Source: Neoconidiobolus thromboides FSU 785 (Eukaryota; Entomophthoromycota; Entomophthoromycetes; Entomophthorales; Neoconidiobolaceae). Taken from it: a DNA stretch of 64,000 nt. The DNA is taken from positions 27,689 to 91,688 of the forward strand of contig MU626337.1 of assembly GCA_025603075.1 (NCBI GenBank), in the 5' to 3' direction. The notes under the pieces are model-generated. The model had not been told where the DNA came from, searched no databases, and saw nothing but the letters and a program-made list of their open reading frames with translations. The translations under genes and the position numbers were made by a program. This document shows, in pieces, positions 1-64,000 of the stretch; within the stretch, counting starts at the first letter, position 1; every line of letters starts with the position of its first letter.

Positions 1-360
1 TATTGCTATATTGCTATTTTTATTAGATGCTATAGATGGACTATTGCTAAACATAGCGATGACAGCAAATCTCATGAAGAAGCTAGGATGGGCAAATCAG
101 TTGCATTACAAGCATTATTATTTTTGATTGTATACTACTTATGCTTTATTCCAAAGCTTCTAGTATATTTCTTTAAGCTTGCATTGGGTAAAGAGCATCC
201 AGTTGTTTTGGATATTTTAGCACCAGCTGGTATTGCATTTGCTTTTGTTTTAAACCCTGCTATGGTAATATTTTTAAATAGACATTTTAGAAAAGAGATT
301 GGTATCGTTAATAACACCTTGGTTGGACGAAAGAAATTAGAAAACTTTGATCTTCTATAA
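1..360 (+). CDS. Class A-like GPCR, 3' fragment
   Basis: The frame is open from base 1 to a TAA at 358-360, so only the last 119 residues are in the window. They read as the end of TM5, a short charged third loop (about residues 13-32), TM6 at 37-58 and TM7 at 71-92. TM6 carries CFIP at 48-51, equivalent to the CWxP motif of rhodopsin-family receptors. TM7 ends with NPAMVIF at 85-91, matching the NPxxY position, followed by a basic amphipathic stretch RHFRKE like helix 8. The first internal ATG (base 88) lies just before TM6 and cannot be the start. A plasma-membrane receptor role is inferred from these motifs; the ligand is unknown. Other 7TM proteins are possible, but the two spaced motifs favour class A. 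Confidence 0.6.
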   Translation, partial: YCYIAIFIRCYRWTIAKHSDDSKSHEEARMGKSVALQALLFLIVYYLCFIPKLLVYFFKLALGKEHPVVLDILAPAGIAFAFVLNPAMVIFLNRHFRKEIGIVNNTLVGRKKLENFDLL

Positions 361-960
361 GGACTCTTTTGCTTTACGGAAAATTAGTAAATTCAAGTTA
401 TTCATAAGTTTAATATATGGTTTATTCTTTATTATTTCAGAAAAATTTATAATTTGTAACCCTTATTAATGAGTATTTCACAAATATTATTAGCTTGGTT
501 ATTTAATTATTTAATCAAATTTTAAAGTTTCTATAAATATATATTAATTATTATTATATAATGCCTCTTACACCATAAAACTTCTAATACATCAAATCCT
601 GTAAACATCAAATGATTCTTTTCTCAACAGCCTACTATAAAAATTATGGTAGTAGAGATTAATCGAATAAAAACAAAGAAATTACTTTAAGTTTCAATAC
701 CGATATCTGAGAACGTTTCAAAAAGATTCAATATAAGAATATACCGTAAACATTGCTCTTGACCATAAAATTCCATATAATTTATTTAGAAAAAATATTT
801 CATACAATACAAGTTATGTAAAGAATTAAAGTCCTGAAGCAAAATAGGCTATTAGGAACATTTGGCCATATTTTTTTGGAATAGGCATAAAAATGCTACC
901 TAAAATAGTAATGTTACATAAAACGATGGATGGTAGATAGTTTTTGCAAAATTATTACAA
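361..960. other. Gene-free A+T-rich stretch
   Basis: I see no credible open frame, RNA gene or repeat between the GPCR stop and the first copy of the interspersed hairpin element. Confidence 0.5.
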
Positions 961-1063
961 TATGGGAATGTATTTTTGTGTTTAAGAATTTTACTACAAT
1001 TTTCCCATTCAAATGGTGCTTGAAAGGTAAAAAAAGTGATGAAGCCAAAAGCATCCCCCTATA
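961..1063 (+). mobile_element. Hairpin MITE, copy 1
   Basis: Reads TATGGGAATG at the left and ATCCCCCTATA at the right. The central palindrome has decayed to TGGTGCTTG. This is one of 18 related copies; the family is described in the findings. Confidence 0.75.
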
Positions 1064-1213
1064 ATGAACATCAAAACAAACAGACTTATTAAGCCAACAT
1101 GATGTTTTTTTTGATTTGTTTAGAACTCATTGTTAAAATTATTGCTATAGATTATATTTTATTTTCAATTGTAATAATATAATCAATCATGTTTGTTATT
1201 TCCTAATTTTTAA

Positions 1214-1435
1214 AAGCAAAGTAAAAGAAATTTAAGCATTCATCAAATATCAGTAGATAAAAGTAGATTAAATGATCTGTATGGCAACACATTTAGTTTA
1301 AAAGATCCAAGAAAACCTCAAATGGGATATTTATTTTTGACCTTTTTTGTGGACTTTGATATGGCGGAACTGCAGTAGAGATATTTAAGTGTTTTTGTAA
1401 ACCTGTTTCAACCAGCTATAGATAAAAGTTTTTGA
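1214..1435 (+). pseudogene. Possible coding relic with in-frame stop
   Basis: A 54-codon open stretch with mixed, protein-like composition (includes YGNTFSLKDPRKPQMGYLF) ends at TAG 1376-1378. The same frame then continues for 18 codons of similar character to TGA 1433-1435. There is no start codon and the frame is closed by TAA at 1211. It may be a decayed gene or an isolated exon; I do not recognise the family. Confidence 0.3.
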
Positions 1436-1814
1436 GGAGAAAAAAGCGTGGTAATTATATTAGTAACCAATTTAAATCTTAGAGGCACTGGAGAAAACCG
1501 AGTGTTTATGAGCTATCTTGTGAATCCCCTATAGTATCCTTGTACAGAAAATATCCTATTTCCTGGCAATATAATTGAATAACTTAATAAATGGCTTAAA
1601 TAGCACCCTTGATAGCTATCAACTAAATTGTAATAAAATTACCATTAAAGATAAGTTTATAAACAAGTGGAAGTGAGAATTTGAACAAAAAAGAATAATA
1701 AATAACAATGATATAAAAAATATCTTTTTTTATACTTCCATTCTTTTTCTGTTGATTTTTTATTTTAAAATGCTTATTTCACTTATTTTCTATAGTTTTA
1801 TTGAGGGCCATTGA

Positions 1815-1918
1815 ATGGGGATGTATTTTTGTGTTTAAGGATTTTACTAACAAATTTTCCGCTTAAATAGCGCTTAAAAAATGGAAGAAATAATGAAGTA
1901 AAAAAAAACACACCAAAA
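1815..1918 (+). mobile_element. Hairpin MITE, copy 2
   Basis: Left end ATGGGGATGTATTTTTG and the centre AATAGCGCTTAAAAAATGG are intact. The right end has drifted to ACACACCAAAATA. Confidence 0.75.
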
Positions 1919-2227
1919 TAGTATTGTTTGAACTATTTATTATTTATTCAGTTACATCATTAATAACTGAAATACTTTTTACATAAAAACAAAGCAGTAG
2001 TAAACAAAGTCGAAATTGATATAAGTTTAAAACTATTAAGTAAAGACTTTAAATATCTTTTAAAATATCACTTACCTTACATTATACTAGGCCTTACAAA
2101 ATTATGATATTTTAACATCACTTAATTAAGTTTTTTAAAAATACGGATAATGTCAAACTTTATAAAATATCAATTTTATTTAATAAGAGTTAAGATTGTC
2201 TGATTGTACATATCGCTATTAATATTT

Positions 2228-2779
2228 TTATTGAATAGGAATTTTGGTTTCTTTATCTTCTTCTTTAATATGTTTAGGAATCAATAAGCTTAATATACCA
2301 TCATTTAACTCAGCTTCAATTTCTTCAATAACGATTTGTTGCTTAACTTTAAAGCTTCTTCTAAAATTCTTTTTTGAGTTGCGTTCAGTAATCAACTGTT
2401 TACCATACTCAGCATTACTTGAAGTATTTATTGACTCAGGATTATCATTCTCCTTCTCTGGGTTGTTTTCATTTTCATTTTCATTTTCATTTTCAACTAA
2501 TACAGCAGTTTCATGTTTATTTGGTTTTTCCACATACTCTCCTTTTAGGGTGATTGTATTTTCCACGTTATCAAATGAGATATCTAAATTTTCTTTTTTG
2601 AATCCGGGTACTTCAGCTTCAATGATATAGTAATTAGGGTATTCGACAATATCAACGTTTGGCCATTTATCTTGTTTTAAAGCTGGTTTGCACTCACTAT
2701 TTTGGAAATAATATCTTATATAAGATTGATTATCAAAAGCAGAAGTACAGGCAGGTTTGGTAGTATATACTTTAAACAT
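2228..2779 (-). CDS. Small heat shock protein (Hsp20/alpha-crystallin)
   Basis: A 183-residue, intron-free chaperone that would hold unfolding proteins in oligomers in the cytosol. The alpha-crystallin domain starts near residue 42 with the VDIVEYPNYYIIEAEVPGF segment and ends with ELNDGILSLLIPK close to the C-terminus. The domain is split by an acidic insert holding an EN dipeptide run, encoded by a GAAAAT-type hexamer repeat (about 2465-2496). Two start codons are in frame, at 2800 and 2779. I chose 2779 because the TATA box at 2823-2815 lies 44 bp before it, the spacing seen at other genes here; the upstream ATG would sit only 23 bp from the TATA. A heat shock element lies further upstream. 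The C-terminus KIPIQ resembles the I-x-I/V tail motif of the family. Confidence 0.85.
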   Translation of the reverse strand: MFKVYTTKPACTSAFDNQSYIRYYFQNSECKPALKQDKWPNVDIVEYPNYYIIEAEVPGFKKENLDISFDNVENTITLKGEYVEKPNKHETAVLVENENENENENNPEKENDNPESINTSSNAEYGKQLITERNSKKNFRRSFKVKQQIVIEEIEAELNDGILSLLIPKHIKEEDKETKIPIQ

Positions 2780-2814
2780 TTTTATTTTATAAAAAAACAT
2801 ACTAATCTGTAACT

Positions 2815-2823
2815 CTTTATATA
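2815..2823 (-). promoter_or_regulatory. TATA box of the Hsp20 gene
   Basis: On the minus strand the sequence reads TATATAAAG, 44 bp before the ATG at 2779. Its position decides between the two candidate start codons. Confidence 0.55.
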
Positions 2824-2883
2824 CCTTTTAATTCCATTTTACTTCTTTTATCCTACCTTTTATCGACCTTTTTGAAACTACCT

Positions 2884-2893
2884 AGAAGCTTCT
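2884..2893 (-). promoter_or_regulatory. Heat shock element
   Basis: AGAAGCTTCT is a perfect inverted nGAAnnTTCn pair, the binding unit of heat shock factor. It sits about 60 bp upstream of the TATA box of the Hsp20 gene, a typical arrangement for Hsf1-driven genes. Confidence 0.6.
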
Positions 2894-5800
2894 CTTTTTT
2901 AGTTTACGTTTGCTTGGTGCTTGTATTATTAATATAACTTTTAAGTTATTCTCAGTTATTGTATTTTATTAGTAAACGCAATCGCCCTTGCAAAATAACA
3001 ATAAAATTTAAGCTAATTTAATTGGTTAAAAGTCAAAAAAATTAAATACATGGAATTTAATAAAGTATAGAAGCGTTTAACTAGTTAACTGATTGAAACG
3101 TATATATACACCCTGGAAGAAAACCAGCTATAATTGCTGGATACTAAATGCTTAGTCATTTTTGTTTAGGGTATTTATTACAAAGCATAAAATAAAATAT
3201 TCTATTATTGATATACAATATTCTAATATGTCAATATATTTAATAAAATAGAATATTGATCTATATTTAGTTGTAGTTAAGGTGATAATTTTTATATTTA
3301 TTTGACTTTTCTAAAAGTAAGTTTTTGCAAATTTTTACCAATATTTCTTATATACTATTCATGGCATATAAAACTTCCCAAGTTACTGCTCAAAGCGTAT
3401 ATAGATGTTTCAAAAAAACGACAATTTGAAGTACATTTTTGGATTGAGGTTGATGGTTAACGAGTTAAAGATAGAAGCAAACAGACATATAAAAATAGTC
3501 AAAAAAATAGAAAATGAGATAGAGCATGAAAGCTAAAAAAATCTTACTTCTATAGCTTATATTTTATTGCACACTATATTAATTTAAAGCTGTGAATCAT
3601 ATACCTAGTTTCATTTATGGGCTATTTCCAACATTAGATATTATCTCAATTATTCAGTTTTAAAGTTAGCGCAAAAAAACTATATCTTAGATAAAAAATA
3701 AAAGTAAAATGATATTAAAGATAATAAGAATGTATCAAACAGAACATCTACTAATAAAATACGTCTTTAAATTTCAATGTAGCATTTTCATAGGGATTTA
3801 AGAAGTGGATTGTATTTTTAAAAATAATGATTATTTTTGAAATGATTGTAGAATCTTTATGAAAATAAAACTGTTCAACTTTTATTCGATCAAATTAATT
3901 TTATATTTGAGAAAAACAATTATGGTATAGTAGTATAAAATACAAAGGTTACACGTTAAAAAAAATTGTTATACAAAATAAAATCATAAAAACTACCCCT
4001 AAAAAAGTTGCAAAGCTACAACAGTTGTGCTATGAATCTTATCAGTAGCATTTTATAGTATTACTAATATGAAAAATTAAGTGTAAATTCTAACAAATAG
4101 TAAAAATAGATGAATTTTAACATATCCCAAAACAAAAAGTTTATAATCAGAATCAATATTATTAATTAATCTTAAACTAATGAAAGCATTATTAATAATT
4201 TACAATGGTTATATAGTTTTTATTGACAAATGAGCATTGAGTTTGTTTGTTTGTTTAATTTTGGCACATAGCTTAAATTGTATCTTGATTTAAGTATCAT
4301 CAACATTCATCAATATTTCATTATTTACTAAATGAATTATTATTGCCTCAGATTCACTTGACTAAATGTAAAGTACCATACTTATCCTGATCATCTAATA
4401 ATTCAATATGATGTAAAAGTTTTAAAGCTATTAAATTACAAAAGGTTTAAATTGAGCTAAATATAGAAAATAGTGTATTTAAAACCAGTTATCATTAGCG
4501 GAGCAATCAACTAAAAATAATAATTTTTAAGTATATATATTTCTAATATTTAAATAGATAATTATAAAGCTTTAATTAAAAGACTAAACAAACGGGGTAC
4601 TTTGAAAGCAGATGGAGATGTGTTTTTTTGTTTAAGAATTTTGCTATAATCTTTCCACTCAAATAGCGCTTAAAAAATGGAAAAATAATGAAACTAAAAA
4701 AAACAGTCCCAGATGCTTTAATAAAGATTTCAATGCTTTCCTTTTACAGTTTTTGCGGCTCTATTGCAATCTCATAAACTATTGACTTAAGAATAAAATT
4801 TATCTAAAATCACTGAAGTCTAAGTAGATTAAAAAAACCAACCAAGCAAACAGCTGCCTCCAAAGGTTACTGTAAATAAACTTAAGAAACTACAGATGAA
4901 CTCCTTTTTAAATTTTATCTAATTTTAAAATTATATTATATTATCAAATCATTATTAAAAGCAGAAATTGATGATACTGATATTATATCTATTTTCTTGT
5001 AGTGATTTAAATAAAACTAATAGTTTAAGACTTTTTAAAGTAGAAACCACCGCACAATAAACATTATTATTACAAAAAAATACACCTCCATATCCTTTAC
5101 TATAAATTAAATCATAAAAACTTTATAAAGAGAAAAGATAAACCATGTACTTAGAGCCCCTATACCTTGTTCATGGGTATTCTAGCTGGTGTCTATATAA
5201 ATTTATTTTCCCAAGCTATTCTCGATTCTATGAAGACATATTTACCACTTCAGAACATTTCTAAAGCATAGATTGAAAACATTACTTTTTATTTAATATA
5301 TATAATAAATACATAGTTTTTTATTTTAAAAATGTATTAATAAATGAGTATTATCAGAATTTTTGCTATAGTATATAAATTTATTTGTAATAATGTTGGA
5401 TATTAGATTTCAGTAACTTTTTAAACAATCCTCTTATTTTTCTAAAACTTTAAACAAGTTCAAAGTTTTTTTATTAGAATTAAACTATTGACAAACGTTT
5501 ATTTTGTAATATGCAATAATCTATTTATGCAATAAAAAATATTTTTGAATAGAATTTGTAAACTATAAATGTCACTAAAAAGATGCTTCATTGTAGTAGC
5601 GAATAGTTTTATTTTTTTAATTAGTAATGTTAAAAATAAATTTTTAAATTGATCAAACCCTTTCATTCTTAATTTTAAATGTTTTTGAAAGAATAACAAT
5701 TTTAAACTGGATATATTAATTTGAAACAGTTAGAATATTATTTATTTTTAAAAAGAACCTAATAAAATATGAACAAACAGCATGTAAATAATCCCAATAA

Positions 5801-6505
5801 TCTATAAGCTTATAAAAAAATTATGTATAATTTATGATATCAATAAAATTTACTTGAACATAAAGCAGGAAAATTAAATAGTAATAAAATATTGTTTATG
5901 AAAAAGATTATTATAGACAAAACAGAAAGCAATGTACAAAAAAAGAAAGTGATATACAAAAAAATCATAATAAAAAAATAAAAGCTTGAATCAATTCTGA
6001 AATAGAAATTAGGTCATTAAAACTATGATATTATCAGTTGTATCTTTAAATCACATTACTTTTAAATCTATACAATTTAACCAAATAAATGGGTGTATAT
6101 ATTTATTAGATAACAGTAGGTTGATTTGACAATTACATGAAACGTTATACAAAACGGAATATCAAATATAAAGAGAGAGAAAGAGGGGGTTTATTTAATA
6201 AATCTATTAGTTTTAGGAGAATAAAAAATAGACCAACTGAGATTAAATGTCTAGAGAAAAAAAATCAAAAAAATATGGTGAAATAGCAATCAAAATCTAA
6301 TTTTTAATAAAATTGCCATAATACTTGGCCTTAACATGAAATAAGAAACTATGCAAAACTTGAAATTTGGATTGCATAATAGTAAATTTAAGCGGATTGA
6401 AATCAAAATATTTAAGAAATAAAAAAAGAGGTAAAGCACCAAATCATGCCCCGCTTAAACGGTCTTTAAGTAGAAATTCTATTTATAGTAATCGTACTTG
6501 AGCAT
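2894..6505. other. Gene-free A+T-rich region
   Basis: Apart from one hairpin element at 4611-4713 I find nothing supportable. The short minus-strand open frame near 5.5-5.7 kb has low-complexity Phe/Leu/Lys/Ile composition and looks like chance in A+T-rich DNA. Confidence 0.5.
4611..4713 (+). mobile_element. Hairpin MITE, copy 3
   Basis: Left end GATGGAGATGTG and core AAATAGCGCTTAAAAAATGG are clear. The right terminus (CAGTCCCAGATG) has lost the CCCCATA consensus. Confidence 0.7.
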
Positions 6506-6513
6506 TATATAAA
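6506..6513 (+). promoter_or_regulatory. Candidate TATA box
   Basis: TATATAAA lies 58 bp before the ATG at 6564, somewhat further than at the secreted-protein genes of this window. Confidence 0.35.
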
Positions 6514-6563
6514 CAATTTGATGTGAAATTTCAAATCCATTTTTTTTAAACAATTTGATCATA

Positions 6564-7124
6564 ATGAACAAAAGCCAACATCGCTACGTTAGTATATTAA
6601 ATGGTACAGGATTGAATAGGCCCTATTCTTTATCCATTATAAGCGAAGAATCTTCAGATTCATCCAGCCCTTCTTCCCCAGAGTTTGATTTAGAGTTCTT
6701 AGAGCCAATAACTCCACATCTAGATCTAGATGATGCTCCAATACGTAAAAACAGACATTGTATAAGGTTCGATAGGCCGCCCTCAATGCCAATTATTTTG
6801 GATCATGTCGATGCCCCAACCAAAAATAGTTTGAAAAAGGGAATTAAAGCTAATTTGATCAAAAACATTAAAAATAAATCGAATACAATAACAACACCAA
6901 TAGTTGAGGATGAGAATAAAACTAAAAAAGTAGATATGGGTCAATTGAATGTTATAAGGCCGCACACAGTAGATGAAACGACCAAAAGAAATATCTTTGG
7001 ATTTCATATAAGGAAATCAAGCTCTGCTTTAAACTCAAATGCTTTTGATTCCATGCTATTTGATAATGAAGATAGCACACTACATCTATCACTTACCCCC
7101 AATTGGCTTCATTCCAGATCTTGA
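6564..7124 (+). CDS. Hypothetical disordered protein
   Basis: A single-exon frame of 186 residues starting at the first ATG (6564). I do not recognise it. Residues about 25-45 form a Ser/Pro/acidic cluster, and the middle is Lys/Asn-rich; no signal peptide or membrane segment is visible. Residues about 64-72 read KNRHCIRFD, which loosely resembles an RVxF-type docking site for protein phosphatase 1, but this is speculation. Codon composition is richer in G+C than the surrounding DNA, which supports it being real. Confidence 0.55.
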   Translation: MNKSQHRYVSILNGTGLNRPYSLSIISEESSDSSSPSSPEFDLEFLEPITPHLDLDDAPIRKNRHCIRFDRPPSMPIILDHVDAPTKNSLKKGIKANLIKNIKNKSNTITTPIVEDENKTKKVDMGQLNVIRPHTVDETTKRNIFGFHIRKSSSALNSNAFDSMLFDNEDSTLHLSLTPNWLHSRS

Positions 7125-9317
7125 GTTGACCTTAGTCTGGCTTTCATCATTTTTTAAAAAGTATTTAATTATTTACATACCCTAATTTCTGCTCCCTCTC
7201 TAAGTCCTATTTGAATTTTGTAAAAATTGAAAAATAAATTCATTCCTTGATTATATTAAATATTCGATATTCTTTATTTTGTGTAATATGCGAATACTCT
7301 TCATTTTTATTGTTTTATTACGTTAAGTATTAATCTGTTTTATCTTTAGTATTTCCGATATATGAACATTAACATTATTTACTTCATTTATTTACTTCAT
7401 TATTTCATTTCAAACATCGGCTTCAAAAAATTAAAACTATAAGTGCATATTACAACTATTCATTCTCTAAAAATGAAATAGTTTCATCCCTTATTTATTT
7501 TTAGAAAATAATAAGGATCTACAACTATTAATAATAATTCATAAATTTGATAATAACAACGATCAAAGTAATGGTTAATTATTTAATGTTATGTTAGGCT
7601 AACCCACTAATATGATATCTTTAGAATTGTCTTAACCTAAACCTCTCCTTTTTGTCTTCCTTTTTTCGATTTTGCTCTTACTATAAATTTATTAATTTTA
7701 GCCAAAACTATTTTTAAATTCAAATATTCGTTAGAATTTTTGAAAAACAGAATTCAAGCTTTTATTAAAACTAAAAACTGTGAAATAATTGGTTTAACCA
7801 AAATAGTGATTAATACGACATAATAAATTCAATTTCCCACTACTTGTCTTTCGCTATAGTGATCTTGGAGTGTATACTAACTATATTTATAACTAATAAT
7901 AAGCATATACCTGTTATTAAATTAACAGGTTTTATTCTTTCTGAATAAATGGTTAATTTAAGCAATCTCATTTCGCTGAAACCACAGTTATAATAACTGT
8001 TTTTTTCAAAGTTATAGTGATGATACTTGTTAGAAGATAAAAGTAGTATCTAAGCAGCGTAGTTAAGTTGAAGTATCCGAATTGAAACATACAATATACT
8101 ATTAATTTCGGTAGATTTTAAAATGAGAATAAAAAATCCACAGTTTATAAAAATCTAATTTGCAATATCATAAATGATTGGTGACAGCTTCCATATTAAA
8201 TAAATGTGGATATTAAATTTTCTAATTTAATTTTGGGAACAATCGCATTGATTCGAATTTTCAATGGGTTTTGCAATCTATTGTGTTATTTATAAATAAT
8301 ACATTAAGTTATTAATTAGTTGAAATTGAATTTTCAAAAAGTTATATTAGCTTTTAACTATAGTTTTTAAATTAGCAACAGATATAAAAACATAATTAGT
8401 AGTTACTATACTTTGTCAAATAAGCCACTTTTACTTATTTTGAATGCTAATAATATATTGAAATGTATTAACAAAGACTGACTATTGCTGCTATTAATTT
8501 AACCTTTTACAATAAAAATTAATTGACTAGTTTCAGTTATTATTAAAAATTAATAGAACACTGAAATGTTAATATACTATTTAATCTATATTACGTTACT
8601 TTAACTATAAATTAATTTCTATTAGATTAATTATAATACTAAAAAGATTGAATAAATTTGTAAATTAAATAATACAACATTCTTAGTCCTCAGATTAACC
8701 CTTACGTACAGATGCGTTTTCTATACTATAAATCTAACAACTAAAGTAAAGTGCTAGTAATATTGTCGTTTTACAATTTTTAATTTAAAAAATTGTTTTA
8801 TTTAACATTTTAGTTTAGCAGAAACCTACTTAAATACAATTAATAGAAAATTGCTCAATAAAACATTTGTCTTTTTTATAACATTTTTATCAAAGTAATA
8901 ATTTTATCTGAAGAACTCCCACTTGTTAAAAATAAATGTATAATCATAGACTTTTATAACTAAATTGCACAAATATTAATACGCCTCTTTATGTTAAAAT
9001 AGTATAAAATTTACTGGGCTTTTAATAGATTGCATTACCTTAATCAATTTAATCAGTTAACTATAAAATACATACTATTTTAAATAGTGATTAATTCACT
9101 ATTTACTATTCTTCTAAATAAATATAAGATAGAGTAAGTTTTTTTATTAAAATAATAACATTTTAAAATAGCTCAAACTAAAAAATTAGAACAATTGATT
9201 TATTTGTTGGATACATAAAGGTTAAATTTCGGGTATATAGGCAAACTCGTATATTAAAATGTGGTAGACCATAATCAACAATGAGTGGGCTTTAAAAAAA
9301 CAACTATTAAAAACAAT
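7125..9317. other. Gene-free A+T-rich region
   Basis: No supportable gene or RNA feature. The sequence is low-complexity A+T with scattered short homopolymers. Confidence 0.5.
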
Positions 9318-9350
9318 GAGGGCGTTTTTTTGGTTTCTTCGCTTTTTCTA
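9318..9350 (-). mobile_element. Truncated hairpin MITE end
   Basis: GAGGGCGTTTTTTTGG followed by TTTCTTCGCTTTTTCTA matches one arm of the element in reverse orientation and stops where the next, forward copy begins. Confidence 0.6.
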
Positions 9351-9351
9351 T

Positions 9352-9451
9352 TCGGGGATGTATTTTTGTTTAATAATTTTGCTGATAATTTTTTCACTCA
9401 AATAGCGCTTAAAAGATGGAAAAAGTAATGAAGCCAAAAAAACACCCCCAT
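9352..9451 (+). mobile_element. Hairpin MITE, copy 4
   Basis: Left CGGGGATGTATTTTTG, intact AAATAGCGCTTAAAAGATGG centre, and right AACACCCCCA. The left TA flank is missing, where it abuts the reverse fragment. Confidence 0.8.
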
Positions 9452-9780
9452 TTTCTAATTGCTATTTGAACAAAAAATTAGTAAAATTCTTAAACAGGAA
9501 TACATTCACATATTACATTTGGGTTAAATTAAATCCATAATTTATCTATTTTTTAATTTTGTTATATTGTAAAAAAGGAATAAATTAACCATAAATACTA
9601 GGAAAATAGTAATAATAAGAAAACAAAAAGTACATCTAACAATAGCATTTATTTGTTAATATTTCACAGCTTTATAAAATTTGATGTAAATAGATTAAAC
9701 GCTGAAAATTTATTGAGATTTGTCGATTTTTTAGAAGTTTGGGTTTAAATTTATAATAAAGATTTAAAATGTGTAAAACT

Positions 9781-9851
9781 GCGTACATAGTATAGAGGTA
9801 GAATACTTCTCTTCCAAAGAAGTGGCCTGGGTTCGATTCCCAGTGTACGCA
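9781..9851 (+). tRNA. tRNA-Gly (UCC)
   Basis: A 71-base cloverleaf with no intron. The acceptor GCGTACA pairs with TGTACGC, followed by discriminator A. The anticodon stem CTTCT/AGAAG closes a loop CTTCCAA, giving anticodon TCC, which reads GGA glycine codons. The T-arm is CTGGG-TTCGATT-CCCAG, with the B-box GGTTCGATTCC intact. A short T-run about 10 bases downstream (from about 9858) would serve as the RNA polymerase III terminator. Confidence 0.93.
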
Positions 9852-11036
9852 AGTACATTTTGTTTTTTACAAAAGCCACATAGTTATATATTGCCTTAAA
9901 CTCAAAGCCAGATAAATAAAAACCAAGTTTTCAATTCAACTGAATGCATTTAATAACTCTCTATTATTCTATACCCTACTCTCCTTCTTATCGAAAGCCT
10001 GTATATTAATGTTTGACTATTTTGTGAATATGAAAGCTTTAAATAAAATCCTGTATAACGTTAACTTCTCTTTAAAGTGTTTGAAGTATTTATATTAATA
10101 TTCATGAAAGTAGATTTTTTCATTACAGTAATTAATTTTTTGAAATAGCATAAATTTTAAAGCTTATCCTCTAAAAACTATAATTTTAATAAGTTACAAG
10201 GTAGAGCCTACTTTTTAGATCGACTTAAAAATAAAAATATTTAGATTTTAAATAAATAAATATAAATAAAAACAATATGTAGACAGAAGATCTACAACAA
10301 GAATTATTAGCATTCAAATAAAGTTATTCTTAAAGTATTGCCCTTTAATTTTAGTTCCAATTTCATATTTTAGCAAAATCATATATGGTTCTAAAAAAGC
10401 AAGTTATCATCATTTATTGTCAGTTTTAATAAAATCCGAAATATAGGATAAGCTATATAAAGAAAATACGAAAATATTTTATAAAGTGATAATTACATAT
10501 GGTATATTAATGTTGAAACTTACCAGTAACATTTTAAATGATCTTATGTCATATGCTCAATTAAAACATCATTTGAATATTGAATAATGAAAATGTCCTT
10601 AATCAAATACTGTAAAATTTGGCTAACTTTTAAAGATTGAAGAAATAGGCAAGCAAATTAGAAACATATAGTGTTTAAAATGATCATGTATACAAAATAA
10701 TAATAACTAGTATAATATATTTATTATAATTTTTTCATGATTGTCTTTACATTTATTACTTTTCAAAGTTTATAAAATATTTACTCAATCTTTATTATTT
10801 GCTAAATTTTATTCAATTCTAGGGAGGTCATATAGTTAAGATCACAATTTTTCCTAACACCAATCAAAATATATTGATACTTGTGACCTAGATTCTAATT
10901 GATCGTAAAATTTACGAATAAGACTTAGAGCAAAATATAACTGACTTGAATGAACCAAAACGTAACAAATTTTCTTCAAAAACTTAATTCAAACTAGTAA
11001 TTATATTAGCATCAAAAGTTATCAGTAGTAGTGACT
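9852..11036. other. Gene-free stretch before the IQ gene
   Basis: It holds the tRNA terminator T-run and the upstream region of the IQ-motif gene. I see no further feature. Confidence 0.45.
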
Positions 11037-13120
11037 ATGAGTGAAAAGAAAACAAGTAAACTGAAGACTTGGTTTGGAGGTGGGAAAGACAGTTCAAAAA
11101 AGAAAGAAGTAAGCTCTCTTCCGGTTAGAGCTAGTATCGATATGAGTAGAGAAAACTCTAGCAATAGCTCTGTTTCTTCGCCAAAATCAGGTCCCCACTC
11201 AGTTAAAAGCCCAGCATTATCGATAAGATCTACTGGAAGCTTCACTCAAGAGCCTAAGGCAGTTGAAGTTCAAAAATTAAAAAAAGGTACATAAATAAAT
11301 AAATTGATTTTAATTTTTGGAGTTAAGAAAATAATTTTCTAGATACACCAAGATCTCCCTTATCTAGCTCTTTCTCTGGAAATACCAATGGTTTTAAAAG
11401 TATATCTACAAAAACTAGTAGTAGTATAAAAAGCCCAGGACTAGCTAAAGTTTCTTCAATGGTAAATGATTTAAGCTAAGTGGGTCAATTAATTTATTCA
11501 AATTTAGGAAAAATTAAAAGGGTTGATGAATATTGGAGTAGGAAATAAGGAGGCGGCCAGGGAAAGAAGAGGAAGTTTAAGGAGTTTGAATGAATCCACA
11601 CCTTTGCAAAAATCGGTCACCCAACCATATATAAGTAAATCAGAGCAGGATTCTGGATTCCCAAAAAGTCCAAGTGTGGCTTCTTACAGGTCTAGTGTAC
11701 TAGTCGGAGACAACCAGGAGGTTAAAATGAAAGTCAATGAGCTTGAAAAAGGATATCAACAACTTAAAATGCATGTGAGTGCGATGGTATCTTTTGAAAA
11801 AGAGAATCTAGATGAGGCAGCCAAAATCCTTCAAAATGCTTTCAAAGCTTACAGAGTAATTAATTTAATGTCATATAATAGTCATTTATTTAGACCTTAT
11901 AAAACAGATTCGAAAATATTATTTATTAAGAAAAAATCACTTGCTCTATAATACTACTTTAGATCCACCTAACTTCTCTCATTTTGAAGAATATGCAAAT
12001 TCCGTACAGTTGTATAAGGGTAATTTACATTATAATTATACAATAGTGTTAAAGATGATTTATATATTTCAAATTACTAGGTGATAAAGATAGTGATCAA
12101 TATGAAGACAAAATAAAATTAATTCAACATACTGTTAGAGGATTTCTAATACGTAAACGCTTCAAACTGGTAATGACTTTTGACTTTTATGCCACAAAGA
12201 TTCAAGCCGCTTGGAGAGGATATCAAGTTCGAAATGTGAAGGCTGGGATTAGAATACCATTTTCAAAAATAATTAAAAGTATGGGGGCACAATCCTTGGC
12301 TACTAGAAAGCTTCAAGATGAAGTTACAGAGTTAAGAGAAGCAGTGAAAATATTAATAAACTCTGTTAATAGACAAAACGACTTGGCCAGTACTAATACT
12401 TTAAAATCCCCTTTAAAATCTAAAACTCTGTCTGTACCTCGTAAATCTTCCTTTTCCAATGAAAATAGCGTAAATTTACCAACTAAATCACCTTTATCAA
12501 CAAAACTTGTGGTTAAAGCTGGCGCTACTAATAAACCTCTTCGTAAGCCATCACTTCCATCCATTAATAATAATAATAGCAATGCCTCCAAACCTCCATC
12601 AACAACTAACAATGCATCCAAAAAAGAAAGTGGGAATATAAGTAAAGCTAAAGCTCCGCGTAAAGCCTCGATGTCATCTAACGATAGTTCAGGTAATAAG
12701 TTAGCTAATTCAGTTTTATCAAAGCCAAAAACAAAAACGCCTGACGAGCTTCCTAACATTGTAGAAAATAACAGGAAAGGAAGCGGGTTAGGTAATGAAA
12801 TCAAACCTGCTAAAACACTAGAAGGTATTCCTAAAGTAACAACACCAATTCCATTAGAAGATGAAGAAGGAGAAAGCACAGGTACTGTAGGTAAAAAAGA
12901 AGCAAGATCCTTTAAAAGAGGACATCAACCGCGTAGCTATAGTATGTCAAATAGTGAATTTAGATCTAGGTTGCCCCAGCCTGGTACTTTCGGAGCCAGA
13001 TTAGCAGAAAAGCTTGGAACTACTGTTGCTCCGGCATCCGAGAAGGAATATACTAGCTTGCTAGCAGAAGTAGATGCAGTGCGTTTAATGGTACAGGACC
13101 AATTGAAACTTAAACCATAA
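11037..13120 (+). CDS. IQ-motif protein, multi-exon
   Basis: Exons run 11037-11286, 11343-11461 and 11508-about 11855, then one short exon before 12020, and 12081-13120. The intron between exon 3 and the last exon is ambiguous (see findings). The protein has a Ser/Lys-rich N-terminus, then a helical segment ending in an IQ-like AAKILQNAFKAYR. Two clear IQ motifs at the start of the last exon follow (IKLIQHTVRGFLIRKRF and ATKIQAAWRGYQVR). IQ motifs bind calmodulin or light chains without calcium, so a calmodulin-dependent role is inferred. The C-terminal half is Ser/Lys/Pro-rich and probably disordered, ending in a short predicted helix (LLAEVDAVRLMVQDQLKL). No motor domain is present, so this is not a myosin. 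The specific function is unknown. Confidence 0.7.
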
Positions 13121-13662
13121 CTGAGATTATTGATATCAAGTTAGCTGAAGTTTTAAAATTTTAAATGTTACCGTTACTTTAGCTACCATAGCTTATGCTT
13201 TATATAGTTTACATTTTGCTTATCTGTCTATAATTTAACTTTGACTATTTTTTACCTCGCATTCTTTGATTAAACTGCTATTCATGAGTTTATAATTAAA
13301 TTGTTTTTTACATAGTTTCTTGAGTTCTGCTATGTATAGTAGCTAAATTGAAGCTTCTGACATGATGTACTTGTAAGCAACAATCTATTTGCTTAATATA
13401 GACTAAATAAAAATCACTTTTAAATTAATAAACATATTAAATTCATTTTAATCTATTTGAATTAATTGGAATAGTTTGTGACAATAAAGTTTTAATCATT
13501 TTTAAAAATTTAGATGTTCAAAAAATCGAACAAGTCATTACTCGTTTTAGTGTAAGTACGTTTTTTTAAAACTGAGCCATTTGATTGGTTGTCATCTAAT
13601 TTACAATTTTTAAACAAGTATTGCTAGAAGTTAAATTTCTTTTTGATTAGTTTTAAAATAGA
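13121..13662. other. Intergenic, 542 bp
   Basis: It separates the IQ gene from the 65K-like gene. I checked all frames for an RRM (RNP-1/RNP-2-like motifs) that could belong to the next gene and saw none. Confidence 0.45.
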
Positions 13663-14177
13663 ATGTCAACTAAAAAACAAGAAAACGAAACAAAGTTAGA
13701 GGCAAAAGAAAGCAATATAAATATAGAAGGCATTGCACCAGAGCTAGGGTAGGAAATAAAATGAACTAATAAATGCTTTAATTATATTATATTTTATTTT
13801 GTTTTAGAATTAACTATCCATTTCCACCAGCTTTAAAATATAGCTATCCAGAACCAAATGAAAAAATAATAAGGAACATAGCGCACGCTTTACTTCATGA
13901 TAAGAAATTCTATACAAACACATTAAATCTGATGAATAAAATGAATTTACCCCCACCGTTTGAAATGGATAAAGAAATAGTACATAAAAATAATAAGTAA
14001 TATTTTTATACTGATTGGGTTTAGGAAAAGAGATTGGAGGAAGATCCAGGATTAAGTTTAATTATTAAAAAGAAGGATCCTCTTTTGGCAAGCGATGAAT
14101 CGGAAATGGAGCTAAGTGAGGATGAGAATTTGGCTAAAGTTAAACTTCTTTCCTCATTAAAGAAAAGAAAAAAGTAA
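13663..14177 (+). CDS. U11/U12-65K-like protein lacking RRMs
   Basis: Three exons (13663-13748, 13808-13979, 14025-14177) encode 136 residues. The centre (LGINYPFPPALKYSYPEP followed by an FYTNTLNLMNKMNLPPPF segment) strongly resembles, from my memory of the family, the linker between the two RRMs of RNPC3, the U11/U12 di-snRNP 65K protein of the minor spliceosome. The C-terminus is acidic, then basic (SSLKKRKK), also as in that linker. Neither RRM is encoded here or in the flanks. The second intron uses donor GTACAT at 13980 rather than the nearer GTAATA at 13997: only the former keeps the downstream acidic/basic exon in frame, and the latter would leave a 28-nt intron. The gene could be a split or diverged relative, or the similarity could be to another RNA-binding protein. 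Confidence 0.55.
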
Positions 14178-14347
14178 TACTCTCGCATTTGATTATATTA
14201 TTACTATAACTTAACTACTACCTATTTTATAAAATAGCTTCTTGCTTTTATAAAATACTAAAATATTAGATATATGAAATAAATTCTGCTATGTATTAAA
14301 CAGTTATATTGCTTTAGTTTCAAAATAACTATTTCAATTGATAAATA

Positions 14348-14447
14348 TATGGAGGTGTTTTTTTGGTTTCATTATTTTTCCATTTTTTAAGCGCTATTTG
14401 AGTGGAAAGATTGTAGTAAAATTTTTAAACAAAAATATATCACCATA
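14348..14447 (-). mobile_element. Hairpin MITE, copy 5
   Basis: Reverse orientation, with both termini preserved (TATGGAGGTG and TCACCATA) and the AGCGCT centre intact. It lies in the short gap between two convergent genes. Confidence 0.8.
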
Positions 14448-14632
14448 TGTTAATATTTCTGAGTAGTTGTAGACCACATAATAGATTAGTGTTTATAATT
14501 TAAATAATAAATTAAAATGTCTAAAACAATAGTTTATATAAATATGCTTTATTAATGAAGTAAAATGGAAATTAAAATGAACTTTAAATGCTTTTTTCAA
14601 TACATGTAATTAGCTATAATCCACTGGTTAAG

Positions 14633-16258
14633 TTAATAATATGTACTGGTGGTAGCGTAGGTTGGAGTGGAGTAATAGGTAGAAGTTGGTGAGTAGTATG
14701 CTGAAGTTTGGGTACCATAATTATTCCAATTGTTTTGGGTGTTACTGTTGTAATTAGCTGGATAACGGTTCCAAACAGCTTGATTATTATTCATATTTCC
14801 ATTGAAAGCAGCATAACGATTTAAATGTTGACCAATGGCTCCGTGAGCGTTATAGGGAAGATTTTGACTGTAACCCATTTGATTTAAAGATGGTAAATTA
14901 TTTGGGGCTTGTTCAACCATATCATCATCACAATCGCTAATCATTACAACTTCATAACGGATACGACATTTCTTACTACGTGGCATACTGGCTGTTTCAC
15001 ATTTAGCTGGTGCAGTGTAGGCCGGAGCACTATAAGAGGAGGTGTAAGCTGGAGCACTATATGATGAAGTATAAGCTGGAGCACTATAAGAGGAAGTGTA
15101 AGCTGGAGCACTATAAGAGGAGGTGTAAGCTGGAGCACTATATGATGANNNNNNNNNNNNNNNNNNNNNNNNNNNNNNNNNNNNNNNNNNNNNNNNNNNN
15201 NNNNNNNNNNNNNNNNNNNNNNNNNNNNNNNNNNNNNNNNNNNNNNNNNNNNNNNNNNNNNNNNNNNNNNNNNNNNNNNNNNNNNNNNNNNNNNNNNNNN
15301 NNNNNNNNNNNNNNNNNNNNNNNNNNNNNNNNNNNNNNNNNNNNNNNNNNNNNNNNNNNNNNNNNNNNNNNNNNNNNNNNNNNNNNNNNNNNNNNNNNNN
15401 NNNNNNNNNNNNNNNNNNNNNNNNNNNNNNNNNNNNNNNNNNNNNNNNNNNNNNNNNNNNNNNNNNNNNNNNNNNNNNNNNNNNNNNNNNNNNNNNNNNN
15501 NNNNNNNNNNNNNNNNNNNNNNNNNNNNNNNNNNNNNNNNNNNNNNNNNNNNNNNNNNNNNNNNNNNNNNNNNNNNNNNNNNNNNNNNNNGCTGGAGCAG
15601 TGTATGATGAAGTGTAAGCTGGAGCACTGTATGATGAAGTGTAAGCTGGAGCAGTGTAAGAGGAAGTGTAAGCTGGAGCAGTGTATGATGAAGTATAGAC
15701 TGGGGTACTATAAGAAGAAGCATAAGTAGAGGTTGAGCAAGAAGTTGAGGAAGAGTAAGAGCAGGTTGAGCATGCCTTTGAGGTATAAGCTGGAGTAGTA
15801 TAATAGCTGGAGCTAGAATACTTTGAAGTGTAAACTGGAGTAGTATAATAGCTAGAGGTATAAGCTGGAGTAGTGTAATGAGAGGAAGAAGAGGTATGAT
15901 AGCTAGATGAATAATGGGAACCAGTACCATATGTCGAGGTAGTACAGCTAGTTGATGACTTAGTGTATGCAGGAGTAGTGTAGTATTGAGAAGTATAACT
16001 TGGAGTTACATAATGTTGAGAAGTATAGTAACTAGAAGAATGATAATGACCAGTTGAAGTAGTACATGAAGATGAAGAGGAGTAACCTTTAGCATTATAG
16101 TTATTCCAGTTATTTGAAGAGTCATGTCCATAGTCTTCTACATCATAATCATTTGAGCTTCCATAATTATTTGAGCTTCCATAGTTATTATTATACTTTG
16201 GGTTAGCAGCGATGGTAGAAACCAACAAAGTAAAGATTGAAAAGATTAATTGAACCAT
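14633..16258 (-). CDS. Secreted Ser/Tyr-rich repeat protein
   Basis: A single-exon frame of about 541 codons, 442 bases of which are unsequenced. Residues 1-18 form a signal peptide ending near STIAAN. After an Asn/Tyr/Ser-rich start come diverged Tyr/Ser/Thr/Pro repeats, then tandem copies of a 9-residue unit (YTSSYSAPA / YTSSYTAPA) on both sides of the gap in the same frame. The tail carries a Cys-containing segment (AKCETASMPRSKKCRIRY), an acidic patch and Asn/Tyr-rich sequence. A cell-wall, glue or coat protein is likely: Tyr-rich Pro/Ser repeats occur in cross-linked adhesive proteins. No GPI signal or membrane anchor is visible. The function is inferred from composition only. Confidence 0.75.
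   Translation of the reverse strand: MVQLIFSIFTLLVSTIAANPKYNNNYGSSNNYGSSNDYDVEDYGHDSSNNWNNYNAKGYSSSSSCTTSTGHYHSSSYYTSQHYVTPSYTSQYYTTPAYTKSSTSCTTSTYGTGSHYSSSYHTSSSSHYTTPAYTSSYYTTPVYTSKYSSSSYYTTPAYTSKACSTCSYSSSTSCSTSTYASSYSTPVYTSSYTAPAYTSSYTAPAYTSSYSAPAYTSSYTAPXXXXXXXXXXXXXXXXXXXXXXXXXXXXXXXXXXXXXXXXXXXXXXXXXXXXXXXXXXXXXXXXXXXXXXXXXXXXXXXXXXXXXXXXXXXXXXXXXXXXXXXXXXXXXXXXXXXXXXXXXXXXXXXXXXXXXXXXXXXXXXXXXXXXSSYSAPAYTSSYSAPAYTSSYSAPAYTSSYSAPAYTSSYSAPAYTAPAKCETASMPRSKKCRIRYEVVMISDCDDDMVEQAPNNLPSLNQMGYSQNLPYNAHGAIGQHLNRYAAFNGNMNNNQAVWNRYPANYNSNTQNNWNNYGTQTSAYYSPTSTYYSTPTYATTSTYY
15149..15590. other. Assembly gap (442 N) inside a repeat array
   Basis: The run of N interrupts the 27-bp tandem repeat of the secreted Ser/Tyr-rich gene. 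The repeat identity on both sides explains why the assembler failed. The true number of units is unknown. Confidence 0.97.
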
Positions 16259-16290
16259 TGAATTAATGAAATAAAGATTAAAATATAATT

Positions 16291-16299
16291 GCTTTTATA
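16291..16299 (-). promoter_or_regulatory. TATA box of the Ser/Tyr-rich gene
   Basis: On the minus strand TATAAAAGC begins 41 bp before the ATG, the same distance and nearly the same sequence as at the Gly/Asn-rich secreted genes. A GATAATT motif lies about 31 bp upstream of it. Confidence 0.55.
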
Positions 16300-16300
16300 A

Positions 16301-18073
16301 ATGTAATTTTGATGTTGTAGCTTAATTATCGGTTATAATATGCTAAAAGGTTAATACTATAATAGATAAGGAGAATTTGTAAATGATCTAAATCTAATTA
16401 CAATACAATTGTAATTAATAACTGAATAAAACAGATATTTAAATTGATTAATGATATTTTATAATTTTAGACATAGATATTTACAGTTATTTATACTGTT
16501 TGTTAAAAAGAATGTTGATGTATTTTGATAATAATTCCAACTCCACACAGGACCATAAAAATTTCAATTATCACGATTGAGCTTTTTATTTAAATTAAAA
16601 AATAGCTCTATAAAATGGGGGTGCACTATTGAATTACTAGCAATTTAGCTTACTACAGAAATTCATCACAATCTCCCCAGTTTTTACTTGATTTGAAAAT
16701 TGGATTTGAATTTCTTTGCCAATATTATTAAAGTTTAATTTTCTCCAAATATATATTTCATTGTAATGTGAATAAAATGTTAGAATGGATATTAGAATTG
16801 GAGACATTACAATTACTCGGATTTTTACCCTTATTGTTTTTACTACTTTACTATATTTAGAAGAATCTTCTTTATTAAATGATTATTTATACAAAACATT
16901 ATTTTTGAAAAATTAGAAGTTCAAATATAGTCAAATATCGCAGTATAGTAATAAGCCATTAAAATAATTTTATATAAACATTTAACTTTATTAATAATTA
17001 AAGTAAATAATAGAAAATGAATGATAAATATAGATTAGCTTTAAATAGATGTTATTTCTATTTTTAGATTCTAATCTTTATTTGTTTTAGTAACTAATTA
17101 AATATATATTAAGACTAAATTTTCTATAAAACTAATATAAAACCTTTTGATGACAGTTACCTTAGTTATTAGAATAAAAATTAAGGAGTATAAATGTTAA
17201 AATTAATCAATGATAACTACACTAACTGAAATGTTAAACAAGATTATCTATTATATTTTAGAAAACCTTTGAAAAGAACTACGCATCCGAATGTTCTAAT
17301 TATAATGACAAGAATATCATTTCAAAAATAGACTATTTTTCTTTTAAGTGCAGTAGTATATTGCATTTAAGTATCAACTTGTTGATGTATTACTGTTATA
17401 ACTATAATAAAAGTAAAAAATAAATACAGATATGACGATAATGATTCTAGTTTGATTAATGAATATCAACGGCTTTTGATTTTCAAAAATATTAAAAAAT
17501 GATTAAGCAACTAATACCAAAATAACATACGTCAATACAACAGTTATATCTTGATATAAAAATGTTTTCTAAAGACAACTTAAAGATGCCTATAAGCTTC
17601 TTTTATACTATTTTTTTATTTAAAATTATAAGGTTATTTCAAAAGTAATCATAGTTTTTTGGCCATTAAATAAGCTGTTATTACTTGCAACAGAAGCTAT
17701 ATTTTTTGTCTAAGAAGGAAAATGATATTCAAGTAAAGGCATTTTGATATTGCTATTCGATACCTTTACACATGAGTTTATCCAAAATCTTTGATTACTT
17801 TAAAAACTACTTTTATAATCAAAGTCAAAAATTAAAGATCAAAAAATTGTTGACTAAAATTTCGATAAAAATTATAACACTATAAGGTCAATCAGTTCAA
17901 TCTAACTTATCCAAGTAATGAACGTTTATTTCTATAACAATTGTAATTGCGATTTTTGCTTTCTTAAAGCCTTTTAAAACAATTACTACTTAGATAATCT
18001 TATATTTTTATCATTTTCTATTAGATTTTACAAAAAGTACATTCCAGCTTTTAAAGCATTATATCAGTATCAG
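16301..18073. other. Gene-free A+T-rich region
   Basis: I find no supportable coding or RNA feature beyond the promoter of the minus-strand gene at its left edge. Confidence 0.5.
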
Positions 18074-18167
18074 TATGCTTTTTTGGTTTCATTTTTTCTA
18101 CTTTTTAAGCGCTATTTGAACAGAAAGATTGTTAATAAAATTCCTAAACAAAAAAATGCATCCCTAT
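18074..18167 (-). mobile_element. Hairpin MITE, copy 6
   Basis: Reverse orientation with intact AAGCGCTATTTGAA core and right end GCATCCCTATA. The left end has lost its G-run (TATGCTTTTTTGG), so the element is slightly short. Confidence 0.75.
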
Positions 18168-18978
18168 ATTGTTTTTTAAATTAACTCTTTACTGAAAATG
18201 TGTTCTTATTCTCAGCTATCATAATAATATAACTTACTGTTATAATCATTACTATTTTTTTAATGATATATGACTTGCTGAATTATAATAGTAATATAAT
18301 TATTATTATAATAAGCAATTTAACTTGTATAAATATATTAAAGGAATGTTGGCAAGTAAATGATTTTGTTGTGGATAAACTTTTTATTCTAACTTTTATA
18401 TACAATTATGTATAAAATGTTTTACAATCAAGTCTTTTATTAAGAAAATACAATAAAAAAATAAGTAATAGCATTATAATAACCTGAATTAGACTGAACT
18501 CACATTGTATCCACAACTACATTAAACTATATTTTATGATAATTTTAACTTATTATAAACGCAGCTAACTCCTTTTATTTATAAGATTGTCAACTTTTGA
18601 AATAATACAATTATATCCATTTTTTGATACTTTGAAAGGTAAAAACCTAAGTGTTTTATTTAAAAATAAACAGTCTATATCAATCAATCATAAGTATAGT
18701 TTTTTTATCTAAAAATCAACTTCTAAAATAGCTATTTCATTTTCAAACAAGTGTTCCTAGTTTTCAACTAGTAAAAAATCATCTCCTACTTTTTGCCATT
18801 TTAATTCTCAAAAATTTGCAATTGAAAACCAGTCAAACTTTGAAACTAGTAACCAAAAAATCCCAAGATTCAATTCCAATTCCAACTCTAACTTGATGGT
18901 CGAAAAAAAAATAATTAAGAAGCTAATTTCCTTTAACTCAAAAGAAAATTGAAAAAAATAGAATAAAGAACGACGATC
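18168..18978. other. Intergenic upstream of RRP5
   Basis: A+T-rich with no repeat or gene seen. It presumably contains the RRP5 promoter, but I could not single out a TATA box. Confidence 0.4.
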
Positions 18979-21900
18979 ATGGCTAATAATAAAAGAAGGT
19001 TAAGTCCAGTTAAAAGTAAAGATTTTCCACGTGGAAAAATCGAGAAGAAGACAAATGATAAAGTTGATGAAAGAGAAAGAGAGGTAATTTAGATTTTTAT
19101 TTCTATTTTATTAAAATAAAGACTAATTCTTTTTTCAACAGGATGTTTTATTTTCCACCCCAAAAGAAAAAAAATCTCGTACAGTAAAAAAGAGTAAGAA
19201 TACAAAATCTCAAGCGAGTGATGAACCAAAACTTGAATCTGAGGAAGTTAAATTAGATACTACTCTTATTAAGGTAAGCCCTTATTAATTTCATAATTTT
19301 TCTACAAAAATTAAAACCATTAATCTTCTATAGGATTTATCTACTTCCACCTTAATGTTAGGTACAGTGAGCCGTATCCTACCATTGGGCCTAATCATTT
19401 CTTTACCAAATATGATCACAGCTAGTTGTGATATAACTGAAATATCTTCTGAATATACCAAACAATTAGAGCTTATAGAATCTGAAGACTCATCCTCAGT
19501 GCCAGATCTTAATTCAATGTATCAATTAGGAGAATATGTATTATGTAGTGTTAAAAAAATTGACTTAGAAAGTAAAAAAGATCGAGTTAAAATTAGTTTG
19601 TTACCTAAAGTGATCAATTCAGGTGTCGTAGCTAAGGACATTACTGAAGGCTTAATGCTTGCTGGTAGTATCAAAAGTATAGAAGATCATGGTATTCAAT
19701 TGGATTTAGGTATTAAAGACAAAATTGGATTTTTACCAAAGAGTGAATATGAAGATAGTACCAATGTTTTGATGGTAGGAAAAACGATTATGTGTTGTAT
19801 TGAAACTATTAACGGTAGAGTGATTAATTTAAGTTATAACAATAATAATAAAAAGAAAGTAAGTAAACCAATAAGTCATATTAATTCTATCATCCCTGGT
19901 ATTCAAGTAGATTGTAAAATTAAACAAGTATTATCGAATGGATTAAAAGTATTATTTATGGGATTTTATGAAGCTACGATTAGTTTTTTTAATTTAAAAG
20001 AAAATCCAATGCATATTCAAGATTTAAATCAATATTATCAAATTGGTAAAAGTTTAAGAGCAAGAGTTATATTAACTAGTATTACTTCGATGGAGAAAAA
20101 GATCCAACTTTCTTTAAGACCGCATATCTTAGCTTTTGTCAATATTCATCAAGCATTGAGTAATTTTAAGCCTGGTAAGCAATTGAGTAAAGTTAATATT
20201 GTTAGAAACGATCCTCGTTCAGGGTTATTATGTATGGCTTATAAGCAATCAGAAGTTAAAGAAGTGGAGGAAAGTAGCGATGAGGAGGAGGTTGAAAATG
20301 ATATTATGGAATCTGAAGAAGGATCTGAAGAAGGATCTGAAGAAGAGGATGACGATAGTGCTATGGGATCCGATATAGAAGAAGGCAGTGAAGAAGAAAG
20401 TAAAGAGGACCTCAAAGAATCAAATGAAGAAGAAGAAGAATTTGAAAAGATTCCAATGTTTGTACCATTTTCTAAAGTATCTGATAAAGTATTAGAAAGT
20501 TTAAATGTGAAAGGAGGGCTTTATAATGTTGGTACGGAACATTCTGCAAGAGTCATTGGATCTTATGGATTTGAAGGGTTTATTAGATTAACTTTAGAAG
20601 AGTCCGTTGTTCAAGATGAATTTTATAGTATTAATGATTTAAATCCAGGTATGTTGGTGACTGCTACAGTTAAAGAAATTAAAAAGGGAAAAGGTGTCGA
20701 AGTTAGTTTAAGTAAAAATTTACAACATGCATTTATCCCATTATCTCAAGTTGCTGATAGTGAAGTTTATGCATTAGATAAACGATTTAAAATTGGACAA
20801 ACAGTTCCATGTAGAGTATTAAAAGTTTATTTAGATACTAAAAGCATTATATTAACTTGTAAGAAATCATTATTGAATAGTAAATTACCAATTATATCAA
20901 AAGAGGAAGATGTTATCCCAGGTGTCCAATCTCATGGTGTTATTTCAAAGATATTAGATACTGGTTGTGTAGTTCATTTTTATAATGGTATATCAGGGTT
21001 TGCTCCATTAAATCAATTAAGTGAAAAAATAATTGATGAACCTAAGAAAAGTTTTAGAGTGGGTCAAGTAATCAAATGTACTATTAAAAGCAAAACCGAA
21101 AATAGGATTTCTATTAGTTTTAAAAATATTGAACAAAAAGAAAAGGTGGATCTTAATAAATTAAAAGAAGAAGTAGATAAATTAAAAGTGGGTACCTTAG
21201 TCAATGGTATTATTTCTTCAATTGAAGATAATCGATTTTTAGTTCAATTAGAAAATAGTAATGTTATGGCAATTTTGTATTATGCTCATTTAAGTGATCA
21301 TTCGGAAAAGCATTGTTTTGATATCGCTAAAAATGGATTTAAAATTGGACAATCAATTAAAAATTTATTAATTTTAAGTAAAGACAATCGTATGAAAGTA
21401 ATTGTTACAATGAAGTCATTGATTAAAAAAGCCATTCAATTGAATTCACTATTAGTCCCAGAGAAGATTGAAGGAGTTAAACAAGGAGATGTGTTAATTG
21501 GATTTGTTAAAGGATTAACTAATTATGGTGTATTTGTTAATTTTTTAAATGATGTTAAAGGATTAGCTCCATTAAGTAATTTATCTAATAAGTTTGTCAA
21601 TAATACAGCTGATTTGTTTTTTATTGGACAAACTGTTATTGCTTTAGTAGAAAATGTTAATCAAAATCAACAAGTTTCATTAAATTTAAAATCGGATATT
21701 ATTAATCAAAAAATTGAACAAAACGAACAAATCAAACAATTAAATATTGAACAATTATTTATTCAATCTTATTTTGAAGAGAATGAACAAGTTAAAATTA
21801 AGGATAATAAACAAAAACAAGTGAATTATCATTTAGGTCAATTAATTGAAGTTGAATTGAAACAAAAATTAAATTATGGTTGGTTATTTAAAGTTAACAA

Positions 21901-22336
21901 TAATATTGAGGGATTAGCTACTTTAGATCATTTACCTCAACAAAATTATTCAATCGGCGATAAAATTCAAGGTAGAATATTAGACATTGATAATCAAAAT
22001 AATATGATAGATTTATCTTTTAATACGAAATTTAATAAAGATAAATATCAACCTAAATTTGATTCAAGTAGTAAATCAAATAAAATGGATAAAGAAGTTA
22101 AGGATTTATTAATAGAACAATTAAATAATAATAATAATATATCAGCAATTATTGAATTAGTTAAAGAAGATTATTTAATTGTATCTTTACCACAATATAA
22201 AGATATAATTAGTTATGTTAATATTAAATCATATAATGAGCGTACATCACCTTTTTTAAAATATAAATATTTACAACAAATTAGCTGTAATTTAATTCAA
22301 TTAAATGAAAATAGAAATCAAATATTATTAAAATTA

Positions 22337-22382
<46 letters not shown>

Positions 22383-25003
22383 TCAACAATAACAAAGTCA
22401 ATAATAATATTAAAGGATTAGAAATTGGTAAAGAAGTTACAGGTATTGTTATGAAAGTATTGAAGAATTCACATAGAATAAGAGTTAGTTTACCAGAATT
22501 TAAAACTAATGGATTAATGGATTTCAATCAAATATTTAGTAATTATAATCAAATTGAAGATCCATTAAAGCCCTTTAAAGATTTCCCAATTAATAAACAA
22601 ATTCAATGTAAAATTATTGATCTTTATGAACTAAAAGTAAAAACATCAATTAAAAATAAAAAAAATAAGATCATTGAATTATCTATGTTAAATGAAGATA
22701 ACAATAATAAAAAGAATGAATACTCAATTGGTGATAAAGTATTAGGATTTATTAAAGCAGTTGATAAGAAGGGTATTTTAGTTAAATTAAGAAATAATCG
22801 ATTAGGATTAATTAATTATTTTGATATTTCTAAAGAATATAATATAATCAATAACTATCAACAATTGTTTAAAATAGGTATGCCATTAGAAGTAAAACTA
22901 TTAGAAACAATTAAAGAAGATAAAAAAATTGTTAATTTAACTTTAATTAATTGTAAATTATCAACTATCAAGTATGATATTTATCCAATAGCTTATCAAT
23001 CTTTATCTGAAATTAAAGTGGATAGTTTATTAACTGGGAAAATGAATTTGACAGATGTAAAGAAGAATTTAATGAATGGATTTGCTTTAAAATTTCATAT
23101 TAAAAATAATGAATATTCAGAATTAAAAGATATTAATGTTAAAGTACAAATAGATCAATTACAAGATAATTATAAAGATATTATTAATTTTATTAATGAG
23201 AATTATAATTCCTTTTTAAAGTTAAAAGTATTACAAGTTAATGAAGATACAATATTTGCTTCATTAAGAGAGTCCATTGTTAATAGTAATAATTTTACTG
23301 GAAGTGTTAAAAACCAGTTATTTGAAGCTATTGAAGATGAATTAATTGAAGGCAATGAAGTTACTGGGTTTGTTAAAAAGATTACAGATCGTGGAATTAA
23401 ATTATATTTAAACAACGATACTTTTGCTTTAATTGATAATGAAGATTTGATTAATTCAATTGGTAAAGATTGGAATAAAAAAATTCAACAATGTGATGTT
23501 TTAAATGGAAAAGTTAAATCGTAAGTTTAATTTATTATTATTATTATAATCAAATAACAATATTAATCTCATTACTTATTTAGTATTATTGATGGCAAAA
23601 TCAAACTTAATACTATTACTCCAATCAGTAGTATTATCCCCAAACTTAAAGTCAAAAAACCAATTATTATAGAGAATGGAAGTTTTGTAATTGTCAAAGC
23701 CAAAATATTAAGAGCCCATAAAGGAGCAATTACTATGTTAATATTAAGAAATCGAAAATTGGCTGTTTGTGCTAAAAATGATCATCGATGTGAATTTCCA
23801 AAGAATATTAATAATTTAAAGAAAAATCAAGTTGTAGATGTTGCTTTAATGGATTTTGATGAAAACAAAAATGCTTATTTAGCTTCATTTAATCAATTAA
23901 GTAAAGATGATGAAGACAGTGAGAACGAAAGTGAAGAGGAAGAGGAAGAAGAGATGGAAGACATCAAAGAAAGTAAAGAGAATGAAGATGAAATTGATAT
24001 GGAAGAAGAAGTTATGGAATCATCTGAAGAAATGGAACCATTGGATATTGATGAAGATGTAGAATCTTCAGAAGAAGAAGGGGATATTATGGATATTGAA
24101 GATGAAATGGAGGATAGCGAATCCGAATCTCAACCAAAAAAGAAGAAAGAAAAGAGTCGATATTTATTACCAGAAGATACTACAGCTGATCAAAAAGCAC
24201 CTCAAGTAGCTGATGATTATGAAAAATTAATTTTAGCTTCACCCAATGCCTCTTATCTTTGGATTAATTATATGGCGTATCATCTACAATTAACTAATTT
24301 AGAAAAAGCAAGACAAGTTGGACAAAGAGCATTACAAACAATTAGCTTAAAAGAAGAAAATGAACGATTTAATGTTCATGTTGCTTTAATTAAACTAGAA
24401 TATAAATTTGGAACCAAGGAAACATTAGAAAAGCAATTTCAAATATCTAAAGTATCAGTTAATCAACCTAAACATTTGTATTTACAATTAGCTAATACTT
24501 ATAAAGAAGATAAAAACGACCGAGAAGTAGAAAAAGTATATTTACAAATGCAAAAACGATTTGCACAAAGTCAAAAGATTTGGTTGACTCAAGTGGAATA
24601 TTATCTAACTAAAAAACAAAACGAGCAAGCACAAAAAATATTATCTCAATCATTAAAATCATTACCAAAAAGAAAACATATTAAAATCATTTTCAAAGCT
24701 GCTCAATTGCATTATAAATATACGAATTTTGAAACAGCAAGAACTTTATTTGAGGGGATTTTAGCCAATTATCAAAATAAATTGGATATTTGGGCCGTTT
24801 ATATCGATATGGAAGTTAAGTATAGTAAAGATTTAGATTATGTTCGAGGTATTTTTAATAGAGTATTAAAGCTCAATTGGTCATCTAAGAAAGTTAAGTT
24901 TTTGTTTAAAAAGTATTTGGCTATTGAAAATCAAAATGGAGATGTTCAAAAGATTCAACATGTTAAACAATTAGCGGCGGATTATGTCAATTCATTGAAT
25001 TAA
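18979..25003 (+). CDS. RRP5: rRNA biogenesis protein Rrp5
   Basis: Four exons (18979-19083, 19142-19273, 19334-23520, 23584-25003), all phase-consistent, encode 1947 residues. Yeast Rrp5 is 1729 and human PDCD11 1871, so this is full length. Rrp5 acts in the nucleolus on both small- and large-subunit rRNA precursors. The body from about residue 85 is a series of S1 RNA-binding domains, recognisable as repeated G-x-V-x-x-I...G-x-V..L-x-G-x-x-P..L units. Acidic stretches interrupt it at about 390-445 and 1590-1665. The last 270 residues carry HAT/TPR-type helical repeats (YEKLILASPNASYLWINYM is the typical entry), which bind the snoRNP machinery in yeast. An Asn run at about 1078-1095 comes from an AAT microsatellite. 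Confidence 0.95.
22331..22380 (+). repeat. (AAT)n microsatellite coding poly-Asn
   Basis: A trinucleotide run inside RRP5 gives a tract of about 15 Asn between S1 domains. It keeps frame whatever its length, so it may be polymorphic. Confidence 0.9.
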
Positions 25004-25176
25004 AGAGAAGGAGAGAAGAGTTTATAGATTTATTATTTTTATTCTATTTTTAAAATATTAAGAAATAAAATTGGTTAATTTTGAAATTATCTATTACTAT
25101 CTTTTTTTTTAAATAGTTTCAAAATTTCAAAGGTCTATTGTGTATTTATTAAATTATTATTATCAATTATAAAAAA

Positions 25177-25274
25177 TATGTATTTTTTTAAGAATTTTGG
25201 TAACAGTTTTTCCACATAAATAATAGCACTTAAAAAATAGAAAAAATGACGAAACCAAAAAAACACCCTCATAT
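25177..25274 (+). mobile_element. Hairpin MITE, copy 7
   Basis: The right end ACACCCTCATA is well kept. The left G-run is lost (TATGTATTTTT) and the core reads AATAGCACTT. Confidence 0.7.
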
Positions 25275-26282
25275 GTTTAAATAAATAAAAAGTGAAATAT
25301 AATCTATAAGTTTTATTTCTTCATAATAGAAGTTTACTTTAGCTTCAATTTATCTATTGATATAAACACTTTCTAACTCATAATTCACATACTGAACCCT
25401 TTTCATCTTCTTTTGTATTTCCTTCACTACTAGTTTTCCGATATTTTTCACAGCCACTGATTTCACTTGTATACAAAAATTAGCTTAGTCCATAAGACTT
25501 CAATAAAATAACCCCCTTTTAATTTCAATTTTAATAGTCAAACTATTTTTTTCATTTCTTTAAATATTTAATTGTCTCAAGAAAGCTTCAAATTCATCCC
25601 TGAATTTCTATTGACAATACTCTATTTTTGATAGTTTATTAATTGAAAAGGAGTCTATCTTTTTTAGTTATTTAAAACTATTCCTAATTGAATCTCAATC
25701 TTTTATTACAAGTAAAAAATCAAGTAAAGTGAAGTGATTTGATTTTCTCTGAAATTCAAAACTCAATACAATCAAGTTTTTTAAAACCTAAGTACTAATT
25801 TGATATTTCACTTTTTGCTAGCTAAGTGATATTTAATAGTTGAATTTGATTTAAATAATATGAAGTAGCAAAAATGGTGTAGTTCTAGGGTTTACTGAAA
25901 ACTAAGCCAACCATCTTAATCAGTGTATTGAGCTTGAATTGACAGTTTTTTTTATAATAAATTGAATAATTATTATAACTTCGATTGAAACAATAGGACT
26001 ATTTCATATTTTATATTTTATATTTTATATATTTTATATTTTGTATTTTATATTTTCTCAGTTGAATCATGACTATTAAGATTCTTGCATTCAACAAATT
26101 CAAAATTCGAAATGTTCATGTTGAAATAAAGCAGCAGTAAATAAGAATAAAATTCAATTAGAGCATCTTTTATTTTTTAAAATCAATAAAAACTAAAAAT
26201 AGATTCCATAAATTTTATTTCATGATAATAAAAATCACTTTAGTTTCAATTCTTCCATAGATTTAAAATCACCTTAAAAATT
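25275..26282. other. Intergenic between convergent genes
   Basis: RRP5 and the prenylcysteine oxidase gene converge here. Besides a TATTT-rich tract at 26006-26054 I see no feature. Confidence 0.45.
26006..26054. repeat. TATTTTA-type simple repeat
   Basis: Imperfect tandem copies of TATTTTATAT form a low-complexity tract of about 50 bp. Confidence 0.75.
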
Positions 26283-28031
26283 CTAATTCTTCCCTACCTT
26301 AACCCTTTTCTTATCCTTTTTCACCTCCTCCAAAATCAACCGTGCTATGTTTTTTGCTGCTACTGTTTCTACTTCCATACAAGAAATCGCTGGCTCCATT
26401 GCATTTAAATAGTATAGCCCACTCTCTACTTTAATTTTTGGAAACAACAAATCTTCCCCATTCCCTTTTTTTAATATTTTCATTTTAGGATAAGCTAGCC
26501 AAGGTTGATGAGTGATCTTTTCTTTACTGATTTTGTTTTTCAATAATGTATTCAAATAATCTTCTGGTAATTTTTGGTTAGCAGAAATAGTAACTATTTG
26601 ATCTTGAGTATTTTGAGAGATAACGGTGTAGGGCAGAGTCTTATTATAACCAAAAATAAGTGAAGGTACAGCTTCCGTTTCTTTTAAATTAAAAAATATC
26701 GGATTTAAGGTATTTTCTTCAATAATATATTCATGTACTGGTTGATATTGTACCTCTTCAGATGGCCAATTTAGCTTATTAAATTTGATTTGACTTTGAT
26801 GATAAGGTGTAGCTATTATTACATAATCATATACTTTATCTGAAGCTAAGCCATTAATATCAAGAGTATATCGAGCCTTGGATTTATCTTTTTTGTTACG
26901 AATTTTATGTATTTGAGTGATGGCTGAATTAAGATGTAAATTAGCAAAGCTATGGGCCACATATTGCTGGAAAATTTCTTGATTACCCTTGATGGTGGTG
27001 TACGCTCCATCCACTACATATAAGTAAGAAAAAAAATTATTTCATTACTATTGCATTCAATTGAACTTACCTCCAATAAGTGCAATAGCGCCCGCCAAAG
27101 CATGTAACTCATTATCAATCGTATAAATATTTCTTGAAATAGCTTGTAGCATTTCATCAGTAAACATTTCTCCAGCTCTCCACTCATTGATTAACACTTC
27201 CCTAGTCGTCTTCTTTGCATACTCCAAAATTTCTAATCTCTGAAATAATTCTTCTACAGTATTGAAAGTTGGAAAATCCGATTGATATAATTTTAAAAAT
27301 TTAGCCTTTATAGTGTTAGCAAACTTACTGGCTTGGTAGAATCCCCAACCGTATCGGTAATAAAATTGTGCTTTGTTGTAATAACTGGAGTCTAATTTGG
27401 ACACAAATTGTTGTCCATTGTATAAACCAAAGTCACCTTCACCACGAGCAGTGTCTGAATAAGCAATGTCGAAATCTTGGGTTGCGTTCTAAATAATGGG
27501 TTAAGGTGATTACTAAATAAATATTTAAAATCATTATGAAAACAGATATTTACCATAATATTATAATTCACACTAATAAATAAATAGTCTATTAATATTT
27601 TATCCAGAAAATTACAAAAAAACTTACTTAACAAATACACCACCTCCTAATTCAAATTTGTTCTCTTTTTCTAAAGTTAAAGACTTAATTCGTCCACCTA
27701 CACGGGGACTTTTTTCAAACAAATCAATCTCAAATGGTAATCGATGGAGTTCATCAATGGCTAATTTACCAAGATAATAGCTTAAACTACTTCCACCTGC
27801 ACCAGCTCCAATACTATATAAATGAAGCAAAAAGTTAGTAACATGTAGTTCTAATGGGAAAGAAAGGGAAAGGATAAATGGTTTAATGGAATTTTAAAAA
27901 AACACTTACATAGCTACTTTAATTAAATTATTGTTGTTATCTTTTTCCTTAGTAAAAGACTTTTGTCGTTTGCAAGTAACAAAAGTTATAAGAGTAAAAA
28001 TAATTGATAAATAAAAATTATCGAGCTTCAT
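26283..28031 (-). CDS. Prenylcysteine oxidase / lyase
   Basis: Five exons (28031-27910, 27813-27628, 27572-27554, 27488-27071, 27013-26283) encode 491 residues, close to the 505 of human PCYOX1. The enzyme is an FAD thioether oxidase that cleaves prenylcysteine, left after breakdown of prenylated proteins, into cysteine and a prenyl aldehyde in a lysosome- or vacuole-like compartment. Residues 1-21 form a signal peptide. An ADP-binding Rossmann motif GAGAGGSS follows near 43-50, then VGGRI and ELGGG typical of the FAD amine-oxidase-like fold. Further on come GLYNGQQFV and the helical RYGWGFYQ segment typical of the family. Exon 3 is only 19 nt; leaving it out breaks the frame. I recognise the family by motifs, not by alignment. 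Confidence 0.85.
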
Positions 28032-29344
28032 TATACTAGATTGAAAAACTTTTAAATAAAAAAGATAAAGATTAATTTCTTTGTTTTGGGTTGAAATAGT
28101 TGAGCATTTTTTTTACAAAATTGATTAATTTAGTTCATTAGTGACATCACCCCATTTATGCTATAGGTTTAAGAATAATATGAAAGAGATTTGTATTAAC
28201 ATTTATTTTATTGAGAGTTTTTTTGATAAACGAAATAGACGAAAGTAGAAATGTGGTAGTAATATATATAGATTTGAAATAGGTCATACAAGTTGTTGTT
28301 TCTACATAATAGTTTGTAGTTATTATTCTATAGAAACTAAAAATTCATGAGCTTATCTAAAAGCTTTTATTTCCACCCTTAATCAGTCTTTAACTTAGTA
28401 ATTAGAACTTCAATTTAGCCAAAATAGAAAAGTGGAATTTAAAAGCAGAATTCTCAAAACCCAAAACATAAAATTTAAAAAAAAATACTATACAAAAGAT
28501 ACCATATCAATATTACTCTAATAGCTTGAAAAAAATTCTAAAAAATATAATAACATTTTTTTAATCTCTTAAATCCTTTTTAATCAAACTTGCGAATCTG
28601 CTCAAATTTATTACCTTTTTTGAAAAACTAGAGAAATGGGTATTTGGATTGAAATGTGAGCGATTAACCACATACAGATTTTATAACTCTCTTTTAATTT
28701 ATTTGATGATAATTTTTACAATCAATATGCTTATATGTTCAATTTTCTATAGCTCAATTCCTACATCTTTGCTAGATTTTAGTCTAATTTTTTTCTTAAA
28801 AGAACAATTAATAAAGTTGTAAAAGAATTACAATAGTTCTAATAACCAGACTATAGAATTGGGCAACACTATGATGTCCTAATAGGCTAATTTTTATTAT
28901 GTTGTTTATATTGGGGCTATAATAAGTACTTATATAAAGAATATTATTCAGAGTTGAAAAGTTGGATGTTTTTGAGGTTGAGTATACAGTAGTAAAAAAA
29001 GATAGCCAATGTTATATTCGAATGTTTTTATGAGTATCAAATAAAAAGAAGTATCTTTAAAAAAGTAATTGAGTTTTAAATAGTTAATAACTCTAGCAAT
29101 CTACTTTCAACTAACATTCTATAAGTGTTTTGCTTTATTACTGCTTTTTATATAAATGCAAGGAATATTAAATTCAAATATTAGTTTGATATTAAATAAA
29201 TTTCATACTTCAAACAGCATTTTATAAAATGTTAAAGTTACATTAAATAAATATTCCTAAAACCGTCAATATTCAAAAATGAATAGGATATATATTATTT
29301 TATATTACTTTTGAAGTTTATAAAATATTGAAACCTTTTCTAGA
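28032..29344. other. Gene-free A+T-rich region
   Basis: It includes the promoter side of the prenylcysteine oxidase gene. Nothing else is supportable. Confidence 0.45.
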
Positions 29345-29447
29345 TATGGGGATGTACTTTTATATTTAAAAATTTTACAACAATTTTTCCGCATAAATAG
29401 TACTTAAGAAATGGAAAAAGTGACGAAACCAAAAAAAATACCATTAT
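29345..29447 (+). mobile_element. Hairpin MITE, copy 8
   Basis: The left end TATGGGGATGTACTTTT is perfect. The core is AATAGTACTT and the right end has decayed to TACCATTATA. Confidence 0.75.
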
Positions 29448-29570
29448 ATATTAAAATAAATAGATTAATAGGCATTTTACTATGAAAATAATAATAAACT
29501 CTTTTTTTTATAAAAAGTATCCTAAATACACCCCTTTGAAAATGTATAAAATCCTGAGTTGGCAATTTTA

Positions 29571-29627
29571 CAAGCAAAATTTCTAAAATATTAACAATTT
29601 TTAACATTTTGTTAAAAATTTTGCTTG
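29571..29627. repeat. Inverted repeat / hairpin
   Basis: CAAGCAAAATTT (29571-29582) is repeated as its exact complement AAATTTTGCTTG (29616-29627). A second inner pair, TTAACAA (29591) and TTGTTAA (29609), nests in the loop. It is unrelated in sequence to the interspersed hairpin element. Confidence 0.7.
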
Positions 29628-30462
29628 CAAATGTTCAATCTCAGTGTTTGAAACGTTTTTGAAGAGATGTATTATGTTAATGAGTATTTTACTCGAATTC
29701 AAATAACATAATTAATAGATGATATGCTTTTTGAACCAACTTGGATATCCAAAAAAAAAATTTGAACAAATAGTTGAAAAATTTTCTTGATAACAACTTG
29801 ATTCAAAATTAAACAAACAAACTGTTATGATAAAAATTATCAAAGTCTTTTCTTCACCCTAACTAATTGATTTTCCCTATAATGTTTTTTTTAAATCAAA
29901 TTGAAAAAATATTCTTACAGCTTAAGCTTGGTCAAATTTATTTGGAGCTTTAAATTTTTTCGAATCAAGCTATAAAAGTCAAATATTTTTACTGTGGTAA
30001 CGTCAATTATAAAGCAGGAAGGGTAAAGGAATGAAGTTATTAAAGTATAGATAACAAATAAATTCAAAAGTCCCAGCTTCAGATAGAATAATATTTTGTT
30101 TTCCGTTTTACATTTTGTGAAATATCGCTTTCTCAGTCTCATGGTTAATTATAGCATAACAATCGCCTAAGCTGTTGTGTTCTCGAGCTCAGAGAAAATC
30201 AATCCCATGTTCTTAGTTTGATTTGATATGAGGATTTCTATCTTCGTCTCAAAGAATATTCTCCCCTCGTTTTGACATTTATACTTATCGGAGTATAAAA
30301 GAGATTCTAAAACATAATAACTCGAGACTTTTTAACTGAATTATTCCCTAATATCTCAAACATTTAATAAAGCCACTAAGTTTTCTTAATAGTGTTTTAC
30401 GTAGATTTTACATTAGTATTGTCTATTCTATTTGTCTTATATAGCTTGTAACCTATCACGTG

Positions 30463-30725
30463 CTATTCCCCATAATCCAAGGCTATCTTAGTCACATAAA
30501 CTAAGACCTTTCGACTTATAGTGTAGTCAACCCAGTAATAGCTGTTCTTGACTCCAAACCCTGAGTACCAGATTTCACAATTTTCATTATATTGAATTAA
30601 CTAAGCTTAGAACAAAGCGGTCTCAGTAAAAGCAAAAGGAGAGATATCATTAATTGATACTTTAATAGAATTAGATGTAAATAGCTCAAAAGCTGGTCAA
30701 AAAGGGAAAGAGCTGGAGAAAAATC
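30463..30725 (-). pseudogene. Decayed coding region
   Basis: One minus-strand frame reads as protein with four interrupting stops over 87 codons. It includes the segments TSNSIKVSINDISPFAFTE and SGFGVKNSYYWVDYTISRK. The DNA from about 30.17 to 30.66 kb is visibly richer in G+C than its surroundings, as coding DNA is in this window. I do not recognise the parent; a mobile-element or lineage-specific gene relic are both possible. Confidence 0.35.
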
Positions 30726-31216
30726 AAATAGAAAAATAAAACTTAAGAGAATTAGAAAGTGTTATAAAATAAGCTGTATGGTTCTATTACATTATTATAT
30801 ACTTCAGTACAATCAAGTCAGTTAAAAAAAATATTAATAGAATTTTTAACTATATTTTATAATAAAACAGCTGTTGATGTATAGCATTTTGTTTTTTAAT
30901 TTAGATTGATTTTTACTTTGGTCTTTTTTAATTTTTTTAATATTTAGTTTTATAATTGAAAAATAAATTTACAAAATTTATTTAAATTTGCAGAGTCCAA
31001 ATTAAAATAGATAGTTCGTATCATATATTAACTTTAAATATTTTTATTAATATTTGTCTATATAATTTTGACAATTCAATTAATAATTGACTCGAAATAC
31101 ACCATACTCATAATAAAATAGTTGTACTTATATTATTGTGAGCTTCATAAAAAATTAAAATTGTCATGATTAAATATTTTGACTTAGAGTTAAATGTTCA
31201 AATTTTTGATAAAAAA

Positions 31217-31319
31217 TATGGGCATGTATTTTTGTATTCAAGATTTTTAATAACAATTTTTCCACTTGAATAGCGCTTAAAAGATGGAAAAGTAATGAAG
31301 CCAAAAAAGATACCCCATA
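31217..31319 (+). mobile_element. Hairpin MITE, copy 9
   Basis: Near-complete: TATGGGCATGTATTTTTG at the left, AATAGCGCTTAAAAGATGG centre and ATACCCCATA at the right, with TA at both ends. Confidence 0.85.
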
Positions 31320-31487
31320 TAGTATTGAACCAAATACATTGCATTAAGGTTATATTTAACTATGTATTCTAAGTGCTACAATCGGATTTAAACAAAAAGC
31401 GTACAAAACATTATAATAAGTACTTCATAGATAGAATAATCAGCATAACACCACATCAATGAATTTATTTTTGGCTTCGATTTAATA

Positions 31488-31586
31488 TATGGGAGTGTTT
31501 TTTTTGACTTCATTATTTTTTCCATTTTTAAGCGCTATAAGCAGAAAAGTTAGTAAAATTCTTAAATACAAAAATACATCCCCATA
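31488..31586 (-). mobile_element. Hairpin MITE, copy 10
   Basis: Reverse orientation, termini TATGGGAGTG and ATCCCCATA intact. A few bases are missing just after the AGCGCT centre. Only 168 bp separate it from copy 9. Confidence 0.8.
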
Positions 31587-32749
31587 TATAGTTAATAAGT
31601 TCCAGGAATTTCCTTTTAAAATTTTATCAAAAGTTTGAAGTTTGAATATGATCATATTTCTAGACTTTTACTCCGCTCGTTTAAATTATAAGAAAACGTT
31701 TAGATAACTGTTTATAAATTGCCTTAATTTATCTAGCTACCGCTAGTTCATCACCGACATTATATTTAATCTGTAATAGAGAATGCTTAACATTATTTAA
31801 ACTTTTGCTTAACTTTAAATCATAGATGTTTTTCATTTCTAACAATTTTTGCCCTTGCTACTAGTTTTGTATATTAAAATTAAGTGAATCAAAACAATTC
31901 ATTTAAATTAGTCTCATTACTAGTATAGTAGCATATATCTCGTGTCATTGTTATTGACACCTTTACATTCGACGGCTAATATGGTTAATAGATCATGAAT
32001 TATATTGTAACAACTTATAAAACTTATTATTATTTAATCCCAGAAATCAAAAATTAATTAATTAATATTGACATCAAAGTTCATATAATCGAAGCTTATG
32101 AATTATAACAATTAATTGACCGCAAGAAGGGAACCCTATAAGGTATTGATATATGGCAACTAAATTCATTTTTATTACTTAAAAGAAAGTAATTTATTAA
32201 TTATTAAGTTTTGTTACAACTATTGATAAATTTTAATAGAAGGAAATTTTTGTTAATATAGGTGTTATAAAGAAAATTTTTTAGAACTCAGATTTTTAAA
32301 ATTTAGGTATAAAAGGAAAACTGTCTAACTGAGTAATAAATTGGCTTAAAGAACGTGATTTCTAGGTTATCGCTTCATAGCTTGGAACCATATTTTTATT
32401 CAACTTACCTTTGATTTGATGCTAATTATAACTCCTAAATTTAACCAACCATCAAGATCTTTAAATTCCGTTTTGCCCAATCATGCATTGTTTTTAGGGT
32501 ATTAGAATTACCCCAAACTGAGTAAATGAAGAGGAACTCAAAGTTTGACTTTGTGTAGAATTAGGCTTTTAAATTATAAAATTTCTTCATTTCATAATAA
32601 ACAATTCATCTTTTTTATTTATATTAGAGATCTATCTATCATCTACCAATATAATAAAATCAATATATAAATTTAGGTCTCCACAATTTAAAATTGACTA
32701 TTAATCTCAACTCAAGCTTGCTCTTTATAATAAGAGTTATCGAGTTAAC
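31587..32749. other. Gene-free stretch upstream of UPF0658 gene
   Basis: A+T-rich DNA with no coding signal that I can support. Confidence 0.45.
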
Positions 32750-34114
32750 ATGTCTTTACTTAATAAATTTGTAAGCCTTTTTCTATTACCAAAATGTTAA
32801 TATTAACAACAATTAGAATTCTTTATCTAAATGGGTAAAATTATCAATAATATCCTCTTTTTTGCAAATATTAGTTATTTGCAGTTTGGAAGGAGTAATA
32901 TTTGAGTTCGTTTATCGTTATACAAGTACAATTCCAGCTTCCCCTTCAAATAGTGAAGGAGATAGTGAAAGAAAACAGGCAGAGAGAAACTTTAAGGCTT
33001 TACCTACTTACTTTAGTTTATTTTTATTCGCACAATTCTTTCAATTCATACTATGTGTTGATGCTGTAAGTTCTTATTAATTTTGTGATATTTTCTAATC
33101 ATTCTTTTAGGCACTATATCAAAATACAATCCAAATTTCAATGTTAGCACTGTTTAATTTCTTACTTTTATTTTATGCATGTACCCAATTATACCAAACA
33201 ACTAGTTTAAAAGAGAATATTAAGATGATACTACAACAAAAATTAGATGAGCTACCGAGTACAGCCACAATCATCAATTTGGAAATAAGTATAATAGTCA
33301 TTTTAGTATTATTTGCAACCTCATTTGCTTTTGTTGCTTATAAACTTTATCAAGAATATGGATGGAATTTATACAAACGTATTGGGGCTGATTTACAATT
33401 GAAAAGTAAATATACATCAATAATAATATGATAAATGATAACATTTGGTTAGGAATGTTTATGGTCTACCACGTTTTTGTAATGATATTAAAATTTGATA
33501 TTTTATTTTTTATATCATTTTCAACACAGTATCTCGTACTCGTTATTTACCCTGATAAGAACCTTTCATCTGATTTTATAGTACATCTCACTGTTTCATT
33601 AGCTATTTGTATTGTATTGTCCTCTCTTGCATTTTGGTCGGTAAGTATAAGTAAACTATTTTTTAAATTAGTACTAAAAGTGATACTTAGGTACGTACCG
33701 AAAGTAAATATGGAATAGCTGCATTTGCAGTTGGATGTATAGGGGTTTTGGGATACTTTATTAGTAAGTTATATGATATTTATCTAAAAGAAAACGAATC
33801 AGAGCGTGCGAGGAGGTTTGGATCATCCAAGATAACTCTAACTGTATTTATAACTTTTTGTATATTATTTTCAATAGTAATTTTATTTAATTACAATTTC
33901 ATCAAATAGTAACAATTTTTTAGCTGACGGTAATTGGTTCTATATTTTGCTATCGTAATTTCGGCCGTGGACTCAAAGATATAAGTAATAAATTTTTAAT
34001 ATTTATTTTTATACATATTTATTTTTGAGTTTAGTTAATAACAATCATCATGGCAAACTACTTCCAGATGAAAGAGCAAATACACGTAGTAATTCTAGAT
34101 GGTCTTTAGATTAG
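32750..34114 (+). CDS. UPF0658 Golgi-type membrane protein
   Basis: Seven exons (32750-32770, 32817-33065, 33111-33405, 33453-33640, 33691-33876, 33924-33984, 34035-34114) encode 359 residues. The protein is a multi-pass membrane protein with a hydrophobic segment near the N-terminus, a charged loop (EGDSERKQAERNF) and about six further membrane spans. The order of elements (YQNTIQISMLALFNFLLLF, a conserved KLYQEYGWNLYKRIGAD loop, then SSKITLTVF before the last span and FGRGLKDI after it) matches my memory of the fungal UPF0658 family, annotated to the Golgi in fission yeast. Biochemical function is unknown. Donors were chosen by frame: GTAATT at 33877, not GTAACA at 33910, keeps the family-like C-terminus. 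The last exon ends in RSNSRWSLD. Confidence 0.75.
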
Positions 34115-34877
34115 AAAGCTCCAAAATTTCAATTGAGTATTAGAATGCATAAATATTCAGATGGGACTTATTTTTAATATACACAACTAATTTATATAAG
34201 TGAGGTTATGGAACAGTAATACTCGAATTTAGTTTGCTATTTATTGTTGATATTATTTTTTAAATTCTTAAATAGTGGGAAACATTAATCAAATACATTT
34301 TTTTATAATAAAGTAGTTTAAATAATAGTAATTACAGTATTTTAGTTTTAGTTTTAAATTCAATATAATGTTGTTAAGTAAAATGTACTTTTTATAGATA
34401 TTAGTTGTATTTGAAATAATTAAATAATATTATCATAAAATCATAATAAATTATTAATAAGAATGAAAAAAGATAACCAATAACTAATAACGTCCTTTTT
34501 GACCTATCATCCCCTCCTGATCTTGATAATTTCATCTCTATTAACTGGATTAAACATGAAGCCTCAATGATCTTTAAACTCAAGGAATAGTTAAATATAA
34601 CATAAAATTAAACCTGATTTTACCATGAATCAATGTTAAATATAGTCTAAATTTAAAATTTTATTGCTTATTAAATTGTTCAATAATTAAAAATGATGAA
34701 TCATCCTATTTTATTCAAGTTTCAGTTATTTCAGGCATGATAAAAATATAATACAATTTTAATATACTTTATTTCTATATTGTTTCTATATTGTTTTAGC
34801 TTTATTATAAAAAACTCTAATGAGTTTCTCATTTTATGTTATACTTTTTTACTGACTATCGTTTGAAAATAAAAAAC
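34115..34877. other. Intergenic between convergent genes
   Basis: Lies between the UPF0658 and EFG1 stop codons. No feature seen. Confidence 0.45.
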
Positions 34878-35882
34878 TTAATCATCTGATTCATTTTCGT
34901 CTAACTCATTCTCTTCTGATTCATCTTCATCAGAGCCACTTTCTTCCGATTTACTTTCATTTGACTCGTTATCTTCCGATTCATTATCTTCTGATTCATC
35001 ATCTTCTTGGTCAGTTTCTTCATCTTTACCAAAGAAACTATCATTATTAATATTACCTTTGGGTTCTTCAGTTTCTAATAATCTCGTTTAAATTTTATCT
35101 TATAACAATTCAATGATTTTACCTTTAATAGAATCAGTAGTAATATCATCTTTTTTAGAAAATGTGGTGCTATTAGCTGCTTTTTTGGGAAGTTTTCCTT
35201 CCAAAACTTGTAATTTAATTTGCTCTCGAATCTCTGTTTTTCTAATATCTGACTTTGTCCCAGATTGATCTTCAGCTGCATTATTTGGATATAAAGAAAT
35301 GTATTTTTCAGTCATAGGGAAGTGCTAAGATGATAAGACTTTGATTCTAAAAAGATAACTAAAAACTTACTAAAATATAGTTCAAGTCAACATTAGCTTC
35401 AAGTAATTCTAACTCTAATGATCCTTTTTTATCATCATCATCTATTTCCATTAATTCTTTTTCTATCTTTTTGATTTTCCTTTCTACTTTCTTCTTTTCA
35501 AAGAACATTACCATCTTATATTTATCTCTGTTTTCTTTGAGCTTCTTTTCTAACTCGCTTTCTTCTATTTGAATTTGTAATGCTTTGAGTTTACGTTCCA
35601 TTTCCACTTTGACTTGGGTACTCAAGTTAGGCTGAATATTGATATTAATTCAAAATGAAAAGAAAAATTAAGTACCTTTTTTAAAAGTCGAATGGTATCT
35701 CTTAAACTCTTTTTGAGGTTTTTAGCCTTAGTAACAGCTTCGGTATTTTCACCATTTAGTTTTTTGAATGATTGATGCTTTGGTTTTGAATCTGCTTCAT
35801 CCTTTTGTTCAACTTGTGGCTTTTTTCTCTTAGCTATTGGGGTCCTGTTAGCATTGCTATTATCTATTCTTTTATTTACCAT
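34878..35882 (-). CDS. EFG1: rRNA-processing protein Efg1
   Basis: Four exons (35882-35676, 35631-35371, 35324-35123, 35074-34878) encode 288 residues. Efg1 is a nucleolar factor needed for 18S rRNA maturation. The protein begins with a Lys-rich tail, then the hallmark KSLRDTIRLLKK, a long coiled coil rich in Lys/Glu (about 70-150) that includes FFEKKKVERKIKK, and the block DLNYILHFPMTEKYISLYP. The fourth exon supplies an acidic C-terminus ending ENELDENESDD. Without the last 48-nt intron the frame would stop at GKIIELL; splicing at GGTAAAATC joins it to the acidic tail with NDSFFGKDEE, typical of the family. With RRP5 it is the second rRNA-processing gene in the window, but they are not adjacent. 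Confidence 0.85.
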
Positions 35883-36283
35883 TTTAAAACTGAATCGAAT
35901 TTAGTTAAAAAATAATTGTAATAGAAGTTTCGAAAATTAGAGTTTACAATTTTATATAAAAATTAACACAATGCTTTTGCATGAAACATTAGCTTTTCCA
36001 GGATGTATATGTTTTACAAGTTAACTCATTTTTAAAAGACAATAAATTATTTATAAGTTTTAACAAGATACTCGTAATATTCATATATAAGCTCTATTGG
36101 TTCATATATCTAATATAAACTCTAAATGTCTTTATCTCAAATCAAATAACTATTAGCACTTATCCAGTATATTTTTCAGAATAACTTGAAGTTATAAAGG
36201 GTATGAACTTCAAGAACGTTATTTCAAATTGATATATAATATACACTACCAAAGCTTTATTATTTTTTAATTACTTTTTAAAG
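35883..36283. other. Intergenic upstream of EFG1
   Basis: No feature seen other than the start of the next hairpin element. Confidence 0.4.
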
Positions 36284-36386
36284 TATGGATGAGTAGTTTT
36301 TTTGTCTCATCACTTTTTCCTTTTAAACACTGTTTGAGTAGAAAAACTACTAGTAAAATTCTTGAACAAAAAAATACATCTCTATA
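36284..36386 (-). mobile_element. Hairpin MITE, copy 11
   Basis: Reverse orientation. The ends are TATGGATGAG and ATCTCTATA, and the centre is changed to AACACTGTTTGAG. Confidence 0.7.
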
Positions 36387-36680
36387 TTTAATTGTTTATT
36401 GTTATAATATTCAAATTTTAATTCCACCCAAAAATTTTACAAAAGAAATGGTTCAAAACCTTAAAAAAATCATGAAGATCTGAAAGAGAAAAAAAAGCCA
36501 AAATTAGAAGTGTATGTGAAAATCAAAGCAATAGACTAACTAAAAATAATAAAGAGTGATCAACTAAAGAATGACTTAAAGGTAGATCAATATTCTAAAA
36601 TATGAACATTTTTCTGAGCTAACCCTTATCTTATTTTTTTCTATTTAGGTTGACCCTATTCCTTATATTACTTTAAAATT

Positions 36681-37391
36681 ATGAAGTTAAATAATTTCTT
36701 CTTATTTTTATTTACCACTGTAGCATTAGCTGGCGTTATTAATCAAGACACTGTTGATAATGAGAATGGGATTGATTTTGCTGATGATGCGTTAATAGAG
36801 CTTAATTCGAATGTGGATTATGGTAAATCGACTGTTGATGTAAAAGACGAAGCAGACGATAAAGCAGTCGCAATATTAGATATATTGAAGCCTGGTATAC
36901 TAGGACCCTTATTATTAGAAGGCAAAAACTTTGATTATGAAAAAATTGGTCTTAGCAAGAAAAACTATTTTATAATGAAAAATGTATTATTGCCTAGATT
37001 AAAGAGTAAAGTAATTAAAGAGGTTAAGAATGAATTGAAGAAAATACGTAAAGGAAAGTCCAGTGCAGAGATCAAGAAGAATTATCGAGATAATATTGAT
37101 CTTATTGCTGGCTCAAACTTGAAGGAGCTTGAGGACAAGACTTTGAAGGATCTAGTTAAGAGGTTCGGGAACAACAAAGAGTACCTTAGTGATATTCCTA
37201 TCCTTATTATTTACCTCAAGGATTTATTTGAAGGTGAAGTGCTTAAGGTAGTCGATGAATTTTTCACTGAATGTAACCAATACAGACCTGATGTAGCTAT
37301 AGTATTGAAAAAGACCATCGATAAAATCCAGAGTAACTTTAGAATTTTCCCTAAGGATTACTACAAATCATTAAAAAATGCTTATCATTGA
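36681..37391 (+). CDS. Hypothetical secreted protein
   Basis: A single-exon frame of 236 residues. Residues 1-17 form a clear signal peptide (short Lys-containing start, Phe/Leu core, cleavage likely after ALAG or nearby). The rest is charged and probably all-helical, with a Lys-rich segment (KVIKEVKNELKKIRKGK, about 113-129) and a single Cys near 205. There is no membrane anchor, no dibasic Kex2 site near the start, and no family that I recognise. It does not share the Gly/Asn tail of the secreted family at 50-64 kb. Confidence 0.65.
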   Translation: MKLNNFFLFLFTTVALAGVINQDTVDNENGIDFADDALIELNSNVDYGKSTVDVKDEADDKAVAILDILKPGILGPLLLEGKNFDYEKIGLSKKNYFIMKNVLLPRLKSKVIKEVKNELKKIRKGKSSAEIKKNYRDNIDLIAGSNLKELEDKTLKDLVKRFGNNKEYLSDIPILIIYLKDLFEGEVLKVVDEFFTECNQYRPDVAIVLKKTIDKIQSNFRIFPKDYYKSLKNAYH

Positions 37392-37551
37392 TTAGATAAG
37401 TAAAATAAATTTTATTGATGATATTTCACAAATTTTGCTAGTTTTGCTTTTGCTTTTTGAACATATTTTACATTTAATAGTATTTAAGACTCCAATCTAT
37501 TTTAAAATAGCCATCATAAGTTAATTTTAAAAATTTGATACAAACTGGGGC
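37392..37551. other. Short intergenic stretch
   Basis: Nothing seen except flanking sequence of the next hairpin element. Confidence 0.35.
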
Positions 37552-37650
37552 ATAGGAATGTATTTTTTTAAGAATTTTGTTAACAATTTTTTCATTCAAG
37601 TAGCACTTAAAAAATGGAAAAAGTGATGAAACTAAAAAACACTCCAATAT
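37552..37650 (+). mobile_element. Hairpin MITE, copy 12
   Basis: Left ATAGGAATGTATTTTTTT, core AGTAGCACTTAAAAAATGG, right ACACTCCAATA. It lies between convergent genes. Confidence 0.7.
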
Positions 37651-37889
37651 GACACTTTATTCTCACACTTTAAGTATACTATTTTACTTAATATTAACAG
37701 TTGACACCAAATTTATTTAATTTTATATAAAAAACGCTGATAAGAAATAGCAAAAGGAATAAATTTTAATTAGGTATAAATAAGCATTTAGAATCTTAAC
37801 ATTATTGTAAACTAGTTCGCAAGAACAAAATATTTTTAAATTAATAGTTTTTTTAACTAAAAATTGCACTTTTAAATCAAAAAACACTA

Positions 37890-39184
37890 TTAACTAGCTA
37901 TTTTTTCGTTGATAGCTGTAATCCATTTATCTCTTTCAGATTCATCTTTACTAGCTAGCTTATATGTTCTTTTTGATGTCTTGAATTTAAAACAATGTGC
38001 TCTCGATTTAGAGGTTGTTGTAGCTAAAGTTACTTCCGAGATGTCTTTTAATGGGATCATAGCTAATAGCTCATATTCCTAAAAGGTATCTTAGTTTAAT
38101 TTCAAACCTATTTAATTTATCAAATACCCTTTCATCTTTATAGTAGCACAAATTATCTGCTCTTAACACAAACCACCTTTTACGCCAGGCCTAACAAATT
38201 AAGTTAATTTTATAAAACTGGTAGCTATAAGATAAGTTACTCTATATCCTTCACAATGTTTGTATAAAATGCCTTGCATGTAAATTGAATTATCCGTGCT
38301 AGAAGGCATTGCTGATAAATCCAAACCCAAACTATTCATAGGAGGTGAAGAGGATACTCCGACTGGAGTAGTCGGAGAATAATAGCTTTGATCTAAATTA
38401 TTATCGCCTTCTAAATCGGAATAATCGCTAGTTAAATCTAAAGCTTCATGAGGGAAAGGTGTTGAATGGGAAGGATTAGAAGAAAACGATCCAGCTGATA
38501 AATGCTTTGAAGCCCAAGAGCCATCTGAATCTGAGCCACTTTTTTTATGTTCTTTCTTTTCGTTTAATATAGCTATTATATTTGGTTCAGAGAGTGGCAT
38601 TGATTCTCTTGCTTGTAATAATGTTTTAATCCAATCTTTTCTGTCTTCAGAATCATAACATTGGAAATAATATTTCTTTTTTGGTGTTCCGATTATAAAC
38701 ACGTTTTCTCGCTTCTTTTTATTATACTCTTCGATTTTTGATGTACGAAATAAATCAATGCTATTTTGGAGTTCATATTCCTGAATAATTTAGATTAAAA
38801 ACATACTAAAACTTAGATTTAAATTACTTTGTCATCTTTATATATTGACAGTACATGATTTCTTAATACCAACCATCGAGTTTTCCATTGCTATTTTCTT
38901 AGTTAGTTAGTTTAAAATTTAGTTTTATTTATTTACGTTTCTAGCTCGAAATCTTTTTTCAACATAACCAGACTTAAGTGTCCTATTTTCTTCTATTGCT
39001 TGTTGTGAAATAACATGTGTATATGGTTCCATCTCCCGTCCAATATCAGATTCTTCAGTAATATCAAAATTTTGTTCCGTTGGAGTAGTTACTGCTGGTA
39101 ATGGCTTACAGAAACTCTAATTGAAACTTTAACTATAATCTAATAAAACATAAGTAAAATTACCGGCTGAAATTCGGAGTTCAT
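37890..39184 (-). CDS. Tandem PH-domain protein
   Basis: Six exons (39184-39164, 39116-38937, 38890-38828, 38780-38241, 38190-38128, 38078-37890) encode 351 residues. Two pleckstrin-homology domains flank a Ser/Pro-rich linker. PH1 starts at about residue 58 with KSGYVEKRFRARNQWKTRW and ends near YDSEDRKDWIKTLLQ. PH2 starts at about 253 with MQGILYKHCEGYRAWRKRW and ends with the canonical DKWITAINEK. Basic residues in the first strands fit phosphoinositide binding, so membrane recruitment is inferred. The linker is rich in Ser/Asp and could be phosphorylated. The layout recalls fungal Opy1-like or TAPP-like adaptors, but I cannot name the orthologue. Both PH domains are split by introns at equivalent places, suggesting an old internal duplication. 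Confidence 0.75.
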
Positions 39185-40101
39185 AGCGTATAAATTAAAA
39201 TAAATAAAAGTGAATAAAATTAATAATAGAGTTCTATCTAAATTCTTTTGAACTTGACTACATAACCTAATTCATTAAGTTTTATTATTGTTGAATTTTT
39301 CCCCATTTTATAACCCCAATCAGATCGTGGTTTTGACTAGTCATTGACCCAGTTATTTGTGCATTTTTTCAAGTCATTTGCTTTTATGGTTCGAAAACAT
39401 ATGGACTGCAAAATTAGCAATCAGTAGAAAGCTCATTGGTCTGCTATTTTGGTGACCTAAGCAAAATGGTCTATTTAAGTGGATAAGGCTTTTAGAATTA
39501 ATTAAATTAATCATACTTCTATACTTGGAAATATTATTTAACACTCTAGTTTTATTAAGGATTTTTAAGCCTAGAAGGTAGTTTTGATTATGTTTGCTGA
39601 TGTTTTATAATTTAGAAGTTGTTAAATAACTAAAAATTTCTATTATTTTAATATAAGATAATGTCTTTGAGTAAAATAATGCTATCAAAATCCTATTTCT
39701 AACTATAAATAGCCCTTTAATGTCATAAGTGTGATTTATTGAGATATTGATTTATTTATTGAAATCGTTTGGTAACTTTGTATTAATAAAATATGGGCAA
39801 AAATAGGGTAAAAGTTAGTTGTTTTATAAATATTCTAGGATCTTAGTAATATCCGAACCACGAAATATTATATTTAAACATTAATGCTTAGCAAAAAGTT
39901 ATAAAACTTTGTTTTATGATATATGGGAATCCAAGTGAGATACTGCCGATTATTTTTCAAAATTCAATCAATGTTTTTAAATATAATCTAATATCTCAAC
40001 AATGGTAATCAATTGTAAAAAAAAGATAGCTATTCTACAAAAACCGATTATTTTTAGCCAAAAATTACACTATAATTAAAATGAGTTTTTTTTTGAAAAG
40101 T
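39185..40101. other. Intergenic upstream of the PH gene
   Basis: No coding or RNA feature that I can support. Confidence 0.4.
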
Positions 40102-40146
40102 TCCTTAAGAAATAGAAAGTGATGAAACTAAAAAAAATACCCCTGC
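40102..40146 (+). mobile_element. Hairpin MITE, copy 13 (half)
   Basis: Only the right half survives: CCTTAAGAAATAG, GATGAAACTAAAAAAAATA and CCCCTGCA. The left half is absent. Confidence 0.6.
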
Positions 40147-40221
40147 ATTTACTTTTCAACTATTTGCCTATTTTTATTTAAAACTATAAAGAAACATAAT
40201 GAACTAGTGGTTGGATAAAAA

Positions 40222-40325
40222 TATGGTAGTGTTTTTTAGTTTCATCACTTTTTCCATTTTTAGGCGCTATTTGAGCGGAAAAATTGTTAGTAAAATTTTT
40301 AAATACAGAAACATATCCTTCTATA
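40222..40325 (-). mobile_element. Hairpin MITE, copy 14
   Basis: Reverse orientation, ends TATGGTAGTG and TCCTTCTATA, core AGGCGCTATTTGAG. Lies 5 bp before copy 15. Confidence 0.8.
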
Positions 40326-40330
40326 TGATG

Positions 40331-40428
40331 TATGGCGATCTTTTTTGGTTTTACTACTTTCTCTATTTTTTAAATACTATCGAACATAAATAAGAGTAAA
40401 TTTCTTAAATAAAGAAAACATTTCCATA
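40331..40428 (-). mobile_element. Hairpin MITE, copy 15
   Basis: Reverse orientation and more diverged: TATGGCGATC and TTTCCATA ends, core AAATACTATCG. Forms a direct pair with copy 14. Confidence 0.75.
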
Positions 40429-40591
40429 TATAAAATAAAAAGACATATTTTTAACAAAAGTTAAATAACAAAATAGAAAAATTTATAACCAGTATATAAA
40501 AAATTCATCATCGTTTAAAATAAATAATCAACTCAATAGTTGAACTAAATAAAACCTTCTTTATATATTGAAAGTGCAAGTTGATAACTCT

Positions 40592-43490
40592 TTAATTCTG
40601 CTGTTTAGCAACTCTCGAGAATATTGCAAAGAGGTCATTAATTGTAAATTCCAAAGTTATATTAGATCCGGGGTAGCAGGACTTAATAAGTTCACTCATT
40701 TTTTTATGCTGGTTAATAAATTCTTCTTGAATCTCTCTCCATATCACCTGCAATAATCCTTCTTCTTCACTAAAATGTTTTTTAACTCTGGTGTACAAGA
40801 CTAAAATAGATTTTCTAATCTATAATAAAATATGAAAAAAGAGGCAAATAAATAAAAATAAAAATACCTCGTCCGCTGGAAACATACTAATAACTTTCTT
40901 AAGCGCTGTTTTATTATAAGAGTTGTTAAATCCAACTTCTTCAGGAGATCTACTACGGAGAAGTGCTTCGATGCCTTCAAAAAATTCCTAAACAAATGTG
41001 TAAATACAAAGAAGAAATTGTTTGTTATTATGCTTACTAATAATTTCCCTAATGGGCGTTTAATAACGTCTTTAACATAAGCCTGTAAATGTGTGTTATA
41101 TGAGCTACGTGCTTGTTCATTAAAACCTCCAATAGTTGAATTCTTTTTGTATCTCCCAGTTTCCATATAAAAGTAATGCATATTTTCTTAAGAGTCACAT
41201 TATTAACTATATTATCTACTATGAATTGTTTTACCTAAAATGATAATATGAAGATTCAATTGTTCCTTTTCTAAATGCTCGGATTGCTTTGCAGAAACTT
41301 CTAAATTATCAAACATAACATTGACAATTTTTTGATAACATTTATCCATTTGTTGTCGTATAGGGGTTTCTGCACTACCAATAAAGGCCTCCATTCGATT
41401 TAAAAATTCCTAGGTGAGACGTTAGAATAAAATTTATTAATATGTTTATAGTTACTGGGAATGTCTTGAAAAAAGATAGAATACCACTTCTTTTTTTACC
41501 AGAAACTTGTAATTCTTTTATTGCTTTCACTTGTTCATCCTTTCAATAATTTTAAAATAAAATAAACAAAATAATTATAATTCTTACAACATTCTTATCA
41601 AGATGCATACGGAAAAGACTATGCACATTATTTAAGTTTTTTAAAAGAAACTCCTGATTACTGTTTTCACATCTTTCAATAAATGTTTCCGCTTTGACTA
41701 AAAGTACAACCAACAATCTAGAGCCGTTATTTTTAATCCCAATATAGCTAATTAAACTTACGTCCAATCAAATTTAATCAATGTTTCACCAAGGGCGCTT
41801 AACTCTGATGATAAATTCGAGAACATGGTTTCCATATTTTCACTAAAAAAATTAGTATGAACATAAATTAAAATAAAAACAAGTACGAGATTCTTTTACG
41901 GATTTTCACATCATTCTGAGCTTTACGAAGCCCAAGAAGATCAGAATCTTTGATAGGTGCTTGGTATTTTTCCCATTCTCTTACCCATTGTTGAAAATCT
42001 AATGATTTCACCCCAATATGGAACATTAAAGTAAAAAAATTCTGCTCTTTAATAATGTCTGGGAAAATAACGTTTAGTATTTGATTTAAAACCTATTAGA
42101 ATTTTAGTCATGGTTTTAACTTTAGCATATTAAACTTACAACATCAGGTGGTTGTTTTGGGTCTGTAACAATATCTGAGCCAGTTCGACGATGTAAGGTG
42201 GGACCAAGTTTATTTGAGCTTGGATTTGTGAATACTTGAATAGTAGTTTTATTAAATCTATTGAAAAAACAAATCAAAGCTTACAATATTTTACGTCATC
42301 CGTATTAGCTTTCTTCAAAAAGGTTAAACTTCTAAATGTCTCAGAAAGGCCTTTATACTCTGAGCTATAAATATTTCCAACCGCAGCTGAGTAAGCCTAA
42401 TTACAATAAACAAAAAGTAAAGTAATAATATATAGTAATTACATGTTGGAGCTCATTATGCCTACTAGGATCCATTTCACTTAGCCATAACGTTAAACCT
42501 CTAAATTTTGAAAGTTCTTCTTTTATATTTTTCATGTCAATTCTTAATTTTGTGCCTTTTCCTTGACCAGTAAGGGCAGTATTTACCTATCAAAAAATCA
42601 GAGAACTAATCAAAAATAGTTTGGGTAGTTTACTTGATAATTAAACATAACTTTTAAATATTCAAAGGCACGTGATGAGAAATTATTTGCTTGAAGAATG
42701 TTGGCTTCCATTTGCTCGTTTATAACCGACATATCTTTAACACCTTCCTCATAGTTTGTTTTAATGGTTCTCTGTATAGAAGCTGCAGCATCCAAAATTG
42801 TTTTCATACCACCTTCAGTTTCAAATTTAGTTTTTCTAAGTACATCTGCTAAACTATCTGGAACAGAAACTTGTCCCTAAATCAAATTATAATAATGGCT
42901 ATTGTATTAAAGAAACTATACCTACAAGAACTTTTTCAACTTCTTCGAGTAAATTTTGCTGATTACGACTTTGTATTTGTAATGCCTCATTTAAAGATTG
43001 AATTTGAAATATATCATCACCCAATGACTAAGCAAAAGTTAAATATAGATTGAAATATAAAGAAATAATATACATCTAGCTCGGTTTTATATAGCGTCAA
43101 CCAACTGTCCACTCCATCTAATTCATAAATAGCTCTATCTATTCTATCAATAATTGCTTCAACTTGACCATCAGTTTCTAGCACTGCACCTATATTAGCC
43201 TAAAAATCAATGCATTCATATAAGCTTAAGATATATATTATTACTGTTTCTAATAAAGATAATTCATTTAGTAAACCAGACTCAAGTGCTGCTGCATCTT
43301 TTCCAGCTTTCCAATGAAATTCTGTTAAAAGCTCTTCTACATTGATAATCTCGTCATCTTCTCTACCTGCTCCTGGAGTGTTTATATCTACAGTAGTAGA
43401 GTTTGTACTAATATTGGACCTATTCTTTTCCATCTTTTGTGGAATAGTTAAAAATCCTGCCCCACTACCTATATTTCCATTTTTTGTCAT
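40592..43490 (-). CDS. SEC3: Exocyst subunit Sec3
   Basis: Fifteen exons give 746 residues: 43490-43245, 43199-43074, 43027-42926, 42876-42634, 42586-42443, 42396-42285, 42234-42140, 42092-41887, 41842-41762, 41717-41588, 41539-41456, 41409-41235, 41186-41038, 40987-40868 and 40819-40592. All joins keep phase. Sec3 is an exocyst subunit that marks sites of secretory vesicle tethering at the plasma membrane. The EELLTEFHWKAGKDAAALE block near residue 51 is the usual start of the Sec3 core. It is followed by a coiled coil, the RGLTLWLSEMDP segment, QILNVIFPDIIKEQNFF, and the C-terminal helical rods (EFFEGIEALLR, EEVGFN...KTALKKV). The N-terminal PIP2- and Rho-binding PH domain is missing: only about 50 low-complexity residues precede the core, and the divergent GWT1 starts 101 bp upstream. 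Confidence 0.85.
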
Positions 43491-43591
43491 ATTAATTTTT
43501 ATAAAAACGAATAGATTAAAATTTAAGCCACAATTTTATATGCTCTTTTTAAATTATTAAAACAGATTGAATTCTTTCATTTCGAGTTAAA
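43491..43591. promoter_or_regulatory. Divergent promoter SEC3/GWT1
   Basis: Just 101 bp lie between the two start codons, so this DNA must hold both core promoters. It is A+T-rich; I cannot assign a TATA box to either side. Confidence 0.5.
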
Positions 43592-45273
43592 ATGAGTGAT
43601 TATAAAGCGAGGAAAGAAGAATTTGTTAGTGGACTTAAAGGTTCCTCCATAATTTGTGTAGTCTCTCTCGTTTCAACTACTTTGGTAAACTATAAATGAA
43701 TGTTATAAACATAGAAATTAAGCGTTTAAGATTACAGTAGCATTATGGAAAATCGTAGGTGACTTTTTAATTTCGAAAAAAGTTTTAGAAAAGGTGAAAA
43801 CATCAAGTAGCTATTTACATATTTCAAAATGGGCGATTTTCGATTTTATATCATTGGTTCTTCCTCTTCTATTTTTTATGAACGGTTTAAATCATTTAAC
43901 AACCAATTTTAATTTTTTTGGTCTAATAATCATACTGCTGCATATCACTGTTTTTCAAAAAAAATCAAGGAAGGCAACTCATAATGTCTCAAACACCAAC
44001 CAGCCTCAAAATAAAATTCTCAATTTTATTACAGTTTATCGTTCATTGTTGATGATGTTAACTTGTATCGGAATCTTAGCAGTTGATTTCCATACTTTTC
44101 CAAGATTTTTCGCCAAAGCAGAAACCTATGGTTCTTCACTAGTAATTTTTATTAGCTTTATTAAAGTCAAGTTATTTATTTGATAAGATGGATATGGGAG
44201 TCGGAAGTTTTGTATTTAGTTCTGGTATAATCTCTGCAAGGGCAAAAGTGGATTCAAACTCAGGCAAAATTTCAACGTTATGTAAATCGCTTTTTCATTC
44301 AATTCCTTTATGGATTTTAGGAATTATAAGGTTAATTTCAGTAAAAGGCATTGAGTACCAGGTATTGTTAATTAAGCTTGTTCATCGTATCAACTAATGG
44401 ATTGTATTTAATTATTTAGGAACACGTTACTGAATATGGAGTTCATTGGAACTTTTTTTTTACTCTTGGTTGTTTATCAATACCTGTAGTATTAATTGAA
44501 TACCTTTCCATGGGATCTTCATATATTGGTTGGGGAGTATTAACTATCTATCAATTATTGTTAAGTTTTAGCTCATTGGAAAGCTACATTATATCCGATG
44601 TTAGAATACGAGGAGACATAGTATCCATGAACCGAGAAGGTCTATTTTCACTTTGGGGTTAGTTACATATTTTATTTTAAAATTAGTTTTATATAAATTA
44701 GGTTATATTTCAATATTCTTGATTGCTAAGGATGTAGGAAAAGTATTATTTTCAGCTAACAAGGGAAAATCATATACACATCTATGTTCTTATTCCCTAT
44801 TATCTTTAATAATGTTTTGTACTAGCTATTATGTTTTCAACGTTGAAATTTCACGTAGATTGGTGAGATACTTATTTAAAGTTTTATGTTTTGTTAATAT
44901 TTTTAGTGTAACTTTTCTTATGTAGCTTGGGTTTCCGCTATAAATATTATATTAGTTATGGTATTTAGACTACTAGAAGACATTTTGAATATCAAAAAGG
45001 CACCTATCATATTTCAAGCTATTAATTATAATAGCTTGTTTATATTTTTAATTGTAAGTATAATTTTAAATGAATCTTTGTTAATCATAAATCTATTATT
45101 AATTCTAATCTATTTGATAGGCTAATCTTCTTACTGGGCTAGTAAATATAACCGTACCTACTCTCGATGTAAGTGATTTTGTTGCATATGTTATATTAAT
45201 AGGATATATTGGTGCTGTTAATTGTATTTCAATGGTCTTATATTTAAAGCAAATCAAAGTAATTCGCTTTTAA
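43592..45273 (+). CDS. GWT1: GPI inositol acyltransferase Gwt1
   Basis: Seven exons (43592-43684, 43731-44141, 44188-44361, 44420-44657, 44702-44862, 44907-45053, 45121-45273) encode 458 residues; yeast Gwt1 is 490. The enzyme acylates the inositol of GlcN-PI in the ER, an early step in GPI-anchor assembly. The N-terminus [12 protein letters not shown] matches the family. The signature region [20 protein letters not shown] leads into [18 protein letters not shown] across an intron, then EYGVHWNFF and [10 protein letters not shown]. About 12 membrane spans are visible. Acceptor AAG at 43730 was chosen over CAG at 43737, because the latter would give an in-frame stop. The last two exons supply the conserved ANLLTGLVN. 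Divergent from SEC3; both act in surface delivery, though co-regulation is only inferred. Confidence 0.9.
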
Positions 45274-45962
45274 TAAAAAGTAAGACTTTATAATAAGAAT
45301 TAAAAGTTGCTAAAATTTACACTGTTGTTTTCTGCTGAGACTATTTATTATAAAGCTAATTATAGTATATTTATTTTGATTGTTAAAATTATTTCAAAAA
45401 TGTATATCTGTTGATATTAAAGCTTTGATTTAGTAATATTGATAAAACTAATTTACACAAAATGAGTTTAATTAATCTCCAAATAACATACATATTGTCT
45501 TTTTCTTTATACTGTTTCTATTTTTTAAGTCCAAAATTATAATAAATTATTAGCTATATTAACAATCCAAAAAATATATACACAAATTATAAACACAATT
45601 TAATATTGTTAATAGCTTAAACTACCCTATTAATATTTATAACGAATATTACATGTCTTTTAGTTTTCTTATTTGACATATTATTAATAGTATATTTTTA
45701 TGATTTTTAATTTACAAATATTATTCTTATAGTATAATAGTTAATAAAAAATCTAAAAAGCAAACGAATAAGTTAAATAATTTAAAAGCGTTACTGTTTA
45801 TTCTTAATTCCAGTTAAATATTTTTATCTGACAATATAGAATAATAGGGGTAAGATAATGAAAAATACTTAAAAGTAAAAATATAAATTCGTTTAAGGCT
45901 GTGATTAAAAGTGTTGTGATCAATAGTACGATATTTTAAATTGTAGTATTACAATCGATGGT
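45274..45962. other. Intergenic between convergent genes
   Basis: A+T-rich; no feature seen. Confidence 0.45.
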
Positions 45963-47174
45963 CTAAGGGTAGGGTTTAAAATTAGTGATCGGGAATGTAT
46001 GTTCCATAACCTTATCGTTCTCAAATGCTCTACCATTATTTATTGGATCATTTTGATATATATAAGGGCTCTCGCTTGGTGGAATATTAATAGGAATGTT
46101 GATATTATATTGTTTTTCAAGCTTTATCCTTTCAAGTATCAACTCAGTGCGTTTGTACTCTAACTCAAGTTTTCTAATTGCTGCCCATTCTTTATGTTCC
46201 TCATGAGTTAAACGACGTGCCTCGGCTTCAGATTCTAATTGACTTTTGGCAAGTGCCATATAATCTTCATGGATTTTTTTACGATGAGCTAACTTACTTT
46301 CATAATAACCAGAACTGACATCGCTCTTGATAGCTTTTTCCACCCTTTCTGAAGCAGAAGTGTCTGTAGGTTTATCAGTAACATAATGTTGAGGCTCAGT
46401 GTTTATAAAATGAGTGTTAAGCTGGTGGTTAGCTTTACGACCGCGCCTACGACCAGGACCTTCTCTGAAAGTTGAATGTTCAGTTCCCTCGTTTTTAATT
46501 GTTACAATTTGTTCTCCATTTACTATTCTAGTTGTTGGAGAAGATCCTACACCTTCTTCATAACTACGAGCAAATGGCTCAGACTTGGCTTCTTGCTCAT
46601 AAGTTTCTGTACCATGAGTAGAGTAGGCATTTTTACTGGAAGATGGATTTAACTCTTGATCTAAAGGCTCAATATTCTCATTTTGGAAATTAAGTTCTGC
46701 TGGAGAACCAGAATAACTATTTTCATCTAAAGGAACAGGAAACGTACGAACTGCATCTTTGTCTGGATTTTGTAATGAAACGATTTTATCCATTTCATAA
46801 TAATAGCGGAAGATAGATTTGACTTTAGTTTGAGCTGTATCTATTCCAAGCGACAAATCACGTTCGGTGATAGGAATTCCTTGCTTAAGACGTAATTTAG
46901 TTGCTTGGTACTGACTTTCAAGGGAGTTCATTTTGTTATAGATCTGTCTGGAACTTTTTGAAGGGAGGAGCTCAGCTAAAGCTCTAATAGCTTTAGCTTT
47001 AATGCCAAAGTTATATAATTGAACATTACTTGGGTCTTTGAACCAATTAAAGAGGGTATCGATATCTTCATCTGACCACTTAGCACGTTCAGCAAACTGA
47101 CCGTTTAGGTTATCATTGGAAAGATACATATTAGTTGGTTTAGAATAAACTTGGGTGGTAGTTTCGTCGTCCAT
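45963..47174 (-). CDS. Myb/SANT-like DNA-binding protein
   Basis: A single-exon frame of 403 residues. Residues 32-95 (RAKWSDEDIDTLFNWFKD to SRQIYNKMNSLESQYQ) look like a Myb/SANT or trihelix-type DNA-binding domain, with Trp/Phe core spacing and a third helix. A basic GRRRGRK at about 242-248 resembles an AT-hook. A long charged, Lys/Glu/Leu-rich coiled coil runs from about 290 to 355. The layout suggests a nuclear transcription regulator that dimerises, but I do not recognise an orthologue. There is no signal peptide or membrane segment. Confidence 0.6.
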   Translation of the reverse strand: MDDETTTQVYSKPTNMYLSNDNLNGQFAERAKWSDEDIDTLFNWFKDPSNVQLYNFGIKAKAIRALAELLPSKSSRQIYNKMNSLESQYQATKLRLKQGIPITERDLSLGIDTAQTKVKSIFRYYYEMDKIVSLQNPDKDAVRTFPVPLDENSYSGSPAELNFQNENIEPLDQELNPSSSKNAYSTHGTETYEQEAKSEPFARSYEEGVGSSPTTRIVNGEQIVTIKNEGTEHSTFREGPGRRRGRKANHQLNTHFINTEPQHYVTDKPTDTSASERVEKAIKSDVSSGYYESKLAHRKKIHEDYMALAKSQLESEAEARRLTHEEHKEWAAIRKLELEYKRTELILERIKLEKQYNINIPINIPPSESPYIYQNDPINNGRAFENDKVMEHTFPITNFKPYP

Positions 47175-49156
47175 CTTAGTTTTGATAAAAAAATTAAAAA
47201 TAAAATAAAATAAAATTACTTTTTCAGTTATTAAATTTAAAAAGAATAATTAATTAATAATTATAATACAGCTATTTATTGGTAATAAATTCATAGCATT
47301 AAAATTTATATTTCTTATTTGTTAAATAAAATATAACATTTAAGCTAATAAAATTAGGTTAAATTTAAATTTATGCAATTTTGTTACAATCCGAAATACA
47401 AAATCTTAAGGCTAACCAATCATTGTCCTTTCGTTTGCAATTTTTCATATATTATAATTATAAAATAATCAAACAACAAATAAAAATTTATTAAATTAGA
47501 TTCAAGGATTGTATTATTAAGTGGTGGGGAAAAAATGTATAATTTGTACCATTTTTAAATTTAATTATAATTATTCTAAAAGCGTTAATATTTTGCAAGA
47601 TATTATTTGTTATCATGATTAAATATGGGAATGTAATATATTATTAATCTAAATTTGTATTTAGTAAAAAAAAGTCATATTATCAAGTAAATTATTTGAT
47701 ATAAATTATTTAATATTGATATAAATTATTTAATATTGATATAAATTGATATTTTAAGAGTTTATTGCATTGAATTTAGATAAGTGTTAAAATTTTATGA
47801 TTTATAATTTTATAATTTTATAACTTTATAACTTTATAATTTTATAACTTTATAATTTTATAAACGTTAATGGCTATAGTTTGCTCATGCTTCTAATTAG
47901 TTGAAAACAAATAGAATATTATTAGTTAATTTTAAAATTATAATCACATTTATAAACAGAACAGAACTATTAAAATTTTATAATTAAACTTAGCTAATGA
48001 TTTATATAACTTTGGAGTAATTTAAATGATATCAATGTTAGAATAATTATTTTGCGTCTTTAAATTAATAAATGAAGATTAATGAAGCTATAATACTCAA
48101 TATTAGATTTAATATTACAATAAATATAAATTGATATATAATGTAAAAATTTGAATAAAAGCTTGATAAACTCTAATAAATAAAAAATAACTTTTTTGTT
48201 ATAGTATATAAAACATTTATAATCAAACCACAGTCTTGAATTTATGATCAATAGCATTTTATTTTATATTGTGTATATTCTTAAACAAAATTTTTATAAA
48301 TACTAAAAAATTATAAAGAACACTTTCATATTAAAATTATTCAAAACTGAAATTAAATAAAGTAAAGAACAGAAAACAAAAAACTAGTATAAAGCTATAC
48401 TAATATATCATAGTAACTAAATAACAGTAGCTTATAAATATCATTAAGCCTATTAATATATTGTTCATATTAATATTGAATTATTTATTTATAGGCAATT
48501 ATCTAATCAGCCACTATTACAGCTACTGTAATTTTATTGTGACCTAATTTGCGGTAGTTTTTAAACCCAATTATTTTTTGCTCACTTTCTAAAATTTAAC
48601 ATTAATTTATACATGGGTTTAATAATTTTTTTCTTAAATGAGAAGTTAGCTGAGCTGAAATAGAGTTGCAACATCTGTTTCTTTAATTCAAAGTCAGATA
48701 GATTTAAATTTAGTTTTTAATTTGAATATAATCTAGTTAATTATTTCTCCATTATTCCTTGATTTACCGTATTATTTCTAAAACCTGCTTAAATTGAATA
48801 AAACACTTAGTAATTTTGGTCACGATTCAGAAGCAATGTATAACTTGTTGGTAAGCAAATACTCAGTGTAGTGGAAAATAATCGTAAAATAAACTTTATT
48901 TTATAATCAAGAATTAAAATAGTATCTAATGATGTACTTAGTTTAATAAATCGTAAAAGAATAATGTATTAATTAAAAGAATATATAGCTATTATTTTCA
49001 ATTTCCTTTTATTAATATAACTGGAATCTCATACTAAGATACTATTATGTTTATATTAAATAAGTTGATTATACAGTTTTTGTATAAGGCTTGAATTCTA
49101 GTATTTATTGAGACTTTATAATAGGTAATGTTTTTTAAAGAACAGTTTAAACAAGA
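47175..49156. other. Gene-free A+T-rich region
   Basis: It contains a tandem ATAAATTATTTAATATTG unit near 47.70-47.75 kb and a TATAATTTTATAACTT-type simple repeat near 47.80-47.86 kb. No gene is seen. Confidence 0.5.
47800..47863. repeat. TTTATAA-type simple repeat
   Basis: Imperfect tandem units of TTTTATAAC/T cover about 64 bp. Confidence 0.8.
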
Positions 49157-49569
49157 TGGAATTTGATAATGTCAATGATTCAACCCTAGCCAGATGTATA
49201 AATGCAATACTTCAAAAATAGCAGGTCCTCATAATTTTCTGATGAAAATTATTTTAACTTCAATGATTTGTCTCACTATATTGGGCTTTGAATTCGAACA
49301 CCACGGTTTTTTATAAAATAATAGCATTTATAGTGATTAATTAAAATGGTGTTTAAAAATATGAGTGAGTCTAGTAACGAAACTGGAAAAGTAAACGTTC
49401 AAATGGTTGGAAATTATCAAAAATCATGGAGTGCATTTGTATCACCATTATTGACACTTAAGAGAATGTACTGAGCATCAATAGACCTCTTCCTAATAAT
49501 CAATACAGATGCAGATTGAAAAAAGACTCAAATATAAGGCAGCGACCAAATCGTATAGACATTAAATAA
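49157..49569 (+). pseudogene. Possible small gene relic
   Basis: ATG 49157 opens a 21-codon frame (EFDNVNDSTLARCINAILQK). ATG 49346 opens a 42-codon protein-like frame, and a +1-shifted frame then stays open with similar quality (LSINRPLPNNQYRCRLKK) to TAA 49567-49569. The pieces look coding in composition but do not join without a shift or unseen introns. It may be a decayed gene or an unresolved small spliced gene. Confidence 0.25.
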
Positions 49570-50512
49570 ACAACTATAAAAGTAATATTTAAGTTTTTAC
49601 CAACTTACCCGTTTTATACCTAACCTATTCAACCTACACTACCATATATAATTTTATGAGCTGTCTTAAAATTGTTTAACACTTTTGAGTTTTTATTTAA
49701 AAGTAAAACTATGATTGGGGATAAAAGTAAAATGCAAACATTGCAAAGCGAAATAAGTAAATGTTTAATACTTTATTGCTACCACCTCACTAAAAAAACA
49801 AACTGAGAACAGAAAGAGAAAGCAAATATCAACGTCTTTATGGGACTTGATGCTTAATAACTAAAATAGTTGTATATTCGAAATATTTTTATATCTTAAA
49901 AGAAGACTTATAATACATTTTCTATTGGTGATTTTAAAATATAATTGCTGTGATATTTAGTTAAGGCATTAATGTTGTTATAAGCGTCTTTTCTCTCTTC
50001 TCATTTTACATTATAAATGCTAAAAGTGCCAAGATTTTATATGACTATAGATGCTAAACTCCTAGATATTCTTACCGCTACAGTAATGTAAATCCTTTCA
50101 CCTAAAATTGCTATCAGTGATATATCCCAGATAAAAAGCCAAGCTTTTTTTGTCTTTTTTCTAATATGGATAATAATCATTTTTATAATTTACTTAGGGA
50201 ATTCATTTATTCTATTTTATTATAGAATTGTAAACATGGATGTGTTTTTGAGTGTTTTGGTAATAAATAACTTAACTCCTTCATTGGACAGAAAATAGAT
50301 AAATAAACGAAAATAAAAATAATATATCCAAACACTTGATAAAAAAGTGCTTATATTGATGCTGCTATTATATATCATCATCGTTTATTTTATTAATTTA
50401 TCGATTTAATGAATTAAACTATTGGTATATTTTCACACTCTATCAGTATGGTAGTTCTATAAAACCGAAACCACTGTTTATTTATCAACTTTGCTAATTT
50501 TTTTATCAATAA
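49570..50512. other. Gene-free stretch
   Basis: No supportable feature; it ends at the promoter of the first Gly/Asn-rich gene. Confidence 0.4.
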
Positions 50513-50548
50513 AGATAAATTAATACTAGTAATATACTCATATAAAAG
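50513..50548 (+). promoter_or_regulatory. GATA-type box and TATA, family gene A
   Basis: AGATAAAT at 50513-50520 lies 28 bp (start to start) before TATAAAAG at 50541-50548, which in turn begins 41 bp before the ATG. Confidence 0.65.
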
Positions 50549-50581
50549 CAATGTAGCAAATTTAAAAAACAACATCAAAAA

Positions 50582-50974
50582 ATGAACAAATTTTTATTAA
50601 ATACCGTTGTTTTAGCTTTTATCGTTACCGTTTCTTCGCTTCCAGCATCAAGTGGTAATTACTTAGCCAAACGTGGCTTTAATTCTTTCTCTCCTTGCTA
50701 TGGATATGGCAGCGGTTTCAATAATTTCTATCCTGGCTATGGACTTGGTGGTTTTAATGGATATGGAGGATATGGAGGATTTAATAATTTTGGCTCGTTT
50801 GGCTTCCCAGGTGTAATTAATAATAATGCTTTCAATGCTAATGCTAATAACTTTAATGCACACGAGTTTGATCGTAATAAGGAGGCAGCTGTATTTGTTG
50901 ATAATGTACACAAAAACGATGTAAATGCCAACCATTTCAATGTTAATAAGCAAAATAATGCTGCTATCATCTGA
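50582..50974 (+). CDS. Small secreted Gly/Asn-rich protein A
   Basis: A 130-residue intron-free protein. Residues 1-19 form a signal peptide, and a Kex2-type site LAKR ends at residue 31. Residues 32-80 are rich in Gly, Tyr, Phe and Asn (YPGYGLGGFNGYGGYGG, then NNFGSFGFPGVINNN). The tail has two related blocks of alternating Asn with small or aromatic residues (NANANNFN and NANHFNVN), each followed by a Lys-containing segment ending in a hydrophobic run (KEAAVF and NNAAII). The C-terminus AAII is kept in the family. Cleavage at KR would release a mature polypeptide of about 99 residues into the secretory path. A wall, coat or amyloid-like structural role, or a peptide precursor, is inferred from composition. 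Its 3' flank is nearly identical to that of gene B. Confidence 0.8.
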   Translation: MNKFLLNTVVLAFIVTVSSLPASSGNYLAKRGFNSFSPCYGYGSGFNNFYPGYGLGGFNGYGGYGGFNNFGSFGFPGVINNNAFNANANNFNAHEFDRNKEAAVFVDNVHKNDVNANHFNVNKQNNAAII

Positions 50975-51143
50975 GTTTGTTGTAAAACTTAAAAAATAAA
51001 CATTTAAACTTTAAAATCATTTCTATTACGTTTTTTGAATATTAGTGATTTTTAATATGAAATTCGTAAGTTCAAACATTATTATATACACTCTTAGTTT
51101 ACATAAAAAACAGAGTTCTTTAGGTTCAAAAAAGAAATATATA

Positions 51144-51233
51144 TATGTTTTTTTTGGCTTTACTTTTTCTATCTTTTAAGTGCTATTTGAGTAGAAAGAT
51201 GGAAAAAACAGAGCCAAAAGAACACCCTCATAT
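51144..51233. mobile_element. Hairpin MITE, copy 16 (fold-back chimera)
   Basis: The left half is a reverse arm (TTTTTTTTGGCTTTACTTTT, then AAGTGCTATTTGAGTAGAAA). The right half is the forward version of the same arm (GATGGAAAAAACAGAGCC and AACACCCTCATA). The opposite terminal arm of the standard element is absent. Confidence 0.7.
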
Positions 51234-51335
51234 CTAATTCTATTCAGTAGATCAAAACCCTCCTACTATTTTACCATCGCCTCATCTGATCAGTATTATA
51301 AACAATTTCCAGGTTGACTCCAACTTGAAGTAGTC

Positions 51336-51512
51336 TTATTGTTTCTTCACTATCTCATCTACTTGATCTATCGAATCTTTATCAATTAAGGGATGTTTTG
51401 AATTTTTTACGTCAATAAAAGTATAATATAATAAAGCATCATTCTTTAATATCTTATGCTTTGAAGCTTTATTAGTATCAGCATTCGGTAGACACTTGTT
51501 ATATTTAACTAT
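51336..51512 (-). pseudogene. Coding relic, 58 codons
   Basis: A minus-strand frame, open from 51512 and ending in TAA at 51338-51336, reads with balanced protein-like composition (NKCLPNADTNKASKHK, then YYTFIDVKNSKHPLIDKD, ending EIVKKQ). It has no ATG and is closed upstream by a stop. The DNA is richer in G+C than its flanks. It could be a terminal exon or the remnant of a gene broken by the nearby repeats; the family is not recognised. Confidence 0.35.
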
Positions 51513-51555
51513 TTAATGATAGAAATTCAGTAATTTTACGACTTTGTTTAGTATT

Positions 51556-51655
51556 TAAGGATGTTTTCCTTGATTTTATCACTTTTTCCATTTTTCGAGT
51601 GTTGTTTGAATGGAAAGATTTAGTAAAATTTTTAAACAAAAAAATATATCCTCAT
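51556..51655 (-). mobile_element. Hairpin MITE, copy 17
   Basis: Reverse orientation, diverged: AAGGATGTTTTCCTTGATTT at the left, core CGAGTGTTGTTTGAATGG and ATCCTCATTT at the right. Confidence 0.7.
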
Positions 51656-51878
51656 TTTAACTCTTTATCAAATAACTAATACAACCATATAACACAAATT
51701 ACGATAAATTAAATTAGATACTGAATTTCATGATAGCTTGGCATTTAATGTCAAGTATTTGATATATTTAACACAATGAAAGTGAATAAAACAATACCAT
51801 TAAAAGTATCTAAATTGAAAGTTTAGTCGTTTTAATTAATGAGTTATTAATCAAGTTTGAAATTTCTTCTATCAATGT

Positions 51879-51913
51879 AGATAAATTAAGTTGATAATAT
51901 ACTCATATAAAAA
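51879..51913 (+). promoter_or_regulatory. GATA-type box and TATA, family gene B
   Basis: AGATAAAT starts 27 bp before TATAAAAA, which starts 41 bp before the ATG at 51947. Confidence 0.65.
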
Positions 51914-51946
51914 GAATGGGACAAATATTCAAAATAGCATCGAAAA

Positions 51947-52294
51947 ATGAACCAAATTTTATTAAATACCATTATTTTAGCTTTTGTTGCTACCATCTCT
52001 TCCGTTCCAGCATCAAGTGATAGTCGCTTATCCAGAAGAAGCTTCAACTCTTTTTATCCAGGTTATGGACTTGGTGGGTTTAATGGAGGGTATGGTGGAT
52101 TCAATAACTTTGGTTCTTTTGGATTTCCGGCTGTTATTAATAACAATGCTTTCAATGCTAATGCCAATCATTTCAATGCTAACGAATTTGACCGTAATAA
52201 AAAGGCAGCTGTATTTGTTGATAATGTACACAAAAATGATGTAAATGCCAACCATTTCAATGTTAATAAGCAAAACAATGCTGCTATCATCTGA
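51947..52294 (+). CDS. Small secreted Gly/Asn-rich protein B
   Basis: 115 residues, the closest relative of protein A, differing mainly by a shorter Gly/Tyr block. Signal peptide 1-19, dibasic RR at 30-31 in the context LSRRSF. The tail from VFVDNVHKNDVNANHFN to the C-terminal AAII is the same as in A. At least 35 bp after the stop codon are identical to the flank of gene A, including the AATAAA signal, which points to a recent tandem duplication. Confidence 0.8.
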   Translation: MNQILLNTIILAFVATISSVPASSDSRLSRRSFNSFYPGYGLGGFNGGYGGFNNFGSFGFPAVINNNAFNANANHFNANEFDRNKKAAVFVDNVHKNDVNANHFNVNKQNNAAII

Positions 52295-53962
52295 GTTTGT
52301 TGTAAAACTTAAAAAATAAACATTTAGACTTTAAGATCATTCTTATTATATCTCTCTTAAATATTGATAAGCTTCAAACTAAAATTTATAAATTTGAATG
52401 TTGACGCATTGAACAATTTTGGTGGGTTTATCAAGATCATATTTTCACTATCCCATACAAAAACTCAAATTAGTTAGTTAAGTAACCAGTTTGTTATTCA
52501 ACTTACAACTAAAGTTAATGGACATTTTAAAATTGTCTCAGAAAAGTAAATCAACAATTGTAGGAAAATAATGTTATCAAATTTGACTAGATTTACATTA
52601 AGCTTTATAAGTAAAAGGTACTTTTTAATTGATGAATTCTAGTAAAGAATTAGCACTAAAAATTTTATGCGTGTTTTTATGTTAGAATGAATACCTAATA
52701 ATAGTATAAAAAACTTTAAATTTTTATAACTTATAAAACATTAGCAAATATACAATGCAAAAATTATTACAAGAATCCTCTAATTAAGATAGAAAAGATC
52801 TTTTGATACAATAAAATAATCTAATGTCTATTTTTTATAGATTAAAAAGATAAAAAAAATTTTTTACGATTTAATTTATAAAATAAAAATTAGCCAATTG
52901 AAACTTTTATAATCTATTTGTATGAAAAATAAATTCTATACAACTAGACTCTATAAACTAGTTTTGTTTAAATATGATAAAAAGAAAGTAAATATTTTTC
53001 AAGCATCAATTTAGTGCAAAAATTTTCGCTGATTAATGTTGATAAATTTTAAGCATCTGTTTTCAAATCTTTGTAGCTGCAAATTAAACAATTAAATACA
53101 GTTATTTAATTGGCTAATTTACTTTACAGTGAACTTAGTAAAAAGATACTATGATTTTAGTAATTTCTATTTTTAATTTATCTATAAAAAGCAAATTAGT
53201 TTAAACTAAAAACTGAAGCAATACTTTAAAAAAGTATCAAAAAATCGCACGTCTATCAGATTTTAATATAACCTTATCTAAGAGTCTTTCTATACAGCCT
53301 TGGATTTAACTGCTAACTAATATAATCTAGTTATTTTGTCACTATTGTAACTACTCTATATAGCGATTCCATTTCTGTCAATAGACCTTTCGCATTTTAA
53401 AGTCAATAAAGTATCAATATGTAAAGATTCTCATAAATAATCTTATTTTTTAATGAAGAATCAGTTTTGAGAGTATACAATTGCAATGCTTGCATATTTT
53501 ACAAAATAATCTTTTTCTTACTTATAGAAACATTAGTTCTTGTAATCAATAATGTTTTATTTTTATTAATAAAAAAAACTAGGTTTTTTCATGAAAAGCC
53601 CTTGCAGTAAGGCCAATTTGTTATTAACTTATACTTTAGAGCTATGGTAGTACAAAGTGTTTGATATCCACTTACTATGCTTATTTATTTAATGACAAGA
53701 GTTTGGAAATTTTAGTAGTTATGTTTAACATTTTGACTCTTTATCACTTCACTAATATTATAGATTAATGGTTTGAGATAAATTAGATTATTTGATTTTA
53801 TGATGAGACTTGGCATTTACTCATAAATACGCTTAGCACATATACTATGATGGAAATAAACAAAGAATTTTATAATAGGCGTATAAATTGGTACTTTACC
53901 TATTTTAAATAAAAAACAATCTCTATTTACTCATCAAATTTATAACTTTAGTTTATCAATAT
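52295..53962. other. Gene-free A+T-rich region
   Basis: No hairpin element, gene or RNA feature is visible. Confidence 0.45.
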
Positions 53963-53998
53963 AGATAAATCAATATCGGTATTTTAGGCATATAAAAA
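53963..53998 (+). promoter_or_regulatory. GATA-type box and TATA, family gene C
   Basis: AGATAAAT starts 28 bp before TATAAAAA, which starts 41 bp before the ATG at 54032. Confidence 0.65.
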
Positions 53999-54031
53999 GA
54001 GGAAAATAAATCTTTAAAACATTATCAAAAA

Positions 54032-54445
54032 ATGAATAACTTCTTATTAAACACCATCCTTTTAGCCTTTACTGCTACTATTGCTTCACTTCCACCATCA
54101 GATGATGTTCATTTATCCAGAAGAGGTTTCGGCTCCTATCCAGGCTATGGGTTAAATGGTGGTTATAGTGGTTTAAACGCTGGCTCTAGTAATTTCTATC
54201 CTGGCTATGGACTTGGCGGGTTTGGTGGTGGATATGGCGGATATGGTGGGTTCAATAATTTTGGTTCTTTTGGTTTTCCAACTGTGATTACCAATGATGC
54301 TTTTAATGCTAATGCTAATAATTTCAATTTAAATGAGTTTGATAGTAACAAACAAGCAGCTGTGTTTACCGACAATGTTCATAGTAACAATGTAAATAGC
54401 AATAATGCTAATGTTAGTAAGCAGAATAGTGCTGCTATTATTTAA
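54032..54445 (+). CDS. Small secreted Gly/Asn-rich protein C
   Basis: 137 residues, the largest Gly/Tyr block of the plus-strand members. PGYGL occurs twice (following GSYPGYGLNGGYSG and NFYPGYGLGG), suggesting internal duplication of the first mature module. Signal peptide 1-19 and LSRR ending at residue 31. The tail keeps NANANNFN and AAII, but its Lys/His spacing differs from A and B (VFTDNVHSNNVNSNN), so this is an older paralogue. Confidence 0.8.
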   Translation: MNNFLLNTILLAFTATIASLPPSDDVHLSRRGFGSYPGYGLNGGYSGLNAGSSNFYPGYGLGGFGGGYGGYGGFNNFGSFGFPTVITNDAFNANANNFNLNEFDSNKQAAVFTDNVHSNNVNSNNANVSKQNSAAII

Positions 54446-55088
54446 AAATGGTACAAATTGTTCTAGAATAAATACTCTACAGTTTGAACTTGCTTTCATT
54501 TGTTTTACTTCTATAAAAATTTAAATATTTTTGTATCTATATATGATTTTTTTCTAAATTAATAAAGCTATTTGATTTCTAAAATTTAGCTAAAGAAACT
54601 GTATTTTGTTATTTGCCATTTCAAATCCAATGACATTACAATTCTCTATAAAGTTATTAATATGTTCTATCTTCTGTTTTTTTTGGTATTTGATGCCCTA
54701 TATCAGCTATTTTAAAAATTCGAATTACAAACTGATACCAGTTACTGCTTCAATCATGATCTTTATCACTTGATTCCTGTATATTTGACAACAGGGAAGA
54801 TTAAACTTGAAGTTCTATTTAGATTTGGTATAGCTTCAACGCTATTGTTTACCCTTACAAAAGATTTATTGGAATAGTTCTAATACTAACATTACATATC
54901 GATATCAATATAATCTAAGTTTGTCATTTGGTTTCTTATTAATTTATCAAATTAAAACACTATTTTATTAGCTATCTTTTTTTACATTCATCTTTACTAA
55001 TAGATTAAATATCAATAACCATTTATCAACTTTGAATCATCATATAAAATCGTAAAAGATTAATTAATAAGTAGTAAAAAACTACTCA
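54446..55088. other. Intergenic
   Basis: Nothing seen besides a degenerate AGATTAAT at 55057, which replaces the GATA-type box for the next family member. Confidence 0.4.
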
Positions 55089-55095
55089 TATAAAG
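55089..55095 (+). promoter_or_regulatory. TATA box, family gene D
   Basis: TATAAAG begins 43 bp before the ATG at 55132, with the family's TCA just upstream. Confidence 0.5.
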
Positions 55096-55131
55096 CCAAC
55101 TAAATACTTTCTTAATGAAATATTCCCCTAA

Positions 55132-55560
55132 ATGTATAAATACATATCAACCATTCTTATTTTAACTTCCTCCACTATTATTTTATCTCATTCAACATTA
55201 CCTAAAACTTGCTTATTTAAACAAGTATTTACCACTTTTCCATCTGTTTTTGATATCGATGAATTTTCAAACATCCAATACAACAATCGACCTCATTCTA
55301 CTCCACCTATTTTCAATTTAAATAATAATTTTGGATGGGCTGGAACTAACACGGTTAAGACTTCTCCATCGAATTTCAATTCATGTAGCCTTCCATCTAT
55401 ATTTGATGACAGCTGTTTAAATGCTAATATAACTACTTTTCGCAAATATGAAAGTAACAAAAACAAAAAAGCAACTATATAAACTGATAATATTCATAAG
55501 AAAAATGCAGATAAGGAGAGTGATAATAATATTAAATTTGATGTTGCTATTATTATTTAA
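55132..55560 (+). pseudogene. Diverged family member D with in-frame stop
   Basis: The frame from ATG 55132 gives 116 residues to TAA 55480-55482. In the same frame the next 25 codons to TAA 55558-55560 still carry the family tail (TDNIHKK and a final VAIII, compare VDNVHKK and AAII). The stop replaces a residue of the conserved AAVFVDN segment. A hydrophobic signal peptide is present (residues 1-20), but the dibasic site at 30-31 and the Gly/Tyr block are lost. It is most simply a decaying paralogue. Stop-codon readthrough or a sequencing error is possible. Confidence 0.65.
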
Positions 55561-55875
55561 GTTTAATAGTTGAATTATATTTTAAAATAAAATAGGTTTT
55601 TAGAGACTTAATATTTGAGAGCTATTATACTTAACTTTTTATAAAATTAAATAATTTATACAAATTCATATAATCAACTTGTTGCTCTTTCTATTATAAC
55701 AAAAGTTATTATTTAAACTAAGATAAAATAAAAAATAGTCGTGAATTATTGAAACAAAACACAATTAAAAATTTAAAACTATCATTATTATTTCATTATA
55801 TAAAAGTATAAAAACCTTCGGAAAGCACTCTTAATAGTTTTCAAAATAAATAACGAAAAACCTATAAATTAATTT

Positions 55876-56617
55876 CTATTGATTGTTAGTAGAGTCCATA
55901 CCAGGTGGAGAAGGTGGGGCTTTTTGTATATGATTTAATAGCTGAAAACCTTTTTTAAACACCGGTTTAATTAAATTAACTTCAAACCTAGTCAAATTAT
56001 CCATTTGTAAATGAGAATCATTAATGGCTTCAATACCCTTTCTAATTTTACTTTGTCTTTGTTCTTGTATTTCTTTTAATAAATTTCGAATAATATTACT
56101 TTCTTTGATATCATCAGAAGCTCTGAAAATAAAATGATAAACCCAAACTAAAAAAATTATTAATGTTTGACTTACTTATCCAATAACATCTTTGATATTT
56201 CCATAAAATTCTCATTCATTTTGCTAAATGTAGGCTCTTCTCTTTCTTCAGCTAGCCTCTTTTTTAAACTTTCTAAATGTAAAGTTTATTTTTAATCCTC
56301 TTTTAATAATAAAATATTAGCTCTTACCAATCGATAACCATTCTGGGGGTACAATTGAGCACTTATTCTTACTCTTTAAAACTAAAGCTAATCCTAATGG
56401 TACTTTACTCCTAAACGGTGGTTTAAATGGGCCTATAGCACCCTTATTAAATTTAACTTAAAGCTCGATTTAATCCTATTATAAATCACCGACTTACCGA
56501 AGATAATTGTAATCGATCCATTTTGAATTTTGGTCTTATTTCTATCATCTTTATCTCACTTAGGTATTCCAATTCATCGAATTCTAATTCTCCTCGTTGT
56601 CGTTTTTGTAATGCCAT
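55876..56617 (-). CDS. PSF2: GINS complex subunit Psf2
   Basis: Four exons (56617-56498, 56442-56328, 56272-56176, 56122-55876) encode 192 residues; human PSF2 is 185 and yeast 213. GINS joins Cdc45 and Mcm2-7 as the replicative CMG helicase in the nucleus. The order [54 protein letters not shown] and YMEISKMLL-type (here [16 protein letters not shown]) segments follows the family closely. The acceptor AAG at 56443 was chosen because the next upstream one would leave the frame broken. A short Pro-rich tail closes the protein. Confidence 0.87.
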
Positions 56618-57163
56618 TTCAAAAATTGAATTTTGTTTATTTTTTTTCAAATTGAGTCGTTTTTAATATCAGTCGCATTCACCAATAAACAGTTAGTAAG
56701 TAAATTAGCAAATAATAGTTATAGATTTTTGATTTAACTGGAAAGAATTCCATTCTAACATCTAATCCAATAAAACTACCCCATTATTAAATTTAGGTTC
56801 TTTGCTTAATAATATGATTTTAAAATATCAAAATATATAATAAACAAAAACGAGCGAGATATGAAATATGATGAAAAAGCAATAAAATTGAAAGCTGAAT
56901 AAACAAAAAACAATGATTCAATTAGCTTCATTTATTAGTGTAAAATTTCTTATTAAACAAAAATAAACAGTTCATCCCCTTCAACAACATTTCCAAATAT
57001 TTTCAACTTATGGGGGGTTCTATCGCATTGTCCGTTATCCAGACTGAAGCACCTAATTAATTATTAATATTTAAACATTTAATTAATAGATTTAAAATAC
57101 CAAAAATGAGCAGGACATTTAATCTAGAAATTATAAAACATTAAAAACAGAGGTTTTTAGTTA
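56618..57163. other. Intergenic upstream of PSF2
   Basis: No feature seen apart from presumed promoter sequence. Confidence 0.4.
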
Positions 57164-57486
57164 TCATAGAAATCTTACTGCAGTACCAAACTTAACCCCA
57201 AATTCTTCAATATCAATAAGTTTGCTTTTATATAACGGATATCCTTGGTGGGGACAAAACTAAATATTGCACTTTAATCTTCATTGATTTGTTTATTTGA
57301 GAAGTAAAATAATAATTCTCTATTACTTACCGCTTCCATTACTTTATAATCGTCATCTTGTTTAACTATCAATAACTTTAATATTCTATTATCTAGTCGT
57401 AATTCTGCTTTTTTATAAATTAATTTATTGCTATTTTGTTGAAAATTTTCAATTGTTGTTAAATAATATTTGGTCAATTCACTCAT
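57164..57486 (-). CDS. Small unknown protein, two exons
   Basis: Exon 57486-57331 ends at a consensus donor GTAAGT. Joined to 57259-57164 after TTTAG it gives 83 residues ending GVKFGTAVRFL. If the 71-nt intron is retained, the frame stops after 70 residues at 57274. The spliced form is preferred because of the strong donor and the protein-like second exon (FCPHQGYPLYKSKLID). Strand-like Lys/Leu/Ile segments (ELRLDNRILKLLIVKQDD) suggest a small beta-barrel such as an OB- or SRP-type fold, but I do not recognise the family. Confidence 0.5.
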
Positions 57487-57843
57487 TATTCTTTTTAATA
57501 AAAAATAGATTTTTAATTTGCATTGTCATTCTTTTAATTTTTAATTTCTAAATCCTATTTCCTTTTTAAAACTTAAATTTAATTATGACAAAAAAATTAG
57601 CAAAAAATGATCAAGTTTCTATAAAAGAAATCCCAACTTTAATTAAATAAAAAACAGGTGCTAATAAGAGGATAGAAGTTATAAAAGAAGAAATAGAGAG
57701 TCAAAAATAAATATTGGGGATAGGATAAATAAATACACATATTAAAGAATTAAAAAGAACACTTAAATAAGGTTTAAAAAAGGTTGGTACTTTTTCAACA
57801 TACTACACATCATCTATAAGAGTTGGAATCACTTAAATCAAGC
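57487..57843. other. Intergenic, 357 bp
   Basis: A Lys-rich plus-strand frame near 57.58-57.77 kb has several stops and no start; I do not call it. Confidence 0.4.
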
Positions 57844-59130
57844 CTATGGTTTGGTTTCAGATACATTATTACTTAAATTATTATTTGACATTAGATTCCA
57901 AATGGGTGGCAAAGAAAACTTTTGAGAGCGTCGATGATGAGATCTTAAAGTAACGTTGGATAAGATGGATTTTGATAATTGAGTTTCATTTCCAGTATTA
58001 TTGTTTGTTTCGTTAGCACCATTGTTTTCAGTATTGTTGTTACTTTCTCTCCTCCTCCTAGAGTTTAATAAACTTGAATGTAAATCTAACCAAGCATGAC
58101 TAATAGTATCGCCACCTTTACCAAATACAGAGGAGACTTTATTTAGTAATTGACGTTGTACTTTACTCTCCGTTTTAATTTGATTGGGGGTACCTTGTGC
58201 TGTTGAAGAGCTAAACTCGGAATCTGGACTACTATCTTTTAAAGTAGAACTAGGTGATGGACATTTAGTACTATTTTTACTATTTTTATCCTCTTTTAAA
58301 CTAGCCATGGAATGACGTAAAGATAAACTTGGATTAACTACTGTTTTTGAAGAACCCATTGAACTATTTGATAAACTGGATCTTAAAGATGGGGTTGATC
58401 TTCTACTTGATACTACAGATTTAGGGATCTGTTTGACTGATTTTTGTAAACCAACCTCTTGTTGAGGAAGATTATTACTAAAATTATAAAGTAATTTAAT
58501 ACCATTTTCTGGGAATACTTCCACCCACAAAACTTTACGTAAATGATTTCGATTTGGGGTTTGAGATAAAGAGCGGGTTAATTTACCATCCATAAATTCA
58601 ACAAATTCGCTCCAATGTTGTTTAGATACATATAATTGAAACCCTAAGAAAAATAATAATTCAACTTCCATCTTATTGATTTCTTCTACTTTAAAGAGTC
58701 CTTGACTAACTTGTGCCCAACTACGATTATGATAACAGTTATCATAAAGATATTTATAAGCTATAATTAAGGCGGCTAATAATAATCTATGAGGTGAGCT
58801 ATTGGTGCCTTTACAAGCTGGATGTTTTTGTTTTAATCTAATCAAATAGATCAAAGCTAAAAACAAAGTAGTGATAGAAGAATTGGTTCTTCTAATAACT
58901 CTATAAATGAATTCGTTTAAAGGCGGTAAACCACTCTTTTCAATCTGTTCAGGCTCACAGCCAAATAAATGATTGACAAATCTTTCTGCTAATGCAATAG
59001 CTACTAGTCGTAATTGTTTACGATCTTCATCACTTGTTATTATCTTTTCATCTAAATGGGCTGGGATGATTAATTCTAAAGCATTTGTGCTTGGCCTTGG
59101 GTTATTGTTACTATTTGATATTGATAGCAT
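57844..59130 (-). CDS. Pho80/PCL-type cyclin
   Basis: A single-exon frame of 428 residues. The cyclin box covers about 37-165: ALAERFVNHLFG, the PPLNEFIYRVIRRT helix, TTLFLALIYLIRL, HRLLLAALIIAYKYLYD, and NKMEVELLFFLGFQLYVS, the pattern of Pcl1/Pcl2-like cyclins that activate Pho85-type kinases. The C-terminal half is Ser/Asn-rich and probably disordered, as in many fungal members, with several SP/TP sites. It likely links cell cycle, polarity or nutrient signals to a CDK5-like kinase; the exact partner cannot be read from the sequence. Confidence 0.8.
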   Translation of the reverse strand: MLSISNSNNNPRPSTNALELIIPAHLDEKIITSDEDRKQLRLVAIALAERFVNHLFGCEPEQIEKSGLPPLNEFIYRVIRRTNSSITTLFLALIYLIRLKQKHPACKGTNSSPHRLLLAALIIAYKYLYDNCYHNRSWAQVSQGLFKVEEINKMEVELLFFLGFQLYVSKQHWSEFVEFMDGKLTRSLSQTPNRNHLRKVLWVEVFPENGIKLLYNFSNNLPQQEVGLQKSVKQIPKSVVSSRRSTPSLRSSLSNSSMGSSKTVVNPSLSLRHSMASLKEDKNSKNSTKCPSPSSTLKDSSPDSEFSSSTAQGTPNQIKTESKVQRQLLNKVSSVFGKGGDTISHAWLDLHSSLLNSRRRRESNNNTENNGANETNNNTGNETQLSKSILSNVTLRSHHRRSQKFSLPPIWNLMSNNNLSNNVSETKP

Positions 59131-61922
59131 TCTTTCTTATATTGTATTATATTATTAAAAACACAAATTGTTGTAAATAATAAAAAGAGAAATGATAGAT
59201 TTGAAAATCAATTCGATGATTGTATTATATATAAAGCTTATATTCGATTTAAGGGGTCAAAATACTAATTTTAAATCAGAGTCATAAAACTAAAACTGGG
59301 GAAATAAGAATATACTGATAAAATAATAAGTAAGATTTAATTGAATATACTCTACTATCTAATCAAGTTTATATAACTAAAAAAATACGATCAAAGTTTA
59401 AAAAGAATAAAAAAATTTATTTTTCTATATTCACTTTTTTTATACTTAAATAAACATCTAACTTTTAGGTTAAAAATTACTAATTTCTGGTCGATTTCAA
59501 ACTCTCATTCTTGAAATTGAAACTTGAAATTTATATCCAAATCATCTAATTTGTATACTTTTATGCCTTTTGAAACTGACTTTTGATACTCAAATGCCTT
59601 AATCAGCTCTTGAAACTATGTAGCCATTTATCTATTTTTAGTAAATCTTATCAATCATAGCCAATCAAACCTCCAAAAGATACTTTTAGTTGATCTAAAA
59701 GTATCTGACTTCATTGGCTTAAAAGTATTTTTATTAACTAGAATTTATGCACTTTAAACTCAAAGTTACTTCAAATTTTCAATAACAAATAAAAGAGATC
59801 AATTAAGGTTAACTCTTTGATCTAATTGATAAAAATCAACTCATTGAAAGATCTACCACTTATCAGGCTGCCTCAGTTTAAATTTGAGTTCAAATTCTCT
59901 TGCAATTTAATTACTATTTAATCTATCTTAATCGCTTTTCTTTAAAAATCTACTTTCTTTTTTTAGTTATTTGTAACCACTAGCTTATCCATTTTTTGCC
60001 CGCTTTTTAATGGCTTATTCAAATTCAAATTGGATTTTAAAGATTTTCTTTTGACAACAACTATTACGACATGACTTGAAAAAAGGCTTATTAATTAAAA
60101 TTAAAATTGGAACACTGGATCATCTTTTCTCCATAGTTTTTTGGCCGAATCCCTGAATTAGTACTAATTTTTACAACACTCTATTGTTTGTCTTAACTAG
60201 TTTTAATTCATTAGCATAGTAAATTGGACTTTGTTTCATTATCATATCGCTATTCTTGACTAATCAAAAATTACATCATCCTTACTCTAAATTGAAATCT
60301 GGGTAAATATAACGTTAACTAAAACTTCATAATGACTGTACTCTTTTTGATAGCTCATCATTTGTTCATTTTATTCAATTTATGGCTATTATGAGTTAAC
60401 TAACTGTTTATTTGAGAGTAAGTATTTGACTAAAATTAATATCAATTTAATAATTAGGCTTTAAAAAAAGATTTCAACCAATTGTTTAATTATAAAAATT
60501 GCCACTAAATAAGTCAGTTTATTTGAATTAATTTAATATTAGTTATTGTTATTATTTATTTTAAATGCAAATTGGGCATTTTGGTTCTGTTTTAGTGAAT
60601 CCTGATTATTGCAAAATATCAGTTTTTATAGCTAGAAAATATAAAATTAAAAATGCCCAATCTACACTTAAAACATAAATGATGTTACGTAGAATTCATT
60701 TTGTTTTATTATTTTGTATTACTTTTAACTCAGTTTTAAAATTCATTTAGTAGTTTTATCTACTGCCATTTTGTTTAAATCCATTTTTAATATTTGAATT
60801 AACTAACATATTAAATGCCTAAACAAAGCTTTATCTTTAAGGACTTATATACTATTACTATTGAACATTTCGAAAATTCGATACACAATATTCCTTCTAT
60901 TACAAATACTTACAACACTATTATAACTTAAAAAAAGAATTTGGATCAAATATAGTTCAATGTGATTTATTAAAAAGATAAATGAAACTAAAAACTTATT
61001 TTTTAACTTCACTTACTAAAATGAAAATCTTAACCCCTTATAATATTCTAGTTCAAGTTTTAGGCTTAAGATTGAACCCTGTTTTGAAGAGCAAAAGATT
61101 CAGTAGTTAAAAAAAGTAATTTTCTGACCATGGTATTCAAATGTTGCACTTTAATTCAAGTTATGGATGTAAAAATAGGAGCTTAAGATTAAACAGGAGA
61201 CTGAATTTTCGGTTGATACATATTCGAGCCTTTTTTTAAATTGTTTTGGGATAGTGTCAGTGCTAGATTATTTCATGATAACTTAGAAGATAAATAATCT
61301 GATTAATTACATTTAATATGAAAGTTGTGACTGCTTTTCACTTGAATTTTAAAGATTAATTAAAATAATATTAGAAATTTCTCATTTTATTTTAATTTAA
61401 TATAAGAATATTAAGTAAAAAAATTATTTATAAATAACTGAGTTTATAAGCAGGATATTTTTTAACATGGATAATAATAAATTTAATTAAATTTTATATT
61501 ACAAGTAGTTGAAAAGTTTATCATGATTTTAAACTTGATTTCTCAGTTAGAATTCAATTATGTTTACAAAATTTCTATGACAATGTCCAAATCATGAAAA
61601 GCAGTGATGGAGTTATTTGCAATTAGATCTTTTATTGCTTTTGATTTCTAGTTATTTTTTTCTAGTATGAATTCAAGAATTCCAACTTTTCAATATTTTA
61701 AATTCACATAAAGAAATATTAATTACAAATTAAAAGCAAGCGATGATATGCAAAGCTATAAGTGGTTTTAATTGAATTTATTAATCAATTTCAAATTTTG
61801 CATTCAAATAAAATCGGAAAATAAAGGAGTTTCAAATTAAACAAACATATATTTTATTCAAAAAAAAAGAAAAATCTATTAAATTGTGAATGTGTTTATT
61901 CTTATACTAAACCTCAGTAAGG
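59131..61922. other. Gene-free region, 2.8 kb
   Basis: I looked for exons in both strands and saw none. The sequence near 59.4-60.4 kb is richer in C than typical spacer and may include a long leader or regulatory region for the cyclin gene. Confidence 0.4.
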
Positions 61923-62387
61923 CTAAATAATAGCAACACTGTTATGTTTATTAACATTATTATTACTCTTATTGATATCTTTCTTATGAATATTATCAAC
62001 GAATACAGCTGCTTTTTTATTGCGATCAAACTGATGAGCATTGAAACTGTTAGCATTAACATTGAAACGATCATTATTGATAACATTTGGGAAACCAAAG
62101 GAGTTAAAGTTATTGAATCCTCCATATCCATTATTATAGCCCAAACCGGGAGAGTAATAATTGAAACTACGTCTAAACAAATTTGTATTTGTAGATAATG
62201 AACTATCTAATATATTTGGAAAACTTAAGGTGTTTAAAGTATTTAAACCATTATTACTATCATATTTATATTCAGTAGAATAGAAATTAAAATAGCGTTT
62301 AGATAATTGTTGTTGGTTAGAGGTTGGGATGGAAGTGATAGTAGAAACTAAAGATAAAAAGATAATACTTGGTTTGAATTTAGTCAT
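61923..62387 (-). CDS. Small secreted Gly/Asn-rich protein E
   Basis: 154 residues, the longest family member. Signal peptide 1-19 and LSKR ending at 31. Uniquely it has a second dibasic site, RR at 72-73, followed by SFNYYSPGLGYNNGYGG, which repeats the module after the first site (YFNFYS). Processing at both would yield two peptides. The tail matches the family (NVNANSFN, VFVDNIHKKDIN, final VAII). It lies on the opposite strand from A-D. Confidence 0.8.
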   Translation of the reverse strand: MTKFKPSIIFLSLVSTITSIPTSNQQQLSKRYFNFYSTEYKYDSNNGLNTLNTLSFPNILDSSLSTNTNLFRRSFNYYSPGLGYNNGYGGFNNFNSFGFPNVINNDRFNVNANSFNAHQFDRNKKAAVFVDNIHKKDINKSNNNVNKHNSVAII

Positions 62388-62420
62388 TTTTTAATAACTA
62401 TTCCAAGTCATTGATTCAGG

Positions 62421-62456
62421 GTTTTTATATTTACTAGTTACTAATATTATTTATCT
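62421..62456 (-). promoter_or_regulatory. GATA-type box and TATA, family gene E
   Basis: On the minus strand AGATAAAT begins at 62456, 27 bp before TATAAAAAC at 62429, which begins 42 bp before the ATG. Confidence 0.65.
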
Positions 62457-62604
62457 TTTTTGATAAAATAAAAGTTAAATTGATAAATAGAGTTAATTAT
62501 TAATTATAATAAAGATAATTAATGTAGTCTTAAAGTATTATTATTTGCTATTATATTTATCAAATTAAAGGTAATTTTATTTAATTATTATTTAATAAAT
62601 ACTA

Positions 62605-62708
62605 AATGGGAATGTATTTTTGTATTTAAGAATTTTACTAACAAATTTTCTGCTCAAATAGCGCTTAAAAGATGGAAAAAGTAATGAAGCCAAAAAATCA
62701 TCCCCAAA
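62605..62708 (+). mobile_element. Hairpin MITE, copy 18
   Basis: Nearly complete: ATGGGAATGTATTTTTG, AAATAGCGCTTAAAAGATGG and ATCATCCCCAAA. It lies between two minus-strand family genes. Confidence 0.8.
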
Positions 62709-63303
62709 TGTTGTTATAAGATTTAGTAAAGAATCTACTTTATCACCAAGTACTTTGAGTTATGACATACTAAATTAATTCTATCTATTGTCAGAAGATT
62801 GAGAAAGTTTTAAACGTTTAGTAAAAAACAAAATTAATAATATAGCGTTAGTTATATTTAAATACTTTTTTTATAGTAATAAACAGATTCTTTATAATTT
62901 TAAATAATGTGAGTTTGATTTTAAATAGCCTTGTAAAGTTGCATAAATAAACTCATTAATCACCATTTTCTGAGTGTTTTATACTCAATATAATAAAATT
63001 TGAAAACTTTTGGATTTTTATTAATTTTTATTGAAATAAATTTAATTTATAAATACTTTTCTAATATATAGTAGCTTTTAAATTTACTAGGTAAGATGAT
63101 AAAACTATTAGTTTTTTTTAGATAAAGCTAACTAGCAAGTCTTTATAAGATACTAGTCTTTCCCTTATTTCCCTATTAAAAAGAACTTGTTTTAAAATCA
63201 AAAAATTGATGCCTTTTATAGTAAAGTTAAAAAGTTTCAATCTAAATACATGACGTGAAGCATCAAAAGCATGAAAGATTTAATATTCTAAATTTATAAA
63301 CTT
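62709..63303. other. Intergenic
   Basis: A+T-rich; no feature seen before the simple repeat. Confidence 0.4.
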
Positions 63304-63384
63304 AAAATAAAAATAAAATAAAAATAAAAATAAAAATAAAGATAAAAATAAAAATAAAAATAAAGATAAAAATAAAAATAAAAA
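63304..63384. repeat. (AAAAAT)n simple repeat
   Basis: About 81 bp of AAAAAT/AAAAT units with occasional AAAGAT variants, downstream of family gene F. Confidence 0.9.
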
Positions 63385-63429
63385 GGGTATTAGTTTCTAA
63401 ATCTTTTGTTCTAATAAATATGAGCTATA

Positions 63430-63768
63430 TTAAATAATGGCAACATTATCATGCTTATTAACATTAATATGCTTCTTATTGATATCCTTCTTGTGAACAT
63501 TATCAACGAATACAGCTGCTTTTTTATTACGATCAAATTCGTTCAAATTAAAGTTATGATTATTAGCGTGGAATCTGTTATTATTAATTACAGCTGGGAA
63601 ACCAAAAGAGCCAAAGTTATTGAATCCGCCATTAAACCCACCAACCCCATAGCCAGGATAGAAATTGTTAAAAGTACGTCTGGTTAAGTAACTATCACTA
63701 GAAGTTGGAAGAGAACAGATAGTAGAGGTGAAAGCTAAGATAATGGCGTTTAATAAGAATTGATTCAT
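63430..63768 (-). CDS. Small secreted Gly/Asn-rich protein F
   Basis: 112 residues with the shortest Gly block. Signal peptide 1-19, LTRR ending at 31, then NNFYPGYGVGGFNGGFNN and GFPAVINNN. The tail has VFVDNVHKKDINKK and ends NVAII. It is closer to B in its N-terminal half and to E in its Lys-rich tail. Confidence 0.8.
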   Translation of the reverse strand: MNQFLLNAIILAFTSTICSLPTSSDSYLTRRTFNNFYPGYGVGGFNGGFNNFGSFGFPAVINNNRFHANNHNFNLNEFDRNKKAAVFVDNVHKKDINKKHINVNKHDNVAII

Positions 63769-63802
63769 TTTTTGATAATTATTTTGAAGGTTTATCTTAT
63801 TG

Positions 63803-63810
63803 CTTATATA
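63803..63810 (-). promoter_or_regulatory. TATA box, family gene F
   Basis: TATATAAG on the minus strand starts 42 bp before the ATG. The GATA-type box is not at the usual spacing; the nearest TGATAAAT lies 58 bp upstream of the TATA. Confidence 0.55.
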
Positions 63811-64000
63811 CTTTTGTATCTTTCTTTTATTATGTATAGTATTATTTTTACTTAACGTTAATTTATCATTATTTATTTATACTAAATAAAACTATAATTA
63901 GTTCAAAATAATACTACATTTATCTGACTAATGATTGTTAGTTGATAATATTGTATAATCTATGCTTTATTAATTGAATTTATAAGATACATTAATAGTA
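63811..64000. other. Right edge, no gene seen
   Basis: Upstream region of gene F; A+T-rich with a TGATAAAT motif at 63868. Confidence 0.4.

Follow-up and report, generated by a model that had tools for sequence, protein, structure and literature searches.

A multigene family of small Gly/Asn-rich proteins, predicted to be secreted and probably matured by Kex2, in Neoconidiobolus thromboides and Coemansia

The locus at positions 50582 to 63768 of the analysed window, a stretch of 64,000 nucleotides from Neoconidiobolus thromboides FSU 785, raises the question of whether its short Gly/Asn-rich reading frames are genes of one family and what their products might do. Reading of the frames revealed five uninterrupted ORFs of one family (Table 1), at the places where an earlier note on this DNA had put five intact genes. 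Inspection of the codons confirmed that all five share Pro-21, Leu-28 and a KR or RR pair at residues 30-31, and the intact tails end in AAII or VAII, as had been described. A signal peptide of 19 residues is plausible on the sequence, as well as on a helix that AlphaFold predicted with low confidence at residues 3-17. The pair at 30-31 is not, however, the sole dibasic site, as the gene at 61923..62387 carries another at residues 72-73. The broken gene at 55132 is related to the family, but its Pro is residue 24 counted from the ATG, not 21, and it has no KR/RR pair; behind the TAA that closes its frame, tail-like residues continue in the unchanged frame to VAIII.

Table 1. Family genes and associated features in the window (positions are those of the window)
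Feature	Position	Strand	Remarks
GATAAAT at -68 of 50582 gene	50514..50520	+	TATAAA at 50541-50546
Intact family gene, 130 aa, without intron	50582..50974	+	Own-genome match 1.2e-80
KR codons 30-31 of 50582 gene	50669..50674	+	Kex2-type site LAKR
Gly-Phe-Pro and Asn-rich tail of 50582 gene	50801..50971	+	End AAII
GATAAAT at -67 of 51947 gene	51880..51886	+	TATAAA at 51906-51911
Intact family gene, 115 aa	51947..52294	+	ORF and own-genome match
RR codons 30-31 of 51947 gene	52034..52039	+	LSRR
Gly-Phe-Pro and Asn-rich tail of 51947 gene	52121..52291	+	End AAII
GATAAAT at -68 of 54032 gene	53964..53970	+	TATAAA at 53991-53996
Intact family gene, 137 aa	54032..54445	+	ORF and own-genome match
RR codons 30-31 of 54032 gene	54119..54124	+	LSRR
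Gly-Phe-Pro and Asn-rich tail of 54032 gene	54272..54442	+	End AAII
Broken family gene	55132..55561	+	Frame closed by TAA at 55480-55482
Intact two-site family gene, 154 aa	61923..62387	-	ORF and own-genome match
Gly-Phe-Pro and Asn-rich tail of 61923 gene	61926..62096	-	End VAII
Second dibasic pair, RR codons 72-73, of 61923 gene	62169..62174	-	LFRR
KR codons 30-31 of 61923 gene	62295..62300	-	LSKR
GATAAAT at -68 of 61923 gene	62449..62455	-	TATAAA at 62424-62429
Intact family gene, 112 aa	63430..63768	-	ORF and own-genome match
Gly-Phe-Pro and Asn-rich tail of 63430 gene	63433..63603	-	End VAII
RR codons 30-31 of 63430 gene	63676..63681	-	LTRR
GATAAAT at -99 of 63430 gene	63861..63867	-	Second GATAAAT at 63918-63924; TATATAAG at 63803-63810

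Gene copies, selection and upstream sequences

The earlier note had described a family of six; its window members are real, but they form one branch only of a family that has at least 10 intact N. thromboides genes and extends to Coemansia. A search of the genome located intact relatives outside the window, two of them on contig C8 and a further three on C115, and family relics occur in the window as well as on C80 and C82. Each of the seven C80/C8 genes has one or two dibasic sites, and their proteins contain almost no Cys. The three C115 proteins carry 3-5 QSGIHRR units (3, 4 and 5 RR sites), followed by a Gly block and an Asn-rich tail of the family kind. The 15 repeat units on C115 and C82 (14 AQSGIHRR and one PQSGIHRR) are encoded by 10 different DNA sequences, indicating that the repeated peptide itself is conserved. 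C82 also carries a family gene without the tail.

Pairwise dN/dS ranged from 0.11 to 0.37 over 21 pairs, with values of 0.00-0.27 in the tail versus 0.16-1.21 in residues 1-31; the latter were higher in 19 pairs, and in two there was no difference at two decimals. Purifying selection acts on the coding sequence and weighs most on the tail; a functional tail behind a leader that is removed would produce such a contrast.

GATAAAT sites were observed upstream of all 10 N. thromboides family genes (24 sites) versus one of 17 other ORFs, a post hoc count, since the motif was chosen after inspection of the upstream sequences; the ORFs used for comparison were a manual selection from ORF lists and may include inner exons, and the C80/C8 upstream sequences partly share ancestry. 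Common control, as proposed earlier, is supported by these sites, which lie upstream of a TATA box and are common to the family genes. The GATA-TATA layout was rejected as a means of finding co-regulated genes across the genome, where it yielded 993 matches versus 1175 for a reversed-pattern control.

Relatives in Coemansia and the dibasic site

Profile searches added 37 Coemansia proteins with a matching layout of leader, short pro-piece, aliphatic-x-(K/R)-R, Gly/Tyr/Phe block, Asn-rich tail and hydrophobic C-end, none of which has more than one dibasic pair. The family set comprised 47 proteins, 10 from N. thromboides and 37 from Coemansia, with P0006, the tail-less C82 gene and the relics set aside; the models P0022, P0031 and P0037 show no visible signal peptide and are partial or mis-started. 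The candidate P0009 matched weakly (E 4.7), by eye through a Gly run, and was dropped. Relatives were found in two lineages only, by a search that depends on shared 5-residue words.

The truncated models P0038 and P0042 did not enter the tail profile, the autocorrelation or the repeat tests. In a test that controls for composition, each of the 10 N. thromboides tails scored higher with the Coemansia tail profile than its own shuffles did (p<=0.05; p<=0.01 for nine of them). In the opposite direction, 27 of the 35 Coemansia tails reached p<=0.05 with the N. thromboides profile, and only 12 with a profile of the C115 proteins alone. The likeness between the tails of N. thromboides and Coemansia exceeds composition. 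The bias-corrected Coemansia profile, run against 2928 frames and reversed decoys, gave first rank to a family protein of N. thromboides (E 0.0084) and recovered no other member from this genome in what was a marginal, tail-only search. Single Coemansia queries differed: P0007 retrieved the family (best 3.5e-9) and P0037 gave a single match at 0.18. Judged by their sequences, the genes look real and like one old family with very similar proteins in a distant fungal group.

A (K/R)R pair is located between the leader and the Gly block in 42 of the 47 proteins, compared with a mean of 5.1 and a maximum of 12 in shuffled controls, and the other five keep an Arg; the count began behind residue 19, except in three models with a short N-terminus, which were taken whole. 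P1 is Arg in 47/47 by construction, because the Arg of the five pair-less proteins was picked by eye. P4 is Leu, Ile, Val, Met or Phe in 43/47 (P3 in 11/47, P5 in 2/47), and the tails hold no (K/R)R pair in 2419 residues containing 87 Lys/Arg. The aliphatic P4 agrees with the Kex2 preference for Arg at P1, Lys/Arg at P2 and Leu or another aliphatic residue at P4 (PMC8528282). Judged from matches to the P-domain (PF01483) alone, kexin is represented in the genome by two hits over the cut-off, one of full length on C335 and one on C54 that is partial and has an internal stop. Kex2-type maturation, as the earlier note had it, is strongly supported by these matches and by the dibasic pair and aliphatic P4 kept before the Gly block in a distant genus, and Kex2 very probably matures the predicted precursors.

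Composition and predicted structure

The Gly block consists of 44% Gly, 12% Tyr and 10% Phe, and the tail of 25.5% Asn. Structure prediction, which had been proposed as a check, was carried out with AlphaFold from two alignments of 41 rows, one with a window protein and one with a Coemansia protein as its root; pLDDT values were 43.6 and 45.9, respectively, and neither run gave a usable fold. Such low confidence fits disorder or assembly and proves neither. The hydrophobic moment at 180 degrees was not above shuffles in either group (0.714 vs 0.869 in seven N. thromboides tails; 0.780 vs 0.783 in 35 Coemansia tails), so that the alternating pattern reported earlier, taken strictly, was not above chance. 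At 160 degrees both groups exceeded shuffles (N. thromboides 1.07 vs 0.98, sd 0.05; Coemansia 0.975 vs 0.873, sd 0.03), while at 100 degrees only Coemansia did so (0.971 vs 0.866; N. thromboides 0.76 vs 0.966), a mixed picture from which no clear secondary structure emerges. In both groups Asn spacing showed raised values at lags 2, 5 and 7, the rows being related and significance not claimed. The two imperfect tail repeats of the earlier note were above shuffles in the 51947 and 54032 genes, but an internal repeat reached p<=0.05 in only 7 of 45 proteins. With no fold, strict alternation not above chance and the repeat in few members, the idea of stacked beta strands or an amyloid gained no clear support.

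Pfam searches with 41 members (E<=0.01) matched keratin-associated matrix (5 members), Gly-rich protein (2), chorion (2), keratin head (2), lamprin (1, at 1.2e-11) and DUF5320 (2). Apart from DUF5320, the models matched are chiefly those of Gly-rich proteins with an extracellular or structural role. Membership in the matched families was rejected, the matches being weak, of low complexity and driven by composition. The PDB search gave nothing convincing. Hydrophobins were absent from the Pfam matches of nine members (up to E 10) and of 41 members (E<=0.01); a genome search for hydrophobins gave no match, and neither did its controls. With only low-complexity Pfam matches, and nothing in the literature searched, no described family with this layout was found, in line with the earlier note, although the C115 genes may already be contained in the supplements of surveys of KEPs.

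Possible functions

Several known systems resemble the family in part. Ustilago maydis Rep1 is likewise a secreted precursor cut by Kex2 with a proposed surface role (PMC8528282), but by its description it yields several short peptides, whereas most of the present proteins are predicted to be cut once and to keep one conserved mature part, the window genes having one or two pairs. KEPs share the signal peptide and KR/RR sites, and the repeated units of the C115 members would give enough fragments; the C80/C8 and Coemansia members, however, have too few sites, and the conserved part here is a C-terminal domain, which the KEP survey left out of analysis (PMC6339444). K2PP effectors have a short N-terminal pro-piece ending in KR/RR or LxxR, but constitute a group of plant-pathogen effectors based on processing, not one homologous family (PMC8528282). 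Lamprin, chorion, keratin-associated and plant Gly-rich structural proteins are matched weakly through the Gly/Tyr-rich block, but only 1 to 5 of the 41 members match any one of them, and composition accounts for these matches. Hydrophobins are also small secreted proteins proposed for surfaces, whereas the present family has no hydrophobin match and its C80/C8 proteins are nearly free of Cys. We know of no described hydrophobins in these fungi. The first outside Dikarya were reported in 2018, from Caulochytrium and Mortierella (PMC6784888), and sticky hydrophobins appear in an Entomophthora review as a simple hypothesis only (PMC8588673).

On the likeliest reading, whose chances we regard as about even, the proteins would be precursors of small secreted structural proteins that are cut by Kex2 and associate with themselves as a surface coat or adhesive. 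The signal peptide would lead the precursor into the secretory pathway, and cleavage after aliphatic-x-(K/R)-R would remove a short, fast-changing pro-piece, which may hold a sticky protein back from early assembly. The mature protein would combine a flexible N-terminal block of Gly/Tyr/Phe(/Trp/Cys) with the conserved Asn-rich tail and its hydrophobic C-end, and many copies would associate outside the cell to cover hyphae or spores with a coat or adhesive, in the manner of the Ustilago repellents, Kex2-cut peptides that form amyloid-like surface fibrils (PMC8528282). Conidia of Entomophthorales bear a mucinous fluid coat that aids adhesion, according to PMC9026835. The coat, glue or amyloid suggested in the earlier note is in this sense plausible, and on our analysis the coat or adhesive role is evenly balanced between right and wrong; the distribution in two lineages counts against it, since proteins with a general surface role might be expected in more lineages.

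Alternatively, the proteins might be KEP-like precursors from which Kex2 frees short signals or pheromones, the Gly/Asn part being a carrier. The multiple RR sites of the C115 proteins and the conserved AQSGIH unit favour this, and cutting would give 4, 5 and 6 fragments from these proteins, where PMC6339444 sets at least four; the window genes would give only two to three, the seven C80/C8 genes and the Coemansia proteins are poor in sites as described above, and constraint is weaker in residues 1-31 than in the tail, so that we consider this reading unlikely for the family as a whole. Antimicrobial or defence peptides, with a Gly/Tyr/Phe-rich product that kills or inhibits competitors, would likewise be small, secreted, multigene and Gly-aromatic, and presumably recall the Gly/Tyr-rich peptides of nematodes, which we count in favour; the tails are, however, poor in basic residues, and their strong constraint is unexpected for membrane-active peptides, which makes such a role quite improbable.

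Effectors directed at insects or other hosts would agree with the birth and death of copies seen in the relics and with the Kex2-cut pro-domains of about 30% of 120 fungal effectors (PMC8528282), but the low dN/dS and the many relatives in Coemansia render them very unlikely. Coemansia is a largely saprotrophic genus. That the frames are chance low-complexity sequences or non-functional repeats is hardly credible: biased composition does inflate database matches, and the bias-corrected profile recovered a single member, but the dN/dS values and the composition-controlled tail matches both argue against it.

The C115 proteins resemble a peptide precursor no less than a coat protein, and their cleavage would also free copies of a short AQSGIH-type peptide. 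The fullest form of the coat or adhesive reading, in which an old family of Entomophthoromycotina and Kickxellomycotina is switched to self-assembly by Kex2 and one branch yields both a coat protein and an AQSGIH signal, is tentative and rather doubtful as a whole. A single family here spans one-site pro-proteins to many-site peptide precursors. The early-branching fungi concerned make aerial spores and sticky conidia, and this conserved, probably Kex2-matured multigene secreted family of Neoconidiobolus and Coemansia is a candidate for a role at surfaces and in adhesion.

Members of the family in Neoconidiobolus thromboides

Within the window (G000:C80:27689-91688, 64 kb of a 23.1-Mb assembly of 392 contigs), the five intact genes were found where the earlier note had placed them, all of them intronless and all encoding Pro-21, Leu-28 and a KR or RR pair at residues 30-31, as it had described. 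Pro-21 had also been claimed for the sixth, broken gene, which was incorrect because the Pro of that gene is at residue 24 counted from its ATG. Protein searches of the whole genome yielded 15 matches on the contigs C80 (which carries the window), C8, C115 and C82, and 16 matches when a C115 protein was the query. On ORF reading, C8 proved to carry two intact relatives, one of 112 aa and one of 185 aa that has two sites, and C115 to carry three, of 146, 156 and 172 aa. An ORF on C8 was identical to P0002 (K502DRAFT_346087, N. thromboides FSU 785). P0005 was identical to the C115 ORF at L028:7222; its listed contig has 66,981 bases and C115 has 63,303.

The C115 proteins showed three to five RR sites each, every site ending a QSGIHRR unit. 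Together, C115 and C82, with the gene at the edge of C82 included, contained 15 such units in 10 DNA forms, 14 reading AQSGIHRR and one PQSGIHRR. The 61 tail codons of the two C8 genes were identical except for one synonymous change, but the first 31 codons had strongly diverged, which suggests that gene conversion or a composite duplication may have occurred.

Family genes, relics and neighbouring features (positions are those of the window unless a local region, L, is given)
Feature	Position	Remarks
Genes 50582 and 51947	50900-52330	near-identical 3' ends, first post-stop bases included
Broken gene (relic)	from 55132	frame broken by TAA at 55480-55482; no KR/RR
Intact gene	61923-62387	second dibasic pair at 72-73
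Relic, C80	L024: about 4100-4410	about 5 kb before window start; stop within tail
C8 pair	L025:6480-7037, 7991-8329	intact
QSGIHRR-unit relative	L027:4615-5133	C115/C82
QSGIHRR-unit relative	L028:5612-6082	C115/C82
QSGIHRR-unit relative	L028:7222-7662	C115
QSGIHRR-unit relative	L029:3149-3436	C115-type leader, two AQSGIHRR units, Cys-Gly-His run and stop; no Asn tail
Gene, C82		truncated by contig end
Gene, C82		similar start, tail absent
Relic, C82		
HSP20	2228-2800	ordinary gene flanking the cluster
tRNA-Gly	9780-9852	ordinary gene flanking the cluster
Putative secreted Ser/Tyr/Pro repeat protein	14633-16258	YTSSYSAPA-type units; run of N mid-way, a gap or withheld sequence
RRP5-like protein	19355-23524	ordinary gene flanking the cluster
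Putative secreted protein	36681-37391	236 aa; no match in Pfam
Cyclin	57844-59130	ordinary gene flanking the cluster

Upstream layout and probable cleavage site

The motif GATAAAT, in either orientation, was present in the 200 upstream bases of all ten genes, with 24 copies in total; dinucleotide shuffles of these upstreams contained 1.6 on average and 6 at most. Among 17 comparison ORFs from the window and the fetched regions one carried the motif, and 200-base chunks of the window averaged 0.12 copies. Five of the seven C80/C8 genes combine a copy beginning at -65 to -68 with a TATA box between -40 and -42. Gene 63430 has its nearest copy at -99 and TATA at -42; for the 112-aa gene of C8 the positions are -111 and -41. 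The three C115 genes have a copy beginning at -107 to -116 and TATA at -87 to -93. Apart from this, C80/C8 and C115 upstreams showed little or no similarity (z -0.9 to 3.3; two of the 21 pairs exceeded 2). Genome-wide, the GATA-TATA pair was not enriched. The layout backs common control of the family genes, as supportive evidence and not as a planned test, since the motif was chosen after inspection.

The cleavage boundary was defined as the last (K/R)R ahead of the tail, or as an Arg picked by eye in five proteins without a pair; Arg at P1 is thus universal by construction. In a set of 10 N. thromboides and 37 Coemansia proteins, which are related and do not represent independent events, 42 of the 47 had a (K/R)R pair past residue 19 (shuffles: mean 5.1, maximum 12). 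Leu, Ile, Val, Met or Phe occupied P4 in 43, P3 in 11 and P5 in two, and the five pairless proteins had Met (three), Leu or Ile (one each) at P4. The tails contained no (K/R)R over 2419 residues, despite 87 Lys/Arg. The boundary site agrees with the preferences of Kex2 as given in PMC8528282, i.e. Arg at P1, Lys/Arg at P2 and Leu or another aliphatic residue at P4, with an expanded LxxR motif. A kexin P-domain search of the genome gave two matches over the cut-off, one of them partial with an internal stop. Judged from these sequences, maturation of the precursors by Kex2 is very probable.

Relatives in Coemansia

In a single-sequence protein search three of the 45 candidates had E<=1, and each of them belonged to N. 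thromboides FSU 785. Of the 7994 candidates scored in the alignment search, nine reached E<=10; new among them were two proteins from Coemansia, one at E 1.1e-7 and the other a weak match at E 0.2, and P0009 (E 4.7), which appears unrelated to the family. With the pre-tail stretch masked, 41 of 96 candidates were obtained at E<=10, four from N. thromboides and 37 from Coemansia. The full sequences of the latter, all named 'hypothetical', follow one plan, in which a leader is succeeded by a short pro-piece, an Arg site, a Gly-rich block, F-P and an Asn-rich tail, with a short hydrophobic end wherever the C-end is present; P0035 has I-P in place of F-P, and P0022, P0031 and P0037 show no visible leader.

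Each tail was scored by profile against its own shuffles, which controls for composition. With a profile of 35 Coemansia tails, all ten N. thromboides tails scored at p<=0.05 and nine at p<=0.01; in the reverse direction, 27 of the 35 reached p<=0.05. The three C115 and seven C80/C8 tails matched each other mutually (10/10 at p<=0.01), and a profile from C115 tails alone reached just 12 of the 35. Under standard bias correction the signal was marginal, with one family member at E 0.0084 and none besides. Because of the common layout and the shuffle test, homology between the N. thromboides and Coemansia proteins is likely.

Selection, structure and possible function

The seven C80/C8 genes form 21 pairs, which are not independent and in some cases near saturation of dS. 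Across these pairs dN/dS was 0.11-0.37; tails gave 0.00-0.27 and residues 1-31 gave 0.16-1.21, the latter exceeding the tail value in 19 pairs and matching it to two decimals in the other two. Three C115 pairs gave 0.14-0.23. The region-wise values indicate that the mature part is the most strongly kept by selection, while leader and pro-piece drift.

AlphaFold gave no confident fold. The strict beta alternation suggested for the tail was unsupported by simple tests, and the two imperfect tail repeats were found in 7 of 45 proteins; these tests lend the amyloid idea no support. Pfam gave no match below E 0.036 for nine members. For 41 members at E<=0.01 it gave keratin-associated matrix (5), DUF5320, Gly-rich protein, chorion and keratin head (2 each) and lamprin (1, E 1.2e-11), whose Pfam number the P0035 record bears too. 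The matches were taken to reflect the low complexity of the Gly block; they are compatible with a structural role and do not establish membership of these families. The best PDB sequence match (DnaJ, E 0.015, profile positions 43-74) was not convincing.

The Pfam, PDB and literature searches turned up no described family with this layout. Conidiobolus is not mentioned in the main texts of two surveys of Kex2-processed repeat proteins (KEPs), nor Coemansia in that of the first. A literature search on Zoopagomycota, Kex2 and repeats gave these two surveys alone, and no such family was found in those on Coemansia with Kex2 and secretion, on the string FPFASSF or on Kickxellomycotina cysteine-rich secreted proteins, or among the matches listed for Entomophthorales small secreted or Gly-rich proteins. 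Since these searches found none, the family is called undescribed, within the known class of Kex2-matured secreted proteins.

As for its role, a peptide-signal precursor is a doubtful reading, its case being strongest for the C115 branch with its repeated QSGIHRR units; an antimicrobial role is improbable, and an effector role more improbable still. A role as coat or adhesive, with which the low-complexity matches would be compatible, is predicted with evenly balanced confidence for these secreted proteins.
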